The translations under genes were made by a program, and so were the position numbers. From the NCBI GenBank assembly GCA_024742485.1, contig JANSYK010000006.1, forward strand, positions 1-48,331: a DNA stretch of 48,331 nt, in the 5' to 3' direction. This DNA comes from Alphaproteobacteria bacterium (lineage in GTDB: Bacteria > Pseudomonadota > Alphaproteobacteria > Rhizobiales > Rhizobiaceae). Below are positions 1-48,331 of the stretch, one piece after another (the stretch's first letter is position 1; each line of letters opens with the position of its first letter). The notes under the pieces are model-generated. The model saw nothing but the letters and a program-made list of their open reading frames with translations. It did not search any database and was not told where the DNA came from.

Positions 1-272
1 AAACCGCATCTCTTAAGCCCAAATCAGTCACCCAATCAAAGCCATCCAAACAAAAACGCAAAGCGCCTGTCAGAAAATACAACAAAGACGAAAAAAATCC
101 CGCCAGCGGCGAACCGCCCTCGTTGGTGAACGCCTTATAGGGGGACCGATCGAACCAAGTCAACACCTAAATGGGGATTGGATCGAGTTTTTTAAACCCC
201 CGTCGCTCTGACGAGGATTGGAACCGGCATTCATGGTGGCGACATTCAGTTTCCATGGTCATGCGACCCGGT
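1..272. other. Intergenic sequence at window edge, no gene seen
   Basis: I see no convincing reading frame, tRNA or repeat here. The stretch has short A-rich and T-rich runs (for example the T run near 189-194) but nothing I can assign. It lies downstream of the minus-strand VWA gene and ends at the hairpin at 273-297. A gene outside the window could be regulated from here. Confidence 0.4.
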
Positions 273-297
273 CCGGCCGTGCATTTCGCACGGCCGG
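273..297 (-). terminator. Strong hairpin downstream of the VWA gene
   Basis: A perfect 10-bp inverted repeat (CCGGCCGTGC and GCACGGCCGG) with a 5-base loop sits 16 bases after the stop codon of the minus-strand VWA gene. No T run follows on the minus strand, so this is a hairpin terminator without the classic U tract, or a 3'-end stabiliser. Confidence 0.5.
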
Positions 298-313
298 TCG
301 AAAGGCCGTTTGA

Positions 314-1768
314 CTACTGAGTCAGGCGCAGGCTCTGGATCAGACCGGCGATCTGTTCGTAGGTCTCGGCAAGTTCACTGGCGCTGTTCGGCTCATAGGA
401 ATAGGTCAAGGACCCGTCATCAGGAGATGCGCAGGCTTCGAGCATCGTGTCGGCCGAATCCGACGTGTTGAATCCAATCGTGAAGATCTTGATGCCGGTC
501 GCCTTGATATTGCTGCATAGCGCAGCCGTATGCGCTTTCGACAGCGCACTTTCGCGGCAACCGACACGGTCGGCGGTAGAACCGGCATAGGCCGTATTGA
601 ACGCACCATCCGTCATCAGGATGATATATTTTGCCAGATCGTCCTGAACCGCCATGTCGCCGGGCTCAGATCCGGCCGGCAGATAACCGGCCCAGTTATT
701 CGACACCGTATACCAGGCCCATTGCAGCCCGATATGACCGGCGGTGCAGCCACCGGTCGAAAGGCCAGCAATGGCATTCGTCAGCGTCGTTTCATTGCCG
801 GTCAATGGGACCAGCGCCGCATTCGTGCAACTGTTTTCAGGCAGGCGCGAATCGCGGGTGATCATGCCCAAGGACGGGTTGGCATCGGTATATTGATAGG
901 AGGTGCCGCTGGCCGGTGCTTTCCGGTCAGTGGCGCAATCGTCCCGGCGAGTCCCATCCGAATTGACCACAAAGTTCTCCGGCACATTGCTGCAAGAGGC
1001 CGACCCATCGCCATTATCGGTGCAATCGATCCCGTATTGCTGCATGTGGGAGACCACATCATAGCCCGCATCATGGCTGCCATTGGATGCGGGAGCCGAG
1101 CTGGTAGCCCCGCGACGGTCCGGATAAACATAGTCCGCCAGTGGGCCGGCATTGATGGAATCGCTGTAGGGAACCAGGCTAACGCGTACATGTTCCGCTG
1201 TCGGCGTATTGACGCTCAGAAGTTCCTGCACGCCGAGCGTTGCGGCAGATTTGAGCGCCGCAATCCGACTTCCGCTCATCGAGCCGGTAACATCGAGCAC
1301 CATCGCCACTTCGATATCGCCAATTCCGTAGGTGGCGGCCGATTTGCTTGCCACGACCTGTGTGGTCTGGCTCGATCCGACCCGCATGAACGTCAGCGAC
1401 TGGTCGACATCTGCGGTCGCGGACACGGTCTGATCCGTCGGATCAATGGCAAAATTCGTCACCGAATAATCACTGGCATTGAGGTCCTCGATCCCCAGAT
1501 TGGCCGCGAAAATAGCCTTGAAGTAGGTTTCCGCCGCATCGCCGGTTTCGGGCAATTCGCCGATGGAGAGCGCTCGCGCCGTTGCCAGCGATGCCGCGTC
1601 CAGAGCATTGTTGATCCGGGTTTTCTCGACCATGGACCGGGAAAAATCCACTGCCAGCCCGACCGACAGAAAGATGGCCACTGAAGCGAAAGCGAACGTA
1701 ATCGCAATATTGCCCCCCCTGTCCGCTCGAAAACCAGCCGAAAGCCTTTTAAGAGTCACCAAACGCAT
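314..1768 (-). CDS. TadG-like membrane-anchored VWA-domain protein
   Basis: Probably a TadG-type protein of the Flp/Tad pilus or a related envelope-surface function. The N-terminus has a basic stretch and then one hydrophobic segment (about residues 20-41), preceded by the GGNIAI-type motif typical of TadE/TadG proteins. A von Willebrand factor A domain follows, with the metal-site motif DVTGS near residue 160. The C-terminal half contains several Cys residues (for example in the CTDNGD, CSNV and CRESA regions) that may form disulfides outside the membrane. The start is placed at the second of two adjacent start codons (GTG then ATG), which has GGATGAAG upstream. No other tad genes lie beside it, so this is an orphan copy. 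Family assignment is firm; a role in pili is inference. Confidence 0.75.
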   Translation of the reverse strand: MRLVTLKRLSAGFRADRGGNIAITFAFASVAIFLSVGLAVDFSRSMVEKTRINNALDAASLATARALSIGELPETGDAAETYFKAIFAANLGIEDLNASDYSVTNFAIDPTDQTVSATADVDQSLTFMRVGSSQTTQVVASKSAATYGIGDIEVAMVLDVTGSMSGSRIAALKSAATLGVQELLSVNTPTAEHVRVSLVPYSDSINAGPLADYVYPDRRGATSSAPASNGSHDAGYDVVSHMQQYGIDCTDNGDGSASCSNVPENFVVNSDGTRRDDCATDRKAPASGTSYQYTDANPSLGMITRDSRLPENSCTNAALVPLTGNETTLTNAIAGLSTGGCTAGHIGLQWAWYTVSNNWAGYLPAGSEPGDMAVQDDLAKYIILMTDGAFNTAYAGSTADRVGCRESALSKAHTAALCSNIKATGIKIFTIGFNTSDSADTMLEACASPDDGSLTYSYEPNSASELAETYEQIAGLIQSLRLTQ

Positions 1769-1980
1769 CACACTTCATCCAACAAATCGACAATTCAAAG
1801 TACAGCGCAGCCCTCCCGTTCCTCTTGCGGGAATGGGCGCGCATCACCGACCGAGGCAAATACCGCCCGGACCTATATTGACGTGGGATCGTAGCGCCTT
1901 TGCATTGGGATGCGCTTAAATCGTTAGTTAAAATTCGAACGATTCTATTCGTCCGGTTTACGGCAGGCAGTAAGCCGCAA

Positions 1981-2928
1981 TCAGCGCCGCTGGCCCGACG
2001 CACTGATGCCGACAGCAGCCAGGATGATCAGGCCGGTTGTCAGATCGCGATAGAACGGGTCGGCATTGAGAATATTGAATCCGTTGTTGATCAGCGCCAA
2101 CAACAAGACGCCGGCAACACTGCGCCATACCGCCCCGGAACCACCATAGATGCTCGTACCACCCAGGATCACGGCCGCAATGGCCTGCAGCTCCATGCCG
2201 ATACCGGCACCCGGCTGACCCATCGAAATCCTGGACACGGATATGGCGGCCGCCAGTCCTGCGGCCATGCCGGCAATGGCGAAGGTTGCGATCTTGACGC
2301 GATTGGTGCGCACGCCTGACAGGATGGCCGCCTCCTCATTGCCACCGACCGAATAGACCTTGCGGCCAAAGGCCGTGCGGGTCAGGACGAAGGTCAGGGC
2401 CAAGGCAAATAGCACCATCACGATAACAGCGATGAAGATGCCGCCCACCTTGTCACGCCCAAGCCAGGTGAATTCGGCAAGACGCACGGGTATCAGCCGA
2501 CCATCCGTAATAAGAATTGCCACGCCCTTGAACACCATGCTGGTCGCAATCGTTGCCAGAAAGGAGTGGATGTTAAGGCTGGTGATGACAATTCCGTTCA
2601 TCATGCCCAGCGCCAGACCGATGAAAGGCGCAATGGCAAGTCCAACGAAGGGATCGACATTGAGCGCGATCCATGCGGCGGAGACGCCCGCGACCGCAAA
2701 GATCGACCCGACCGACAGGTCGAAACCGCCGCCGATAATGACCAGCGTCATGGCGCTGGCCATGATCGCCAGCGGCGCATTCTGGTTGAGTATGTTCTGC
2801 AGGTTGCGAAACGTCAGGAAACTGTCGCTGAGAAAACTGAGCGCGACGATCAGGATGGCAATCATGATCAGCACGGCGTAGGTCTGGAAAAAACGGGCTG
2901 CCCAGGCAGTTGAAAGCGTGGAATTCAC
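1981..2928 (-). CDS. Ribose-type ABC transporter permease (RbsC family)
   Basis: Inner-membrane permease of a carbohydrate-uptake-2 (ribose/xylose/autoinducer-type) ABC importer. The 315-residue protein is almost wholly hydrophobic, with about 8-10 membrane segments. It carries family hallmarks: ILNQNAPLAIMA near the N-terminus, GGFDLSVGSI, and GRKVYSVGGNEEAA followed by LSGV in the cytoplasmic coupling loop. The start is the GTG at 2926-2928, which overlaps the stop of the ATPase gene (GTGA). The longer upstream frame would run 50 bases into that gene. It is the last gene of the SBP-hyuA-hyuB-ATPase-permease operon. Despite the sugar-type family, the hydantoinase genes suggest a non-sugar ligand. 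Confidence 0.88.
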   Translation of the reverse strand: MNSTLSTAWAARFFQTYAVLIMIAILIVALSFLSDSFLTFRNLQNILNQNAPLAIMASAMTLVIIGGGFDLSVGSIFAVAGVSAAWIALNVDPFVGLAIAPFIGLALGMMNGIVITSLNIHSFLATIATSMVFKGVAILITDGRLIPVRLAEFTWLGRDKVGGIFIAVIVMVLFALALTFVLTRTAFGRKVYSVGGNEEAAILSGVRTNRVKIATFAIAGMAAGLAAAISVSRISMGQPGAGIGMELQAIAAVILGGTSIYGGSGAVWRSVAGVLLLALINNGFNILNADPFYRDLTTGLIILAAVGISASGQRR

Positions 2929-4478
2929 GACGCTGCGCTCCTTGCATTGTCCGGTTGGTCCTGGTGGAACAGTGCCCACAGCACATCCTGGGTGTTCGAA
3001 GTCTCCGGATCGACTTCTCCAAAAAGCCCGCCATCGTGCACAAGATAGGCACGATGGGCCAACCCGAGCACCTCCTCGATCTCCGATGAGATCAGCAGCA
3101 CCGCCGTGCCCTTTTCGGCCAGATCGGCAATTGCCTCGTGGATGCGCTGGCGGGCACCCACATCGACACCGCGGCTCGGTTCATCGAGGATGACGACTTT
3201 CGGGTCGCGCATCAGCCACTTGCCCAACAGCACCTTTTGCTGATTGCCGCCCGAATAGTGCGGGACGTCACCATCCACCTTCGGTGGCGTCACCTGGAAA
3301 TAATCGATCAATGTTCGGATGCGTTTCTTTTCCAGAACCGTACGGATCGTCCCCCCGACTCCGGTGAAATGCTTGAGATGGGGCAGCGTCATGTTGGCGC
3401 GCACGGGCAATGTCATCACAAGCCCCTGCTTGCGCCGGTCCTCCGGCACCATCACAATGCCGCGCTCGGCCGATTGTGCCGGTGACCGGTCGTCATAACG
3501 CTCACCCGCGATCTTCACATCGCCGCTGTCGGCACTGTCAGCGCCGAAAATCGCCCGGGCAATCTCGGTGCGGCCACTGCCGACCAGCCCGATCAACCCG
3601 ACGATTTCGCCTGCGGCCACGGTGAGTGAGACATTGGAGACACCGGTTGAGGCGTTGAGCCGATCCACTTCCAGCAAGGGCCGTGTCCCTTCGTCTGGAG
3701 GCGCGGATTTCGGTGGAAACGGCGTTTCGGTCTGGCCGCCGCCAAGCATGGCGGAAACGATGGATCCCTTTGTTTCGTCCGCCGCCTCGCCGGTGCGCAC
3801 CAATTCTCCATCGCGCAGGATCGTCACCCGGTCACACACCTGCAAAATGTCGTCGAGGAAGTGCGACACATAAATGACCGTTGTCCCGGTCTTCTTCAGT
3901 CGCAGCATGGTCTGGTGCAGCCGTTCGGCCTCATCGGCAGTCAGTGATGATGTCGGCTCATCCATCACGATGACACGCGCTTCGCGCGCCAGCGCACGCA
4001 TGACCTCGACCTTTTGCTGATCAGCGATTGAGAGGCTGGATGTGATGGCATTCGGGTCGAGATCAAACCCCGATGCTGCCATCACATCGGTCAGGCGGGC
4101 GTTTTCCGTCCGCGCCAGCACGCCGAGGCGCTTGTCCTCAATGCCAAGGAACACATTCTGTGCCACCGTCAGAGCCGGAACGAGTTGCAGTTCCTGGTGC
4201 ATCATCGCCACACCACGTTCCAGGGCCAGGGGCGGCGTCCAGCTTTTCACCGGATCGCCAAAGACTTCGATCTGGCCGGTCGACGCCGAGTAGTAGCCCC
4301 CAATGATTTTTCCGAGCGTCGATTTGCCCGCACCGTTTTCGCCGACCAGACCTAGAATTTCACCCGCACGAATGTCGAGATCGATCCCGCCAAGCACGGA
4401 AACTCCGCCAAAGGATTTGCCAACGCCGCGCAGCCGCAGGCAGTAATCATGGTCCGGTGCTGTCGCGTTTTCACTCAT
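2925..4478 (-). CDS. Ribose-type ABC transporter ATPase with two ABC domains (RbsA/MglA family)
   Basis: Energises import by the permease encoded just downstream. Length (517 aa) and layout match RbsA/MglA: domain 1 has Walker A GENGAGKST (about residues 47-55), a LSIADQQ signature and Walker B VIVMDEPTSS. Domain 2 has the degenerate P-loop usual for this family (GLVGSGRTE), signature YSGGNQQKV and Walker B VVILDEPSRGVD. I chose the ATG at 4476-4478; a TTG two codons earlier is possible. No good ribosome binding site is visible for either. The stop overlaps the permease GTG, so the two are translationally coupled. The gap to the hyuB stop is only 24 bases. Confidence 0.9.
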   Translation of the reverse strand: MSENATAPDHDYCLRLRGVGKSFGGVSVLGGIDLDIRAGEILGLVGENGAGKSTLGKIIGGYYSASTGQIEVFGDPVKSWTPPLALERGVAMMHQELQLVPALTVAQNVFLGIEDKRLGVLARTENARLTDVMAASGFDLDPNAITSSLSIADQQKVEVMRALAREARVIVMDEPTSSLTADEAERLHQTMLRLKKTGTTVIYVSHFLDDILQVCDRVTILRDGELVRTGEAADETKGSIVSAMLGGGQTETPFPPKSAPPDEGTRPLLEVDRLNASTGVSNVSLTVAAGEIVGLIGLVGSGRTEIARAIFGADSADSGDVKIAGERYDDRSPAQSAERGIVMVPEDRRKQGLVMTLPVRANMTLPHLKHFTGVGGTIRTVLEKKRIRTLIDYFQVTPPKVDGDVPHYSGGNQQKVLLGKWLMRDPKVVILDEPSRGVDVGARQRIHEAIADLAEKGTAVLLISSEIEEVLGLAHRAYLVHDGGLFGEVDPETSNTQDVLWALFHQDQPDNARSAAS

Positions 4479-4502
4479 CGTCAAACAGTTATGTGCGAGC
4501 GC

Positions 4503-6215
4503 TCAGCCATTGCTGCGCGGTTCTGATGCCGTTTCGTCAACTGTCATGTCGTCCTTGATGCGGACACCATAATCGGACCAGGCTGCCTCCGTTGATACAT
4601 ACCCCTGGCGCACGTCGGCAAGCACTTCGTCGAAGGGCCGCGCCTTGGCGGAACCATAGCCTCCGCCACCGCCGGTTCTCGTTTCGACCACCGTTCCGGC
4701 CTCGAATTTTCGGGCACGCATTTTGAGCGGTGTCTCGGAAGAACCGTCCGGAAGCGTGATGGTGTTGCGCGGTCCGCGACCATCATCGCCACCCTTCAAG
4801 CCCCAGGCCGGGGTTTTCGACCGTTCGAACCACAGGGCGCTGAAACAGTCTTCAAGCAGTTTGTAGGTTCGCACCACGCCACAGCCGCCACGCCAGCGAC
4901 CCGGCCCTCCGGAATCCCCGCGTATCGAAAACTCCTCGATTCTGACTGGAAACTTGGTCTCATAGACTTCCGCCGGCAGGTTTCTGAATCCGCCATTGAC
5001 CAGGTTTATGAGGGCTGTCTGACCATCGCTGCCGACGCCTCCGCCCCAGCCGCCCGCCGTCGGTTCCACGGAAATCCACTGCCCGCGCTTTTCATCCATC
5101 GAGAAGAATGCCGCGACCATCGAGTCACCGTAGTGGGCCGCCTTGGCCTTTTCCGGCATCGCCTCGCTCATGCAGGAAATCATCAGATCGGCGAGCAGGC
5201 CGAGCCCGGTGAAATACCACTCGCAGGCAGCCGGTTCCCGTGCATTGAACAGACACTCATCCGGGATGTTCACGGTCATGGTTTCGAAGGAGCCGCCGGT
5301 GATGGCCCGGTCGGGATTGATCATTGTCTTGTAGGCCAGTCGCAACAGCGACCGGGTCTGCACCGCGCCGCAATTGATCGAACCGAGCACCGGCCCTGAA
5401 GTGCCGTCCAGATCGATGATCATCTGCTCGCCCTTGATGGTCATCGACATGGCGATTTTGACCGGTTCATCACCGACGCCATCATCGTCAATAAAGCCTT
5501 CCCGCGCATAGGTTCCGTCTTCAAGCGCCGCAATGGCTTCGCGGTCGAGCTGCCGGGCCTGCTCGAAAATATTGGCGCAGGCGCTCCGATAGGTGTCGAC
5601 ACCGATCCGGTTCAGCAATTGCCCAAGGCGGCGCTCGCCGGTCCGAATGGACGCGATCTGGGCGTTCAGGTCTCCGATCGACATATCCGGCATGCGGGTG
5701 TTGCGCCGCAGCAGGTCATACCACTCCTCGATCGGTTCCGACTGTCTGACGATGCGTGTCGGTCCAAGCCGGATGCCTTCGTGATAGATCGATGTCGAAC
5801 CCATCGTCGAACCGGGATCGATGGCGCCGATATCGTTCCAGTGGGCACGGGCCGCGCCGAAGCCGACCAGTTCACCCTCATGAAAAATGGGTCCGACGGC
5901 GGTGACATCATGCAGATGCGTACCCTGCAGATAGCTGTCATTGATAATGAAGATATCGCCCTCGCCCATGTCATCGCCATAGCGCTCCATGACAATGTGC
6001 ACACAGGCGTCGATCGCACCGATGAACAGCGGAACACCGGTCGATTGTCCGAGCATGTTGCCTTTTTCGTCCAGCAGTGCGACGGCGCTGTCGCGGCCCT
6101 CGTAGATGATGGCAGAAAAGGCGGAGCGCCAGAGAGCGGCATTCATGTCCTCTGCACAGGAGACGACAAAATTCCGAACCACTTCCGTGGTGATGGGATC
6201 AGCCTGAGTGCTCAT
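4503..6215 (-). CDS. hyuB: Hydantoinase B / oxoprolinase family subunit
   Basis: Beta subunit of an ATP-dependent amidohydrolase or carboxylase of the hydantoinase/5-oxoprolinase/acetone-carboxylase superfamily. Family features visible in the 570-aa protein include the N-terminal region with ISCAEDMNAALWRSAFS-like sequence, EGRDSAVAL and GDIFIINDSYLQGTHLHD, and the central HWNDIGA. The C-terminus has GSDGQTALINL, the RGDSGGPGRWRGGCG glycine motif and GGGGGYG. The ATG at 6213-6215 overlaps the hyuA stop (ATGA), so HyuA and HyuB are made together. Members act on hydantoins, 5-oxoproline, acetone or acetophenone, and the substrate cannot be told here. The neighbouring ABC importer suggests an imported organic nitrogen compound. 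Confidence 0.88.
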   Translation of the reverse strand: MSTQADPITTEVVRNFVVSCAEDMNAALWRSAFSAIIYEGRDSAVALLDEKGNMLGQSTGVPLFIGAIDACVHIVMERYGDDMGEGDIFIINDSYLQGTHLHDVTAVGPIFHEGELVGFGAARAHWNDIGAIDPGSTMGSTSIYHEGIRLGPTRIVRQSEPIEEWYDLLRRNTRMPDMSIGDLNAQIASIRTGERRLGQLLNRIGVDTYRSACANIFEQARQLDREAIAALEDGTYAREGFIDDDGVGDEPVKIAMSMTIKGEQMIIDLDGTSGPVLGSINCGAVQTRSLLRLAYKTMINPDRAITGGSFETMTVNIPDECLFNAREPAACEWYFTGLGLLADLMISCMSEAMPEKAKAAHYGDSMVAAFFSMDEKRGQWISVEPTAGGWGGGVGSDGQTALINLVNGGFRNLPAEVYETKFPVRIEEFSIRGDSGGPGRWRGGCGVVRTYKLLEDCFSALWFERSKTPAWGLKGGDDGRGPRNTITLPDGSSETPLKMRARKFEAGTVVETRTGGGGGYGSAKARPFDEVLADVRQGYVSTEAAWSDYGVRIKDDMTVDETASEPRSNG

Positions 6216-8242
6216 TGTTCCTGCTCCGTTTTTGACAGCGACAGATGGCCACCGATGATCGTTTTTGCCTGCCAACCGGGAGGCACGAGCGTTGTCGCCG
6301 TGTTCTCCTCAATGATGGCGGGACCGTCTACCGTGGCGCCGGCCGCAATTCCGGTCCGGTCGATGATCCTTGTCGGCTGTTCAGAACCACTGAAATAGAC
6401 TTGCCTTTCGCCGGCCGGTGTCCCTTGGCCTGCCTTGGGCTCGGCATTGGCCGGGCGATCAAGCTTGCCGATGGCGGCGACCCGCAAATTGGCAACTTCA
6501 ACAAGTCCCTCAGGGCTCGAGTGACCATATTGACGGTCATAGGCCTGATCGAAGGCCGTGCGGACCGCATCCATATCGATCGCGCCCTGAGGAATCGGGA
6601 TCGTCAGAACATATTCCTGGCCGTGATAGCGAAAATCGGCGCTTCTTTCGAAGCTGATGGCGTCGTCGCCGACACCCTCTTCCAACAGATAGGACCGGCC
6701 GTCAGCCTCGAGCCCGGTGAAACGCTTTTCCAGGTCGTCGCGTTCAATCTGGTTCCAGAAGCCGTAGAGCGTTTCCTTGAAATCGTGCCGGACATCGGTC
6801 TGCAGCATGCCCCAGGCTGAAAAGGCGCCCGGATGCACGGGAACGATGACCTCCCCGATCTCAAGCTCTTCGGCAAGGGCGGCAGCCTGTGACGGACCCG
6901 CACCGCCAAATGCGACCAGCGAGAAATCACGGGGATCGATACCGCGGCGGATGGTGATCGTGCGAATGGCATCGGCCATTTTGGCATTGATGATATCGAT
7001 AATGCCCTGGGCCATTTCCTGGGCGTTCATGTCGAAAAGCGCGCCCATTTTTCCCACCGCTTCTTCGGCCAGTGGTTTGTCCAGGCTCGCCCCGCCGGGA
7101 AAATTCGATCCGTCCAGACGGCCAAGCACCAGATTGGCGTCGCTGACCGTCGGCTCGGTTCCGCCCAGCCCGTAACAGACCGGTCCCGGCCTCGACCCGG
7201 CCGATTGTGGTCCGACCCGGGCAGCACCCGCTTCCGTCCAGGCGATCGACCCGCCGCCGGCGCCGATCACATGGATATCCACCACCGACATCTGGACCGG
7301 CAGGCCCTCTAGCATGGTTTCGGTCGACGATGAGGGAAGACCGTCAATGATCAGGCTGGCGTCGAAGGATGTTCCGCCCATGTCGACGCAGATCAGGTTC
7401 GGCCGTCCGGTGAGTTCCGACAGGGCGCGTCCGCCGATGGCACCGCCAACCGGTCCGGACAACAGCGTCTGCAGCGGCATACGGCTGGCGGAGGCTGCCG
7501 ACATCACACCGCCATTGGATTCCATTACATGCAGGCCCTGGTTTTTCGGAAGCCGGTTTTCCAGTTGCTCGACCAGGGTTTGCAGGTACCGCCGCACGAC
7601 GGGTGCGAGATAACCGTCCATGACAGTGGTCGATGTCCTGTCGAACTCCCGCCACTCGGGTGACACGCGATGCGACAATGTAATGGCAACATCCGGGAGT
7701 CGGTCCCGCAGATAGGCCTCGGCCGCCAGTTCATGCTCCGGATTGCGAAAGGAAAAGAGCAGACAAACGGCGATCGCCTCATAGTCATTCTTCCTTGCCG
7801 CCTCGACCAGCGCATCAAGATCCGCTGTCTCGAGCGGGGTGACGATCTCCCCGTCCGCAGCAATGCGTTCGCGCACCGTGAATGTGTCTTCCAGCCCGGC
7901 AAGCGGTTCAGGCTTGTTCCAGCGGATGGAGAAGATCTCGCGGCGATCATTGCCCTGGATCGTGTAGATGTCCCGAAATTTTTCGGTCGTCAAAAGCGCC
8001 ACGCGGGCACCTCGCCGCGTCAGCAGTGCGTTCAGGCCCACGGTTGTTCCATGCACGAAAAAGTCGATTTCGGCGTCAGCGGGAACTGTGGTCTTGATGC
8101 CTTCAATGACAGCAAGCGCCGGGTTGTCGGGTGTCGACAGGATCTTTGCGGCGCCGCAGACGCCAGTATCACGGTCCTGATAGACAATATCGGTGAATGT
8201 CCCGCCGATGTCGGCGGAAATGCGATAGCGTTGATTGCTCAC
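6212..8242 (-). CDS. hyuA: Hydantoinase A / oxoprolinase family ATP-binding subunit
   Basis: Alpha (ATP-using) subunit of the hydantoinase/oxoprolinase pair. It carries the ASKHA-type phosphate motifs DIGGTFTDIVY at about residues 11-21 and VDMGGTSFDASL in the middle. It also has the interface motif VHGTTVGLNALLTRRGA and the C-terminal AFGGAGPSQAAALAEEL. At 676 aa it is full length for the stand-alone HyuA form; 5-oxoprolinases of the OplAH type fuse it to HyuB. The start codon is GTG. Between this gene and the upstream SBP gene lies a strong hairpin (8275-8304). Family assignment is firm. The true reaction may be ring opening of a hydantoin or 5-oxoproline, or ATP-dependent carboxylation. 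Confidence 0.9.
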   Translation of the reverse strand: MSNQRYRISADIGGTFTDIVYQDRDTGVCGAAKILSTPDNPALAVIEGIKTTVPADAEIDFFVHGTTVGLNALLTRRGARVALLTTEKFRDIYTIQGNDRREIFSIRWNKPEPLAGLEDTFTVRERIAADGEIVTPLETADLDALVEAARKNDYEAIAVCLLFSFRNPEHELAAEAYLRDRLPDVAITLSHRVSPEWREFDRTSTTVMDGYLAPVVRRYLQTLVEQLENRLPKNQGLHVMESNGGVMSAASASRMPLQTLLSGPVGGAIGGRALSELTGRPNLICVDMGGTSFDASLIIDGLPSSSTETMLEGLPVQMSVVDIHVIGAGGGSIAWTEAGAARVGPQSAGSRPGPVCYGLGGTEPTVSDANLVLGRLDGSNFPGGASLDKPLAEEAVGKMGALFDMNAQEMAQGIIDIINAKMADAIRTITIRRGIDPRDFSLVAFGGAGPSQAAALAEELEIGEVIVPVHPGAFSAWGMLQTDVRHDFKETLYGFWNQIERDDLEKRFTGLEADGRSYLLEEGVGDDAISFERSADFRYHGQEYVLTIPIPQGAIDMDAVRTAFDQAYDRQYGHSSPEGLVEVANLRVAAIGKLDRPANAEPKAGQGTPAGERQVYFSGSEQPTRIIDRTGIAAGATVDGPAIIEENTATTLVPPGWQAKTIIGGHLSLSKTEQEQ

Positions 8243-8274
8243 AGGAAATGTCCCGTTATGTGTGTGGTTGGGGC

Positions 8275-8304
8275 GGGGAAAGCCCGCTGGAGCGCGCTTT
8301 CCCC
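8275..8304 (-). promoter_or_regulatory. Intercistronic hairpin between the SBP gene and hyuA
   Basis: A perfect 9-bp stem (GGGGAAAGC and GCTTTCCCC) with a 12-base loop lies 19 bases past the SBP stop and before hyuA. There is no T run. It probably protects the SBP mRNA 3' end or partly terminates transcription, giving more binding protein than enzyme. Confidence 0.55.
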
Positions 8305-8323
8305 TGTCACAAAGTAGACGTGC

Positions 8324-9322
8324 TTACTGTTCCCACTCGCCGACAAAATCGGGATTGGCATCCAGCACGGCCTTGTTGATGATGAACGGCATCGGACCGA
8401 CTTCATCCATGTTGATGGATTCGGCGATCTCTTCGCCTTTCAGCTTCTTGACGACCATATCCAGTGCAATGGAGCCCATGCTTTTCGGGAAGTAGGCAAG
8501 GGTCGCGTCCCAGCGCCCTTCCCGGATCGCATTGATGGCGATATTGGCCGCACCACCGCCGGACAGGAAGAGGTCAGGCACATTGTAGCCGGCCGCATCC
8601 AGCGCGATCTCGACACCGACCAGATGCTGGTCGGCATTGGACAGAACCGCGTGGACATCCGAATTGGCCTGCAGGATGTCGGTCATCGCGGTCAGTGACA
8701 CATCCGGGCTGTAGGACCCTTCGCCGGTGGCCACGACCTTGATGTTGCTTTCGGCATCGAGAACCTCGCGAAAGGTCTCGTAGCGCAGATTGTCGAATGG
8801 AAAAATGAGCTGACCGATCATGATCACCACATTGCAGGGATCCTTGTCCTTGCAGAACTCCACGACTTCCTTGGCCTGTTCCCGCGCTCCGTCGGCCGGG
8901 GGTGACGCCACGGTTGCCGTCAGTCCGTCGACCTGCCGGTCGAGGGTCTTCAGGTTGGGGCCGATCGGAAAGAGTGTCGAAACGACCGGCTTGCCCGCCG
9001 CACCGATCTGCTCGACGGCACCGGCGATACCCACCGTGTCATTGGCCATCAGGACGAAACCGTCGAATTTGCCGCTCGCAAGCACATCTTCGATCTGGCT
9101 GTACTGATGCGAGGCATTGAACTGGCCGTCATACATTTCTGTTTTGACGCCGAGTTCCTTGGCCTTCTCCTCGATGCCGGCATAGATCGCCTGGTTGAAA
9201 CCATTTTGCGATGAAGCCGCGAAGAAAGCGATGTTGAAATCCTCCGCCGAGCTCGCGCCCGCATACAATCCGCCGAGCGCCACACTGGTGACGATGGCAG
9301 CGATTTTTGAAATATTTTTCAC
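8324..9322 (-). CDS. Ribose-type ABC transporter substrate-binding protein
   Basis: Periplasmic binding protein (periplasmic-binding-protein-4/LacI-like fold) that delivers ligand to the ABC permease of this operon. It has a lysine-containing signal peptide with hydrophobic core and likely cleavage after ASSA at residue 26. The fold's usual pattern follows: FAASSQNGFNQAIYAGIEEKAKELG, a middle section with VLMANDTVGIAGAV, and then NADQHLVGVEIALDAAGY. The start is the GTG at 9320-9322, preceded by AAGGGAGAA; the longer frame (ATG at 9376) has no such site. It is the first gene of the operon, facing the GntR regulator. The ligand is unknown; genes beside it suggest a hydantoin- or lactam-like compound. 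Confidence 0.87.
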   Translation of the reverse strand: MKNISKIAAIVTSVALGGLYAGASSAEDFNIAFFAASSQNGFNQAIYAGIEEKAKELGVKTEMYDGQFNASHQYSQIEDVLASGKFDGFVLMANDTVGIAGAVEQIGAAGKPVVSTLFPIGPNLKTLDRQVDGLTATVASPPADGAREQAKEVVEFCKDKDPCNVVIMIGQLIFPFDNLRYETFREVLDAESNIKVVATGEGSYSPDVSLTAMTDILQANSDVHAVLSNADQHLVGVEIALDAAGYNVPDLFLSGGGAANIAINAIREGRWDATLAYFPKSMGSIALDMVVKKLKGEEIAESINMDEVGPMPFIINKAVLDANPDFVGEWEQ

Positions 9323-9383
9323 TTTGTTCTCCCTTTTCGGAACCGGATCAGCCCGTCGACCGGCTTCACTGGACAACTGAGCT

Positions 9384-9405
9384 TACAAATTATACAAACA
9401 TAATG
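9384..9405 (-). promoter_or_regulatory. Probable promoter/operator region of the hydantoinase operon
   Basis: On the minus strand a perfect TATAAT box (9389-9394) lies about 67 bases before the SBP start codon, inside an AT-rich patch with repeated TTGTA half-sites and a TTAT/ATAA inverted repeat. It is in the gap shared with the divergent GntR-family gene, where a FadR-like operator would be expected. I see no clear -35 box. Confidence 0.4.
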
Positions 9406-9545
9406 CAAGCCCGGATGACGAAAGTGACGGGGCTTGATGCACCGGTTCCAAATCGCGTATTCAATCTGCGGATTGTGGCGATGCGGGTTTGCTGCCGCGA
9501 CGGAGCGGACGCCGGCCGGAGTTCAGTTCGCCAAAGGAGTGATTA

Positions 9546-10346
9546 ATGGTTGCAGTCGGCCTCATGCACCCAACCGGGAAGAAGACATTGGAAACCGGCA
9601 AACGAAAAAGCCTCAAGCCATTGAATCTTGAGCAGCCTGTCGATGGCAGCACCAAAAGCAAACGAGGCTCCGTTCGGGTCTATGAAGAGTTGCGCGAGGA
9701 CATATTGTGGACCAGGCTTGACCCCGGCTCGGTGGTTGACGAGGTCGCTCTGGCGAAACGGTTCGGTGTGTCACGCACGCCGGTCCGCGAAGCGCTTGTC
9801 ATGTTGGCGAGCGAAGACCTTCTGGTCTTTCTGCCCAGCAGAACCAGTATTGTCGCCCCGCACATGCTCGATAATTTCAGCGACTATCTCGACAACCATC
9901 TGGTTCTCGCAAGGACCGCGGCGCGACAGGCCGCCCTGTTCCGCGGGGAAGAAGATCTGGAGCGCATCCGTGCAGCGGCAGCGAACTATGAGGACGCTCT
10001 ATCGACCAATGATGTCTACCGGATATTTGGCGCCGATCTGACCCTGCACCGCGAAATTTCGCGAAGCGGTCACAACCGCTTCACGCGGAAATTTCATGAT
10101 CTTAGTCTCGATTACGGCCGGCGCGCCCACGTCCTGCATTACTTTCCCAAATTCGGTGAAGCTGAACGCCGTTCCAGCAGCCAGGAACATGCCGACCTCG
10201 TTGCTGGCCTTGAGGCCGGCGATCCCGATCGGTGCGATGCGGTGATCAGCCGGCATCTGCAATCGGAAATGGATGTGATCAAGCGGACGCTTGAGCCGAA
10301 AACCGGTTTTGACATGGCCATCGAAACCCCTTCGACGGGTGGCTGA
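9546..10346 (+). CDS. GntR-family transcriptional regulator (FadR/FCD subfamily)
   Basis: DNA-binding regulator, very likely of the divergent hydantoinase/ABC operon. The winged helix-turn-helix lies at about residues 42-105 and includes VYEELREDILWTRLDPG, then the recognition helix region FGVSRTPVREAL. An all-helical FCD effector domain follows, with the family's metal/ligand residues likely in DLTLHREISRSGHN and the C-terminal SSQEHADLVAGLEAGD...SRHLQSEMD. The ATG has a good ribosome binding site (AAAGGAG). There is an N-terminal extension of about 40 residues before the HTH; internal starts cannot be excluded. Such regulators usually bind an acid or amino-acid-like pathway intermediate. 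Confidence 0.87.
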   Translation: MVAVGLMHPTGKKTLETGKRKSLKPLNLEQPVDGSTKSKRGSVRVYEELREDILWTRLDPGSVVDEVALAKRFGVSRTPVREALVMLASEDLLVFLPSRTSIVAPHMLDNFSDYLDNHLVLARTAARQAALFRGEEDLERIRAAAANYEDALSTNDVYRIFGADLTLHREISRSGHNRFTRKFHDLSLDYGRRAHVLHYFPKFGEAERRSSSQEHADLVAGLEAGDPDRCDAVISRHLQSEMDVIKRTLEPKTGFDMAIETPSTGG

Positions 10347-10488
10347 TCCACAAGTGGACAACAGCGGCAAGCAGGAGCCGTTGCGCTTAAATTGGTATGT
10401 TCGGATTTGCAGTTTTTGGCTATTTTTCGGTATGCCGCTACTGGCGTAGAAGAAACCAACGCCAGATACGCTCCAATCCGAGGCCAAA

Positions 10489-12531
10489 ATGAACACCCAC
10501 ATCACATCGCACGCCAGTGTCTGCCCGCTGGATTGCCCTGACACCTGCAGCCTGACTGTTAACGTGGCCGGCGATAAACTCGTCGATGTAAGGGGTTCGC
10601 ACGCCAATCCCTTCACCAATGGTGCCATCTGCAACAAGGTTGTGCGATCCTATCCGGAATTCGTCCACGGCAAGGGACGACTGACTCACCCGCTCCGGCG
10701 CGTCGGCAAACGTGGCACGGCGCATTTTGAACAGATTTCATGGGATCAGGCACTCGGCCTCGTGGTCGACGGGTTTTCAAACGCCATTGCCAAACACGGG
10801 CCGCAATCGGTTATGCCGTTCAATTATGCCGGACCCCATGGCGAACTGGCAGGTGGCTCGGTTGACCGGCGGTTCTTCTACAAGATGGGCGCGACCCTGC
10901 TTGACCGCGGCCCGCTTTGCGGCGCGGTGCGCGGCACCGCCTATGCAAGCCTGTTCGGCGATGCGCCCGGCATGCCGCCGGAACAGGCCGAGCATGCCGA
11001 TCTGATTGTCGTCTGGGGCAACAATGTCACCGTTTCGAACCTCCATTTCGCGCGGATGATCAAGCTTGCCCGCAAGCGCGGCGCGAAACTGGTGATCGTC
11101 GATCCGAAGCGAACGAAAATCGCCGAGCAGTGTGATCTGTTCATCCAGATCCGGCCCGGCACGGATGTGGTTCTGGCCATGGCGCTTGCCGCCGAGCTGG
11201 AGCGGCGCGACTGTCTCGACAGGGGCTTTATCGAATCATGGACCCACGGCTTTGACGCCTATATGCGGCGCGCGCGACAATATTCGATTGATGACGTCGA
11301 GACACTAAGCGGTGTTTCAGCAGAGCAGTTCGGCCAGTTGGCGGACCTGTATGCAGCGTCAAAAACCGTCGCTGCTTCCTTAGGCAACGGCATCGAACGG
11401 GGCCGCAGCGGCGGCTCCGGCCTGCGGGCCGCGATGGCGCTGCAGGCGCTGACCGGCAATCATGGCCGGCTCGGCGCCGGTGTCATCGCCAAATCGGGCC
11501 TTGCCGCCCCGAAGACCACCGACCGCCTGCAACGCCCCGATCTGATTCCCACCGGAACCCGGACATTCAACATTGTGGACGTGGCCGACAAATTGCAGGA
11601 TGCCACATTGGATCCGCCCGTCATGGCAACCATGATCTACAATCACAATCCGGTGGCGACCCATCCCGACCAGGCCAATCTGATCAAGGCACTGATGCGC
11701 GATGATCTGTTCATTGCCGGATCGGACATCGTCATGACCGACAGCATGGCCTTTGCCGACGTCATACTCCCGGCTGCCAGCCACTTTGAATATGACGACA
11801 TCTATGGCGCCTATGGGCAAAACTATGTCCAACGCGCCGCGCCGGTGATCCCCTGTGTCGGAGAAGCCCTGCCCAATACGGAGATTTTTCGCCGTCTGGC
11901 TGAGCGAATTGGCTATGACGACCCGATCTTCCGCGTGAGCGATGCCCAGCTCATGGACGAGGCGATGGATGGCGATGATCCCCATTTTGACGGAACACCC
12001 CCCAGCCAAATCGCACTTGATCGGGCAATTGCGATCAACCGGCCCGACGGCGAAGCACTGATCATGTGCGACACCGTGCTGCCGGCGACGAAGACCGGCA
12101 AGATCGAACTGTTTTCGGACGATCTCGAGCAACGGTTCGGTTATGGCGTGCCCCGCTATGAACCGGTCCACCAGGACCTTCCGCTAACATTGATCACTCC
12201 GTCATCGTCCAAGCGCACCAATGCAACCTTTGGCGGCTGCGACGAATCGAGTGGTCCGGAAGTGCTGGAAATGAATCCGGCCGATGCCGAGCACCGTGGC
12301 CTCGTTTCGGGGGATCGCGTGACCGTTCGCAACAGCCGTGGCGAAGTCTCGATGCGCCTGCTGGTGACGGATGCAACCCGCCCCGGCGTGCTTTACAGTC
12401 CGAAGGGGACATGGCTGAGAACCAGCCGGACGGGACAGACCGTCAATGCCCTGATTCCATCCGATACCCGCACCGATATCGCCGATGGAGCCTGTTACAA
12501 TGAAACCTTTGTGGAGGTTGAAAAGGACTGA
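10489..12531 (+). CDS. Molybdopterin (bis-MGD) oxidoreductase, DMSO-reductase family
   Basis: Large catalytic subunit of the complex-iron-sulfur molybdoenzyme type. The N-terminal [4Fe-4S] ligands are Cys12, Cys16, Cys20 and Cys48 (CPLDCPDTCS and GAICNK). The molybdopterin-binding domain follows with RGPLCGAVRG, LIVVWGNNVTVSN and LVIVDPKRTKIAEQCD. The C-terminal dinucleotide-binding domain has LEMNPADAEHRGLVSGDRVTVRNSRG. At 680 aa it resembles soluble cytoplasmic members; I see no Tat signal, so it probably stays in the cytoplasm. No FeS, FAD or membrane partner subunit is encoded beside it, so its electron partner is unknown. It ends 5 bases from the stop of the converging GNAT gene. Confidence 0.85.
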   Translation: MNTHITSHASVCPLDCPDTCSLTVNVAGDKLVDVRGSHANPFTNGAICNKVVRSYPEFVHGKGRLTHPLRRVGKRGTAHFEQISWDQALGLVVDGFSNAIAKHGPQSVMPFNYAGPHGELAGGSVDRRFFYKMGATLLDRGPLCGAVRGTAYASLFGDAPGMPPEQAEHADLIVVWGNNVTVSNLHFARMIKLARKRGAKLVIVDPKRTKIAEQCDLFIQIRPGTDVVLAMALAAELERRDCLDRGFIESWTHGFDAYMRRARQYSIDDVETLSGVSAEQFGQLADLYAASKTVAASLGNGIERGRSGGSGLRAAMALQALTGNHGRLGAGVIAKSGLAAPKTTDRLQRPDLIPTGTRTFNIVDVADKLQDATLDPPVMATMIYNHNPVATHPDQANLIKALMRDDLFIAGSDIVMTDSMAFADVILPAASHFEYDDIYGAYGQNYVQRAAPVIPCVGEALPNTEIFRRLAERIGYDDPIFRVSDAQLMDEAMDGDDPHFDGTPPSQIALDRAIAINRPDGEALIMCDTVLPATKTGKIELFSDDLEQRFGYGVPRYEPVHQDLPLTLITPSSSKRTNATFGGCDESSGPEVLEMNPADAEHRGLVSGDRVTVRNSRGEVSMRLLVTDATRPGVLYSPKGTWLRTSRTGQTVNALIPSDTRTDIADGACYNETFVEVEKD

Positions 12532-12536
12532 GGCCT

Positions 12537-13265
12537 TCAGGGCGCGGCTGCTGAACGGAATTCGGCGACCACATCGGACAGCCGGCGCTTCTGCTTTCCG
12601 TGGGTGTCGAAATTCCCGGGTAATAGCCAGCTTTCGAACGCGGATTTCAGAACTGGCCAGTCCCGGTCGAGAATCGAGTACCAGGCCGTGTCCCTGTTGC
12701 GGCCTCGATAGACAATCGCCTGACGAAACAACCCATCATAGGCAAAGCCGAATCGTTCAGCGGCCTTGCAGGAAGCTGCGTTCAGTGCATCGCATTTCCA
12801 CTCATACCGTCGATAGCCAAGCACATCGAAGGCGTTCTTCATCATCAGATACATGGCCTCCGTGCCGGCACATGTTTTCTGCAGCCGTGGCGAATAGGTG
12901 ATGCCGCCCACCTCGATCACACCGTGCGCCGGCTGAATCCGCAAATAGCTGGCAACACCAACCGCCATTCCGCTGGCTTTTTCGACAATGGCATAGCTGG
13001 CCTGGTCATCCAGCTGCGTCGCGGCCTCAATCCAATCTTCCAACGCCGCTGGCGTTTCGAAGGGTCCATAGCTCATATAGGTCCACAGGTTGTGTTCCCG
13101 GTCCTCGCCAAAGGCTTCAAAAAGCGCTGAAGCATGAAGCTTTTTGAGTGGAACGACATCGCAATGGCGCCCCACCAGCCCCGTGGCATCTGGGTTGCGT
13201 GCCGCCACCCAATCGGCAAGCGGTTCGCCGATCGGTTGTCCCAGACTGTTGACGTGGTGTGCCAT
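12537..13265 (-). CDS. GNAT-family N-acetyltransferase (RimJ/RimL-like)
   Basis: Acetyl-CoA-dependent acyltransferase, 242 aa. The C-terminal half shows the GNAT pattern: AIVEKASGMAVGVASYLRIQP (strand 4 side), IEVGGITYSPRLQKTCAGTEAMYLMM at the CoA-binding region, and YRRYEWKCDALNAASCKAAERFGFAYDGLFRQ, typical of RimJ/RimL-type enzymes. The ATG at 13263-13265 is preceded by AAGGGTG and is preferred over a longer frame that would reach into the divergent regulator's leader. The target (protein N-terminus, amino acid or small molecule) is not known. It is divergent from a MocR-type regulator that may control it. Confidence 0.82.
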   Translation of the reverse strand: MAHHVNSLGQPIGEPLADWVAARNPDATGLVGRHCDVVPLKKLHASALFEAFGEDREHNLWTYMSYGPFETPAALEDWIEAATQLDDQASYAIVEKASGMAVGVASYLRIQPAHGVIEVGGITYSPRLQKTCAGTEAMYLMMKNAFDVLGYRRYEWKCDALNAASCKAAERFGFAYDGLFRQAIVYRGRNRDTAWYSILDRDWPVLKSAFESWLLPGNFDTHGKQKRRLSDVVAEFRSAAAP

Positions 13266-13326
13266 GCGATCACCCTTGCGCTTGATCGTTTCGGGATGAG
13301 TTTGTCCTGATTCTGGTCTATTGTTA

Positions 13327-14766
13327 ATGTCCAAATTCAACAAAGACGATCAGACCAATCCCATGATCAAGACCGCCTGGGTGGCTTTTTCGATAGACCG
13401 CAATTCGCCGGTTCCCGTGTTCGAACAGATTTGCAAATCCGTTCGGGCACAGACAGCATCCGGAGAACTGGCGGCTGGAACACGCATGCCGCCGACCCGC
13501 GTTTTTGCCACGGAACTGGGTGTCTCGCGGTCGACCATTGTGACAGCCTATGAACAGCTGGTCGCCGAAGGCTATCTGAAGAGCCTGCGAGGATCCGGTT
13601 ACACGGTGTGTGAAATGGGTCCCGTCGAGTTGGCAACACAGGCGGCGTCGGTCCATCGGTCGGTGCCGGTTTCAGAGGCGTCAGTGCCGCGACCGTTCGA
13701 GGCAGGCCTGCCTGACATGCGGCTCTTTCCCCACAGCCAGTGGGCGAAGACCGTTTCGCGTGTGTGCCGAACCAATCCGAAGCGCATGTTGATCGGAGAA
13801 ACCGGCCCCGGAAACATCGATCTGCGAAGAGCTGTTGCCGATCATGTTGCCGAATGGCGCGGTATCGAGGCCGGACCACATCAGATCATGATCACGGCCG
13901 GAGCCGGCGACGCACTGGAACAGTGTTTTCGGGCGCTCGCCGATCCGGAAGACCGGGTCGGTCTGGAAGATCCGGGATATCCGCCGCTTCGCCATTATGC
14001 CGCCGCAGCTGGACTGAAACCCCATTACATGACCGTCGATCGTGATGGTGCCATACTCGATTCCGATGCCACGGGCGCGCGCCTGATCGTGCTCACACCG
14101 TCTCACCAGTTTCCGCTCGGCGGCGCCATGTCTCCCAGCAGACGCCTCGATTTCATTCACTGGGCAGAGCAAAACAATTGCTGGATTGTCGAGGATGACT
14201 ATGACAGCGAATTTCGCTATGCAGGCCGGCCCATCCCTGCGATGGCCGGCTTCAACAGGCTGAGCCGGACGATTTACATCGGCAGTTTTTCCAAGATCTT
14301 TTCCAACAGTTTGCATCTTGGATATCTGATCGTCCCCGAAACCCTGATCGACCGATTTGCGGCGACCGCCCGCCAATTCGGCGTCAAGGCATCCTACATG
14401 CCGCAACAGCCGCTCGCTGACTTCATCGCCAGCGGTGAGTTCTACCGGCACCTCAGGCGCATGCGTCGGATATACGCCGAGCGTCGCAAATATCTGATGG
14501 ATCGGCTGGCAGGCGATTGGCGTCGATACGGGTCCTTCCACGATCATCAGGCCGGAATGCAGATTGCGTTTCATCTGGACCGTTCGCTGCATGATATCAG
14601 GGTTGGCGACGCAGCCGAACTTGCCGGTCTCTCGGCAGCACCGCTCTCCCGCTACTGCCACGACAGGTCCGATCTCAACGGTTTGCTTCTCGGTTTTTGC
14701 GCCTTCACACAGGACGAAATAAGCAAGGCGCTATCGCCTCTGGAGAAGATATTGCGCAGCATGTGA
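13327..14766 (+). CDS. MocR/PdxR-type regulator (GntR HTH fused to aminotransferase-like domain)
   Basis: Transcription factor with an N-terminal winged HTH (about residues 20-85; PVFEQICKSVRAQTASGELAAGTR, then LGVSRSTIVTAYEQL). It is joined to a fold-type-I PLP-binding domain of about 360 residues with the usual landmarks ITAGAGDALEQCFRALADPEDRVGLEDPGYP, LTPSHQFPLG, VEDDYDSEF and the PLP-lysine motif YIGSFSKIFSNSLHLGYL. Lengths fit the family. The start is uncertain: an ATG at 13327, a TTG at 13321 and an ATG at 13363 are all in frame, with no strong ribosome binding site. Relatives control PLP synthesis, GABA, taurine or transport genes. Here the divergent GNAT gene is the likely target. 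Confidence 0.83.
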   Translation: MSKFNKDDQTNPMIKTAWVAFSIDRNSPVPVFEQICKSVRAQTASGELAAGTRMPPTRVFATELGVSRSTIVTAYEQLVAEGYLKSLRGSGYTVCEMGPVELATQAASVHRSVPVSEASVPRPFEAGLPDMRLFPHSQWAKTVSRVCRTNPKRMLIGETGPGNIDLRRAVADHVAEWRGIEAGPHQIMITAGAGDALEQCFRALADPEDRVGLEDPGYPPLRHYAAAAGLKPHYMTVDRDGAILDSDATGARLIVLTPSHQFPLGGAMSPSRRLDFIHWAEQNNCWIVEDDYDSEFRYAGRPIPAMAGFNRLSRTIYIGSFSKIFSNSLHLGYLIVPETLIDRFAATARQFGVKASYMPQQPLADFIASGEFYRHLRRMRRIYAERRKYLMDRLAGDWRRYGSFHDHQAGMQIAFHLDRSLHDIRVGDAAELAGLSAAPLSRYCHDRSDLNGLLLGFCAFTQDEISKALSPLEKILRSM

Positions 14767-14889
14767 GGTCCGAGAAAAGCAATCCTGCAAAGGATCAGAC
14801 CGTTTTTGCGCCGCGACCGGTCAGAACGGCTCGGCAGCAATGCGACGGACGTCACCGCCCCTGCGAACCTTTGACAGAGGCAATCTGTG

Positions 14890-15010
14890 CATTGGGAAAG
14901 GTGCATAAATATAGATGTTTTTCAATTTTATAAAAAAATATCGTTTTTTTGTTGCACTGTAACGCTGGAATTCATAACCTTCCGCCTCAGAATTCACAGA
15001 ACTTGGGAGG
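14890..15010 (+). promoter_or_regulatory. AT-rich leader upstream of the TAXI-TRAP operon, ending in a strong ribosome binding site
   Basis: About 14905-14960 is markedly AT-rich, with runs of A and T (AAAAAAA near 14932, TTTTTTT near 14945). This is unlike the flanking GC-rich sequence and fits a curved promoter region. No unambiguous -35/-10 pair can be picked. The GGGAGG at 15005-15010 is 5 bases before a GTG and fixes the start of the binding-protein gene. Confidence 0.35.
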
Positions 15011-15015
15011 TGAGT

Positions 15016-15969
15016 GTGTTCCATACGTCAATGAAGAAGACCGGCCGGATTGTGGCCTTCGCAACGGCTGCAACCCTGTCGATGGGCATTGCCCTTTCGA
15101 ATGCCGCGGAATTGCGGATCGGAACAGCAAGCCAGGGCGGGGCGTTTTATCCGGTCGGACAGGCGATCTCTTCGCTGGTTGGAAAATATGCTGACGACAC
15201 GACAATGGTGCCGATTGTAACGGGCGGGTCAGTCGAGAATCCGCGCCTGGTCAATAGCGGTGAAGTCGAGGTTGCCATCACCAACAACAATTTGTCGGTC
15301 CTGGCCAACAAGGGTGTCGGCCCGTACAAGAAAGCCGGCGCAATGGACCTGCGCGCGCTTGGTTCGCTACATTTCAGCATCCTGCACATGATGGTGCTTG
15401 ACGGATCCGACATCAATTCGATCGCCGACCTGAAGGGCAAACGCGTGGCTGTCGGACCGGCTGGCGGCGGCACCATTCCTTTCCTCGGACAGGTGCTGGC
15501 GCTCGAAGGCCTGACCATCGACGACATCACGCCAAGCTTCCTGTCCTATGGTGACGGTTTCAGCCAACTGGCCGATGGCAATGTGGACGCGGCATTTGCA
15601 CTCAGCGGCTATCCGGCAGGCGCCGTCATGCAGGCCCAGGCCAACAAGAAGTTGAAATTCATTCCGCTGACCGCCGACCAATTGACAACGGCACTGGACA
15701 AGTACCCCAATTACAACAAGGTCGTCGTCCCTGCCGATGTCTACAAAACCGACGCCGACGGCACCGTGCTCGGCGTCAACAACATGCTGATTGTCGATGC
15801 CGGCATGGACGACAACACGGCGTATGAAATTACCAAGGCGATCTATGATCATATGGACGAATTCCGGTCTGAAAACGCACTGGCCAATCAGATCGAGCCA
15901 GAACGGTCGCTGAGCCTGAAGATTCCGCTGCATCCGGGCGCTGAAAAATACTTCAAAGAAAAACAGTAG
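15016..15969 (+). CDS. TAXI-family TRAP transporter solute-binding protein
   Basis: Periplasmic receptor of a TAXI-type (TRAP-associated extracytoplasmic immunogenic protein) transporter; it hands its ligand to the fused permease encoded next. The mature protein begins with the TAXI signature region LRIGTASQGGAFYPVGQAISSLV, followed by TGGSVENPRLVNSGEVEVAITNNN and GPAGGGTIPFLGQVLALEGL. The signal peptide is short, with cleavage near residue 30 (SNA/AEL). The start is the GTG at 15016, 5 bases after GGGAGG; an ATG at 15031 is in frame but too far from that site. The much longer upstream frame runs through AT-rich leader and is not believed. TAXI ligands are mostly unknown (glutamate or other dicarboxylates in some cases). 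Confidence 0.88.
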   Translation: MFHTSMKKTGRIVAFATAATLSMGIALSNAAELRIGTASQGGAFYPVGQAISSLVGKYADDTTMVPIVTGGSVENPRLVNSGEVEVAITNNNLSVLANKGVGPYKKAGAMDLRALGSLHFSILHMMVLDGSDINSIADLKGKRVAVGPAGGGTIPFLGQVLALEGLTIDDITPSFLSYGDGFSQLADGNVDAAFALSGYPAGAVMQAQANKKLKFIPLTADQLTTALDKYPNYNKVVVPADVYKTDADGTVLGVNNMLIVDAGMDDNTAYEITKAIYDHMDEFRSENALANQIEPERSLSLKIPLHPGAEKYFKEKQ

Positions 15970-15986
15970 CCCAGCAGTGGATTGGC

Positions 15987-16042
15987 TGCCCGAATTGCTG
16001 GCCCCCCGAACACGACCTTCGGGGCGACCGGCAATTCGGGCA
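15987..16042 (+). promoter_or_regulatory. Large intercistronic hairpin between the TAXI SBP and TRAP permease genes
   Basis: A perfect 12-bp outer stem (15987-15998 with 16031-16042; TGCCCGAATTGC and its complement) encloses a second stem (CCCCGAA with TTCGGGG). There is no T run. It begins 18 bases after the SBP stop. It probably stabilises the SBP transcript or acts as a partial terminator. Confidence 0.6.
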
Positions 16043-16054
16043 TAGGCCCCTGCA

Positions 16055-17950
16055 ATGAGAGACAAGCTCAATCTGGTTTTTGAGAACGCAGTCAATGTGC
16101 TGGCATTCTCGATCGGCCTGTTTCATCTGTTGAATGTTTCGGGGCTCCTGGTGCTCTCGACGCGCGATGTGCGCATCTTCCACCTGTTGATGATGCTGGC
16201 CTTGCTGTTCCTCACGCGCGCGTCCTTCCAGCGCATCGCGGGTTCGACATTCGACCGGATCATTGGCGTTGTATTGACCCTCTTGTCGGTGGGCAGTTGC
16301 GCCTTCATCATGAGCCGCTGGCTCGACATCGCCATGGGTTTCGACAGCGCCGGGCAAATGGATGTCTGGATCGGACTGCTGCTGATTGTCCTGGTTCTGG
16401 AAGGCGCAAGGCGCGGCGTCGGCCTTGTTCTGGCGATCATCTGTCTCTTCTTCTTCACCTATCCATTCTATTCACAATATCTCCCGGGCGTGCTCGGCGC
16501 GCGCGGCTATTCGGTCGCCCGCGTCTCGGAACTGCTGACGACAACGTCACAGGGCATTTTCGGCATCCCGCTGGGCGTGTCGTCCACCTATATCATCCTG
16601 TTTTCCATGTATGGCGCCTTCCTCAGCGCATTCGGCGCAGGTGATTTTTTCTTTAAGTTGGCGAACCGCCTCACCCGCGGCATGCGTGCCGCCGGCGCCA
16701 AGACCGCGGTGATCTTTTCGACGCTGCTGGGCATGATTTCCGGCTCGGCAGCCGGCAATGTGGCCGTGACTGGCACGCTGACCATCCCGATGATGAAGAA
16801 GGAAGGATACGCGCCGCATCAGGCCGGTGCGATCGAGGCGGTGGTCTCGACCGGCGGCCAGATCATGCCACCCGTCATGGGAGCGGCGGCCTTCATCATG
16901 GCCGAGATTGTCGGCGTACCCTATGCCAATGTGATGCAAGCCGCGCTGATCCCTGCGCTTCTTTTCTTTGCATCGCTCTTCTTTGTGGTTCATCTGCAGG
17001 CGGGCAGGAGTGGCATCGAACCGCTGGAGACGGAGGAAGACGACGACGAGCCGCTTTGGATAGTCATCGGCAAGGGCGGGCAGTATATCATCCCGTTCCT
17101 CACGCTGATCCTGATGATGGTGAACGGTTATTCGCCCTTCAAGGCGTCCTTCATCTCCATTCTGGTGCTGATTGCGGCGCACATCATCTGGACCCGGCGA
17201 ATCTCGCTGAACATCCTGACCAAGTCGGCCCAGGCCATCACCAGTGGCGCCAAGGCGGTCGTGCCGATTGCCATTGCCTGTGCCGCCGCTGGCATTATCG
17301 CCGGTACGCTCGGCATCACTGGCCTCGGTTCGAAAATCTCCGGTCTGATTCTTGCAGCATCCGGAGGCATTACTTTCTTCGCACTGTTGTTCACCATGCT
17401 GACCGCCATCATTCTCGGCATGGGACTGCCAACGACCGCCGCCTACCTGATCCTGGCAACAGTGGTCGCGCCGGCGCTGGCGAATATGGGCGTGCCGCTG
17501 CTCACCGCGCATCTGTTCGTCTTCTTCTATGGCTGCGTATCGACGATCACGCCGCCGGTGGCACTGGCGTCCTATGTGGCGGCGGGAATCGCAAAAGCCG
17601 ATATCAACAAGGTCGGCTGGACCGCGTTCAGCTATGGCATCACCTGCTACATCCTGCCCTTCATGTTTTTCTTCGGGCCTGCTTTGCTGATGCAGACCGG
17701 CGTACCGCAGATTTTGATGGCGATTGTGACCGGCGGACTGGGCGTGTTCTGTGTGGCGGCCTTCGTCACCGGCTTCCTGCGCGGTGAACTGCCTTTGCTG
17801 CCGCGCCTGGCCACTGGCCTCGCAGGTCTGTTGCTGCTCTACCAGGATATGATCACGGACGGTATCGGGTTGGTGTTGATCGCAGCCGTTTGGTTCCTGA
17901 CAAGCCCGGGCACGAAATCATCCAGAAAGGACGAACAACATGGCATTTGA
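16055..17950 (+). CDS. TRAP transporter fused permease (4TM/12TM, DctQM type)
   Basis: Inner-membrane component of the TAXI TRAP importer, driven by ion gradients rather than ATP. In the 631-aa protein the small DctQ-like section is fused in front of the DctM-like section. The first about 120 residues hold four membrane helices. The rest carries DctM motifs such as SGSAAGNVAVTGTLTIPMMKKEGY, STGGQIMPPVMGAAAFIMAE, ILGMGLPTTAAYLILA and STITPPVALASYVAAGIA. About 16-18 membrane segments are expected. The fusion is normal for TAXI systems. The ATG has only a weak upstream AGG. Its 3' end overlaps the cupin gene by 11 bases. Confidence 0.9.
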   Translation: MRDKLNLVFENAVNVLAFSIGLFHLLNVSGLLVLSTRDVRIFHLLMMLALLFLTRASFQRIAGSTFDRIIGVVLTLLSVGSCAFIMSRWLDIAMGFDSAGQMDVWIGLLLIVLVLEGARRGVGLVLAIICLFFFTYPFYSQYLPGVLGARGYSVARVSELLTTTSQGIFGIPLGVSSTYIILFSMYGAFLSAFGAGDFFFKLANRLTRGMRAAGAKTAVIFSTLLGMISGSAAGNVAVTGTLTIPMMKKEGYAPHQAGAIEAVVSTGGQIMPPVMGAAAFIMAEIVGVPYANVMQAALIPALLFFASLFFVVHLQAGRSGIEPLETEEDDDEPLWIVIGKGGQYIIPFLTLILMMVNGYSPFKASFISILVLIAAHIIWTRRISLNILTKSAQAITSGAKAVVPIAIACAAAGIIAGTLGITGLGSKISGLILAASGGITFFALLFTMLTAIILGMGLPTTAAYLILATVVAPALANMGVPLLTAHLFVFFYGCVSTITPPVALASYVAAGIAKADINKVGWTAFSYGITCYILPFMFFFGPALLMQTGVPQILMAIVTGGLGVFCVAAFVTGFLRGELPLLPRLATGLAGLLLLYQDMITDGIGLVLIAAVWFLTSPGTKSSRKDEQHGI

Positions 17951-18488
17951 AGCCCAAAAATTCCGGCGTGTCGTGACAGGCCATGATGAGAGCGGCGTGG
18001 CGACGGTCATTCGCGATGAGACCGCATCCTGCATCCTGCAGCGACCGAACCGCCCCGGTGTGACCCTGACGAATTTCTGGCAACATGACACGACGCCGGC
18101 ACCGATGGAGCGTCACGACGATCCGGTAAGCGGCCCGCTGATCCTGCATCCACCAAAAAACGGCGCCGTGTTTCGTGTCGTCCAGTTCGATCCGGAAGAT
18201 CCGGAGGTTCTGGCGAAACTGGACGGCAAGGCGGCATTTGCCGAAATGGGCGCCGGTGCAAATGTCGTCGAAGGCGCCCGCCATCCCTTCATGCACCGCA
18301 CGGATTCGGTCGACTACTCCATCGTGCTGACCGGCGAGATCTACATGATGATGGATGTGGACGAATACCTGCTCAAGGCAGGTGATGTGGTGATCCAGCA
18401 GGGAACCAACCATGCATGGTCCAACCGGGGAACCGAACCGTGCATCATCATGTTCGTCCTCAACGATGCGGTCAAAGACGAAAAATAG
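17940..18488 (+). CDS. Cupin-domain protein
   Basis: Small (182 aa) protein with a single C-terminal beta-barrel cupin domain. The conserved pattern is HRTDSVDYSIVLTGEIYMMMDVDEYLLKAGDVVIQQGTNHAWSNRG: cupin motif 1 residues His and Glu, and motif 2 with His in NHAW. A metal site is plausible. The N-terminal half is a less conserved all-beta section. The ATG lies inside the end of the TRAP permease gene with AAAGGA upstream, so it is co-translated with the transporter. It may be an enzyme acting on the imported compound or a sensor. Cupins are too diverse to say more. Confidence 0.75.
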   Translation: MAFEAQKFRRVVTGHDESGVATVIRDETASCILQRPNRPGVTLTNFWQHDTTPAPMERHDDPVSGPLILHPPKNGAVFRVVQFDPEDPEVLAKLDGKAAFAEMGAGANVVEGARHPFMHRTDSVDYSIVLTGEIYMMMDVDEYLLKAGDVVIQQGTNHAWSNRGTEPCIIMFVLNDAVKDEK

Positions 18489-18524
18489 CACCGGCGCTGA
18501 TCACGAAGCAGGCTTCGAACAATG

Positions 18525-18547
18525 GCCGTTGCAATCGGGGCAACGGC
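18525..18547. terminator. Hairpin between converging cupin and LysR genes
   Basis: An 8-bp perfect stem (GCCGTTGC and GCAACGGC) with a 7-base loop lies in the 90-base gap between the two converging stop codons. No T run is present on either side, so this is a likely but not classic bidirectional terminator. Confidence 0.4.
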
Positions 18548-18578
18548 GAAATGCTTGGATTGATTGACCGCAGCAGTG

Positions 18579-19496
18579 TCAGCCGGACTGCAACAGCGAA
18601 ACAGCCTGGCGCACTTCCAGGAACGACCAGATGGATCGGATCAGTCGATTGGAGCGCTGCACGTTTCGGAACATCCGGATCTCCAGATCGATATCCCATT
18701 CGGTATCGCCGGTGCGAACCAGCAATCCGCTTTCAAGATCCGGCGCCACAAGGCTCCTTGGCAACCAGGCCACCCCGTCACCCGCCCGTGCCCGGATCCG
18801 CAGCGCACCGGCCATGGAGTTTTCGTAGACCGTCCGTAGCCGGGCCGTCAGGTTTTGCGAGACGAAAAGCGGCTCCAGGAGCGCGCCGATGGGTGCGGCT
18901 TCGCCAAAGCGCAGGAACGGCATTTCGATGCCCGGGACATCGAAGCTGAAGATCGGCCGGCCATCGGCGTCGGGTTTGCAGACCGGAATGAGCTGGTCTG
19001 CGCCGATCACCACGGATTCGAAAGGAGCCGATATCGTTGCATTGGCGCCCTGGTAGGCAATGACGAAATCCACATCACCGTGCTTCAGATCACGCATGCA
19101 ATTGGGCAAATCATCGGCCCGTAGCCGCGAAAGAATCGGGCCGTATGCTTCTTCCAGCGCTTGCAACCAGGCCGGATAGAACCGCCAGCCGATGGAATGC
19201 TGGGCGCCGAAGGTAACGACATATTTGTCCGGCAGCGATTGGGCTTCGAGGATCTGGCTGCGTTCCTGCTCGATACGCGAAAGCGCCTGCAGCCCGGCTT
19301 CCAACATCTGCGTCCCTGCCTCGGTCAGCCGAACCGGCTGGCGCGAACGATCAACCAGCGTAACTCCGACCCAGGCCTCCATTGACTTGATGCGGCGGCT
19401 GAATGCCGGCTGGCTGAGATTTTCAAGTGCGGCAGCCTGAGAGAAGTTTCCGGTTTTCCGGAGGCATTCGAGATTGCGAAAAAGTGAAAGGTCCAT
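18579..19496 (-). CDS. LysR-family transcriptional regulator
   Basis: DNA-binding regulator, 305 aa, normal length. The N-terminal HTH is clear: FRNLECLRKTGNFSQAAALENLSQPAFSRRIKSMEAWVGVTLVDRS, with TEAGTQMLE ending the linker start. A two-lobed effector domain follows. It is divergent from the PLP lyase gene, with a T-N11-A palindrome in the gap, so it likely controls the lyase/betaine-type ABC operon and itself. An ATG start follows TGAGG by a few bases. The effector is unknown; a sulfonated or sulfur amino acid would fit the neighbouring lyase. Confidence 0.88.
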   Translation of the reverse strand: MDLSLFRNLECLRKTGNFSQAAALENLSQPAFSRRIKSMEAWVGVTLVDRSRQPVRLTEAGTQMLEAGLQALSRIEQERSQILEAQSLPDKYVVTFGAQHSIGWRFYPAWLQALEEAYGPILSRLRADDLPNCMRDLKHGDVDFVIAYQGANATISAPFESVVIGADQLIPVCKPDADGRPIFSFDVPGIEMPFLRFGEAAPIGALLEPLFVSQNLTARLRTVYENSMAGALRIRARAGDGVAWLPRSLVAPDLESGLLVRTGDTEWDIDLEIRMFRNVQRSNRLIRSIWSFLEVRQAVSLLQSG

Positions 19497-19507
19497 GGGA
19501 CCTCATA

Positions 19508-19522
19508 ATGCAAAATTTGCAT
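19508..19522. promoter_or_regulatory. LysR-type operator palindrome
   Basis: ATGCAAAATTTGCAT is a perfect 15-base dyad around a single central base. It contains the T-N11-A core typical of LysR sites and extends with one mismatch on each side. It starts 12 bases before the LysR start codon and lies about 80 bases before the PLP lyase ATG, as expected for an autoregulatory LysR site. Confidence 0.6.
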
Positions 19523-19601
19523 AATGTCATTCAAACATAAAATTGGATTGCCGTTTGATCCTGCGTCATGTTGGCAACGCCTTCTCTCTGCAGGATTTGT
19601 C

Positions 19602-20645
19602 ATGGACGTCACCGAAACACTCAGCCACCCGACCGCCAGGATCGATTTTGATCGATTTGCGCGGATGAAACTGTGTCACCAGCCCACCCCCATCGAGGCG
19701 ATGCCGCGGCTCAGCGAACTGCTTGGCGGCCCGGGACTGTTCATCAAGCGTGACGATTGTACCGGGCTGGCCACCGGTGGAAACAAGACCCGCAAGCTGG
19801 AGTTCCTGGTGGGTGAAGCCATGCAGCAGAATGCCGACATGCTGGTCACCCAGGGCGCCGTGCAATCAAATCATGTTCGTCAGGTCGCTGCGGCTGCCTG
19901 CAAGGTGGGCATGAAATGTCATGCATTGCTGGAGCGCCGGGTGCCGGACCGCAATGCGGATTACGAGACGACCGGCAATGTGTTGCTCGACAACCTGTTT
20001 GGGGCCACCCACGAATTTCGTCCCGCCGGTCTCGACATGAACGCAGAGGCTGAGGCAGTTGCCCAGATATTGCGCGATCAGGGAAACAACCCCTATTTCA
20101 TTCCCGGCGGAGGCTCCAACCCGACCGGTGCATTGGGCTATGCCAGCTGTGCGCAGGAGATTGCGGATTATTCCCGTGATACGGGGCAGGATTTCGACTG
20201 GCTGGTGATGGGAACCGGCAGCACCGGAACCCAGGCCGGACTGGTGGCCGGCTTTCACGCCATTGGCCACAATCTGCCGGTCATGGGTGTCAGCGTCCGG
20301 CAACCGCGCGAGCGGCAAATGAATGCGGTCCACGCACTGACCCAGAAAACCCTTGAAAAACTCGGCGTTGATGGCGTTCCGCTCAGCCGGATCCTTGTGG
20401 ATGACGGTTATGTGGGAGAAGGCTACGGGATCCCGGCGGAGTCGACCATGGAGGCGATCAGCCTGCTGGCACGCCGGGAAGGCATCCTTCTTGATCCCGT
20501 CTACTCCGCCAAGGGAATGGCGGGACTGATCGGAATGGTCAGGCAGGGCTTCTTCAAACCCACCGACCGTGTGCTCTTTTTGCATACCGGAGGCGCGACC
20601 GCACTCTATGCCTATCAGGAACAATTGCTTGCAACACTGAACTGA
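19602..20645 (+). CDS. PLP-dependent D-cysteine desulfhydrase / L-cysteate sulfo-lyase family enzyme
   Basis: Fold-type-II PLP enzyme of the ACC deaminase/D-cysteine desulfhydrase group. Visible landmarks are FIKRDDCTGLATGGNKTRKLEF with the PLP lysine at about residue 62, then QGAVQSNHVRQ, a loop IPGGGSNPTGALGY, GTGSTGTQAGLVAG for phosphate binding, and DPVYSAKGMAGLI near the end. The sequences KRDDCTGL, GGNKTRKLEFL and GGGSNPTGALGY resemble, from memory, L-cysteate sulfo-lyase (CuyA) more than E. coli DcyD, so release of sulfite, ammonia and pyruvate from cysteate is plausible. This needs a database comparison. The start is the ATG at 19602, which has GCAGGA upstream; a longer in-frame ATG at 19524 has none. 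First gene of a likely operon with the betaine-type ABC transporter. Confidence 0.8.
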   Translation: MDVTETLSHPTARIDFDRFARMKLCHQPTPIEAMPRLSELLGGPGLFIKRDDCTGLATGGNKTRKLEFLVGEAMQQNADMLVTQGAVQSNHVRQVAAAACKVGMKCHALLERRVPDRNADYETTGNVLLDNLFGATHEFRPAGLDMNAEAEAVAQILRDQGNNPYFIPGGGSNPTGALGYASCAQEIADYSRDTGQDFDWLVMGTGSTGTQAGLVAGFHAIGHNLPVMGVSVRQPRERQMNAVHALTQKTLEKLGVDGVPLSRILVDDGYVGEGYGIPAESTMEAISLLARREGILLDPVYSAKGMAGLIGMVRQGFFKPTDRVLFLHTGGATALYAYQEQLLATLN

Positions 20646-20687
20646 AAAAGCGTCGAAAAAGGACGCAAAACGAAAGAGGAGAAGACC

Positions 20688-21653
20688 ATGACAACCAAAT
20701 TGAGGACCATCAGCCTTGCAGCCGCCGTCAGCGTTCTGACGCTACCGGCTTTCGCTGCCGAAGAGGTCAAGATCGGCGTGCCGTCCTGGACCGGGGCGCA
20801 AGCCATCGCGCACCTGTTGGGTGCCGTTGTCGAGACACGCATCGGCGGCAAGGTCGAATTCGTGCCGGGCAACAACGCCACGATTTTCCAGGCGATGGAC
20901 CAGGGAAAGGGCGACATCGACGTACACCCCGATGTGTGGTTGCCGAACCAGGAAAGCTTCACCAAGAAATACGTCGATGAAGCCGGCACGGTGACGCTGT
21001 CCTCCAATCCCTATGAGGGCAACCAGGGATTTTGCGTGTCGAAGGATTTCGGCAAGGCCAACAACATCACCGATATTGCCGATCTGGGACGTCCGGACGT
21101 CGCGGCAAAAATGGACAGCGACGGCAACGGCAAGGGTGAAATGTGGGTCGGTGCACCGGGATGGGCCTCGGCCAATGTGAATGAGGTCAAGGTTCGCGAC
21201 TATGGCCTTCTGGATTTCATCGACCCGATCCGTGCCGAGGAAAGCGTCAAGACGGCCCGCGTCAAGGACAGCATCGCCAAGGGCGAGGGCTATGCCTTCT
21301 ATTGCTACAAGCCGCACGCGATCTGGTACATGTTCGATGTCGAAATGCTGTCCGAGCCGAAATACGATCCGGCCAATTACGTGATGATCCAGCCGTCTGA
21401 TGATCCGGACTGGTATGAAAAGTCGAAGGTCGCCACCAAGGATGCCCTGAAGCAGGTTCAGATCGCATGGTCCAACTCGCTGGAAGGACGCTCGCCGGCG
21501 ATCGCGGAATTCTTCGCCAACTTCTCCCTGACGGCCGATGACGTCAGCAACTTCGCCTATGAGATCAGCGGCAAGGGACGGGACCCGGCCGAAGTCGCCC
21601 GCGAATGGGTCGATGCCAATCCCGACCGTGTGGACGCCTGGCTGGGTCTGTAA
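20688..21653 (+). CDS. Betaine-type ABC transporter substrate-binding protein (ProX/OpuAC family)
   Basis: Periplasmic binding protein of the quaternary-amine/glycine-betaine class. The signal peptide ends near residue 23 (AFA/AEE). The mature part has VKIGVPSWTGAQAIAHLLGAVVE, then GDIDVHPDVWLPNQESF, and YAFYCYKPHAIWYMF with the aromatic residues that often form a cation-binding box (several Trp and Tyr, e.g. in WVGAPGW). The ribosome binding site AGAGGAG is strong. It lies 42 bases after the PLP lyase and is followed by a strong hairpin. The ligand may be a betaine, a trimethylamine-type compound or a zwitterionic sulfonate; the family alone does not decide. Confidence 0.87.
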   Translation: MTTKLRTISLAAAVSVLTLPAFAAEEVKIGVPSWTGAQAIAHLLGAVVETRIGGKVEFVPGNNATIFQAMDQGKGDIDVHPDVWLPNQESFTKKYVDEAGTVTLSSNPYEGNQGFCVSKDFGKANNITDIADLGRPDVAAKMDSDGNGKGEMWVGAPGWASANVNEVKVRDYGLLDFIDPIRAEESVKTARVKDSIAKGEGYAFYCYKPHAIWYMFDVEMLSEPKYDPANYVMIQPSDDPDWYEKSKVATKDALKQVQIAWSNSLEGRSPAIAEFFANFSLTADDVSNFAYEISGKGRDPAEVAREWVDANPDRVDAWLGL

Positions 21654-21671
21654 TCCGTCAGATCTGAACAG

Positions 21672-21702
21672 GGAATGGCACCGGCACGTTCGGTGCCATT
21701 CC
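21672..21702 (+). promoter_or_regulatory. Intercistronic hairpin after the betaine-type SBP gene
   Basis: A perfect 12-bp stem (GGAATGGCACCG and its complement) with a 7-base loop lies between the SBP stop and the ATPase start. It has no T run. It is likely an mRNA stabiliser or partial terminator favouring SBP production. Confidence 0.6.
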
Positions 21703-21729
21703 GCATGAAGACAGGCAGGACCGACCACA

Positions 21730-22785
21730 ATGAGCGCAGAAACCGTTGTTGAAATCTCGAATGTCTGGAAAATCTTCGGCGCGCGGCCAGAAGTTGCTCT
21801 TCAGGCAATCCGCGAAAGAGGGTTGACCAAGGCCGAGGTTCTTGCCGAGTACAATGCTGTTGTCGGCGTTGCCGACGTCAGCCTCTCGGTGAGCCGGGGC
21901 GAAATCTTCTGCATCATGGGTCTGTCCGGCAGTGGCAAATCAACTCTGGTGCGGCATTTCAACCGGTTGTTGGAGCCGACCGCGGGCAAGATCGAAATCG
22001 AAGGCACGGACGTGATGGCACTGGGGCACCGGGAGCTGCAGCGCTTTCGCAACCAGAAGATTGGCATGGTCTTCCAGAATTTCGCGCTGATGCCGCACCG
22101 GTCGGTACTGGACAATGTCGCCATGCCCCTGGAAATCCGGCAGGTGGCAAAGAATGAACGCATGCGCCAGGCGGCAGCCATCCTCGACATTGTGGAACTG
22201 GGCGCCTGGGGGGCGAAATTCGCCCATGAGCTTTCAGGTGGCATGCAACAACGGGTCGGCCTTGCACGGGCGCTTGTCGCCAATCCGGACGTTCTCTTGA
22301 TGGACGAACCCTTTTCGGCGCTCGATCCGTTGATCCGCCGACAATTGCAGGACGAGTTCATTCGCCTGTCCAAAAGCCTCGGCAAGACGACCGTCTTCAT
22401 TACCCACGACCTGGACGAAGCCGTGCGCATCGGTGACCACATTGCGATCATGCGCGACGGCAAGATGGTCCAGATCGGAACCGCTGAGGACATCGTGATG
22501 CATCCGGCCGACGACTATGTCGCAGACTTTGTCGCCGGCATCTCGCGGCTCAAGGTCGTCCATGCCCATGCGGTGATGCAGCCGATCGAGGCCTATGTCT
22601 CGGCGCAGGGGCCCCTGCCCGCCGCCGCCCCGCGGGTCAATGGTGACGAGACGCTGAGCAATCTGATCAATCTTGCGATCGATGACGACAGCGCGATCCT
22701 CGTCGAGCATGACGGCGCCGATGTCGGCGTCATTACGCGCGCCGATCTGCTGCGGACGGTGATCGAGGGAACGGAAGTGTCATGA
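21730..22785 (+). CDS. Betaine-type ABC transporter ATPase (ProV family)
   Basis: ATPase subunit, 351 aa. The nucleotide-binding domain starts after a ProV-like N-terminal helix (VWKIFGARPEVALQAI) and has Walker A GLSGSGKST, Q-loop VFQNFALMPHRSVLDN, signature LSGGMQQRVGLARAL, Walker B VLLMDEPFSALDPL and switch His in FITHDLDEA. The C-terminal about 60 residues look like a shortened CBS-type regulatory tail, smaller than the two-CBS tail of E. coli ProV. The stop overlaps the permease start (ATGA). A GGCAGGA site precedes the ATG. Confidence 0.9.
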   Translation: MSAETVVEISNVWKIFGARPEVALQAIRERGLTKAEVLAEYNAVVGVADVSLSVSRGEIFCIMGLSGSGKSTLVRHFNRLLEPTAGKIEIEGTDVMALGHRELQRFRNQKIGMVFQNFALMPHRSVLDNVAMPLEIRQVAKNERMRQAAAILDIVELGAWGAKFAHELSGGMQQRVGLARALVANPDVLLMDEPFSALDPLIRRQLQDEFIRLSKSLGKTTVFITHDLDEAVRIGDHIAIMRDGKMVQIGTAEDIVMHPADDYVADFVAGISRLKVVHAHAVMQPIEAYVSAQGPLPAAAPRVNGDETLSNLINLAIDDDSAILVEHDGADVGVITRADLLRTVIEGTEVS

Positions 22786-24323
22786 CCCACGACAATGCAA
22801 ACCCATTGAACGACACCGACAGCGAAGCCGCCCTCGCCTATGCCGAGGAGCGCCGCGACAATATCCGCACCTTCGTGCGCACCAGCCCCGATTACTACAT
22901 TCGCAATTTCGACCGCATCGGTGCGTCAGCGCGCTTTACGCCCACCTTCAATCCGATGGCCGGTCTTTTCGGCCCCATCTGGTTCGGTGCCCGCGGACTC
23001 TGGTCCTGGGCCCTGCCGTTCCTCATTCTGGAGGCACTGGCATTCGTGCAGATCGCTCGAGGACTGTTCGGTGACCTCGGCGCCGAAGCCATGGCGCGGA
23101 TTGCATCCATCGAAGGCACACTGGAGCTGCGCCGCAGGCAATTGGCGGCCGCAATCGAAGACAATTCGGACAAGGTCGACGTCTATCGACGCACGGTCGA
23201 GTCCCTTGAGGCCAATATTGGTGGAATCCGTGCCGAGGCCGAGGCAATGGCAGCCGAGGGCCCGACCATCGCACTGACCGGACTGCTGATCCTGCTGCTG
23301 GCCAAGGCCGCGCAATCGATCACCGCCAATTGGGCCCTTGAAGCGCGCTTTTCCGACTGGCTCTCCGACCGCACGATCCGCTTCGGAATGCCGGTTCGTC
23401 AGATCGTCTTCAGCGCCGTGTTCATGGTGCTGATCGTGGCAGCGGCCGTCATGCATTACAGTTTCCCGGACCGGTTTTCGCTGCTCAGCGCATTTCCCAC
23501 CGACCCCGTCATCCGCCTGGACGGCATCGCCTGGGTCGAGGCCTTCTTCAATTGGGCTGTGTTGAACGGTGAACCGCTCTTCGACGGAATTACCTATTGT
23601 ATCCGCCTGGTTCTGGATGCGTTGGAACTGGTGTTCGTCAGCACGCCCTGGATTGTGATTGCATCGCTGATCATTCTGCTGACCTGGCTGACGGCGGGTG
23701 TACGCATGGCGATCTATTCGGGCGCCTTCCTGGCCTATATGGGCTTGCTGGGTTTTTGGGACAAAGCCATGACCACGCTGGCGCTGCTGGGCACCGCGGC
23801 GTGTCTGTCGATCTTGATCGGCATCCCGCTCGGCATGTTCGCGGCCCGCCGTCCGCGGTTCTATTCCTTTATCCAGCCGATCATGGACTTCATGCAAACC
23901 ATGCCGGCCTTCGTCTTCATGATCCCCGTGATTGCCTTCTTCGGTACCGGCAAGCCGGCCGCCGTCGTGACCACGATGATCTTCGGCGGGACGCCGGTCG
24001 TGCGCCTGACCGTACTGGGGCTGCGCGGCGTGCCGGAGAGCGTGCGCGAGGCGGCGATCAGCTTTGGCGCCAACAAATGGTATCTGCTGACCAAGGTTGA
24101 CCTGCCGCTGGCCAGCCCGTCCATTCGCGCCGGCATCAACCAGACGATCATGCTCTCACTGGCCATGGTTGTTGTTGCATCGCTGATCGGGGCAAAGGGA
24201 CTGGGTGAAGATGTCCTTGAAGCACTGCAATACGCCAATGTGGGTCAGGGCATTCTTGCAGGATTTGCCATTCTCTTCTGCGCCATGATCCTCGACCGGA
24301 TCGTGCAGGGTGGTCGCCGTTGA
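22782..24323 (+). CDS. Betaine-type ABC transporter permease with long N-terminal extension (ProW family)
   Basis: Inner-membrane permease. The C-terminal about 230 residues are the canonical ProW domain (GTAACLSILIGIPLGMFAARR, DFMQTMPAFVFMIPVIAFFG, and the EAA-type loop REAAISFGANKWYLLTKVDLPLA). The protein is 513 aa, well above the about 280-350 aa of a basic ProW, because of an N-terminal extension. This holds a cytosolic start (YYIRNFDRIGAS), a hydrophobic segment near FGPIWFGARGLWSWALPFLILEAL, and a likely coiled coil at about residues 105-155 rich in Glu/Arg/Ala. Further helices follow before the transport domain. The first section resembles DUF2628-like membrane proteins, but I am unsure. 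Translationally coupled to the ATPase by ATGA. Confidence 0.85.
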   Translation: MTHDNANPLNDTDSEAALAYAEERRDNIRTFVRTSPDYYIRNFDRIGASARFTPTFNPMAGLFGPIWFGARGLWSWALPFLILEALAFVQIARGLFGDLGAEAMARIASIEGTLELRRRQLAAAIEDNSDKVDVYRRTVESLEANIGGIRAEAEAMAAEGPTIALTGLLILLLAKAAQSITANWALEARFSDWLSDRTIRFGMPVRQIVFSAVFMVLIVAAAVMHYSFPDRFSLLSAFPTDPVIRLDGIAWVEAFFNWAVLNGEPLFDGITYCIRLVLDALELVFVSTPWIVIASLIILLTWLTAGVRMAIYSGAFLAYMGLLGFWDKAMTTLALLGTAACLSILIGIPLGMFAARRPRFYSFIQPIMDFMQTMPAFVFMIPVIAFFGTGKPAAVVTTMIFGGTPVVRLTVLGLRGVPESVREAAISFGANKWYLLTKVDLPLASPSIRAGINQTIMLSLAMVVVASLIGAKGLGEDVLEALQYANVGQGILAGFAILFCAMILDRIVQGGRR

Positions 24324-25042
24324 GGCAACTGGTTCTGGTGCATGGCTTCATGGGCGGCAGCGGGCAATGGGCGCTGCAGGCGCCATTGGCCGAACGACGC
24401 CAACTGATCGGGGTGGACCTTCCAGGCTTTGGTGCGAATGCACAGGCGGAACCCGTCAATTCCATCGAGACCTTTGCCCGCTGGGCATTGGACGAAGTGA
24501 CGCGCCGGGGCGTCGACCGATTCGATCTGCTGGGTCACTCCATGGGCGGCATGATTGTCCAGGAAATGGTGCGCATTGCTCCGGATCGCATTGCCAGGCT
24601 GATTCTGTATGGGACGGGCGCGACAGGAACACTGCCCGGGCGCTTCGAATCCATCAAGACGTCGATGCAACGCGCCCGCGCCGACGGTCCGAAATCCACC
24701 GCGCGCCGCATCGCCGCGACCTGGTTTCTGTCCGGTGAGGCTGCGGACGAATATCCCGCCTGCGCTCAAATCGCCAAGGAGAGTACACTGCCGGCCATTA
24801 TCGCGGGGCTGGAAGCGATGCAAGGTTGGTCCGGACGTGATCACCTGCCGAAGATCCGAACGCCGACGCTTGTCCTTTGGGGCGATGGCGACCGGACCTA
24901 CTCATGGCAACAGATCGAGGAACTCTGGCAGCAGATTCCCGACAGCCGTCTGGCTGTTGTGCCGAAATGTGCCCATGCGGTTCATTTGGAGCGGCCTGAC
25001 ATTTTCAATCAATTGATCGACTGTTTTCTCTCGGGCAACTGA
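24320..25042 (+). CDS. Alpha/beta-hydrolase
   Basis: Small (240 aa) cytoplasmic alpha/beta-fold hydrolase: LVLVHGFMGGSGQW holds the oxyanion-hole region, LLGHSMGGMIVQE the nucleophile Ser at about residue 74, LVLWGDGDRTY the likely acid Asp, and VPKCAHAVHLE the catalytic His. The start is the TTG at 24320, which overlaps the permease stop (TTGA); no better start fits the fold, so this is a coupled, non-AUG start. Position as last gene of the lyase/ABC operon suggests it cleaves an ester, thioester or amide form of the imported compound. The true substrate is unknown. Confidence 0.8.
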   Translation: MRQLVLVHGFMGGSGQWALQAPLAERRQLIGVDLPGFGANAQAEPVNSIETFARWALDEVTRRGVDRFDLLGHSMGGMIVQEMVRIAPDRIARLILYGTGATGTLPGRFESIKTSMQRARADGPKSTARRIAATWFLSGEAADEYPACAQIAKESTLPAIIAGLEAMQGWSGRDHLPKIRTPTLVLWGDGDRTYSWQQIEELWQQIPDSRLAVVPKCAHAVHLERPDIFNQLIDCFLSGN

Positions 25043-25090
25043 ATCAACATCCGTCTGTGGGTGATCCGATTGATCAAAACCCGAGGACCC

Positions 25091-25600
25091 TTATGAAACA
25101 TCCTGTTGAGTTCGAGACCCCACGGAGCCGGACGCACCAGGATTTTCTGTCATGAGCCTGTGCAACAATGCCGTCGTTTCCGCACAGGCCAGAATCACGC
25201 TGTTCAGTCTGATTTGCGAGCCCAGGCTGGGTTTCCACTGACCGGTTTCCCACCGGCGCACGGAATCGGCCGTGAAACCGAGGATTTCCGAAAGCTGTTC
25301 CTGGCTGATCTTGCGCACGGCCCGATAGTGTCTGAGCAGCGCAGGCCAGTGCGTGTCCGGATCCGCACCGGCAGGCCTGAGCGGCTGTGAATCCACTGTG
25401 CGTCGTATCTTGCCGATATTCCGGAGCTCGCACCAGATACGATCTTCGATCGGCCGGCTCCCTCTTTCCCACCGGCTGACCGTTGACTGATCAACGCCCA
25501 GCATATCGGCAAGAGCCCACTGCTTCAGCCCCATCTGCCGCCGGAACATGCGCAGTTTCGCCGACTGTGTTCTGGCAATGGGATTGGACATCTCACCCAT
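25091..25600 (-). CDS. Protein with two tandem XRE-type helix-turn-helix domains
   Basis: A 169-aa probable DNA-binding protein with two similar HTH units. The first is LRMFRRQMGLKQWALADMLGVDQSTVSRWERGSRPIED (about residues 16-53). The second is LRHYRAVRKISQEQLSEILGFTADSVRRWETGQWKPSL (about residues 88-125). Both show the XRE pattern of a Q-x-x-LA/LS helix, then VDQSTVSRWE or TADSVRRWE. The two units may have arisen by duplication, and the protein could bind two half-sites as a monomer. No effector domain is visible and the tail is polar. The ATG at 25600 follows GAGG; an ATG at 25591 is possible. No target is evident. Confidence 0.75.
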   Translation of the reverse strand: MGEMSNPIARTQSAKLRMFRRQMGLKQWALADMLGVDQSTVSRWERGSRPIEDRIWCELRNIGKIRRTVDSQPLRPAGADPDTHWPALLRHYRAVRKISQEQLSEILGFTADSVRRWETGQWKPSLGSQIRLNSVILACAETTALLHRLMTENPGASGSVGSRTQQDVS

Positions 25601-25933
25601 GGAAACGCCTCAAACCCTGCCTTGGTACGGCGTGGAATTGACGTTCCGATCAGACCGACGATGACCAGCAACGGATTGCGTGAAGATGCAACCAGCCAGG
25701 CCTTGATCCACTGCAAGGATCTGACTGGAAGGATTGCCGGCCTGCATGATGATTCTCCCCACAGATTTTCGATCGACGACGGCACCGCTCACGGTGACAA
25801 TAGTGAAGCGCCGGCAGCGACGTTGTGCCGTTTGCCTCAAACATTCGTCCATTTGTCTCAAATCAGGATGATCACGGACCGTGGATGGGTCATTGCTCTG
25901 ATTGATTGGCTGAAAACGGATGTCGCAGGACGC
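25601..25933. other. 333-base gap without a recognisable gene
   Basis: Short open frames on both strands have no recognisable family motif, and the longer plus-strand one is mainly the antisense of the MAPEG gene. The stretch presumably contains the promoter of the minus-strand HTH gene and the 3' end of the MAPEG transcript. I see no clear hairpin terminator or repeat. Confidence 0.4.
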
Positions 25934-26380
25934 TCAGCCTGGCGAAACCGAGCCGAAGGCAACCGCGTAGACCAACGCCAGCCCAAGAAGCAGCGAGGCA
26001 ATTGCCGACAGTCCGGCGCCGCCGGCACGCATCAGGACAAACAGTTTCTTGCCACCCTCCGCATCGATGATGTGGGAGCCCGCAGCATTGGCAAAGCCTG
26101 CAATGTGCATCAATCGTGCAAGGGCGAAAACAGTCGTCGTCCAGAACGCCAGGCCGGTCTGACCCAAAAGCAGCTCGTAGAGCGCCAGAACCACAACAAA
26201 TATGGCGGCATTCTCGGCCAGATTGCCGTGGCGCCGCACGAGACGCTCCAGCTTGACATCACCATCCACTCCGGCGCCCTTTCCAAGGCTGGTCCGGTAA
26301 AGTCCCACATTGAGCATGAGAATGTTCTGGGCAGCAAGCAGCGTTCCGCCGAGCAGTGCCGCATAGATTGGCATCGTCAT
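25934..26380 (-). CDS. MAPEG-family membrane protein
   Basis: Small integral membrane protein (148 aa) of the MAPEG superfamily (membrane-associated eicosanoid/glutathione metabolism proteins). It has about four hydrophobic helices: residues 2-20, 50-70 (NAAIFVVVLALYELLL), 75-90 and 115-140. The family signature is present as VKLERLVRRHGNLAENAAIF, corresponding to the glutathione-contacting RxxxNxxE-type helix. Bacterial members may act as glutathione transferases or peroxidases. The start is the ATG at 26378-26380 with AGGATGGA upstream; a longer frame adds 27 residues of non-membrane sequence. It follows the MDR oxidoreductase gene by 97 bases on the same strand, so the two may be co-transcribed. 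Confidence 0.82.
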   Translation of the reverse strand: MTMPIYAALLGGTLLAAQNILMLNVGLYRTSLGKGAGVDGDVKLERLVRRHGNLAENAAIFVVVLALYELLLGQTGLAFWTTTVFALARLMHIAGFANAAGSHIIDAEGGKKLFVLMRAGGAGLSAIASLLLGLALVYAVAFGSVSPG

Positions 26381-26477
26381 TGCATTTCCATCCTGTCGAT
26401 TGTCTTGGCAGTTTCTGAATGGTTGCCAAACGTGCGGAGCGGACCTCCGCACATTCGGCACCAGGTGGTTGTCGGCA

Positions 26478-27461
26478 TCACGCGGCGTTGGGCGTAAGAA
26501 TGACCTTGCCGTCCCGACCGTTTTCGGACGCGCGGGTGACGGCTTCCCTTATTTCTTCAAGCGGATAACGGGAGTCGATCCGGGTCTTGATCCGGCCGCC
26601 TGCAATCAGTGGAATGAGACCGCCAAAGGCCGATTGCCTTTCGTCCGGACCGGCCGTCTCGTACCACTTGGCAAGCCAGAAACCGCGCACATGGACATCA
26701 TTGGCAATGACCGAAGCCAGGTTCAACTGCGGCGGCTGTCCTGACAGAACCCCATAGGACACGATTGTCGCGCCGTACGCCAAAGTGCCGACCAGCCGTT
26801 CAAAGGTTTCACCGGCAACGCTGTCGAAAGCCAGCACGATGGGTGCGCCATCGGTCGCTTCCTTCACACGGTCCGCCAGATCCGGACCATCCGTCAGGAC
26901 AACATCGCCTCCAAGCGCTCTGAGACCCGGGACGAGAATCTCGCGGCGCACCACATTGACCGTCCTGATGCCCCGCTGCGCTGCCAGCTGGATCACCATT
27001 TCTCCCACCGCTGAATTGGCAGCGCTCTGGATGATCCAGTCTCCCGCCTTCAGTTCCCTGAACGTGGTCAGGAGCAAATGTGCTGTCAGCGGATTGACGG
27101 CCAGCATGGACAATTGCTCCACATCACCGGGCGGTGCCGGGATAAAGGCAGCGGCAGGCGCCGTCATCTCGTCACGCCACGTGCCGCCGGCGCCGGCGAT
27201 CAGAACATTCTGACCAGGCTTGATGTGGTCGACACCGTCGCCAACCTCGATGACTTCCGCGATACCTTCCCCGCCGGGTACCGATGGCAGCTGTGGCGCG
27301 GACGCATATTGTCCGGTGATCTGCAGCAGATTGGCCGGATGAATAGGCGTTGCAATGATTTTCACGCGCACTTCGCCGGCCTCCGGCGCCCGAGACGGCA
27401 ATTCCTTGAGTTTCAGCACATCGGCCGGATTGCCAAGTTCGGCATGCTCGATGATCTTCAT
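26478..27461 (-). CDS. Zinc-independent MDR oxidoreductase (2-enoyl reductase/quinone reductase-like)
   Basis: NAD(P)H-dependent medium-chain dehydrogenase/reductase, 327 aa. It looks like the 2-enoyl thioester reductase/quinone oxidoreductase branch: TPIHPANLLQITGQYASAPQLPSVPGGEGIAEVIEVGDGV is the N-terminal family block, and no zinc-ligand cysteines are present. The nucleotide site is DWIIQSAANSAVGEMVIQLAAQRG, an altered version of the usual AxxGxxG motif. The C-terminus is GRDGKVILTPNA. I chose the ATG at 27459-27461 because a GGAG lies 8 bases before it; the ATG at 27467 is too close. It is divergent from a LysR gene with a palindrome in the gap, so it is likely its target. Confidence 0.83.
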   Translation of the reverse strand: MKIIEHAELGNPADVLKLKELPSRAPEAGEVRVKIIATPIHPANLLQITGQYASAPQLPSVPGGEGIAEVIEVGDGVDHIKPGQNVLIAGAGGTWRDEMTAPAAAFIPAPPGDVEQLSMLAVNPLTAHLLLTTFRELKAGDWIIQSAANSAVGEMVIQLAAQRGIRTVNVVRREILVPGLRALGGDVVLTDGPDLADRVKEATDGAPIVLAFDSVAGETFERLVGTLAYGATIVSYGVLSGQPPQLNLASVIANDVHVRGFWLAKWYETAGPDERQSAFGGLIPLIAGGRIKTRIDSRYPLEEIREAVTRASENGRDGKVILTPNAA

Positions 27462-27550
27462 GTCCATACTCCAGTTCAGTGTTGGATTGTTGCTGAACCG
27501 GATATAAGCACCACCTCCAGACCTGATAATCTGTTCATTTCGGCGAATTG

Positions 27551-27569
27551 TATTGTCTTTTTGACAATA
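27551..27569. promoter_or_regulatory. LysR-type operator palindrome between the MDR and LysR genes
   Basis: TATTGTCTTTTTGACAATA has 7-base arms (TATTGTC/GACAATA) around TTTTT. The T-N11-A spacing is typical of LysR binding sites. It starts 61 bases before the LysR ATG and lies about 90 bases before the MDR start, as expected for a shared control site. Confidence 0.6.
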
Positions 27570-27611
27570 ATCATCAATCTGATGGTGGAAACCTTTCGTC
27601 ATGGAGCCGTG

Positions 27612-28526
27612 ATGGATCGCCTGCGTGCCATCAATTATTTCATCAAGGTCGCCGACCACGGCAGCTTCACGGCCGCCGCCAGGGCGACCGGAGTTCCCGC
27701 TTCATCGATCTCCCGCCGGATACAGGATCTGGAATCGGAACTCGGTGTTTCATTGCTGCACCGAACCACCCGCGTGGTGCGCCTGACCGAACTGGGCAAT
27801 TTCTATCTCGATCACGTTCGCTCGGGGGTCGAAAGGCTCGACTACGCGCAGGATCTCATCAAGGACCGGGCCGCGTCGCCCTCCGGTCTGTTGCGGTTGA
27901 CCGCGACACCCGGTTATGGCCGACTACTGCTTCTTCCGGCGATCAGGAAGCTGCGGCAAAAATATCCGGATCTGGTGGTTGATGTGGAACTCACCGACCA
28001 GATATCCGACCTGGCCGGCAACAATGTGGATATCGCCGTCCGGGCCACGGCCAACCCGCCGGACCGCGCCATTGCCAGAAAACTCACCGACGAAAACTAT
28101 GTACTGGTCGCTTCGCGGGCCTATCTGAAAAAACATGGTGTCCCGCAATCCCTTGCGAACCTGAAGGAACACAAGACGATCCTCTATCGCGCGCCCGGGC
28201 GGATCATCCACTGGCAGGCCAAAACCGATGAGGGATGGGTCGAGGTCAAGACCAGTCCCGCCTTCATCTGCAATGTCGGCCGGGAACTGGTTGACGAAGC
28301 CGCTGACGGCACGGGCCTGGCGCTCGTTCCACGATGGGGTGTCGAGGCGCAACTGGCCGATGGCAGCCTGATCGCCGTCAGGCTTGGGGATGCGACCTTG
28401 TCGCTGACCAGACTCGGGTCACCCGGTGTCTATCTTCTCTATCACCGTCCCAAATACCGGCTGAACAAGATCAGGGCCACAATCGATTTCCTGATGGCGG
28501 AGTTGACCGCACCATCCGGCAATTAG
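27612..28526 (+). CDS. LysR-family transcriptional regulator
   Basis: Regulator of 304 aa. The HTH is at the very start (MDRLRAINYFIKVADHGSFTAAARATGVPASSISRRIQDLESELGVSLLHRTTR), followed by the effector domain (SGLLRLTATPGYGRLLLLPAIRKLRQKYPDLVVDVELTDQ). This resembles the group of LysR proteins that control adjacent oxidoreductases. The start is the ATG at 27612, 5 bases after GGAG; the long frame that begins far upstream inside the MDR gene is an artefact. Likely target: the divergent MDR gene and possibly the MAPEG gene. Confidence 0.88.
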   Translation: MDRLRAINYFIKVADHGSFTAAARATGVPASSISRRIQDLESELGVSLLHRTTRVVRLTELGNFYLDHVRSGVERLDYAQDLIKDRAASPSGLLRLTATPGYGRLLLLPAIRKLRQKYPDLVVDVELTDQISDLAGNNVDIAVRATANPPDRAIARKLTDENYVLVASRAYLKKHGVPQSLANLKEHKTILYRAPGRIIHWQAKTDEGWVEVKTSPAFICNVGRELVDEAADGTGLALVPRWGVEAQLADGSLIAVRLGDATLSLTRLGSPGVYLLYHRPKYRLNKIRATIDFLMAELTAPSGN

Positions 28527-28825
28527 GCTCATTTCAGGCAAAGGACCGCACTTTCGGAGCCCCTATCGACGAAACGGCACGGAAGAACCCTGTCTCGCAA
28601 GCGACGACCCTCGCCAGCACAAACAAATCCTCGCTTGGGGATGTCTTGTTTCCTGGCCAGTGGGGCCGACAACCACCGTTACCGGGATTGGAACCGGTCA
28701 GAAACGGATGCGTTGTGAGAATGTTCGATTAGCCGGCGCTTGAATATGCTCAGCGCGCCCGATGAAATGAGCCGCCAGTAACCGGCCTGCAGCGTCCCGC
28801 ATGGTTCCGATGTGCGCCCCTTCAC
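28527..28825. other. Gap between converging genes, no gene seen
   Basis: About 300 bases between the LysR stop and the stop of the DUF3726-like gene. A short frame on the plus strand has no recognisable motif. I see no strong hairpin with a T run, so where transcription ends from either side is not visible. Confidence 0.35.
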
Positions 28826-29479
28826 TCAGTCTGTATCGACATTTGCGCCACCGGCATCGGCGGCCATGAGCTCATCCGATTCCGGTACATATGTCCTTGC
28901 GGCAAGCGTCGTCAACTGTTCAAGCACCTCAGGGCGAAGCGAAACACGCGCGTGAACAGGCTGAACCGCCTGCGGTCTGAACTCCGCCTTTGAAAGGGTC
29001 ACCGTCTCGGGGGCCTGAAGCAATCTCGTTCCATGAACAAAGGAAATCTCGAGCCCATCCGCACTGACCACAGCATTGAAGGTCGGCGCAGAAACGGCAA
29101 TCCAATCATCGGTTGCCGAACTGACAGAGGCCAGGAACGCCAGCAGGTAAAGCGGACAAGCCAGTTCTTCGACAACAACGGTTCTTTGGAGATCGATTTG
29201 GCGGCCGCGATCAGACAGATAAGTGCCCATGATGATGGGACACATCGGCCCGAAATGGTGCTGAGAATCAAATTCGCCTTGTTTCGGTGTCATTTTTTCA
29301 TGACCGTGCATACCCACCGCCTGGAGATGGGCTGCAAAATCCGCTAGGTCGGTCACGCCGCGTTTTGCTGCCCAGCCGGCGGAAAATCCGGCCTCTTCAG
29401 CCAAACCCCAGGGGTAGCCCGCACCCCGCGCTGCCTTGAGGCAGAGCATTTCCAGTTCCTTGATAGAAAAATCCGACAT
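28826..29479 (-). CDS. DUF3726-like conserved protein
   Basis: A 217-aa protein I place in the DUF3726 family from memory, on the N-terminal pattern ELEMLCLKAARGAGYPWGLAEEAGF (about residues 8-32). The rest is soluble and mixed, with a His-rich stretch QHHFGPMCPIIMGTYLSDRG that could bind a metal or cofactor. There is no signal peptide or membrane segment. The ATG overlaps the stop of the upstream 562-aa gene by one base (TGATG), so the two are coupled and probably work together. It is the last gene of the ferredoxin-oxidoreductase operon. Function unknown. An electron-transfer or enzyme-assembly role is only an inference from the neighbours. Confidence 0.65.
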   Translation of the reverse strand: MSDFSIKELEMLCLKAARGAGYPWGLAEEAGFSAGWAAKRGVTDLADFAAHLQAVGMHGHEKMTPKQGEFDSQHHFGPMCPIIMGTYLSDRGRQIDLQRTVVVEELACPLYLLAFLASVSSATDDWIAVSAPTFNAVVSADGLEISFVHGTRLLQAPETVTLSKAEFRPQAVQPVHARVSLRPEVLEQLTTLAARTYVPESDELMAADAGGANVDTD

Positions 29480-31167
29480 CAGGCAACATCACCCTGTGCA
29501 TAGGTCCAGTCATCAGCCTCACAGTTTGCCAGGTCTTCCGGATAGGGAGCATGTTGGAACATCGTGATCCGTGTCCATCGATCGGATTTCGGATCAAAGC
29601 GGGTCGCCCCGAAGAATGACAGTTTGCAGCGCAGCATATCGAGCGGCAGAGCATCGGTATGAAGAAGATTGTCCCGAATCTCACAATACGGAAATGCATC
29701 CATCAATTGCGCCCGCCGAACCAGATGGCGATATTCGGAATGGTGCAGAAGAAATTCGGCAATCGGGGTCGTGCCCGGCCAAGCCTTCAGCGCCCGCGCC
29801 ATGCCCGCAATATCCCGTCCGATGGCGATTGGCATTTCAAGGTCGCCCAGGGGTGCCAATGTTGCACGTTTGCCGACTCTGGGTTCCAGCTTGTTCTGCG
29901 ACACGTACCAGTATTTTTCCTGACTGGCAGGATCGTCAAAATCGATATCCAGCGCCCAGCCATACGAATGTTGCACAATATCCTGCAGTGCATCCACGGT
30001 CATTGCGCCGTCGATGACAAAATGGGCGCGTTCGTCCACGCTCATCGTGTCAAGCAGGTCATCGACCAGATTGCCATAGGGCTCAATCACCAGGCTGACA
30101 ACAAGCTCCTGTGCCTCCAAACCCAGTTCGGCCTCGACCCATTCATACAACCGGTCCCATGGGTGGTCCTCACACAGCGCGCCTGTGTCAATGTGAATGT
30201 TCAGCTTTGCCAAATCGGCCTGTAACTGTTCAATCCGGCGCGCCTGACGCTGATCTGTCGTGTTCCAGTATTTGCAGCTCCTGGTGAAGCGATTGAGCAA
30301 TTGCCCGAACCGGGCGATCTCCCGATTGCCGGCTTTTTCAAGCGAGCGGACCCGTGCCAGGGCGGTTTCCCGGGCACTAACCCAATTGTTTATGAGTGCA
30401 GGATGGGCCACCAGGAACGGTGCCATCCCCAATCCGGTGGCATTGCCCACGCCGAACCGGCGGCGCAGGGACGGGTCCAGCCGCACTGCAGTCTTCTTCG
30501 CCCTGCGCTGCGCCAGATGTTCGACAATATCGATCGTGAAGGCCCTGATCAGATAGACGGACAGCATCTCCAGCTGAAACGGTTGAGATGCCTCAGGTCG
30601 GTCTGCGAGCTTGTCACGCGATGCGGCGCCAAACTTGCCTGATCCGTAAACTGCAGTTGTTCGCATGAGATAGCCGACTGCATCGATCTTCTCCCGGTCG
30701 GGTTGCTGTCCCGCCGCCAGGCTCGCCACCACATGCTCAAAAAGCCGTACCGAGCGATTGGCGCGGGATATCGAGAATTCGGAATCAGAAACCCGGCCCG
30801 CTTCCTGCCTGGGCACCTGGTGCGACAGGCGCTCAAGATCGTGTTCGTCCGGCACTCCATCGAATAGCGTGAAAGTGGCATCCCATTCGGTTGCGATCGA
30901 ACGGTCAGACCGTTTTGACGGATCCAGATCATGGGAAAAGCACACAAGGCTATAGGACCGAGACGGACCTCTGGCGGTGTATACGCCCACTCCGACGCCC
31001 TGGTCGTCCATGCGCCAGACCGGTCTCGAAAATGCCCAGTTTTCACGCTTCATTCGTCTCAACAGCGATCGCATGAAACTCAGGCGACTCTGATGGAACG
31101 ACCCCAAGCGCGCCAATCGCATGACGACATCCGGTGGTCGTAGCGGGACGGTGGTGCAGGTCGGCAT
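29479..31167 (-). CDS. Uncharacterised 562-aa protein in the kor operon
   Basis: I do not recognise this family. The protein is soluble, without a signal peptide or membrane helices. The N-terminus is basic (RLGSFHQSRLSFMRSLLRRMKREN). The most conserved-looking part is RRRFGVGNATGLGMAPFLVAHPALINNWVSARETALARV near the middle, followed by a helical, charged section (QARRIEQLQADLAKLNIHID) that may form a coiled coil. The C-terminus has YWYVSQNKLEPRVGKRA and a long, mixed domain. The start is the ATG at 31165-31167, with AGGA 6 bases upstream; the longer frame would overlap the AhpD-like gene. The neighbouring KorAB, ferredoxin and AhpD-like genes suggest a role linked to redox metabolism of the operon's substrate. 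Confidence 0.6.
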   Translation of the reverse strand: MPTCTTVPLRPPDVVMRLARLGSFHQSRLSFMRSLLRRMKRENWAFSRPVWRMDDQGVGVGVYTARGPSRSYSLVCFSHDLDPSKRSDRSIATEWDATFTLFDGVPDEHDLERLSHQVPRQEAGRVSDSEFSISRANRSVRLFEHVVASLAAGQQPDREKIDAVGYLMRTTAVYGSGKFGAASRDKLADRPEASQPFQLEMLSVYLIRAFTIDIVEHLAQRRAKKTAVRLDPSLRRRFGVGNATGLGMAPFLVAHPALINNWVSARETALARVRSLEKAGNREIARFGQLLNRFTRSCKYWNTTDQRQARRIEQLQADLAKLNIHIDTGALCEDHPWDRLYEWVEAELGLEAQELVVSLVIEPYGNLVDDLLDTMSVDERAHFVIDGAMTVDALQDIVQHSYGWALDIDFDDPASQEKYWYVSQNKLEPRVGKRATLAPLGDLEMPIAIGRDIAGMARALKAWPGTTPIAEFLLHHSEYRHLVRRAQLMDAFPYCEIRDNLLHTDALPLDMLRCKLSFFGATRFDPKSDRWTRITMFQHAPYPEDLANCEADDWTYAQGDVA

Positions 31168-31174
31168 ATCGATC

Positions 31175-31627
31175 CTATTCTGGAATTTCGCAATCGGCTT
31201 CACGGCCGAATGAAATGGCAAGCCTGTTCCAGGCATTCATGGACAAGATCACGAAGGTGAGATCGACAATCTCGGCGTCACTATAGTGTTTCTTCAGTTC
31301 CTCGAACAATGGATCGGGCGCACCCTGTGTACTGATCTCGGTGACAGCCTCGGCCCATGCAAATGCGGCTCTCTCCGCCTTTGTGAACAATGTGGATCTG
31401 CGCCAATGGGTCATTGCATCGATACGTTCGGCGGATTCACCGAGACCACCGGCTTGATTGCGGTGACGGTCGAAGCAATAGGAGCAACAGTTGATCGCAG
31501 AGACCTGTATCTCCAGCAGGCGGCGCAGATTTTGAGAAATGCAGCATTGGTCGCTGTAGCTGTTGAGACCGGCAAGGGCACCGACCATTTCAGGTGCCAC
31601 ATCGCGATATTCGATCCGCGGGGTCAT
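31175..31627 (-). CDS. Carboxymuconolactone decarboxylase / AhpD-like protein
   Basis: A 150-aa helical protein of the AhpD/CMD superfamily. The redox motif Cys-Ser-Tyr-Cys with a following His is present (INCCSYCFDRHRNQAGGLGE), as in alkylhydroperoxidase-type members with a CxxC pair. After that, AERAAFAWAEAVTEIS matches the helix common to the family. The ATG is 6 bases from the ferredoxin stop, consistent with one transcript. It may reduce a peroxide or act on a small cyclic acid, or protect the oxygen-sensitive FeS proteins encoded beside it. The last idea is inference. Confidence 0.78.
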   Translation of the reverse strand: MTPRIEYRDVAPEMVGALAGLNSYSDQCCISQNLRRLLEIQVSAINCCSYCFDRHRNQAGGLGESAERIDAMTHWRRSTLFTKAERAAFAWAEAVTEISTQGAPDPLFEELKKHYSDAEIVDLTFVILSMNAWNRLAISFGREADCEIPE

Positions 31628-31633
31628 GGCAAA

Positions 31634-31966
31634 TCACCCATCGCCCGGATTCCTCGACAACAATTCAAACTTGTTTTCGGTATCCTTCCACAAATGGGCA
31701 TCGGATGGCGGATCCTTTTGCTCGGTGATGACCGGCCACACTCCCGCCAGCTCGGCGTTCAGCTCTAGCCATTTTTCCAGCCCGGGTTCGGTGTCCGCCC
31801 GGATGGCATCAACCGGGCATTCCGGTTCGCACACACCACAGTCAATGCACTCATCCGGGTGAATAACGAGCATGTTCTCCCCCTCATAGAAGCAATCGAC
31901 CGGGCACACCGCAACGCAATCAGTGTGCTTGCATTTGATACAGCTCTCAACGACGACGAAAGTCAC
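31634..31966 (-). CDS. fdxA: FdxA-type 7Fe ferredoxin
   Basis: Ferredoxin of 110 aa with a [3Fe-4S] and a [4Fe-4S] cluster. Cys residues follow the FdxA pattern: [19 protein letters not shown] near the N-terminus and [17 protein letters not shown] at about residues 39-55. The long C-terminal tail (about 55 residues, ending in RNPGDG) is typical of the Azotobacter ferredoxin-I class. A GTG start is preceded by GGAG. It sits between korB and the AhpD-like gene and is the obvious electron acceptor of the KorAB enzyme. It could also exchange electrons with the divergent molybdenum hydroxylase, which has no FAD subunit. Confidence 0.9.
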
Positions 31967-32023
31967 TTGGTGGTTCTCCGATATGCAAATTGGGTTCGGG
32001 AGCGGTCGAGAGCGACAGGCGCT

Positions 32024-33031
32024 CTAGCCGCCAACTGTCCATGTTTCACCGGTTTCGAGCAGCTGGTTGATCTTGTCTGCCCTCGCAGCCACCGATACTG
32101 TGTCATCCGGCATCAGATCATTGTGGGTGGGGAGATCGATATCTCGAAGGACGCCCAAAACTTCCGGCATGCGTGGATGCTCCATGCCGGCCAGCATTTG
32201 AGCGATTGCGGACGTTTGTGAAGCCTCGTCGTGAACCAGCAGATCGCCTGCGCTCCGGCCATTGTCCAATTCAACAACCTCAAGGTCGGTGCCGACAAGA
32301 CGAATGCCCTTGTTTCGCTCCTTTCCGAAAACAAGCGGCTGTCCATGAACGAGCTCGACGGTGTGATCTTCCCTGACGGCGGCGTCCTTGGCGTGATCAA
32401 ATGCACCATCATTGAAAATGTGACAGTTCTGGTAGATCTCGACAAATGCGGCGCCGCGATGGGCCGCTGCACGCCGCAAGACGTCTCCAAGATGCCTCGC
32501 ATTGGTGTCAACCGAGCGGGCCACAAATGTGGCGTTGCTGGCAAGCGCAATCGACAGTGGATGGAGGGGCTCGTGGGCCGTCCCCCCTGGTGTTGAACTG
32601 GTCACCAGTCCCGGGGGCGTGGTTGGTGAGAATTGGCCCTTGGTCAGCCCGTATATGCGATTGTTGAAGAGCAGGATCTTGATGTCCACGTTTCGACGCA
32701 GCGCATGCAACAAGTGTGTGCATCCGATGCTGAGGGCATCGCCATCACCGGTGACAACCCAAACCTGCAGATCCGGTCGCATGCGTTTCAGTCCGGTGGC
32801 AATGGCCGGCGCACGACCGTGAATGCCGTGCATGCCATATGTCTCCAGGTAGTAGGGGAATCTGCTCGAGCAACCGATGCCGGATACGAAGGCAACATTC
32901 TCCGGCTTCACACCCAGTGTCGGCATGATCTTCTTCATCTGCGATAATATGGCGAAGTCACCACATCCGGGGCACCACCGCACCTCCTGATCGCTGGCAA
33001 AGTTCGGTTGGCTTTTTTCCACGACCGACAT
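32024..33031 (-). CDS. korB: 2-oxoacid:ferredoxin oxidoreductase, beta subunit (KorB-like)
   Basis: Thiamine-diphosphate-binding catalytic subunit, 335 aa. The [4Fe-4S] ligands look intact: WCPGCGD (about residues 19-25), Cys in GIGCSSRFP and a later Cys in YQNCHIFND. The TPP motif is TGDGDALSIG with the Asn pair in LLFNNRIYGLTKGQ. This fits the two-subunit KorAB-type enzymes that convert 2-oxoacids plus CoA into acyl-CoA, CO2 and reduced ferredoxin. The start is the ATG at 33029-33031; the alpha gene stops one base before it and its end provides GAGGAG. The substrate could be 2-oxoglutarate or another 2-oxoacid. Confidence 0.9.
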   Translation of the reverse strand: MSVVEKSQPNFASDQEVRWCPGCGDFAILSQMKKIMPTLGVKPENVAFVSGIGCSSRFPYYLETYGMHGIHGRAPAIATGLKRMRPDLQVWVVTGDGDALSIGCTHLLHALRRNVDIKILLFNNRIYGLTKGQFSPTTPPGLVTSSTPGGTAHEPLHPLSIALASNATFVARSVDTNARHLGDVLRRAAAHRGAAFVEIYQNCHIFNDGAFDHAKDAAVREDHTVELVHGQPLVFGKERNKGIRLVGTDLEVVELDNGRSAGDLLVHDEASQTSAIAQMLAGMEHPRMPEVLGVLRDIDLPTHNDLMPDDTVSVAARADKINQLLETGETWTVGG

Positions 33032-33032
33032 G

Positions 33033-34901
33033 CTAGTTCTTCTCCTCAAGGGACGTATCGATTTGAGCGGCTATGTCATCAATCCGGAAGGGTTGTCCGC
33101 GGACCTTGTTCAGCCCGGATGCGTCAACGAGATACTCCGCGCGCAGCAATTGCAGCAGTTGCCCGCTATTCAGTTCCGCGACGATGACCTGTTTGAAATC
33201 ACGCAAGAGATCGCCGAGATCCTTTGGAAAGGGATTGAGATGGCGCAAATGGATGTGAGACACGCTCTTGCCTTCGCCGCGCGCCCGCTTTACCGCCTCC
33301 CGGCATGTACCGCGCATCCCGCCCCAACTTACAATGAGCAGTTCTCCGCTACGCTCACCTTCCATCTCCAAAGATGTCATTAAATCTCTTGCATTTTTGA
33401 CCTTCTGCGCGCGGAGATTGACCATTGTTTCGTGATTTTGCGGATCATAGCTAATGGCACCCGATCCGTTTTGTTTTTCAATTCCGCCAATGCGATGCGT
33501 CAATCCCTCCGTGCCCGGCAGGGCCCAGGGGCGGGCGAGCCATTCATCCCGTTCATAGGGCATGAACGGCTCGCCGTGGGTCATCGCCTTGGGATGGTCG
33601 ATTGAAATGGGTTCAAGGGTGCGAATGTCGGGGTAGTTCCAGGGTTCGGCCCCATTGGCTGTGAAGGCATCCGATAAGACCATAACCGGCGTCATGAGTT
33701 TTGTGGCAATGCGCCAGGCTTCAATGACGGTCTCGAAGCAATCGGATGGACCACTCGCGGCCAGGACGGGCATCGGAGCTTCGCCGTTGCGCCCCATAAC
33801 CGCCTGGAAGAGATCGGCTTGCTCAACCTTGGTCGGCAATCCCGTGCTCGGGCCGCCGCGCTGTACATTGATAACCACCAGCGGCAGTTCAAGCATCACC
33901 GCATAGCCCAGGGCCTCGGTTTTCAACGCAATGCCGGGCCCGCTTGATCCGGTAACTCCCAGTGCCCCGCCAAAAGAAGCGCCAATGGCCGAACATATGG
34001 CGGCAATCTCGTCTTCGGCTTGAAAGGTCCTGACGCCACATTCTGAAAAACGGCTGAGCTTGTGCAAAATGTCGCTGGCGGGCGTGATGGGATAGGCGCT
34101 GTAGAAAAGCTCCTTGCCGCTGAGATACGCTGCCGTCACAAGACCAAACGCCAGCGCCTCGTTTCCGGTTACATTTCTGTATGTTCCGGGCTTTGGTTTG
34201 GCGGGCGGGACGACATAACTTCGTTCAAACGCTTCCGTTGTTTCTCCGAAATTCCAACCCGACGTGAGCGCCAACTTGTCCGCTTGCGCAACCTCCTCTG
34301 AAAATCTGGTATCGATAAATCGGATAGTCGCGTCCAGATCCCGGCCATAGAGCCAGTAGACGATGCCCATGGCAAAGAAGTTGCGGCACCGGGTCGCGAT
34401 CTTGTGGCCGACACCGGCCTCGGCAACCGCAGCTCTCGTTTGCGAGGTAATCGGCGCCTCAACCACTTGATACTCGCCGAGTGAGCCATCCTCAATCGGA
34501 TTGTTTTCGTACTTCGCCAGACGCAACCCCTTGCGATCGAACGCATCCACATCGACAATGATCGTTCCATGGGGCTTTACGGCATCCAGATTGACTTTCA
34601 GCGCCGCGGGGTTCATGGCCACAAGGACATCGACCTGGTCGCCGGGTGTCAGCACGTCGCTTGATGCGAAATGGACCTGAAAGCCACTGACTCCGGCCGG
34701 CGTCCCTTTGGGGGCCCTGATTTCGGCTGGAAAATCCGGGAATGTGGCAATATCATTGCCCATCAGCGCGGATGTAACCGCAACTTGTGACCCGGCAACC
34801 TGCATTCCATCACCTGAATCGCCGGCAAATCTCACCACGACCGAATGGGCATTTTGGGCACTGCCACGAACCACAGGCTCGACTTGTTGACACTCATTCA
34901 A
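33033..34901 (-). CDS. korA: 2-oxoacid:ferredoxin oxidoreductase, fused gamma-alpha subunit (KorA-like)
   Basis: A 622-aa fusion typical of KorA. Residues about 20-210 form the gamma domain (VVRFAGDSGDGMQVAGSQVA, then FPDFPAEIRAPKGTPAGVSGFQV). The alpha domain follows (GNEALAFGLVTAAYLSGKELFYSAYPITPASDILH, FQAEDEIAAI, GSSGPGIALKTEALGYAVMLELPLVVINVQRGGPSTGLPTK). A transketolase-like C-terminal domain ends the protein. The start is TTG with AGGAAAA upstream; no in-frame ATG lies near. First gene of the minus-strand operon, opening just after a palindromic operator. It uses CoA and ferredoxin in the cytoplasm. Confidence 0.9.
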   Translation of the reverse strand: MNECQQVEPVVRGSAQNAHSVVVRFAGDSGDGMQVAGSQVAVTSALMGNDIATFPDFPAEIRAPKGTPAGVSGFQVHFASSDVLTPGDQVDVLVAMNPAALKVNLDAVKPHGTIIVDVDAFDRKGLRLAKYENNPIEDGSLGEYQVVEAPITSQTRAAVAEAGVGHKIATRCRNFFAMGIVYWLYGRDLDATIRFIDTRFSEEVAQADKLALTSGWNFGETTEAFERSYVVPPAKPKPGTYRNVTGNEALAFGLVTAAYLSGKELFYSAYPITPASDILHKLSRFSECGVRTFQAEDEIAAICSAIGASFGGALGVTGSSGPGIALKTEALGYAVMLELPLVVINVQRGGPSTGLPTKVEQADLFQAVMGRNGEAPMPVLAASGPSDCFETVIEAWRIATKLMTPVMVLSDAFTANGAEPWNYPDIRTLEPISIDHPKAMTHGEPFMPYERDEWLARPWALPGTEGLTHRIGGIEKQNGSGAISYDPQNHETMVNLRAQKVKNARDLMTSLEMEGERSGELLIVSWGGMRGTCREAVKRARGEGKSVSHIHLRHLNPFPKDLGDLLRDFKQVIVAELNSGQLLQLLRAEYLVDASGLNKVRGQPFRIDDIAAQIDTSLEEKN

Positions 34902-34933
34902 TTGCTTTTCCTGTCCATTGGGGAAAATCGTTT

Positions 34934-34969
34934 GTAAGTAAGTTATTACTTATTTAATGTGCATGTCAA
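34934..34969 (-). promoter_or_regulatory. Promoter and palindromic operator of the kor operon
   Basis: On the minus strand TTGACA (34964-34969) is followed after about 15 bases by TAATAA (34943-34948). The -10 region lies inside the palindrome TAAGTAAGTTATTACTTA (34935-34952; arms TAAGTAA/TTACTTA). It starts 33 bases before the korA TTG. Binding by a repressor here would block RNA polymerase. The sequence matches the site upstream of the Mo-hydroxylase gene in mirror orientation. Confidence 0.65.
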
Positions 34970-35005
34970 GAGATCCATGGAGGCCACAGGGGATAAATTT
35001 CGGCA

Positions 35006-35042
35006 TTGACACGAATGTTGAATTAAGTAATAGCTTACTTAC
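35006..35042 (+). promoter_or_regulatory. Promoter and palindromic operator of the Mo-hydroxylase/TRAP operon
   Basis: TTGACA (35006-35011) is followed after 16 bases by TAATAG (35028-35033). The palindrome TAAGTAATAGCTTACTTA (35024-35041) covers the -10 box. Over 22 bases this site and the reverse complement of the kor site match at 20 positions. Centres of the two sites are 89 bases apart. The likely binder is the TetR protein encoded at 40934-41593. Confidence 0.65.
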
Positions 35043-35097
35043 TAAATGCGCTTTTGCAGCGCCATGCGACCAACAAACGCAGGAACGGAAGTGATAG

Positions 35098-37893
35098 ATG
35101 GCCGAAAGCATGACGTTGTCCGTAAACGGTGAACAATGCGATATTGATTCCGAAGACACCAGTCTACTGGACGCCTTGCGCGAGCAGTTGGACCTGACGG
35201 GCGCGAAGAAAGCGTGCGACAACGGCGAGTGCGGCAGTTGCATCGTCATGATGAACGGCAAGCCGACAAAATCCTGTCTGCTGCCGGCGTCACGAGCGGC
35301 CGGCAAGGACATTCTGACCATCGAAGGCATGGCCCCTGAAGCCGAAAACATACAGCCGGGAGATGACCTGTCGATTCTGCATCCCCTGCAGCAGGCCTTT
35401 CTTGAAAAAGGCGCAACACAGTGCGGATTTTGCATCCCGGGAATGATCATGAAGGCGCACACATTGTTGCGCAACAAGCCAAATCCCTCACGCGATGAAA
35501 TCGTCAAGGGCCTGTCAAAAAACCTGTGCCGCTGCACCGGATACACAAAGATAATCGAGGCGGTCGAATATGCCGCCGAGATGATCCGCGATGGATCAAA
35601 TTCACCAGGTTTTGCCAAACCCAACGGGCGGGTCGTTGGAGTCGATGTTGCTCGATTGGATAGCCCTGCGACCGTCAACGGTCAGGCAAAATATGCCGCC
35701 GATATGAAACTGCCCGGCATGCTGTTCGGCAAGCTGCTTCGTTCGGACGTTCATCATGCGAAAATCATTTCGATTGATACGAGCGCCGCGGAAGCGATGG
35801 ATGGTGTCGAATGTGTCATTACGGCAAAGGATATCCCCGGCACGGCATATCTGCCGAACTGCCAGCCACAGGTGTTTGTATTTCCAGAGGATCGAATCCG
35901 GTTCAAGGGCGAAGCTCTGGCTGGAGTAGCGGCACGATCGGAGACAATCGCACAAGCGGCACTGGACAGCATCAAGGTGACCTATCAGGAACTGCCTCAT
36001 GCCATTGAGGTCGCTGAGGCTGTTCGCCCGGACGCCGAGCCGCTTTACGATCACTCGCCGAGAGTGTCGGAACCCGAAGAGGTCAGCTGCGGCGATATCG
36101 ATGCAGGGTTTGCGGAGGCGGACGTCATCATCGAAAATGAATATTCCGTACCTGTGCGGGAGCACGCCGCCATGGAACCGGAATCCTGCCTGGCATACGA
36201 GGAAAACGGCAGACTGACTCTCAAGACCGGCCTCTACCATGCCTTCGTACAGGGCACGATGTCCATCGCCAATAATCTGGACATGAAAGAGGATGATATC
36301 CGAATCTCGTGTCCGGCGATGGGTGGCAATTTTGGAACGCGTGGCGATACGCTGATAGCCGTCGCGGCCGGCCTTATGGCCAGGAAAACAGGAAAGCCGG
36401 TGCGCATCGTGTTCACGCGTGCTGAATCCATTCTTGGGTCCTGCAAGGCGCCTTCGGTCAACATTCGGTACAAAACCGGCGCCAAAAAGGACGGCCGGAT
36501 CGTTGCAGTGGATGTTGAAGTCTTACATGGTGCCGGCGGGTGGGCGCCATATTTGATAGACAAGACAACCAGAGGATTTGAACTTTGCTACTATGAAACC
36601 CTTGGCGCTCTTCTTTCCCATGCAACCGGGCCGTATGAAATCGCCAATGTCCGCGCCCGCGCCTGGGATGTGTTGACCAACGGGCCTCGCTACGTGCCGC
36701 TTCGCGGAACGAATGCCAACTACATGCCCTTGGCCTATGAATCGCAAATTGATCTGATCGCTGAAAAGATCGGCATGAGTCCCCTGGACGTGCGCATGAA
36801 GAATGCCATCCGTCTCGGCGGCACGACCCATTTTGGACAACAGCTCACCGAACATGTCTCGATGGTTCAGGAACTCGAATTGATCCGGCCTCATTTTGAG
36901 GCGGCGAACCAGCGCCTTGCCCAGCGAAGGGCAGAGGCGGAATATCCATGGAGGCCGGGGCTGGGCATGGGCGCGGGATGGCGCAACATCGGCTATTTCA
37001 AGGCGGACATCACCGCCGGAGCGAAACTGGATGCCGATGGCAAGATCCACGTCATGGCCGGTACGGTGGAACAGGGCCAAGGCCCGACAACGCAATTTAC
37101 CCAGATCGGCGCCGATGCCATCGGCGTCGGCATGTCTGAAATGCGGATCACGCTCGGCGACACGGAAAAGGCGCCCTACCCCGTACCGACCTTCAGTTCA
37201 ATTTCCACCGTTGGCACAGGCAAGGCCGTGCAGGTCGCGGCGGAAACCCTGCGCGGCAAGCTGTTGGCGGCGGCCGCTGAATTGCTGCAAAGCGATCCGT
37301 CGAAGATCTCCACAAAGGGCGACCTGTTCTATCTGGCCGAAAGTCCCGATGTCTATGTTTCATTGAAACAACTGGCGGATCATTTCGAGGAGACCGGCCA
37401 GGACAGCCTGTCGGAATCAAAAATCGCATGGGCCGGCGAGGCCCCCACCATTCTTTACGGCTACAATACCGGTCTGATCGAGCTTGATGTGAACACCGAC
37501 ACCGGTGAGGTGCGGTTGCTCAATCACGTCAATGTCTGTGATCCGGGCACACGGATCAATCCGCAGGCAGTGGACGGACAGATAGATGGTGCCATTGCCT
37601 TTGGCATCGGGTTTGCCCTCAGCGAGCGGTTCCATCCCGATAATCCGGCCACGCTGGAGGGGTATGGACTACCATCGACACGGTCCATTCCGCCCGAGGT
37701 GACGAGGCTCTATGTGGATGAACCGCTGGAGCGCGGCCCATTTGGTGCAAAGAGCATGGCCGAACATCCGGGAATTTCTCCAATACCGGCCATCATCAAC
37801 GCCATTGCCAATGCAACGGGTGTTCGTGTCCGGGACATTCCGGCCACACCGGAACGAATAAAGGCGGCCCTTGAAGCCGCTTCAACAAACTGA
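35098..37893 (+). CDS. Molybdenum hydroxylase with fused [2Fe-2S] domain (aldehyde oxidoreductase/xanthine dehydrogenase family)
   Basis: A 931-aa enzyme, like Desulfovibrio-type aldehyde oxidoreductase: FeS and Mo parts in one chain and no FAD domain. Plant-type [2Fe-2S] ligands are Cys40, Cys45, Cys48 and Cys60. The second cluster is Cys109, Cys112, Cys144 and Cys146 (CGFC and CRC). The Mo-cofactor part has RLDSPATVNGQAKYAADM, the loop PAMGGNFGTRGD, a glutamine loop GTVEQGQGPTTQFTQIG and the C-terminal active-site region RGPFGAKSMAEHPG, where the Glu matches the catalytic residue of the family. It hydroxylates aldehydes or N-heteroaromatic carbons with water as oxygen donor. It is the first gene of the plus-strand arm, after a promoter/operator shared in design with the kor arm. 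Substrate unknown. Confidence 0.88.
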   Translation: MAESMTLSVNGEQCDIDSEDTSLLDALREQLDLTGAKKACDNGECGSCIVMMNGKPTKSCLLPASRAAGKDILTIEGMAPEAENIQPGDDLSILHPLQQAFLEKGATQCGFCIPGMIMKAHTLLRNKPNPSRDEIVKGLSKNLCRCTGYTKIIEAVEYAAEMIRDGSNSPGFAKPNGRVVGVDVARLDSPATVNGQAKYAADMKLPGMLFGKLLRSDVHHAKIISIDTSAAEAMDGVECVITAKDIPGTAYLPNCQPQVFVFPEDRIRFKGEALAGVAARSETIAQAALDSIKVTYQELPHAIEVAEAVRPDAEPLYDHSPRVSEPEEVSCGDIDAGFAEADVIIENEYSVPVREHAAMEPESCLAYEENGRLTLKTGLYHAFVQGTMSIANNLDMKEDDIRISCPAMGGNFGTRGDTLIAVAAGLMARKTGKPVRIVFTRAESILGSCKAPSVNIRYKTGAKKDGRIVAVDVEVLHGAGGWAPYLIDKTTRGFELCYYETLGALLSHATGPYEIANVRARAWDVLTNGPRYVPLRGTNANYMPLAYESQIDLIAEKIGMSPLDVRMKNAIRLGGTTHFGQQLTEHVSMVQELELIRPHFEAANQRLAQRRAEAEYPWRPGLGMGAGWRNIGYFKADITAGAKLDADGKIHVMAGTVEQGQGPTTQFTQIGADAIGVGMSEMRITLGDTEKAPYPVPTFSSISTVGTGKAVQVAAETLRGKLLAAAAELLQSDPSKISTKGDLFYLAESPDVYVSLKQLADHFEETGQDSLSESKIAWAGEAPTILYGYNTGLIELDVNTDTGEVRLLNHVNVCDPGTRINPQAVDGQIDGAIAFGIGFALSERFHPDNPATLEGYGLPSTRSIPPEVTRLYVDEPLERGPFGAKSMAEHPGISPIPAIINAIANATGVRVRDIPATPERIKAALEAASTN

Positions 37894-37939
37894 ACTCATT
37901 TTTAGACCTCGCAAATGAGGTAATTTCGGGAGGACCAGC

Positions 37940-38965
37940 ATGACTGACAAACCAAGAAAATCCAAGGGACTGACACGTCGAGGTGTTTTGGCCGGAACCG
38001 GGGCTGCGGTTGCCGGTGCGACATTCCTCGGCGGCAAGGCACCGCTCTACGCGGCAGGCAAACGCAAGTTGCGGTACATAGCCTTCATCAACCGAAACTC
38101 GGTTTGGGGCAAACCATACGATTTCCTTGCCGCCGAGGTGGAACGTCTTTCCAACGGTGAGCTGGAAATCGAATATGCCGGTGGCTCGGATGTCATCGGC
38201 GGCTTCGATGCACCGGAAGCCGTCGCCAACGGTGTGTTCGACATGAGCCACTCGGCCAACGCCTATTTTGCCGGTGCGGTTCCCGCTTCAATTGCGCTTG
38301 CGAGCGGAAATGCATCCGTCGACGAGCTGCGCGAATCCGGCGCCCTCGATGCCTATGCCGACATCGTCATGAAGCAACGCGGTGTCATGATGACCGGCGT
38401 TCCCCTGAGTGGCGTCGGTTATGTGTTTCAGGTCCGGGGTAATCCCGGTGAATTGTCCTATTTCAAGGGCCGGAAGATCAGATCAATTCCACTTTACGAT
38501 CCGATTTTGAGCGCACTGGGTGCCACACCGGTGACAACGTCGCCGGCGGAAGCCTATACGGCTATGGAACGCGGATTGGTTGACGGCATCGGTTGGCCTG
38601 ACATTGGCCTGCTTGATTTCAAATTCTTTGAACAAGCCAAATTCGTCATGATGCCGACCTTCTATCAGTTGAGAACGGCGACTTTGGTCAATCCGAATTC
38701 GTTCCAGGGTCTGCCGGAGGAGCTTCAGACAGTGTTCCTGGAAGCCAATCGCTCCGCCGATGCCATTGGCGAAAAATGGGCCCGGGACAAACGCGACGCG
38801 GAACATGCGGAAATGGAAAAAGCCGGCGTCGAGTTCGTGTCTCTGTCGGACAGCGAAGCAAATCAGTTTGTCGACCTGACAGAGGAAAAGCTGTGGGAGA
38901 ACATTGCCAAGTCTGCGCCTGACGATGCGGCCGTCTTGAGGCCGCTGTTTGACAAGACCAGCTAG
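37940..38965 (+). CDS. TRAP transporter solute-binding protein with Tat signal (DctP family)
   Basis: Periplasmic receptor, 341 aa. The N-terminus has a twin-arginine signal (LTRRGVLAGTGAAVAGATFLGG) with likely cleavage near residue 39. The DctP fold is seen in EVERLSNGELEIEY, the ligand region with NPGELSYFKGRKIRS (the family's anion-binding Arg) and TTSPAEAYTAMERGLVDGIGWP. The ribosome binding site GGGAGGA is strong. Tat export of DctP proteins often points to a large or cofactor-like fold, but here it may simply be the usual route for this subgroup. It lies 46 bases after the hydroxylase gene and delivers to the DctQ/DctM pair. Confidence 0.88.
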   Translation: MTDKPRKSKGLTRRGVLAGTGAAVAGATFLGGKAPLYAAGKRKLRYIAFINRNSVWGKPYDFLAAEVERLSNGELEIEYAGGSDVIGGFDAPEAVANGVFDMSHSANAYFAGAVPASIALASGNASVDELRESGALDAYADIVMKQRGVMMTGVPLSGVGYVFQVRGNPGELSYFKGRKIRSIPLYDPILSALGATPVTTSPAEAYTAMERGLVDGIGWPDIGLLDFKFFEQAKFVMMPTFYQLRTATLVNPNSFQGLPEELQTVFLEANRSADAIGEKWARDKRDAEHAEMEKAGVEFVSLSDSEANQFVDLTEEKLWENIAKSAPDDAAVLRPLFDKTS

Positions 38966-38988
38966 CAGGCGGGACATTGACATGATTG

Positions 38989-39019
38989 AGCGGCGGGCTC
39001 GTTCTGCGAGTCCGCCGCT
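38989..39019 (+). promoter_or_regulatory. Intercistronic hairpin after the DctP gene
   Basis: A 13-bp stem with one G-U pair (AGCGGCGGGCTCG against CGAGTCCGCCGCT) and a 5-base loop lies between the SBP stop and the dctQ start. There is no T run. It is likely a 3' stabiliser of the SBP message or a partial terminator. Confidence 0.6.
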
Positions 39020-39034
39020 TGCATAAATGGGAAC

Positions 39035-39613
39035 GTGCCGGTGAATTTTTCACGGATTTATTCTGAGTTTGAACGGATTGCGCTGTACCTGGCGATGTTC
39101 AGCGCCGCGCTGATCATGGCGATGAGCCTTTGGATCACTTATGACGTCATCACACGAACGTTTTTCGGATTCGCATCACCCTGGGCATTCGACCTGTCGG
39201 AATATTCTCTTGTCTGGATAACATTTCTGGGCGCTCCCTGGGTTTTGATGCAGGATCGCCATGTTCGCATTGAGCTGCTTGTTGATGTTTTGCCAAGACC
39301 TGTTCAACGGGTCCTCGGTGTCGGAGTCTGCATCGTTGGCGTGTTCATGTGCGCGATACTCGCATGGCGCACCGGTGTAGCTGCCATCGAATATTACGAA
39401 CGCAATGTCATGATGGCGCGAATTTGGCGCATTCCGCGAATCTGGCCCTACTTCGTCATTCCTTTGGGCAGTGGGCTTCTCTCCGTCGCATTCCTGTTGC
39501 GCCTGGCACTCTATTTGAGAGAGCAGGACCCAGAGGCGTCGCTGCGCAGCAAGGCTTCAGCCGGGCAGGAATCCGGCCTGATGCCGATAGGGAATGATAC
39601 CGATGGAGTATGA
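39035..39613 (+). CDS. TRAP transporter small permease subunit (DctQ family)
   Basis: Membrane protein of 192 aa with four hydrophobic helices (about residues 13-35, 47-66, 90-112 and 134-158). The DctQ pattern is visible in ITYDVITRTFFGFASPWAFDLSEYSLVWITFLGAPWVLMQDRHVRIELL, including the RT-F-G and DRHVR-type motifs. A GTG start has only a weak upstream site. It overlaps the DctM gene. It links DctM to the binding protein. Confidence 0.87.
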   Translation: MPVNFSRIYSEFERIALYLAMFSAALIMAMSLWITYDVITRTFFGFASPWAFDLSEYSLVWITFLGAPWVLMQDRHVRIELLVDVLPRPVQRVLGVGVCIVGVFMCAILAWRTGVAAIEYYERNVMMARIWRIPRIWPYFVIPLGSGLLSVAFLLRLALYLREQDPEASLRSKASAGQESGLMPIGNDTDGV

Positions 39614-40916
39614 GTGGGTCACGACGCTCGGATTCTTCTTTGGCCTGCTGATGCTGATGATGCTCAGCGGCATGCCCGTCGCCATCGGTTTCATCACGCT
39701 GAATATCGTTGGCCTTTACATCTATTTGGGCCCTGGGGCTTTGGCACTGCTCGCAACAAGCTCATTCACCTCAATCGGCCAATTTGCCCTCATCCCGATC
39801 CCGTTGTTCATTCTGATGGGTGAATTGCTGATGCGAACCGGCCTTGCCTCGAAAACCGTCGAGGCTGTGGATCACTGGATCGGACGTATTCCAGGTCGCC
39901 TGTCGCTTTCATCGGTGGGTGGCGGCACCCTGTTCGGTGCCTTGAGCGGGGCCAGCATGGCATCTGTCGCCATGCTGGGATCGACGCTTGTACCGGAAAT
40001 GACAAGGCGTGGTTACAAACCCGCCATGTCGGTCAGTTCGATTCTTGCCGGCGGAGGGCTCGCAGTCCTCATACCGCCAAGCGCACTGGGCGTTTTGCTC
40101 GGTGCGTTGGCCAAAGTCTCGATCGCCCAGTTGCTGGTTGCCGGAATTTTGCCTGGTGTTGTGCTGGCGGCAATGTACTTCATCTATTTTGCCGTGCGTG
40201 CGAAGATCCAGCCGGAACTGGCGCCGCCTTACGAAGCCGTCTCCACCTCATTGGCGCAAAAGCTCTATATTCTGTTGACCGTTGCGCCGCTGCTCAGTCT
40301 GATCGTGGTCGTCACCGGCTTTATTTTCCTTGGCATTGCAACACCATCGGAATCAGCGGCCATGGGCGTCGTTGCAACGATCATCCTGGCTGCATGCTAT
40401 GGGCGCCTGACCTGGGACGCGGTCGCAAAGTCATTGATGTCAGCGATGACAACGACGGCGATGATGCTGCTGGTGATTGTCGGTTCGACAGGATTCAGCC
40501 AACTGCTCGCGGCAACCGGTGCCACGTCCGGATTGGTGACGTCGGTCGCGAATCTGGGCCTGGGTCAGGTCATGACGGTCATCGTCATGCAGTTGATCGT
40601 GCTGGTGCTTGGCTGCTTCATTGACACCATATCAATCATGCTCGTTGCCATTCCGGTTTTCATGCCGATCGTGCAGGCACTCGGCATCCATGAGATCTGG
40701 TTTTGCATCCTGATTTTGGTTCAATTGGAGTTGGCGGGCATTACCCCGCCATTTGGGGTGTTGCTGTTCGTCATGAAAGGTGTTCAACAACACCTGAAAA
40801 TCTCGGAAATCTACAAGGCCGCAATTCCTATTGTTGCAATCCAGATTGCACTGGTTGCGCTTTTGATGATCTTCCCCGAAATTGTCACCACGTTGCCGGA
40901 TCTGGTGAAAAACTGA
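39603..40916 (+). CDS. TRAP transporter large permease subunit (DctM family)
   Basis: Transport-channel subunit, 437 aa, with about 11-12 membrane helices. DctM landmarks include MMLSGMPVAIGFITLN, IPLFILMGELLMRTG, GALSGASMASVAMLGSTLVPEMTRRGY, LIPPSALGVLLGALA and ITPPFGVLLFVMKGV. The start is the ATG at 39603, with AGGGA 9 bases upstream; an ATG at 39594 directly abuts that site. It overlaps the dctQ end by 11 bases. The ligand cannot be read from sequence; the hydroxylase in the same operon suggests an aldehyde, aromatic or heterocyclic carboxylate. Confidence 0.9.
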   Translation: MEYEWVTTLGFFFGLLMLMMLSGMPVAIGFITLNIVGLYIYLGPGALALLATSSFTSIGQFALIPIPLFILMGELLMRTGLASKTVEAVDHWIGRIPGRLSLSSVGGGTLFGALSGASMASVAMLGSTLVPEMTRRGYKPAMSVSSILAGGGLAVLIPPSALGVLLGALAKVSIAQLLVAGILPGVVLAAMYFIYFAVRAKIQPELAPPYEAVSTSLAQKLYILLTVAPLLSLIVVVTGFIFLGIATPSESAAMGVVATIILAACYGRLTWDAVAKSLMSAMTTTAMMLLVIVGSTGFSQLLAATGATSGLVTSVANLGLGQVMTVIVMQLIVLVLGCFIDTISIMLVAIPVFMPIVQALGIHEIWFCILILVQLELAGITPPFGVLLFVMKGVQQHLKISEIYKAAIPIVAIQIALVALLMIFPEIVTTLPDLVKN

Positions 40917-40933
40917 CTGCTGAGGAAAGCCAT

Positions 40934-41593
40934 ATGGCTATAGCCAAGTCAAAGGAGAAGTCGAGCCCGAGGGCGAAGCGGGATCCCGCCGCCACAAAGG
41001 AAAGAATATTGAAGGCAGGCTTGGCCGAATTTGGCTCAAAGGGCTATGGCGGAGCCAGCATGGAAACGGTGGTCAAACGCGCCAAATGCAACATCCGCAT
41101 GATCTACCACTACTTTGGCGGCAAACAGAATCTGTATGTGGCCTGCCTGGAGCGTGTTTATTCACACATCCGCGCAGAAGAGCAGAAGCTCAACCTCGAA
41201 CAGCTCCCACCGGTTAAGGCGCTGGAGCAACTTGTAGATTTCACATTTGACCACATGCAGAACAATCCGGATTTTGTGAAGATTGCTGTCGTGGAAAACA
41301 TGCAACGCGGCAAGTATATCGGGTCGGTGACACCGGTTGCGAGAGCCGCTGCCGGTCTCATTGATACGATCGAGACCATTTTGAAGCGCGGTGTCCGCCA
41401 GAAGGTCCTTCGATCGGGTATCGATGCTTTCCAGCTGTATGTCTCGATTCTGTCACTGAGCTATCTCCATCTGTCAAACCGGCACACATTGTCCATTACC
41501 TATGGTCAGGATCTTTCCGATCCCAAGTGGTTGGAAGCGCGGCGAAAACACGTGCGGAACATGATCTTGTCCTACGTGCGTGCACCGGGTTGA
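40934..41593 (+). CDS. TetR-family regulator, likely controller of the kor/Mo-hydroxylase regulon
   Basis: A 219-aa TetR protein. The HTH lies at about residues 20-66 (KERILKAGLAEFGSKGYGGASMETVVKRAKCNIRMIYHYFGGKQNLYVACLE). The C-terminal domain is helical and slightly longer than average, of the type seen in RutR/YcdC-like regulators. The ATG has GAGGAAA upstream and starts 17 bases after the DctM stop, so it is the last gene of the plus-strand operon. It is the only regulator in this block, and the two palindromes between korA and the hydroxylase gene are its probable sites. The longer frame starting inside dctM is an artefact. Confidence 0.87.
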   Translation: MAIAKSKEKSSPRAKRDPAATKERILKAGLAEFGSKGYGGASMETVVKRAKCNIRMIYHYFGGKQNLYVACLERVYSHIRAEEQKLNLEQLPPVKALEQLVDFTFDHMQNNPDFVKIAVVENMQRGKYIGSVTPVARAAAGLIDTIETILKRGVRQKVLRSGIDAFQLYVSILSLSYLHLSNRHTLSITYGQDLSDPKWLEARRKHVRNMILSYVRAPG

Positions 41594-41628
41594 TAGGTGG
41601 GATTCGCCCGGACCATTACTCGTGTCGA

Positions 41629-41894
41629 TCATGGTGATCCCGGTTTTATGAACGACTCGCTTGTCACCTTGTGATGGGCGCTCGCCATGCAGGCAAGCGC
41701 GCTGTTCTTGACGCCGACAAAGGGCAGATGATTTTGAGGGATACTCCCCCAATGACGTGCAGCATCCCGCCTTCGCTTTGGGCAATGAACTTTTCAACCA
41801 CATGAAGCTGGTCTGAATACAGGCAGGAAGACAGCCCGAAGGCCACATCGCTGGCTATGGAGTGGGCTTCCTTTATATCCGCGTATGGGATGAC
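41629..41894 (-). pseudogene. Aldehyde dehydrogenase C-terminal remnant, frameshifted
   Basis: Translation of the minus strand gives the end of an NAD-dependent aldehyde dehydrogenase in two pieces. The first reads VIPYADIKEAHSIASDVA, then FGLSSCLYSDQL, then a Gly-Met-x-His-Val motif. After about 41745-41760 the match shifts to another frame with HLPFVGVKNSAL and the typical end, stopping at 41629. The first frame stops at 41664. The front three quarters of the gene are missing. Recognition is by motif; the frameshift and truncation are visible directly. It joins a sulfatase fragment at its upstream side. Confidence 0.65.
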
Positions 41895-41953
41895 CGCCGG
41901 AACACCGCCAGCAGATCGGCCATGATCAGCACAATGTTCGGGACTTTGATCAT
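41873..41953 (-). pseudogene. Sulfatase N-terminal fragment
   Basis: A 26-codon frame starts with ATG overlapping the stop of the GMC oxidoreductase gene (ATGA) and reads KVPNIVLIMADLL, the start typical of alkaline-phosphatase-superfamily sulfatases (NIxLIxxD). It then loses similarity and stops at 41873 where the aldehyde dehydrogenase remnant begins in another frame. It is best seen as the 5' end of a sulfatase gene that once followed the GMC gene and was cut away by a rearrangement. Confidence 0.6.
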
Positions 41954-43584
41954 GCCAGTTGCTCCTCGGGGGATTTGGCGTTGCGGCGCAACCCTTGCAA
42001 GATCATGTCGGCACCCTTGTTGCCGATCATATAAGTCGGAGCGTTGGTATTTGCGGAGGTGATCTTGGGCATCGCCGAGGCATCGACAACACGCAGCTTT
42101 TCAACGCCATTGACCCGCAATTCGGGATCGAGAACCGCGTGTTCATCGCGGCCCATGCGGCAAGTGCCTGTGGGATGAAACACCGTGCCACCCATGTTTC
42201 GCACAGCGTCGAGAATCTCGGCATCGCTCTGAACCTCCTCGCCGGGAACCATTTCCTTGTCCCAAAGATCGCGAAAACCCGGCTGATGGATGATCTCGCG
42301 CAAGATCCGGACACCGGCGATCATGGTGCCGCGATCCCGTTCGGTCGACAGATAGTTCGGGGCGATCAGCGGGTCGGCCATCGGATCGGCGGAGCGGATG
42401 CAGACATACCCGCGGCTTTCGGGATGGCATTGCCAGAAGGACGCGGTGAAACCGGAGTAGCGGTGCAGCGGTGTACCGGGCTTGTCGACGGATAAAGGCA
42501 TGACGTTAAACTGAATGTCGGGACGACCGCGGTCCGCAAGCGGCGTGCACGCCCCTCCTCCGACCTGACCGGCCCCGACGGTGAGCGGGCCAATGCCTTT
42601 CAACGCCCAGTCGATACCCATCTTTGCAAGTTGGACGGGATTGCGGACGTCGTCGTTCAACGACCATTTCTTTTTCAACCGGACGATCTGGCGCATCTGG
42701 TAGTGGTCTTGCAGGTTCGCGCCAACCTCGGCGCTGTCCGCAACGACCGCAATTCCGTGTCGCTGCAGTGTTGCGGCGGGGCCGACACCCGAAAGTTGGA
42801 GAATCTGCGGCGACTGGATGGAACCCGCACACAGGATGACCTCGGATTCGGCACGGGCCTGATGCGTCTGGCCTCCGGCGACCCATTCGACACCGGTCGC
42901 ACAGGTGCCATCGAACAGGACCCGTGTCACATGCGCGCTGGTATTGAGTGTCACATTTCCGCGCGCCAGGGCGGGTTTGAGAAAAATCGATGCGGAACTT
43001 GCGCGAAAGCGCCTTCCCAGACTCAATTGATAGGTCCCGACTCCCAATGTGGTCGACCCGTTGAAATCGTCATTTCGCGGCAGGCCGTATTCCATCGCGG
43101 CGGCAAGCCATGCTTCACAGGCGGGATTGCGGTGGCGCAAATCCGAGACCGGCATGTCGCCGTCGCGTCCGTGCCATTGGTCGTCACCGCCTGCATAACG
43201 CTCGATCCGGCGGAAGTGCGGCAGCACATCCTCCCAGGACCAGCCGGTCGCACCCATATCCTGCCAGTCATCGAAATCCTCATGCTGTCCGCGGATGTAA
43301 ATCAACCCGTTGATCGAACTGGACCCGCCGACAATCCGTCCACGCGGCCATGCGATTCCGCGATGCCCATCACCCTCGGACGGTTCCGTTTTGAACACCC
43401 GGCTGAATCGCGGATCATAGATCGTGCGGAAATATCCAACCGGCAGTTTCAGCCAGGGATTTCTGTCGAGTCCGCCGGCCTCCAGCACCAGCACGCGGCA
43501 GGCCGGGTCGGCGGATAGCCGATTGGCGATCAGAGACCCGGCAGAACCGGACCCGATAATGATGTAATCGTAACCTTGTTTCAT
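41950..43584 (-). CDS. GMC-family FAD oxidoreductase (choline dehydrogenase-like)
   Basis: A 544-aa flavoprotein of the glucose-methanol-choline family. The N-terminal FAD-binding motif is YIIIGSGSAGSLIANRL with VLVLEAGG; GMC signature 1 is in RGRIVGGSSSINGLIYIRGQ; signature 2 in LCAGSIQSPQILQLSGVGP. The catalytic His is in VFHPTGTCRMG and the C-terminal motif is DASAMPKITSANTNAPTYMIG. It oxidises an alcohol to an aldehyde using FAD. The start ATG overlaps the enolase-superfamily stop (ATGA). It was probably part of a longer pathway operon whose flanking sulfatase and aldehyde dehydrogenase genes are now remnants. Confidence 0.9.
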   Translation of the reverse strand: MKQGYDYIIIGSGSAGSLIANRLSADPACRVLVLEAGGLDRNPWLKLPVGYFRTIYDPRFSRVFKTEPSEGDGHRGIAWPRGRIVGGSSSINGLIYIRGQHEDFDDWQDMGATGWSWEDVLPHFRRIERYAGGDDQWHGRDGDMPVSDLRHRNPACEAWLAAAMEYGLPRNDDFNGSTTLGVGTYQLSLGRRFRASSASIFLKPALARGNVTLNTSAHVTRVLFDGTCATGVEWVAGGQTHQARAESEVILCAGSIQSPQILQLSGVGPAATLQRHGIAVVADSAEVGANLQDHYQMRQIVRLKKKWSLNDDVRNPVQLAKMGIDWALKGIGPLTVGAGQVGGGACTPLADRGRPDIQFNVMPLSVDKPGTPLHRYSGFTASFWQCHPESRGYVCIRSADPMADPLIAPNYLSTERDRGTMIAGVRILREIIHQPGFRDLWDKEMVPGEEVQSDAEILDAVRNMGGTVFHPTGTCRMGRDEHAVLDPELRVNGVEKLRVVDASAMPKITSANTNAPTYMIGNKGADMILQGLRRNAKSPEEQLA

Positions 43585-44771
43585 CGGTTTTGCTCGCTCT
43601 TTGCCGTCAGGGTTCCGGGTGACTGCGCACCCAGGAAACCGGCAAATGTTTCATCTGAGATGCCGATCCCCGGTAACCGGCCGATATCGATCTTGCCGGC
43701 CATGACCGTCGGCGAAAACAGGTCTTCACGAAGAGAATTGGCATTGCTGTCGATTTCCAGAAGGCCATCGCCTCCGACAGCCGCCAGGAGATGCGCCGAG
43801 GCGGCGAGTCCGATTCCCCCACCAAGGAAATGGGGGCAGTAACGACGCCCGGAATGGAGGATAATACGGGCTACGGGAAACGTGCCGCTTACCCCGCCCC
43901 ACTTGCACAGGTCAGGCTGAAGGACACCGAAGATGCCGCTTGCCGCCGCATGCTCGAAATCGGCCCGGCCCATCATGTTTTCGCCCGCCGCCAGCGGAAT
44001 CGACGACGCCTGCGCCAGCGCCATCCAATCATTCGCTGAACTTGTCGCCATGATCGGTTCCTCCAGCCAGCGCAGTGGAAACTCGGCGAGCTTCGGCAGC
44101 ATTTCTGCTGTTTGCTCGACGGTCCAGGCCTGGTTGGCGTCGGTCATCAATTCATCGCCCTCGGCCAACCCGTCGGCGATGCCGGCAAGGTTCGCAAGGT
44201 CTGTTTCATCCCCGAACCCGATCTTGAGCTTGAAGGCGACATGCCCGTTGGCCCGGCAGCGCGCCACCGTATCCGAAGCACCAGCAGGATTGATACCGCT
44301 GGCGTAGGTTGCAATGATGGGGTTGGTGCCACCAAGGAGGCGGTAAAGAGGCGCGTCGGCGCGTTTCGCCACGAGATCCCACAATGCTCCGTCGATTCCG
44401 GCCAGGCATTGGGCAACCGGTCCTTTCTCGCCTGCCTGAATCGCCAGCCGCTCGAATCGATTGGTCAGTGCCGCAAAGCAATCGGCCGGGCTATCGAAGG
44501 TTCCATCCAGCAGCGCCGGAAAGATGGCTGTTTCCAGAAGCCGCCCGCGATGCTCTGCGCCGCAGGATGGGAAATTGCACCAGACTTCACCAAGGCCCGT
44601 TGCGCCGTCCGAGGCTTCAAGGCGGACAAAAACAGCCGGACGGTCGAACATGGTGCCGAACGATGTACGCACCGGTGTCTCGCACGGCGCGCGCAGAACG
44701 AACATCTCGGCCCGCGCGATGTTGATGGACAGATCAGCCTGAACAAATTCCGGAGCCAGCCACTCATGCAT
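43581..44771 (-). CDS. Enolase-superfamily enzyme (mandelate racemase/muconate lactonizing group)
   Basis: A Mg-dependent racemase, dehydratase or lactonizing enzyme. Landmarks in the 396-aa protein are the acid/base motif FKLKIG (about residues 180-185), metal ligands in TDANQAW, WLEEP and AAGENMM, and PHFLGGGIGLAASAHLLAAVGG with the His (about residue 314) typical of mandelate-racemase-type catalysis. The start chosen is the ATG at 44769-44771, which overlaps the sulfatase-pseudogene stop by 8 bases; a longer frame reaches further into that pseudogene. Substrates in this group are usually sugar acids or aryl/alkyl hydroxy-acids. Confidence 0.85.
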   Translation of the reverse strand: MHEWLAPEFVQADLSINIARAEMFVLRAPCETPVRTSFGTMFDRPAVFVRLEASDGATGLGEVWCNFPSCGAEHRGRLLETAIFPALLDGTFDSPADCFAALTNRFERLAIQAGEKGPVAQCLAGIDGALWDLVAKRADAPLYRLLGGTNPIIATYASGINPAGASDTVARCRANGHVAFKLKIGFGDETDLANLAGIADGLAEGDELMTDANQAWTVEQTAEMLPKLAEFPLRWLEEPIMATSSANDWMALAQASSIPLAAGENMMGRADFEHAAASGIFGVLQPDLCKWGGVSGTFPVARIILHSGRRYCPHFLGGGIGLAASAHLLAAVGGDGLLEIDSNANSLREDLFSPTVMAGKIDIGRLPGIGISDETFAGFLGAQSPGTLTAKSEQNR

Positions 44772-45081
44772 TTTCAGCGGCCTCCCCAAGATCGAAGCGG
44801 GCATAAGGTTCGTGCGGCGCATCGGCCTCGTGCCGATGTCGGGTTAATTCCTCAAGGAGCCGCGCTTCGATGTCAGGCGCCACGATCGGGATGTCCTGGC
44901 GAGGGTCAGTCGCCAGGTCGCGGCGTGCAGGGATGCGGGGCAGACTGCCCACATAGTGGGAGACGGGAGTCACGGCCCGTTCCGCAAAACGTGCAAAATT
45001 CGGGGTCATGACCGAGGCGCTGCCATGGCATTCCCATGCGTTGCGATTGAGCCTGTCGAGCAGCACGAAAACGGTTTTCAT
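44764..45081 (-). pseudogene. Internally deleted sulfatase with lost catalytic Cys
   Basis: An open frame of 105 aa joins the first about 54 residues of a sulfatase (KTVFVLLD, TPNFARFAERAVTPVSHYVGSLP) directly to its last about 45 (LATDPRQDIPI, EADAPHEPYARFDLG). The middle of the enzyme (about 350-400 residues expected) is missing, and the frame is kept. At the formylglycine motif (usually Cys-x-Pro-x-Arg) the first residue is Arg (about residue 49), so the catalytic residue is also gone. A functional protein is very unlikely. The junction falls where the N-terminal half ends in ArgArgAspLeu and the C-terminal half resumes at a similar AspLeu, as expected for deletion at a short homology. Confidence 0.72.
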
Positions 45082-45660
45082 CTTGTCGGATATCCTAGCC
45101 TGTGGCTGCCGGGGCGTTGAACGGGCCGCTCAATACTTCGAACGGCCCGGTATTGGTTGGTTGCTTGTAAGCGCGACGAATTCCTCGATACCCGCCACGC
45201 CGGCTGCGGGACAATAGCGAAAGGCTCCGGCATGCAGCTGTGCGTTGGAACCACCGACTATACTACCTGTCGACATACGCTTCCATGCCGGGTGAACCGT
45301 CGACATGTGGCCGAGAGTCTCAAGCGCGGTTTTCGTGGTCTGATAGTCCATTTCTGCCGGGATCGCCCGGTGACTAACCGAAGGCATCCAGCAATGTCCC
45401 GGCATCCAGCATCGAGGTCCCGCCGGGTTGTCCCAAGCCACCCGCATGATTTTCTGCGTTGCACCTGCCGGCACGATTCAGACGGCCCGGACGAGGTTGG
45501 TCACCATCCCGGGCATGATCAAGAGCATCACGCCAGCGAAAGGCAATCCGCGCATCAGAGCGTCCGCGTGTCCCGGTACCCGGCGTTGAAGCAATGATGA
45601 ATGACAGTGAGACGCCGGAAAACAACCTTGAGGAGATAGCGGCGATGCGGAGGACCTTCG
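45082..45660. other. 579-base region without an intact gene
   Basis: Several short frames exist on the minus strand, none clearly real. One (45130-45474) ends with a stretch loosely like the GSIV/Ala-rich core of short-chain dehydrogenases; another piece near 45481-45540 reads as a hydrophobic segment (FAGVMLLIMPGMVTNLVRAV) that stops at once. These may be decayed ends of former genes in this rearranged area. The evidence is too weak to call either as a pseudogene. Confidence 0.4.
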
Positions 45661-46278
45661 TCAGTCACCATCGCCGGAAGTCAGGCTGCGCGCGATGCAC
45701 CTCACCGACATATCGATGACACCGTCCAGCTCGGCAGGGTCTAGTCCACGTGTTGTCATCTGCATGATACCGGTATGCAGGGTCATCAAGTAAGTTGCGA
45801 GATCCTGAGCGCCGCGTGTGGGACGCCCAGCTGCCATCAGTGCCCTTTCGAAGAAGCCGACGAACGTCTTGTTCGCAATGGAGTTTATTTCGCCAACCTT
45901 GGCCGCCTCCTCGGCTGGCAGGTGGCCTCCGCACGCTTCAGCGGAAGAAGAAAGAACAAGACATCCCTCAGGATGGGCTGCGTTTTTCACGGGCTCCAGC
46001 GAGGCCTTCAGAAACAATCGAACCGCCTCGGTCGCATCAATGTCGTTTCGCTTCAGTTGCGAAAAGGCTGCCTGGGACTGCATATCGATGTAGCGTTCAA
46101 GAGAGGCACGGTACATCGACGCCTTGTTCCCATAAGCCGCATAGAGACTGGGCTTGGTCAGGCCCGTCACCTCGACCAGATCGTTTATGCTCGTCCCGAC
46201 ATAGCCCTTCCGCCAGAACACATCCTTGATGTCCTCAAGAACCAGGTCCTTGTCGAAGGTTCTCGGTCGCCCTTTCAT
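45661..46278 (-). CDS. TetR-family transcriptional regulator
   Basis: A 205-aa TetR protein: HTH at about residues 6-50 (FDKDLVLEDIKDVFWRKGYVGTSINDLVEVTGLTKPSLYAAYGNKASMYRASLERY). The C-terminal domain includes HPEGCLVLSSSAEACG, where Cys residues could sense an electrophile or oxidant; that is inference. The domain order and tail resemble the AcrR/TetR_C_7-like group. It is divergent from the metallo-beta-lactamase-fold gene and the gap holds two palindromes, so it likely represses that gene and itself. Confidence 0.87.
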   Translation of the reverse strand: MKGRPRTFDKDLVLEDIKDVFWRKGYVGTSINDLVEVTGLTKPSLYAAYGNKASMYRASLERYIDMQSQAAFSQLKRNDIDATEAVRLFLKASLEPVKNAAHPEGCLVLSSSAEACGGHLPAEEAAKVGEINSIANKTFVGFFERALMAAGRPTRGAQDLATYLMTLHTGIMQMTTRGLDPAELDGVIDMSVRCIARSLTSGDGD

Positions 46279-46300
46279 CTGCCAATCCTCAGTCTAGCGG

Positions 46301-46351
46301 TTGACTAATATACCAAACGGTAGATATATCAATTTCAATACCGATCGGTAT
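46301..46351. promoter_or_regulatory. Operator sites between the TetR and MBL genes
   Basis: ATACCGATCGGTAT (46338-46351) is a perfect 14-base palindrome. An imperfect copy, ATACCAAACGGTAGAT, lies at 46309-46324. A -35-like TTGACT at 46301-46306 faces the plus strand, with an AT-rich -10 region near 46324-46330 overlapping the first site. Both sites are in the gap between the divergent genes, as expected for TetR operators. Confidence 0.6.
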
Positions 46352-46392
46352 ATAAAACGGCATGCTTGCCCCACGAGATTTGGAGAGTGTTC

Positions 46393-47337
46393 ATGAACAG
46401 ACGCGAATTCCTGATTGGAACCGGAATGACTTCGGCCCTGGCTACCCTCGGATGGTCTGTTGCATCCGCAACCGCTGAAGGCCTTGTTGCGGCACGACGG
46501 TACAAGATTGGGGCAGCGACCGTGCATGTGCTGTCCGATGGGTTCATTCCGATTGGACCGGACATGCTGTTTGGCATCACCCCGCAGGAGTTTGCCTCCA
46601 TCCTTGAGGAAGCACATATTGCTTCGGACGCCCATCCGACAGCGGTGAACGCGTTTCTGGTCGAGATCGCCGATCGAAAGATCCTTATCGATGCCGGAAC
46701 CGGTGATATTCTCGGTCCGACTCTTGGCAAACTGCCCTCTGTGATCAGCGCCCTTGGCATCGATCCGGCATCGATCGACACTGTCGTCTTCACCCACCTC
46801 CATGGTGATCATATTGGTGGCGTCGTGTCGCCGGCGGGCAACCCCTTTGTGAATGCGGCCCTTCGGATTGCGAGCAGCGATATCGATTTCTGGACCAGCC
46901 ACGAGATGCAGGCTCAGGCCCCCGATTCGTTCAAGCCTGCGTTTGATCTCGCACGTGCTGCACTTGGCGGCTTTGGTGATCGCATCGATCCGTTCGGTGC
47001 AAATGCGACTTCGATTGCACCCGGCCTTACGACCTTGCCGCTTCCGGGGCATACCGTCGGCCATACCGGGCTCATGCTTGAAAGCGAGGGGGACACATTG
47101 TTGATTGCCGCGGATATTTTCCACGTCCCGGCAGTGCAGCTGGCGATGCCGTCCGTCACAATCGGGTTTGACACGGATCAGGACCTGGCGCGCCAGACCC
47201 GCCTCAGAACCCTGGACATGGTTGCAACAGATCGCATCATGATGGGTGGTTCGCACATCGCCTTGCCCGGACTGGGACACCTGGAATCCGCGGGCGACGG
47301 CTACCGCTGGACGCCAGCGCGGTATCAATACGGCTAG
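46393..47337 (+). CDS. Exported metallo-beta-lactamase-fold hydrolase
   Basis: A 314-aa protein. The N-terminus NRREFLIGTGMTSALATLG has a twin-arginine motif and hydrophobic core, so export through Tat is likely. The metal-binding motif HLHGDH is at about residues 135-140, with later metal ligands likely in PGHTVGHTG and ADIFH. The late Gly/His segment GSHIALPGLGHLE completes the pattern. The family covers lactonases, thioesterases, beta-lactamases and sulfatases, so the reaction is open. The ATG at 46393 follows GGAGAG. It faces the TetR gene and is probably repressed by it. Confidence 0.85.
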   Translation: MNRREFLIGTGMTSALATLGWSVASATAEGLVAARRYKIGAATVHVLSDGFIPIGPDMLFGITPQEFASILEEAHIASDAHPTAVNAFLVEIADRKILIDAGTGDILGPTLGKLPSVISALGIDPASIDTVVFTHLHGDHIGGVVSPAGNPFVNAALRIASSDIDFWTSHEMQAQAPDSFKPAFDLARAALGGFGDRIDPFGANATSIAPGLTTLPLPGHTVGHTGLMLESEGDTLLIAADIFHVPAVQLAMPSVTIGFDTDQDLARQTRLRTLDMVATDRIMMGGSHIALPGLGHLESAGDGYRWTPARYQYG

Positions 47338-47352
47338 ACCCGTCTCCCAATC

Positions 47353-47940
47353 CGGTACGTGAGGCGCGAGGGGTTCATGATCAACCACAAGCGCACCTAC
47401 CATTTCGGGAGGGGAAGCTCATTATCCGGCAGCGAAAAGGCGTCACAGGCGCGCCGTCGGACGCCCGCCCATTATGGTCCCATCCAGGCCAGGCGAACGT
47501 TGGTCGATGGACCTTCTGGCGGATCAGCTGGTGAACGGCCGACGCATCAGGCTTCTGGCAATCGCCGATGACGTCACGCGGGAGTGTCTTGCCATCCATA
47601 TTGCTCAGTCAATCACGGGCCCGCGTGTCAGCCACGTGCTGGACCAGCTTCACCCGGACCACGGGTGTCCGTCGCCGATCGTGACTGACAATGGAACAGA
47701 GTATACCATCAACGCCATGGTCAAATGGTCACAGGACACGCGAGCGGACCTAAGATTCATTGAGAGCTTCAATGGCCGGCTTCGAGATGAATGTCTTAAC
47801 GAGCACGTATTCTCATCATTGCCCAAGGCACGAACGATCATCGACGCATGGCGCCGGTCCTAAAACCAATAGCGGCCGCACGGACCGCTCGGCTGGCTCA
47901 CACCAACAGAGTTCAAGCCCGGATCGAAAAAACCGCATGA
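47353..47940 (+). pseudogene. IS3-family transposase (OrfB) remnant
   Basis: Pieces of an IS3/IS407-like transposase appear in several frames: RREGFMINHKRTY (47359 on), IIRQRKGVTGAPSDARPL in another frame, then VPSRPGERWSMDLLADQLVNGRRIRLL, IVTDNGTEYT and ESFNGRLRDECLNEH from 47474. The catalytic-core section between TRADLRFI and ESFNG lacks the usual segment before it, and stop codons at 47861 and 47870 interrupt the end, where RPHGPLGWLTPTEFK still matches. A last piece, RIEKTA, stops at 47938-47940. At least three frameshifts and two stops are visible, so the element is dead. I did not find its inverted-repeat ends. Confidence 0.8.
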
Positions 47941-48056
47941 AGCAAATATCGTCGAATGTCCTAACCTTGCGACGGGCCAGTCAAAGGGTAAGGCTCAGGT
48001 CATTTCAGATGATACCCGTGTGGTATCAATCTGGAAACATCGGTGGCCCAAGAATC

Positions 48057-48087
48057 AAAAAACCCGCTAACCAATTGGGCTAGCGGG
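48057..48087 (-). terminator. Rho-independent terminator of the rRNA operon
   Basis: On the minus strand CCCGCTA and TAGCGGG (48063-48069 and 48081-48087) form a stem that is followed by six T residues (48057-48062 on the plus strand read as A). It lies 8 bases past the tRNA 3' end, so it ends the 5S-tRNA transcript. Confidence 0.85.
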
Positions 48088-48093
48088 ATTATT

Positions 48094-48171
<78 letters not shown>

Positions 48172-48217
48172 GCAATTGAATTGTTATGACATTGAGAAGA
48201 TAAATTTGCACTTTGCG

Positions 48218-48331
48218 GACCTGGCGATGACCTACTCTCCCGCGTCTTGAGACGAAGTACCATCGGCGCTGGGGTGTTTCACGGCCGTGTTCGGGATGGG
48301 AACGGGTGCGGCCACCCCGCCATAACCACCA
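48218..48331 (-). rRNA. rrf: 5S ribosomal RNA, 5' end cut by the window edge
   Basis: The minus-strand sequence from the window edge down to 48218 is a near-complete 5S rRNA: it contains the conserved TCCCATCCCGAACACGGCCG, the GATGGTACTTCG segment and the 3' end GCCAGGTC. The first few bases lie outside the window. It is upstream of the tRNA, so the rRNA operon lies beyond the right edge and is transcribed leftward. Confidence 0.95.

Follow-up and report, generated by a model that had tools for sequence, protein, structure and literature searches.

Do the two divergent gene arms at positions 28826..41593 of the window (the whole 48,331-nucleotide stretch of DNA that was analysed) form one catabolic system, and what compound would such a system consume? 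An ORF check of the window confirmed eleven ORFs in two divergent arms, and ten of the eleven proteins scored above the Pfam gathering score (DUF3726, CMD/AhpD, ferredoxin, KorB, fused KorA, [2Fe-2S]+Moco hydroxylase, DctP, DctQ, DctM and TetR), so the gene contents given for both arms in the initial annotation stand. The minus strand encodes a 217-aa DUF3726 protein (28826..29479; Pfam DUF3726, 43 bits against a gathering score of 22.1), modelled as a shortened MDH2/LDH2 fold; HP562, a 562-aa protein of an orphan family (29479..31167; 562 aa from the ATG at 31167, in a frame open to 31236); an AhpD/carboxymuconolactone-decarboxylase-like protein of 150 aa (31175..31627; PF02627 48.1 bits, TIGR00778 29.2 bits); an FdxA-type ferredoxin of 110 aa with a GTG start (31634..31966; NCBIfam NF045490 162.3 bits, cut-off 135); and the two subunits of a 2-oxoacid:ferredoxin oxidoreductase, the TPP/[4Fe-4S] subunit KorB (32024..33031, frame open to 33049; PF02775 and TIGR02177) and the fused gamma-alpha subunit KorA (33033..34901; 622 aa, TTG start). 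The plus strand encodes a single-chain [2Fe-2S]/molybdopterin hydroxylase of the xanthine oxidase family (35098..37893; 931 aa; Fer2, Fer2_2, Ald_Xan_dh_C and MoCoBD_1/2, without a FAD domain); the TRAP solute-binding protein DctP, whose leader looks twin-arginine-like by eye (37940..38965; PF03480, NF037995); the small permease DctQ (39035..39613; GTG start; PF04290 101.6 bits) and the large permease DctM (39594..40916; PF06808 254.5 bits); and a 219-aa TetR-family regulator (40934..41593, frame open from 40703; TetR_N 44.8 bits, TetR_C_29 132.1 bits). From DUF3726 to KorA, successive genes are spaced by -1, +7, +6, +57 and +1 nt, where +7 uses the HP562 start at 31167 (-62 if the whole open frame is read) and +1 uses the KorB ATG at 33031 (-17 for the open frame); from the Mo hydroxylase to TetR (start 40934) the values are +46, +69, -20 and +17 nt. 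The genes within each arm are tightly spaced or overlapping, as first described (-62/-1 to +57 in the minus arm, -20 to +69 in the plus arm).

Operators and distribution of the block

A pattern search located two candidate operators, without assigned strand, in the 196-bp gap between the arms (34935..34952, TAAGTAAgttaTTACTTA; 35024..35041, TAAGTAAtagcTTACTTA). Both are mirror images of the form TAAGTAA-N4-TTACTTA, with perfect 7-bp arms and differing 4-nt spacers, and no site of this form arose in 20,000 first-order Markov shuffles of the gap. Among the assemblies of the five genomes with Mo-hydroxylase blocks, the exact operator occurs at 2, 2, 2, 2 and 1 sites, all inside the inter-arm gap; this genome search, made with the exact pattern only, found none outside the gap, and a reversed control pattern had no occurrence in the same assemblies. 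The pair is kept in four genomes and a single operator is present in HTCC2150, while TetR relatives (50-68%) are found in three other blocks. The mirror-image operators attributed to both arms are thereby confirmed as two perfect palindromes between the arms that are conserved among block genomes, and the exact pattern has the character of a TetR-regulon operator, a conserved palindrome restricted to its regulon. Because the exact operator is absent elsewhere in the five assemblies, co-regulation of both arms as one regulon is strongly supported at the sequence level, and the block is probably switched by a single TetR repressor through the paired sites.

The Mo-hydroxylase/TRAP set was found in five genomes: the source genome, G487 (Hyphomicrobiales MAG MH2_Bin52), G361, G088 (EVH02) and HTCC2150. 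In four of the five (not HTCC2150) it is joined to KorAB-ferredoxin, and the source genome, G487 and G361 share the order TetR-DctMQP-MoHyd / KorA-KorB-Fdx-...-HP562-DUF3726. The order is partly visible in G088, where the block is split over two contigs that end within it and TetR, DctQ and DctM were not seen. HTCC2150 has its one operator between TetR-ALDH-M19 and MoHyd-DctPQM-AhpD-HP562-DUF3726, with no KorA match genome-wide and none to ferredoxin within the 20-kb locus; this layout ties the Mo enzyme to an ALDH/M19/HP562 core, and the lack of KorA makes the 2-oxoacid step optional. AhpD was found in three of the five blocks and not in the other two. An ALDH lies inside the block in G487 and HTCC2150 and was not found in the other three; M19 was not found in four of the five blocks, and an M19 gene exists somewhere in all five genomes. 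Four of the five (the source genome, G361, G487 and HTCC2150) carry HP562 at a second locus, whose M19 and ALDH could therefore serve a separate pathway. The best named families for the ALDHs of the G487 block, the HTCC2150 block and the second cluster of the source genome are 2,5-dioxovalerate dehydrogenase and alpha-ketoglutaric semialdehyde dehydrogenase (456-478 bits, below the cut-offs of 750 and 770).

Relatives of the Mo hydroxylase at E<=1e-150 were found in 2 of 385 class genomes (the source genome and G088), 1 of 397 order genomes (the source genome) and 2 of 385 genomes in the sample around HTCC2150 (HTCC2150 and G979, the latter identical in DNA to G088 over the 1 kb compared). The block is rare among alphaproteobacteria, on figures that are rough because the genome samples are partial: G361, from the same order, is not among the matches of the 397-genome sample. 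All five Mo-hydroxylase copies found sit in such blocks, two of them having been reached through HP562, and the gene set recurs in several alphaproteobacteria that are distant from one another. The expectation that the neighbourhoods of KorA and the 562-aa protein would hold the same genes together is borne out in part: the arms stay together in four of the five Mo-hydroxylase genomes, which, with the exact operator confined to the gap, upholds the arms as one unit, but HTCC2150 has no KorA match and HP562 is common elsewhere.

Redox enzymes of the two arms

KorA scores 631.7 bits against TIGR03710, above the cut-off of 482.75, as a fused POR gamma and TPP alpha protein, and aligns with 6n2n_A; KorB scores 242.6 bits against TIGR02177 (PorB/KorB; cut-off 261.9). 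The solved structure nearest to KorAB is 6n2n, which we take to be a 2-oxoglutarate enzyme, and the KorB cysteines align with Cys-bearing stretches of 6n2n_B (WCPGCG, GIGCSS and a C near 212). Among 2-oxoglutarate/2-oxoacid:ferredoxin oxidoreductases (M. tuberculosis KorAB; 6n2n), the block enzyme is matched in its fused gamma-alpha KorA and, for 6n2n_B, in the Cys-bearing stretches of KorB; it differs in that a TetR-type operator links its genes with those of a transporter and a Mo enzyme. Ferredoxin-dependent 2-oxoacid oxidation had been called unusual, as a dedicated accessory step, in organisms of this kind, a view that does not hold: of 289 class genomes sampled, 94 have KorA-type enzymes that exceed the family cut-off, and the source genome encodes three. 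The M. tuberculosis KOR is described as the enzyme of an aerobe (PMC2773412). A literature search for KOR combined with TRAP found no paper describing such a cluster in titles and the starts of abstracts.

The Mo hydroxylase aligns over its whole length (residues 7-927) to 1sij_A (E 3.9e-110) with identical domain order; 1sij is the single-chain molybdopterin aldehyde oxidoreductase (MOP) of Desulfovibrio gigas. It fits the single-chain MOP type, with [2Fe-2S] and Moco domains on one chain and the FAD domain absent, and FAD-less single-chain Mo hydroxylases are an established type. A difference lies in the active-site region, where the loop reads RGTNANY, kept in all four aligned blocks, against RGYGAPQ in 1sij. 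The initial annotation had reasoned from the missing FAD partner that the encoded ferredoxin may serve the enzyme. The single-chain architecture, the at least two further long single-chain homologues in the source genome and the retention of the enzyme in HTCC2150 without KorA or ferredoxin matches, in the scopes given above, all speak against that argument. Searching a plasmid collection gave 1294 records matching the Mo hydroxylase, 347 matching DctP and 63 matching KorA, all at <60% identity.

HP562 and DUF3726 beyond the block

No Pfam or NCBIfam family matched HP562 at E<=0.001 (Pfam at E<=1 gave chance-like matches only), and a profile search of the PDB gave no match. Fold comparison, which also weighed a GNAT acetyltransferase with its acetyl-CoA motif, gave no clear relative. 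Members of the family turned up in 39 of the 289 class genomes sampled, the source genome included. HP562 and DUF3726 are not block-specific: both are part of a cluster common in alphaproteobacteria and holding LysR, ALDH, an M19 dipeptidase, betaine-type transporters (BCCT or ProU) and Ldh, and most HP562-DUF3726 loci are without KorAB or a Mo hydroxylase. The 562-aa protein is thus unrecognised, as first reported, and does not mark an undescribed system. Of the 66 long non-block HP562 loci, 26 have BCCT or ProU-type transporters nearby and three have sarcosine-oxidase-type genes within 10 kb, in counts that omit the short loci L056-L075, include some loci twice (L006 = L117) and under-detect DUF3726 by its threshold. 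One of the three, in G161, also has an ectoine-hydrolase-like gene; with so few sarcosine-oxidase-type neighbours, other N-compounds are therefore possible.

We suspect that the widespread LysR/ALDH/M19/HP562/DUF3726 cluster is a homarine-type (N-methyl-pyridine carboxylate) operon that may degrade homarine, a marine compound, and it may be the homarine operon reportedly described by Ferrer-Gonzalez et al. in 2026. Literature on homarine catabolism, trigonelline/molybdopterin, picolinate and dipeptidase/ALDH/BCCT gave no description of an HP562-DUF3726 cluster in titles and the starts of abstracts, nor did a search find any paper containing the term DUF3726. A homarine pathway involving Mgd is referred to as published (PMC13390433). 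The block shares HP562 and DUF3726 with these clusters, along with ALDH and M19 in HTCC2150 and ALDH in G487; it differs in having TetR for LysR and TRAP for BCCT/ProU, in its added Mo hydroxylase and KorAB-Fdx, and in being without Ldh.

In overall fold the DUF3726 model corresponds to MDH2/LDH2, and the protein is modelled as that type-2 malate/lactate dehydrogenase fold (the kind of YiaK, AllD and delta1-piperideine-2-carboxylate reductase) minus a middle part and the catalytic His. About 150 target residues remain unaligned. The Ser-His-Gly motif is catalytic in MDH2/LDH2 dehydrogenases. Ldh proteins retain it (S47 H48 G49), whereas the DUF3726 profile match ends ahead of it and no His is invariant, or nearly so, across 31 aligned DUF3726 sequences. 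In the divergent branch, the gene that follows HP562 in S. meliloti and in Alloyangia was considered as DUF3726 by place and size and rejected, having no Pfam DUF3726 match at E<=0.01; the corresponding L135 gene has none either, and those of L113, L099 and L136 match. HP562 was aligned in 32 rows, leaving out L046 and L054 (internal stop in the matched stretch). In a quick tree with SH-aLRT support only, from which exact duplicates and copies with <500 matched residues (such as the partial G088 copy) were left out, the block copy from G361 falls together with two ALDH/M19-cluster copies (99), apart from the other block copies; the HP562-DUF3726 pair therefore seems to have been exchanged between gene contexts.

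Proposed pathway and alternatives

The best reading is that the block is an altered regulatory and enzymatic form of an N-heterocycle/N-methyl-carboxylate pathway. TetR would bind both operators until substrate or an intermediate releases it, the TRAP transporter would bring in the carboxylate, and the single-chain Mo/[2Fe-2S] enzyme would hydroxylate it, probably at an N-adjacent ring carbon or an aldehyde. HP562-DUF3726 may then carry out a ring- or C-N-opening step, the same as in the LysR/ALDH/M19-dipeptidase clusters; a 2,5-dioxovalerate-dehydrogenase-related ALDH (part of the block in two genomes; in the source genome, part of the other HP562 cluster) together with the M19 amidohydrolase would then finish the route to a 2-oxoglutarate-level C5 acid, and KorAB with FdxA would oxidise the resulting 2-oxoacid to acyl-CoA and reduced ferredoxin. 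One TetR-repressed regulon following this whole route has, in our judgement, somewhat less than an even chance. That a single substrate passes through uptake, hydroxylation and oxidative decarboxylation is plausible; judging from neighbouring genes, a pyridine-2-carboxylate-like N-heterocyclic acid, related to picolinate or homarine, is the likeliest class, although still less probable than not.

KorAB might instead supply electrons, oxidising ordinary 2-oxoglutarate to charge FdxA so that reduced ferredoxin drives either a ring reduction or the Mo enzyme in the reductive direction; in Thauera aromatica, KorAB and ferredoxin feed 4-hydroxybenzoyl-CoA reductase. The genes for KorAB and Fdx do diverge from that of the Mo enzyme, with operators in common, and the Mo enzyme scores 403.1 bits against the alpha subunit of that reductase (cut-off 994.55). 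Its score is better against the molybdopterin aldehyde oxidoreductase equivalog NF045668 (519.6 bits, below the cut-off of 1100), however, a Pfam scan of block proteins found no FAD-binding subunit carrying an extra cluster, and HTCC2150 retains the enzyme in a genome without a KorA match, all of which makes electron supply rather unlikely. We also doubt that an aromatic or heteroaromatic 2-oxo acid or aldehyde is imported and decarboxylated by KorAB directly to aryl-CoA, with the Mo enzyme oxidising a side product. The resemblance of the Mo enzyme to aldehyde oxidoreductase would suit this, as would the nearest solved relative of DctP, 4mnc_A (4mnc/4mni, E 3.8e-33), which we take to be Polaromonas Bpro_4736 with benzoylformate; yet KorA is weak against phenylglyoxylate dehydrogenase PadG (51.3 bits, against 631.7 for TIGR03710), and HP562-DUF3726, mostly found without KorAB or MoHyd, would be left unexplained.

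The apparent swapping of HP562 between contexts and the entire ALDH/M19/HP562/DUF3726 core in the HTCC2150 block would agree with the same substrate as in ordinary HP562 clusters, possibly homarine, served by another transporter, regulator and Mo-enzyme front end. This too is improbable, as the second HP562 locus in the source genome, G361, G487 and HTCC2150 would be redundant and TRAP in place of BCCT/ProU suggests a different ligand. Most doubtful is the idea that the Mo-hydroxylase/TRAP genes and the KorAB genes are operons of unrelated function with a repressor in common by chance: HTCC2150 does have the former without KorAB, but its HP562-DUF3726 lies on the Mo arm, operator pairs are retained in four genomes, and, in a protein search of the source genome and four others, KorA copies at 72-78% are confined to blocks, the remaining copies reaching <=52% (as against <60% for the 63 plasmid matches).

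We consider it an unlikely idea that HP562-DUF3726 is a new kind of enzyme, in which an orphan-fold catalytic subunit and a dehydrogenase-fold partner lacking the NAD domain and catalytic histidine would open N-heterocyclic rings without recognisable flavin, iron or oxygenase; the block would be its Mo-hydroxylase/ferredoxin-linked form, with a substrate never yet assigned. The locus places a ferredoxin-dependent 2-oxoacid oxidase behind a TetR-type operator alongside a transporter, and it connects the orphan HP562 family with a regulon whose defined operator, solute-binding protein and Mo enzyme are all assayable. Knowing which ligand DctP binds would offer a direct way into the role of HP562-DUF3726 in marine and soil bacteria.

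Gene content and inter-arm operators

The block comprises two divergent arms whose genes, as listed in the initial annotation, are present in the ORF listing and, with one exception, in the Pfam/NCBIfam matches. The minus arm (28826-34901, minus strand) encodes DUF3726, HP562 (a 562-aa protein without a Pfam or NCBIfam family), an AhpD/CMD-like protein, an FdxA-type ferredoxin, KorB, and a fused KorA, and the plus arm (35098-41593, plus strand) encodes a single-chain [2Fe-2S]/Mo hydroxylase, DctP, DctQ, DctM, and TetR. The HP562 open frame has 585 codons, and the 562-aa length is correct provided that the start is the ATG at 31167. This genome belongs to the Hyphomicrobiales, the order to which G445 also belongs; the G445 contig is identical to one from a Hyphomicrobiales MAG. 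Just downstream of TetR lies a GMC oxidoreductase and enolase-superfamily (MR/MLE) pair (41950-44822, minus strand). About 4 kb from the block, a plus-strand group (19524-25042) encodes a PLP-dependent enzyme, an ABC transporter (binding protein at 20688-21653, ATPase, and permease) whose substrate class has, by eye, a glycine-betaine/choline look, and an alpha/beta hydrolase. A short frame resembling a transposase fragment by eye (47474-47863, plus strand) is found near a tRNA-Met gene (48095-48171).

The proposal that both arms share mirror-image operators was borne out, as the 196-bp gap between them contains two copies of TAAGTAA-N4-TTACTTA (34935-34952 and 35024-35041), both with perfect arms and unlike spacers. 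Three other genomes also have two copies of the motif in the corresponding gap, namely G487 (Hyphomicrobiales MAG MH2_Bin52; locus L004), G361 (L116), and G088 (an EVH02 MAG; L120, of which L050 is the reverse complement), and HTCC2150 (L043) has one copy, between TetR and the Mo hydroxylase. Exact-match searches of the assemblies of these five block genomes found the pattern nowhere outside the gap, a reversed control pattern had zero occurrences in the same assemblies, and no site arose in 20,000 Markov shuffles of the gap. The strongest result of this analysis is this dedicated operator, which would most simply belong to the linked TetR. The catabolic block is real and very probably both co-regulated and mobile.

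Distribution of the block

The expectation that the arms stay together held for this genome, G487, G361, and G088, where the KorA arm is joined to the Mo-hydroxylase arm, but not for HTCC2150, where KorAB-ferredoxin was not found in the locus and KorA had no match in the genome at E<=1e-3. The G487 block is complete, with KorA, KorB, ferredoxin, AhpD, Mo hydroxylase, TRAP genes, and TetR at 63-90% identity, HP562 at 71%, and DUF3726 (cut by the contig end) at 42%; an ALDH gene lies between AhpD and HP562. G361, which shares a family with this genome, has a block complete except for AhpD, with HP562 at just 59% and DUF3726 at 28% identity. One 4.5-kb contig of G088 holds a partial HP562, ferredoxin, KorB, KorA, and the Mo hydroxylase start, and another holds the remainder of that gene and the DctP start. 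The single HTCC2150 operator is flanked by TetR-ALDH-M19 (membrane dipeptidase) on one side and Mo hydroxylase-DctPQM-AhpD-HP562-DUF3726 on the other, with AhpD at 34% identity.

In overlapping and partial genome samples, the Mo hydroxylase was matched at E<=1e-150 in 2 of 385 class genomes (this genome and G088), 1 of 397 order genomes (this genome; the same-order G361 is not among the matches), and 2 of 385 genomes in an HTCC2150-centred sample (HTCC2150 and G979). The G979 match has the same contig, coordinates, and score as that of G088, with identical DNA across the 1 kb compared. The block looks rare and patchy in distribution, which suggests horizontal transfer.

A KorA-type enzyme had been considered unusual in such organisms, but 94 of 289 sampled class genomes have one that passes the family cut-off, and this genome has three. 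The FAD-less Mo hydroxylase had been read as a possible sign of ferredoxin use; however, single-chain architecture is already known, and this genome has at least two further long single-chain homologues. Nor is the encoded ferredoxin required for retention of the Mo enzyme, which HTCC2150 keeps with no KorA match in its genome and no ferredoxin match in its locus.

HP562 and DUF3726 outside the block

HP562 had been taken to mark an undescribed block, but HP562 and DUF3726 are widespread in a LysR/ALDH/M19 context and are not block-specific. HP562 relatives were found at 52 loci in the genome-contig collection and in 168 plasmid records. Counting this genome in each case, they are present in 39 of 289 genomes of the class and in 36 of 201 relatives. 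The commonest context is LysR - ALDH - M19 (by Pfam match) - (BCCT) - HP562 - DUF3726 - (Ldh, a type-2 malate/lactate dehydrogenase). Among HP562 loci without a close Mo hydroxylase or KorA, some of them entered twice, M19 lies within 10 kb in 78 of 97 and ALDH in 58 of 97 (among the 66 loci with 18 kb or more of sequence, 56 and 42, respectively). M19 is present in all five block genomes. This genome, G361, G487, and HTCC2150 each carry a second HP562 locus. In this genome it is an ordinary cluster on contig 120 (L080, G000:C120:168000-187999) that comprises LysR, ALDH (74%), M19 (75%), DUF3726, and Ldh and adjoins a separate two-part Mo hydroxylase. A divergent branch at about 30% identity (Alloyangia and S. 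meliloti 2011; L111, which is S. meliloti pSymB 384151-411809, and L112) retains M19 and an ABC importer beside HP562, with a similar-size gene between HP562 and M19 that has no Pfam DUF3726 match.

In Mesorhizobium sp. 131-2-1, a single annotated DUF3726 gene (L078:14989-17433) covers both HP562 and DUF3726, and therefore the two probably act together. From the window gene (28826-29479) and aligned relatives, the DUF3726 family appears to have an MDH2/LDH2 fold minus a middle part and the catalytic His. In a tree of 106 HP562 rows (quick method, no bootstrap, partial G088 copy left out), the proteins of the window, G487, HTCC2150, and the M19-linked MAG OFTM207 fall into a single group (97 SH-aLRT), and the G361 block protein clusters with ordinary-cluster copies L087 and L121 (99 SH-aLRT). 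Given the latter grouping, the HP562-DUF3726 pair has probably been swapped between contexts, and this speaks for a common chemistry in the two settings.

Potential substrates and pathway

ALDHs encoded in the G487 and HTCC2150 blocks, in the second cluster of this genome, and in TM1040 match 2,5-dioxovalerate and alpha-ketoglutaric semialdehyde dehydrogenases best among named families, at scores well below the cut-offs. Of the 66 long non-block HP562 loci, 26 have betaine-type carriers alongside and 3 have sarcosine-oxidase-type genes no more than 10 kb away. TM1040, outside the 66, has an operon of the latter type whose end is about 6 kb upstream of HP562, and in L119 an 807-aa FAD/GcvT-type gene lies near HP562. 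An ectoine-hydrolase-like gene beside HP562 in G161 (L099) counts against a single reading. In G161, a small genome of 1.6 Mb, that gene and a sarcosine-oxidase-type operon directly adjoin HP562, DUF3726, and M19-like genes.

N-methylglutamate dehydrogenase (Mgd) is a relative of sarcosine-oxidase-type enzymes. The homarine operon, which reportedly consists of five genes plus a regulator and is found in Rhodobacterales, SAR11, and SAR116, would fit the HP562-DUF3726 cluster. A role for Mgd in homarine catabolism is reported in PMC13390433. The ring carbons and carboxyl of a picolinate-type compound, with C6 lost, would give a C5 product at the 2-oxoglutarate level, for which KorAB would be the right enzyme family. 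The block is a variant, itself new, on a widespread pathway core that has perhaps been recently published.
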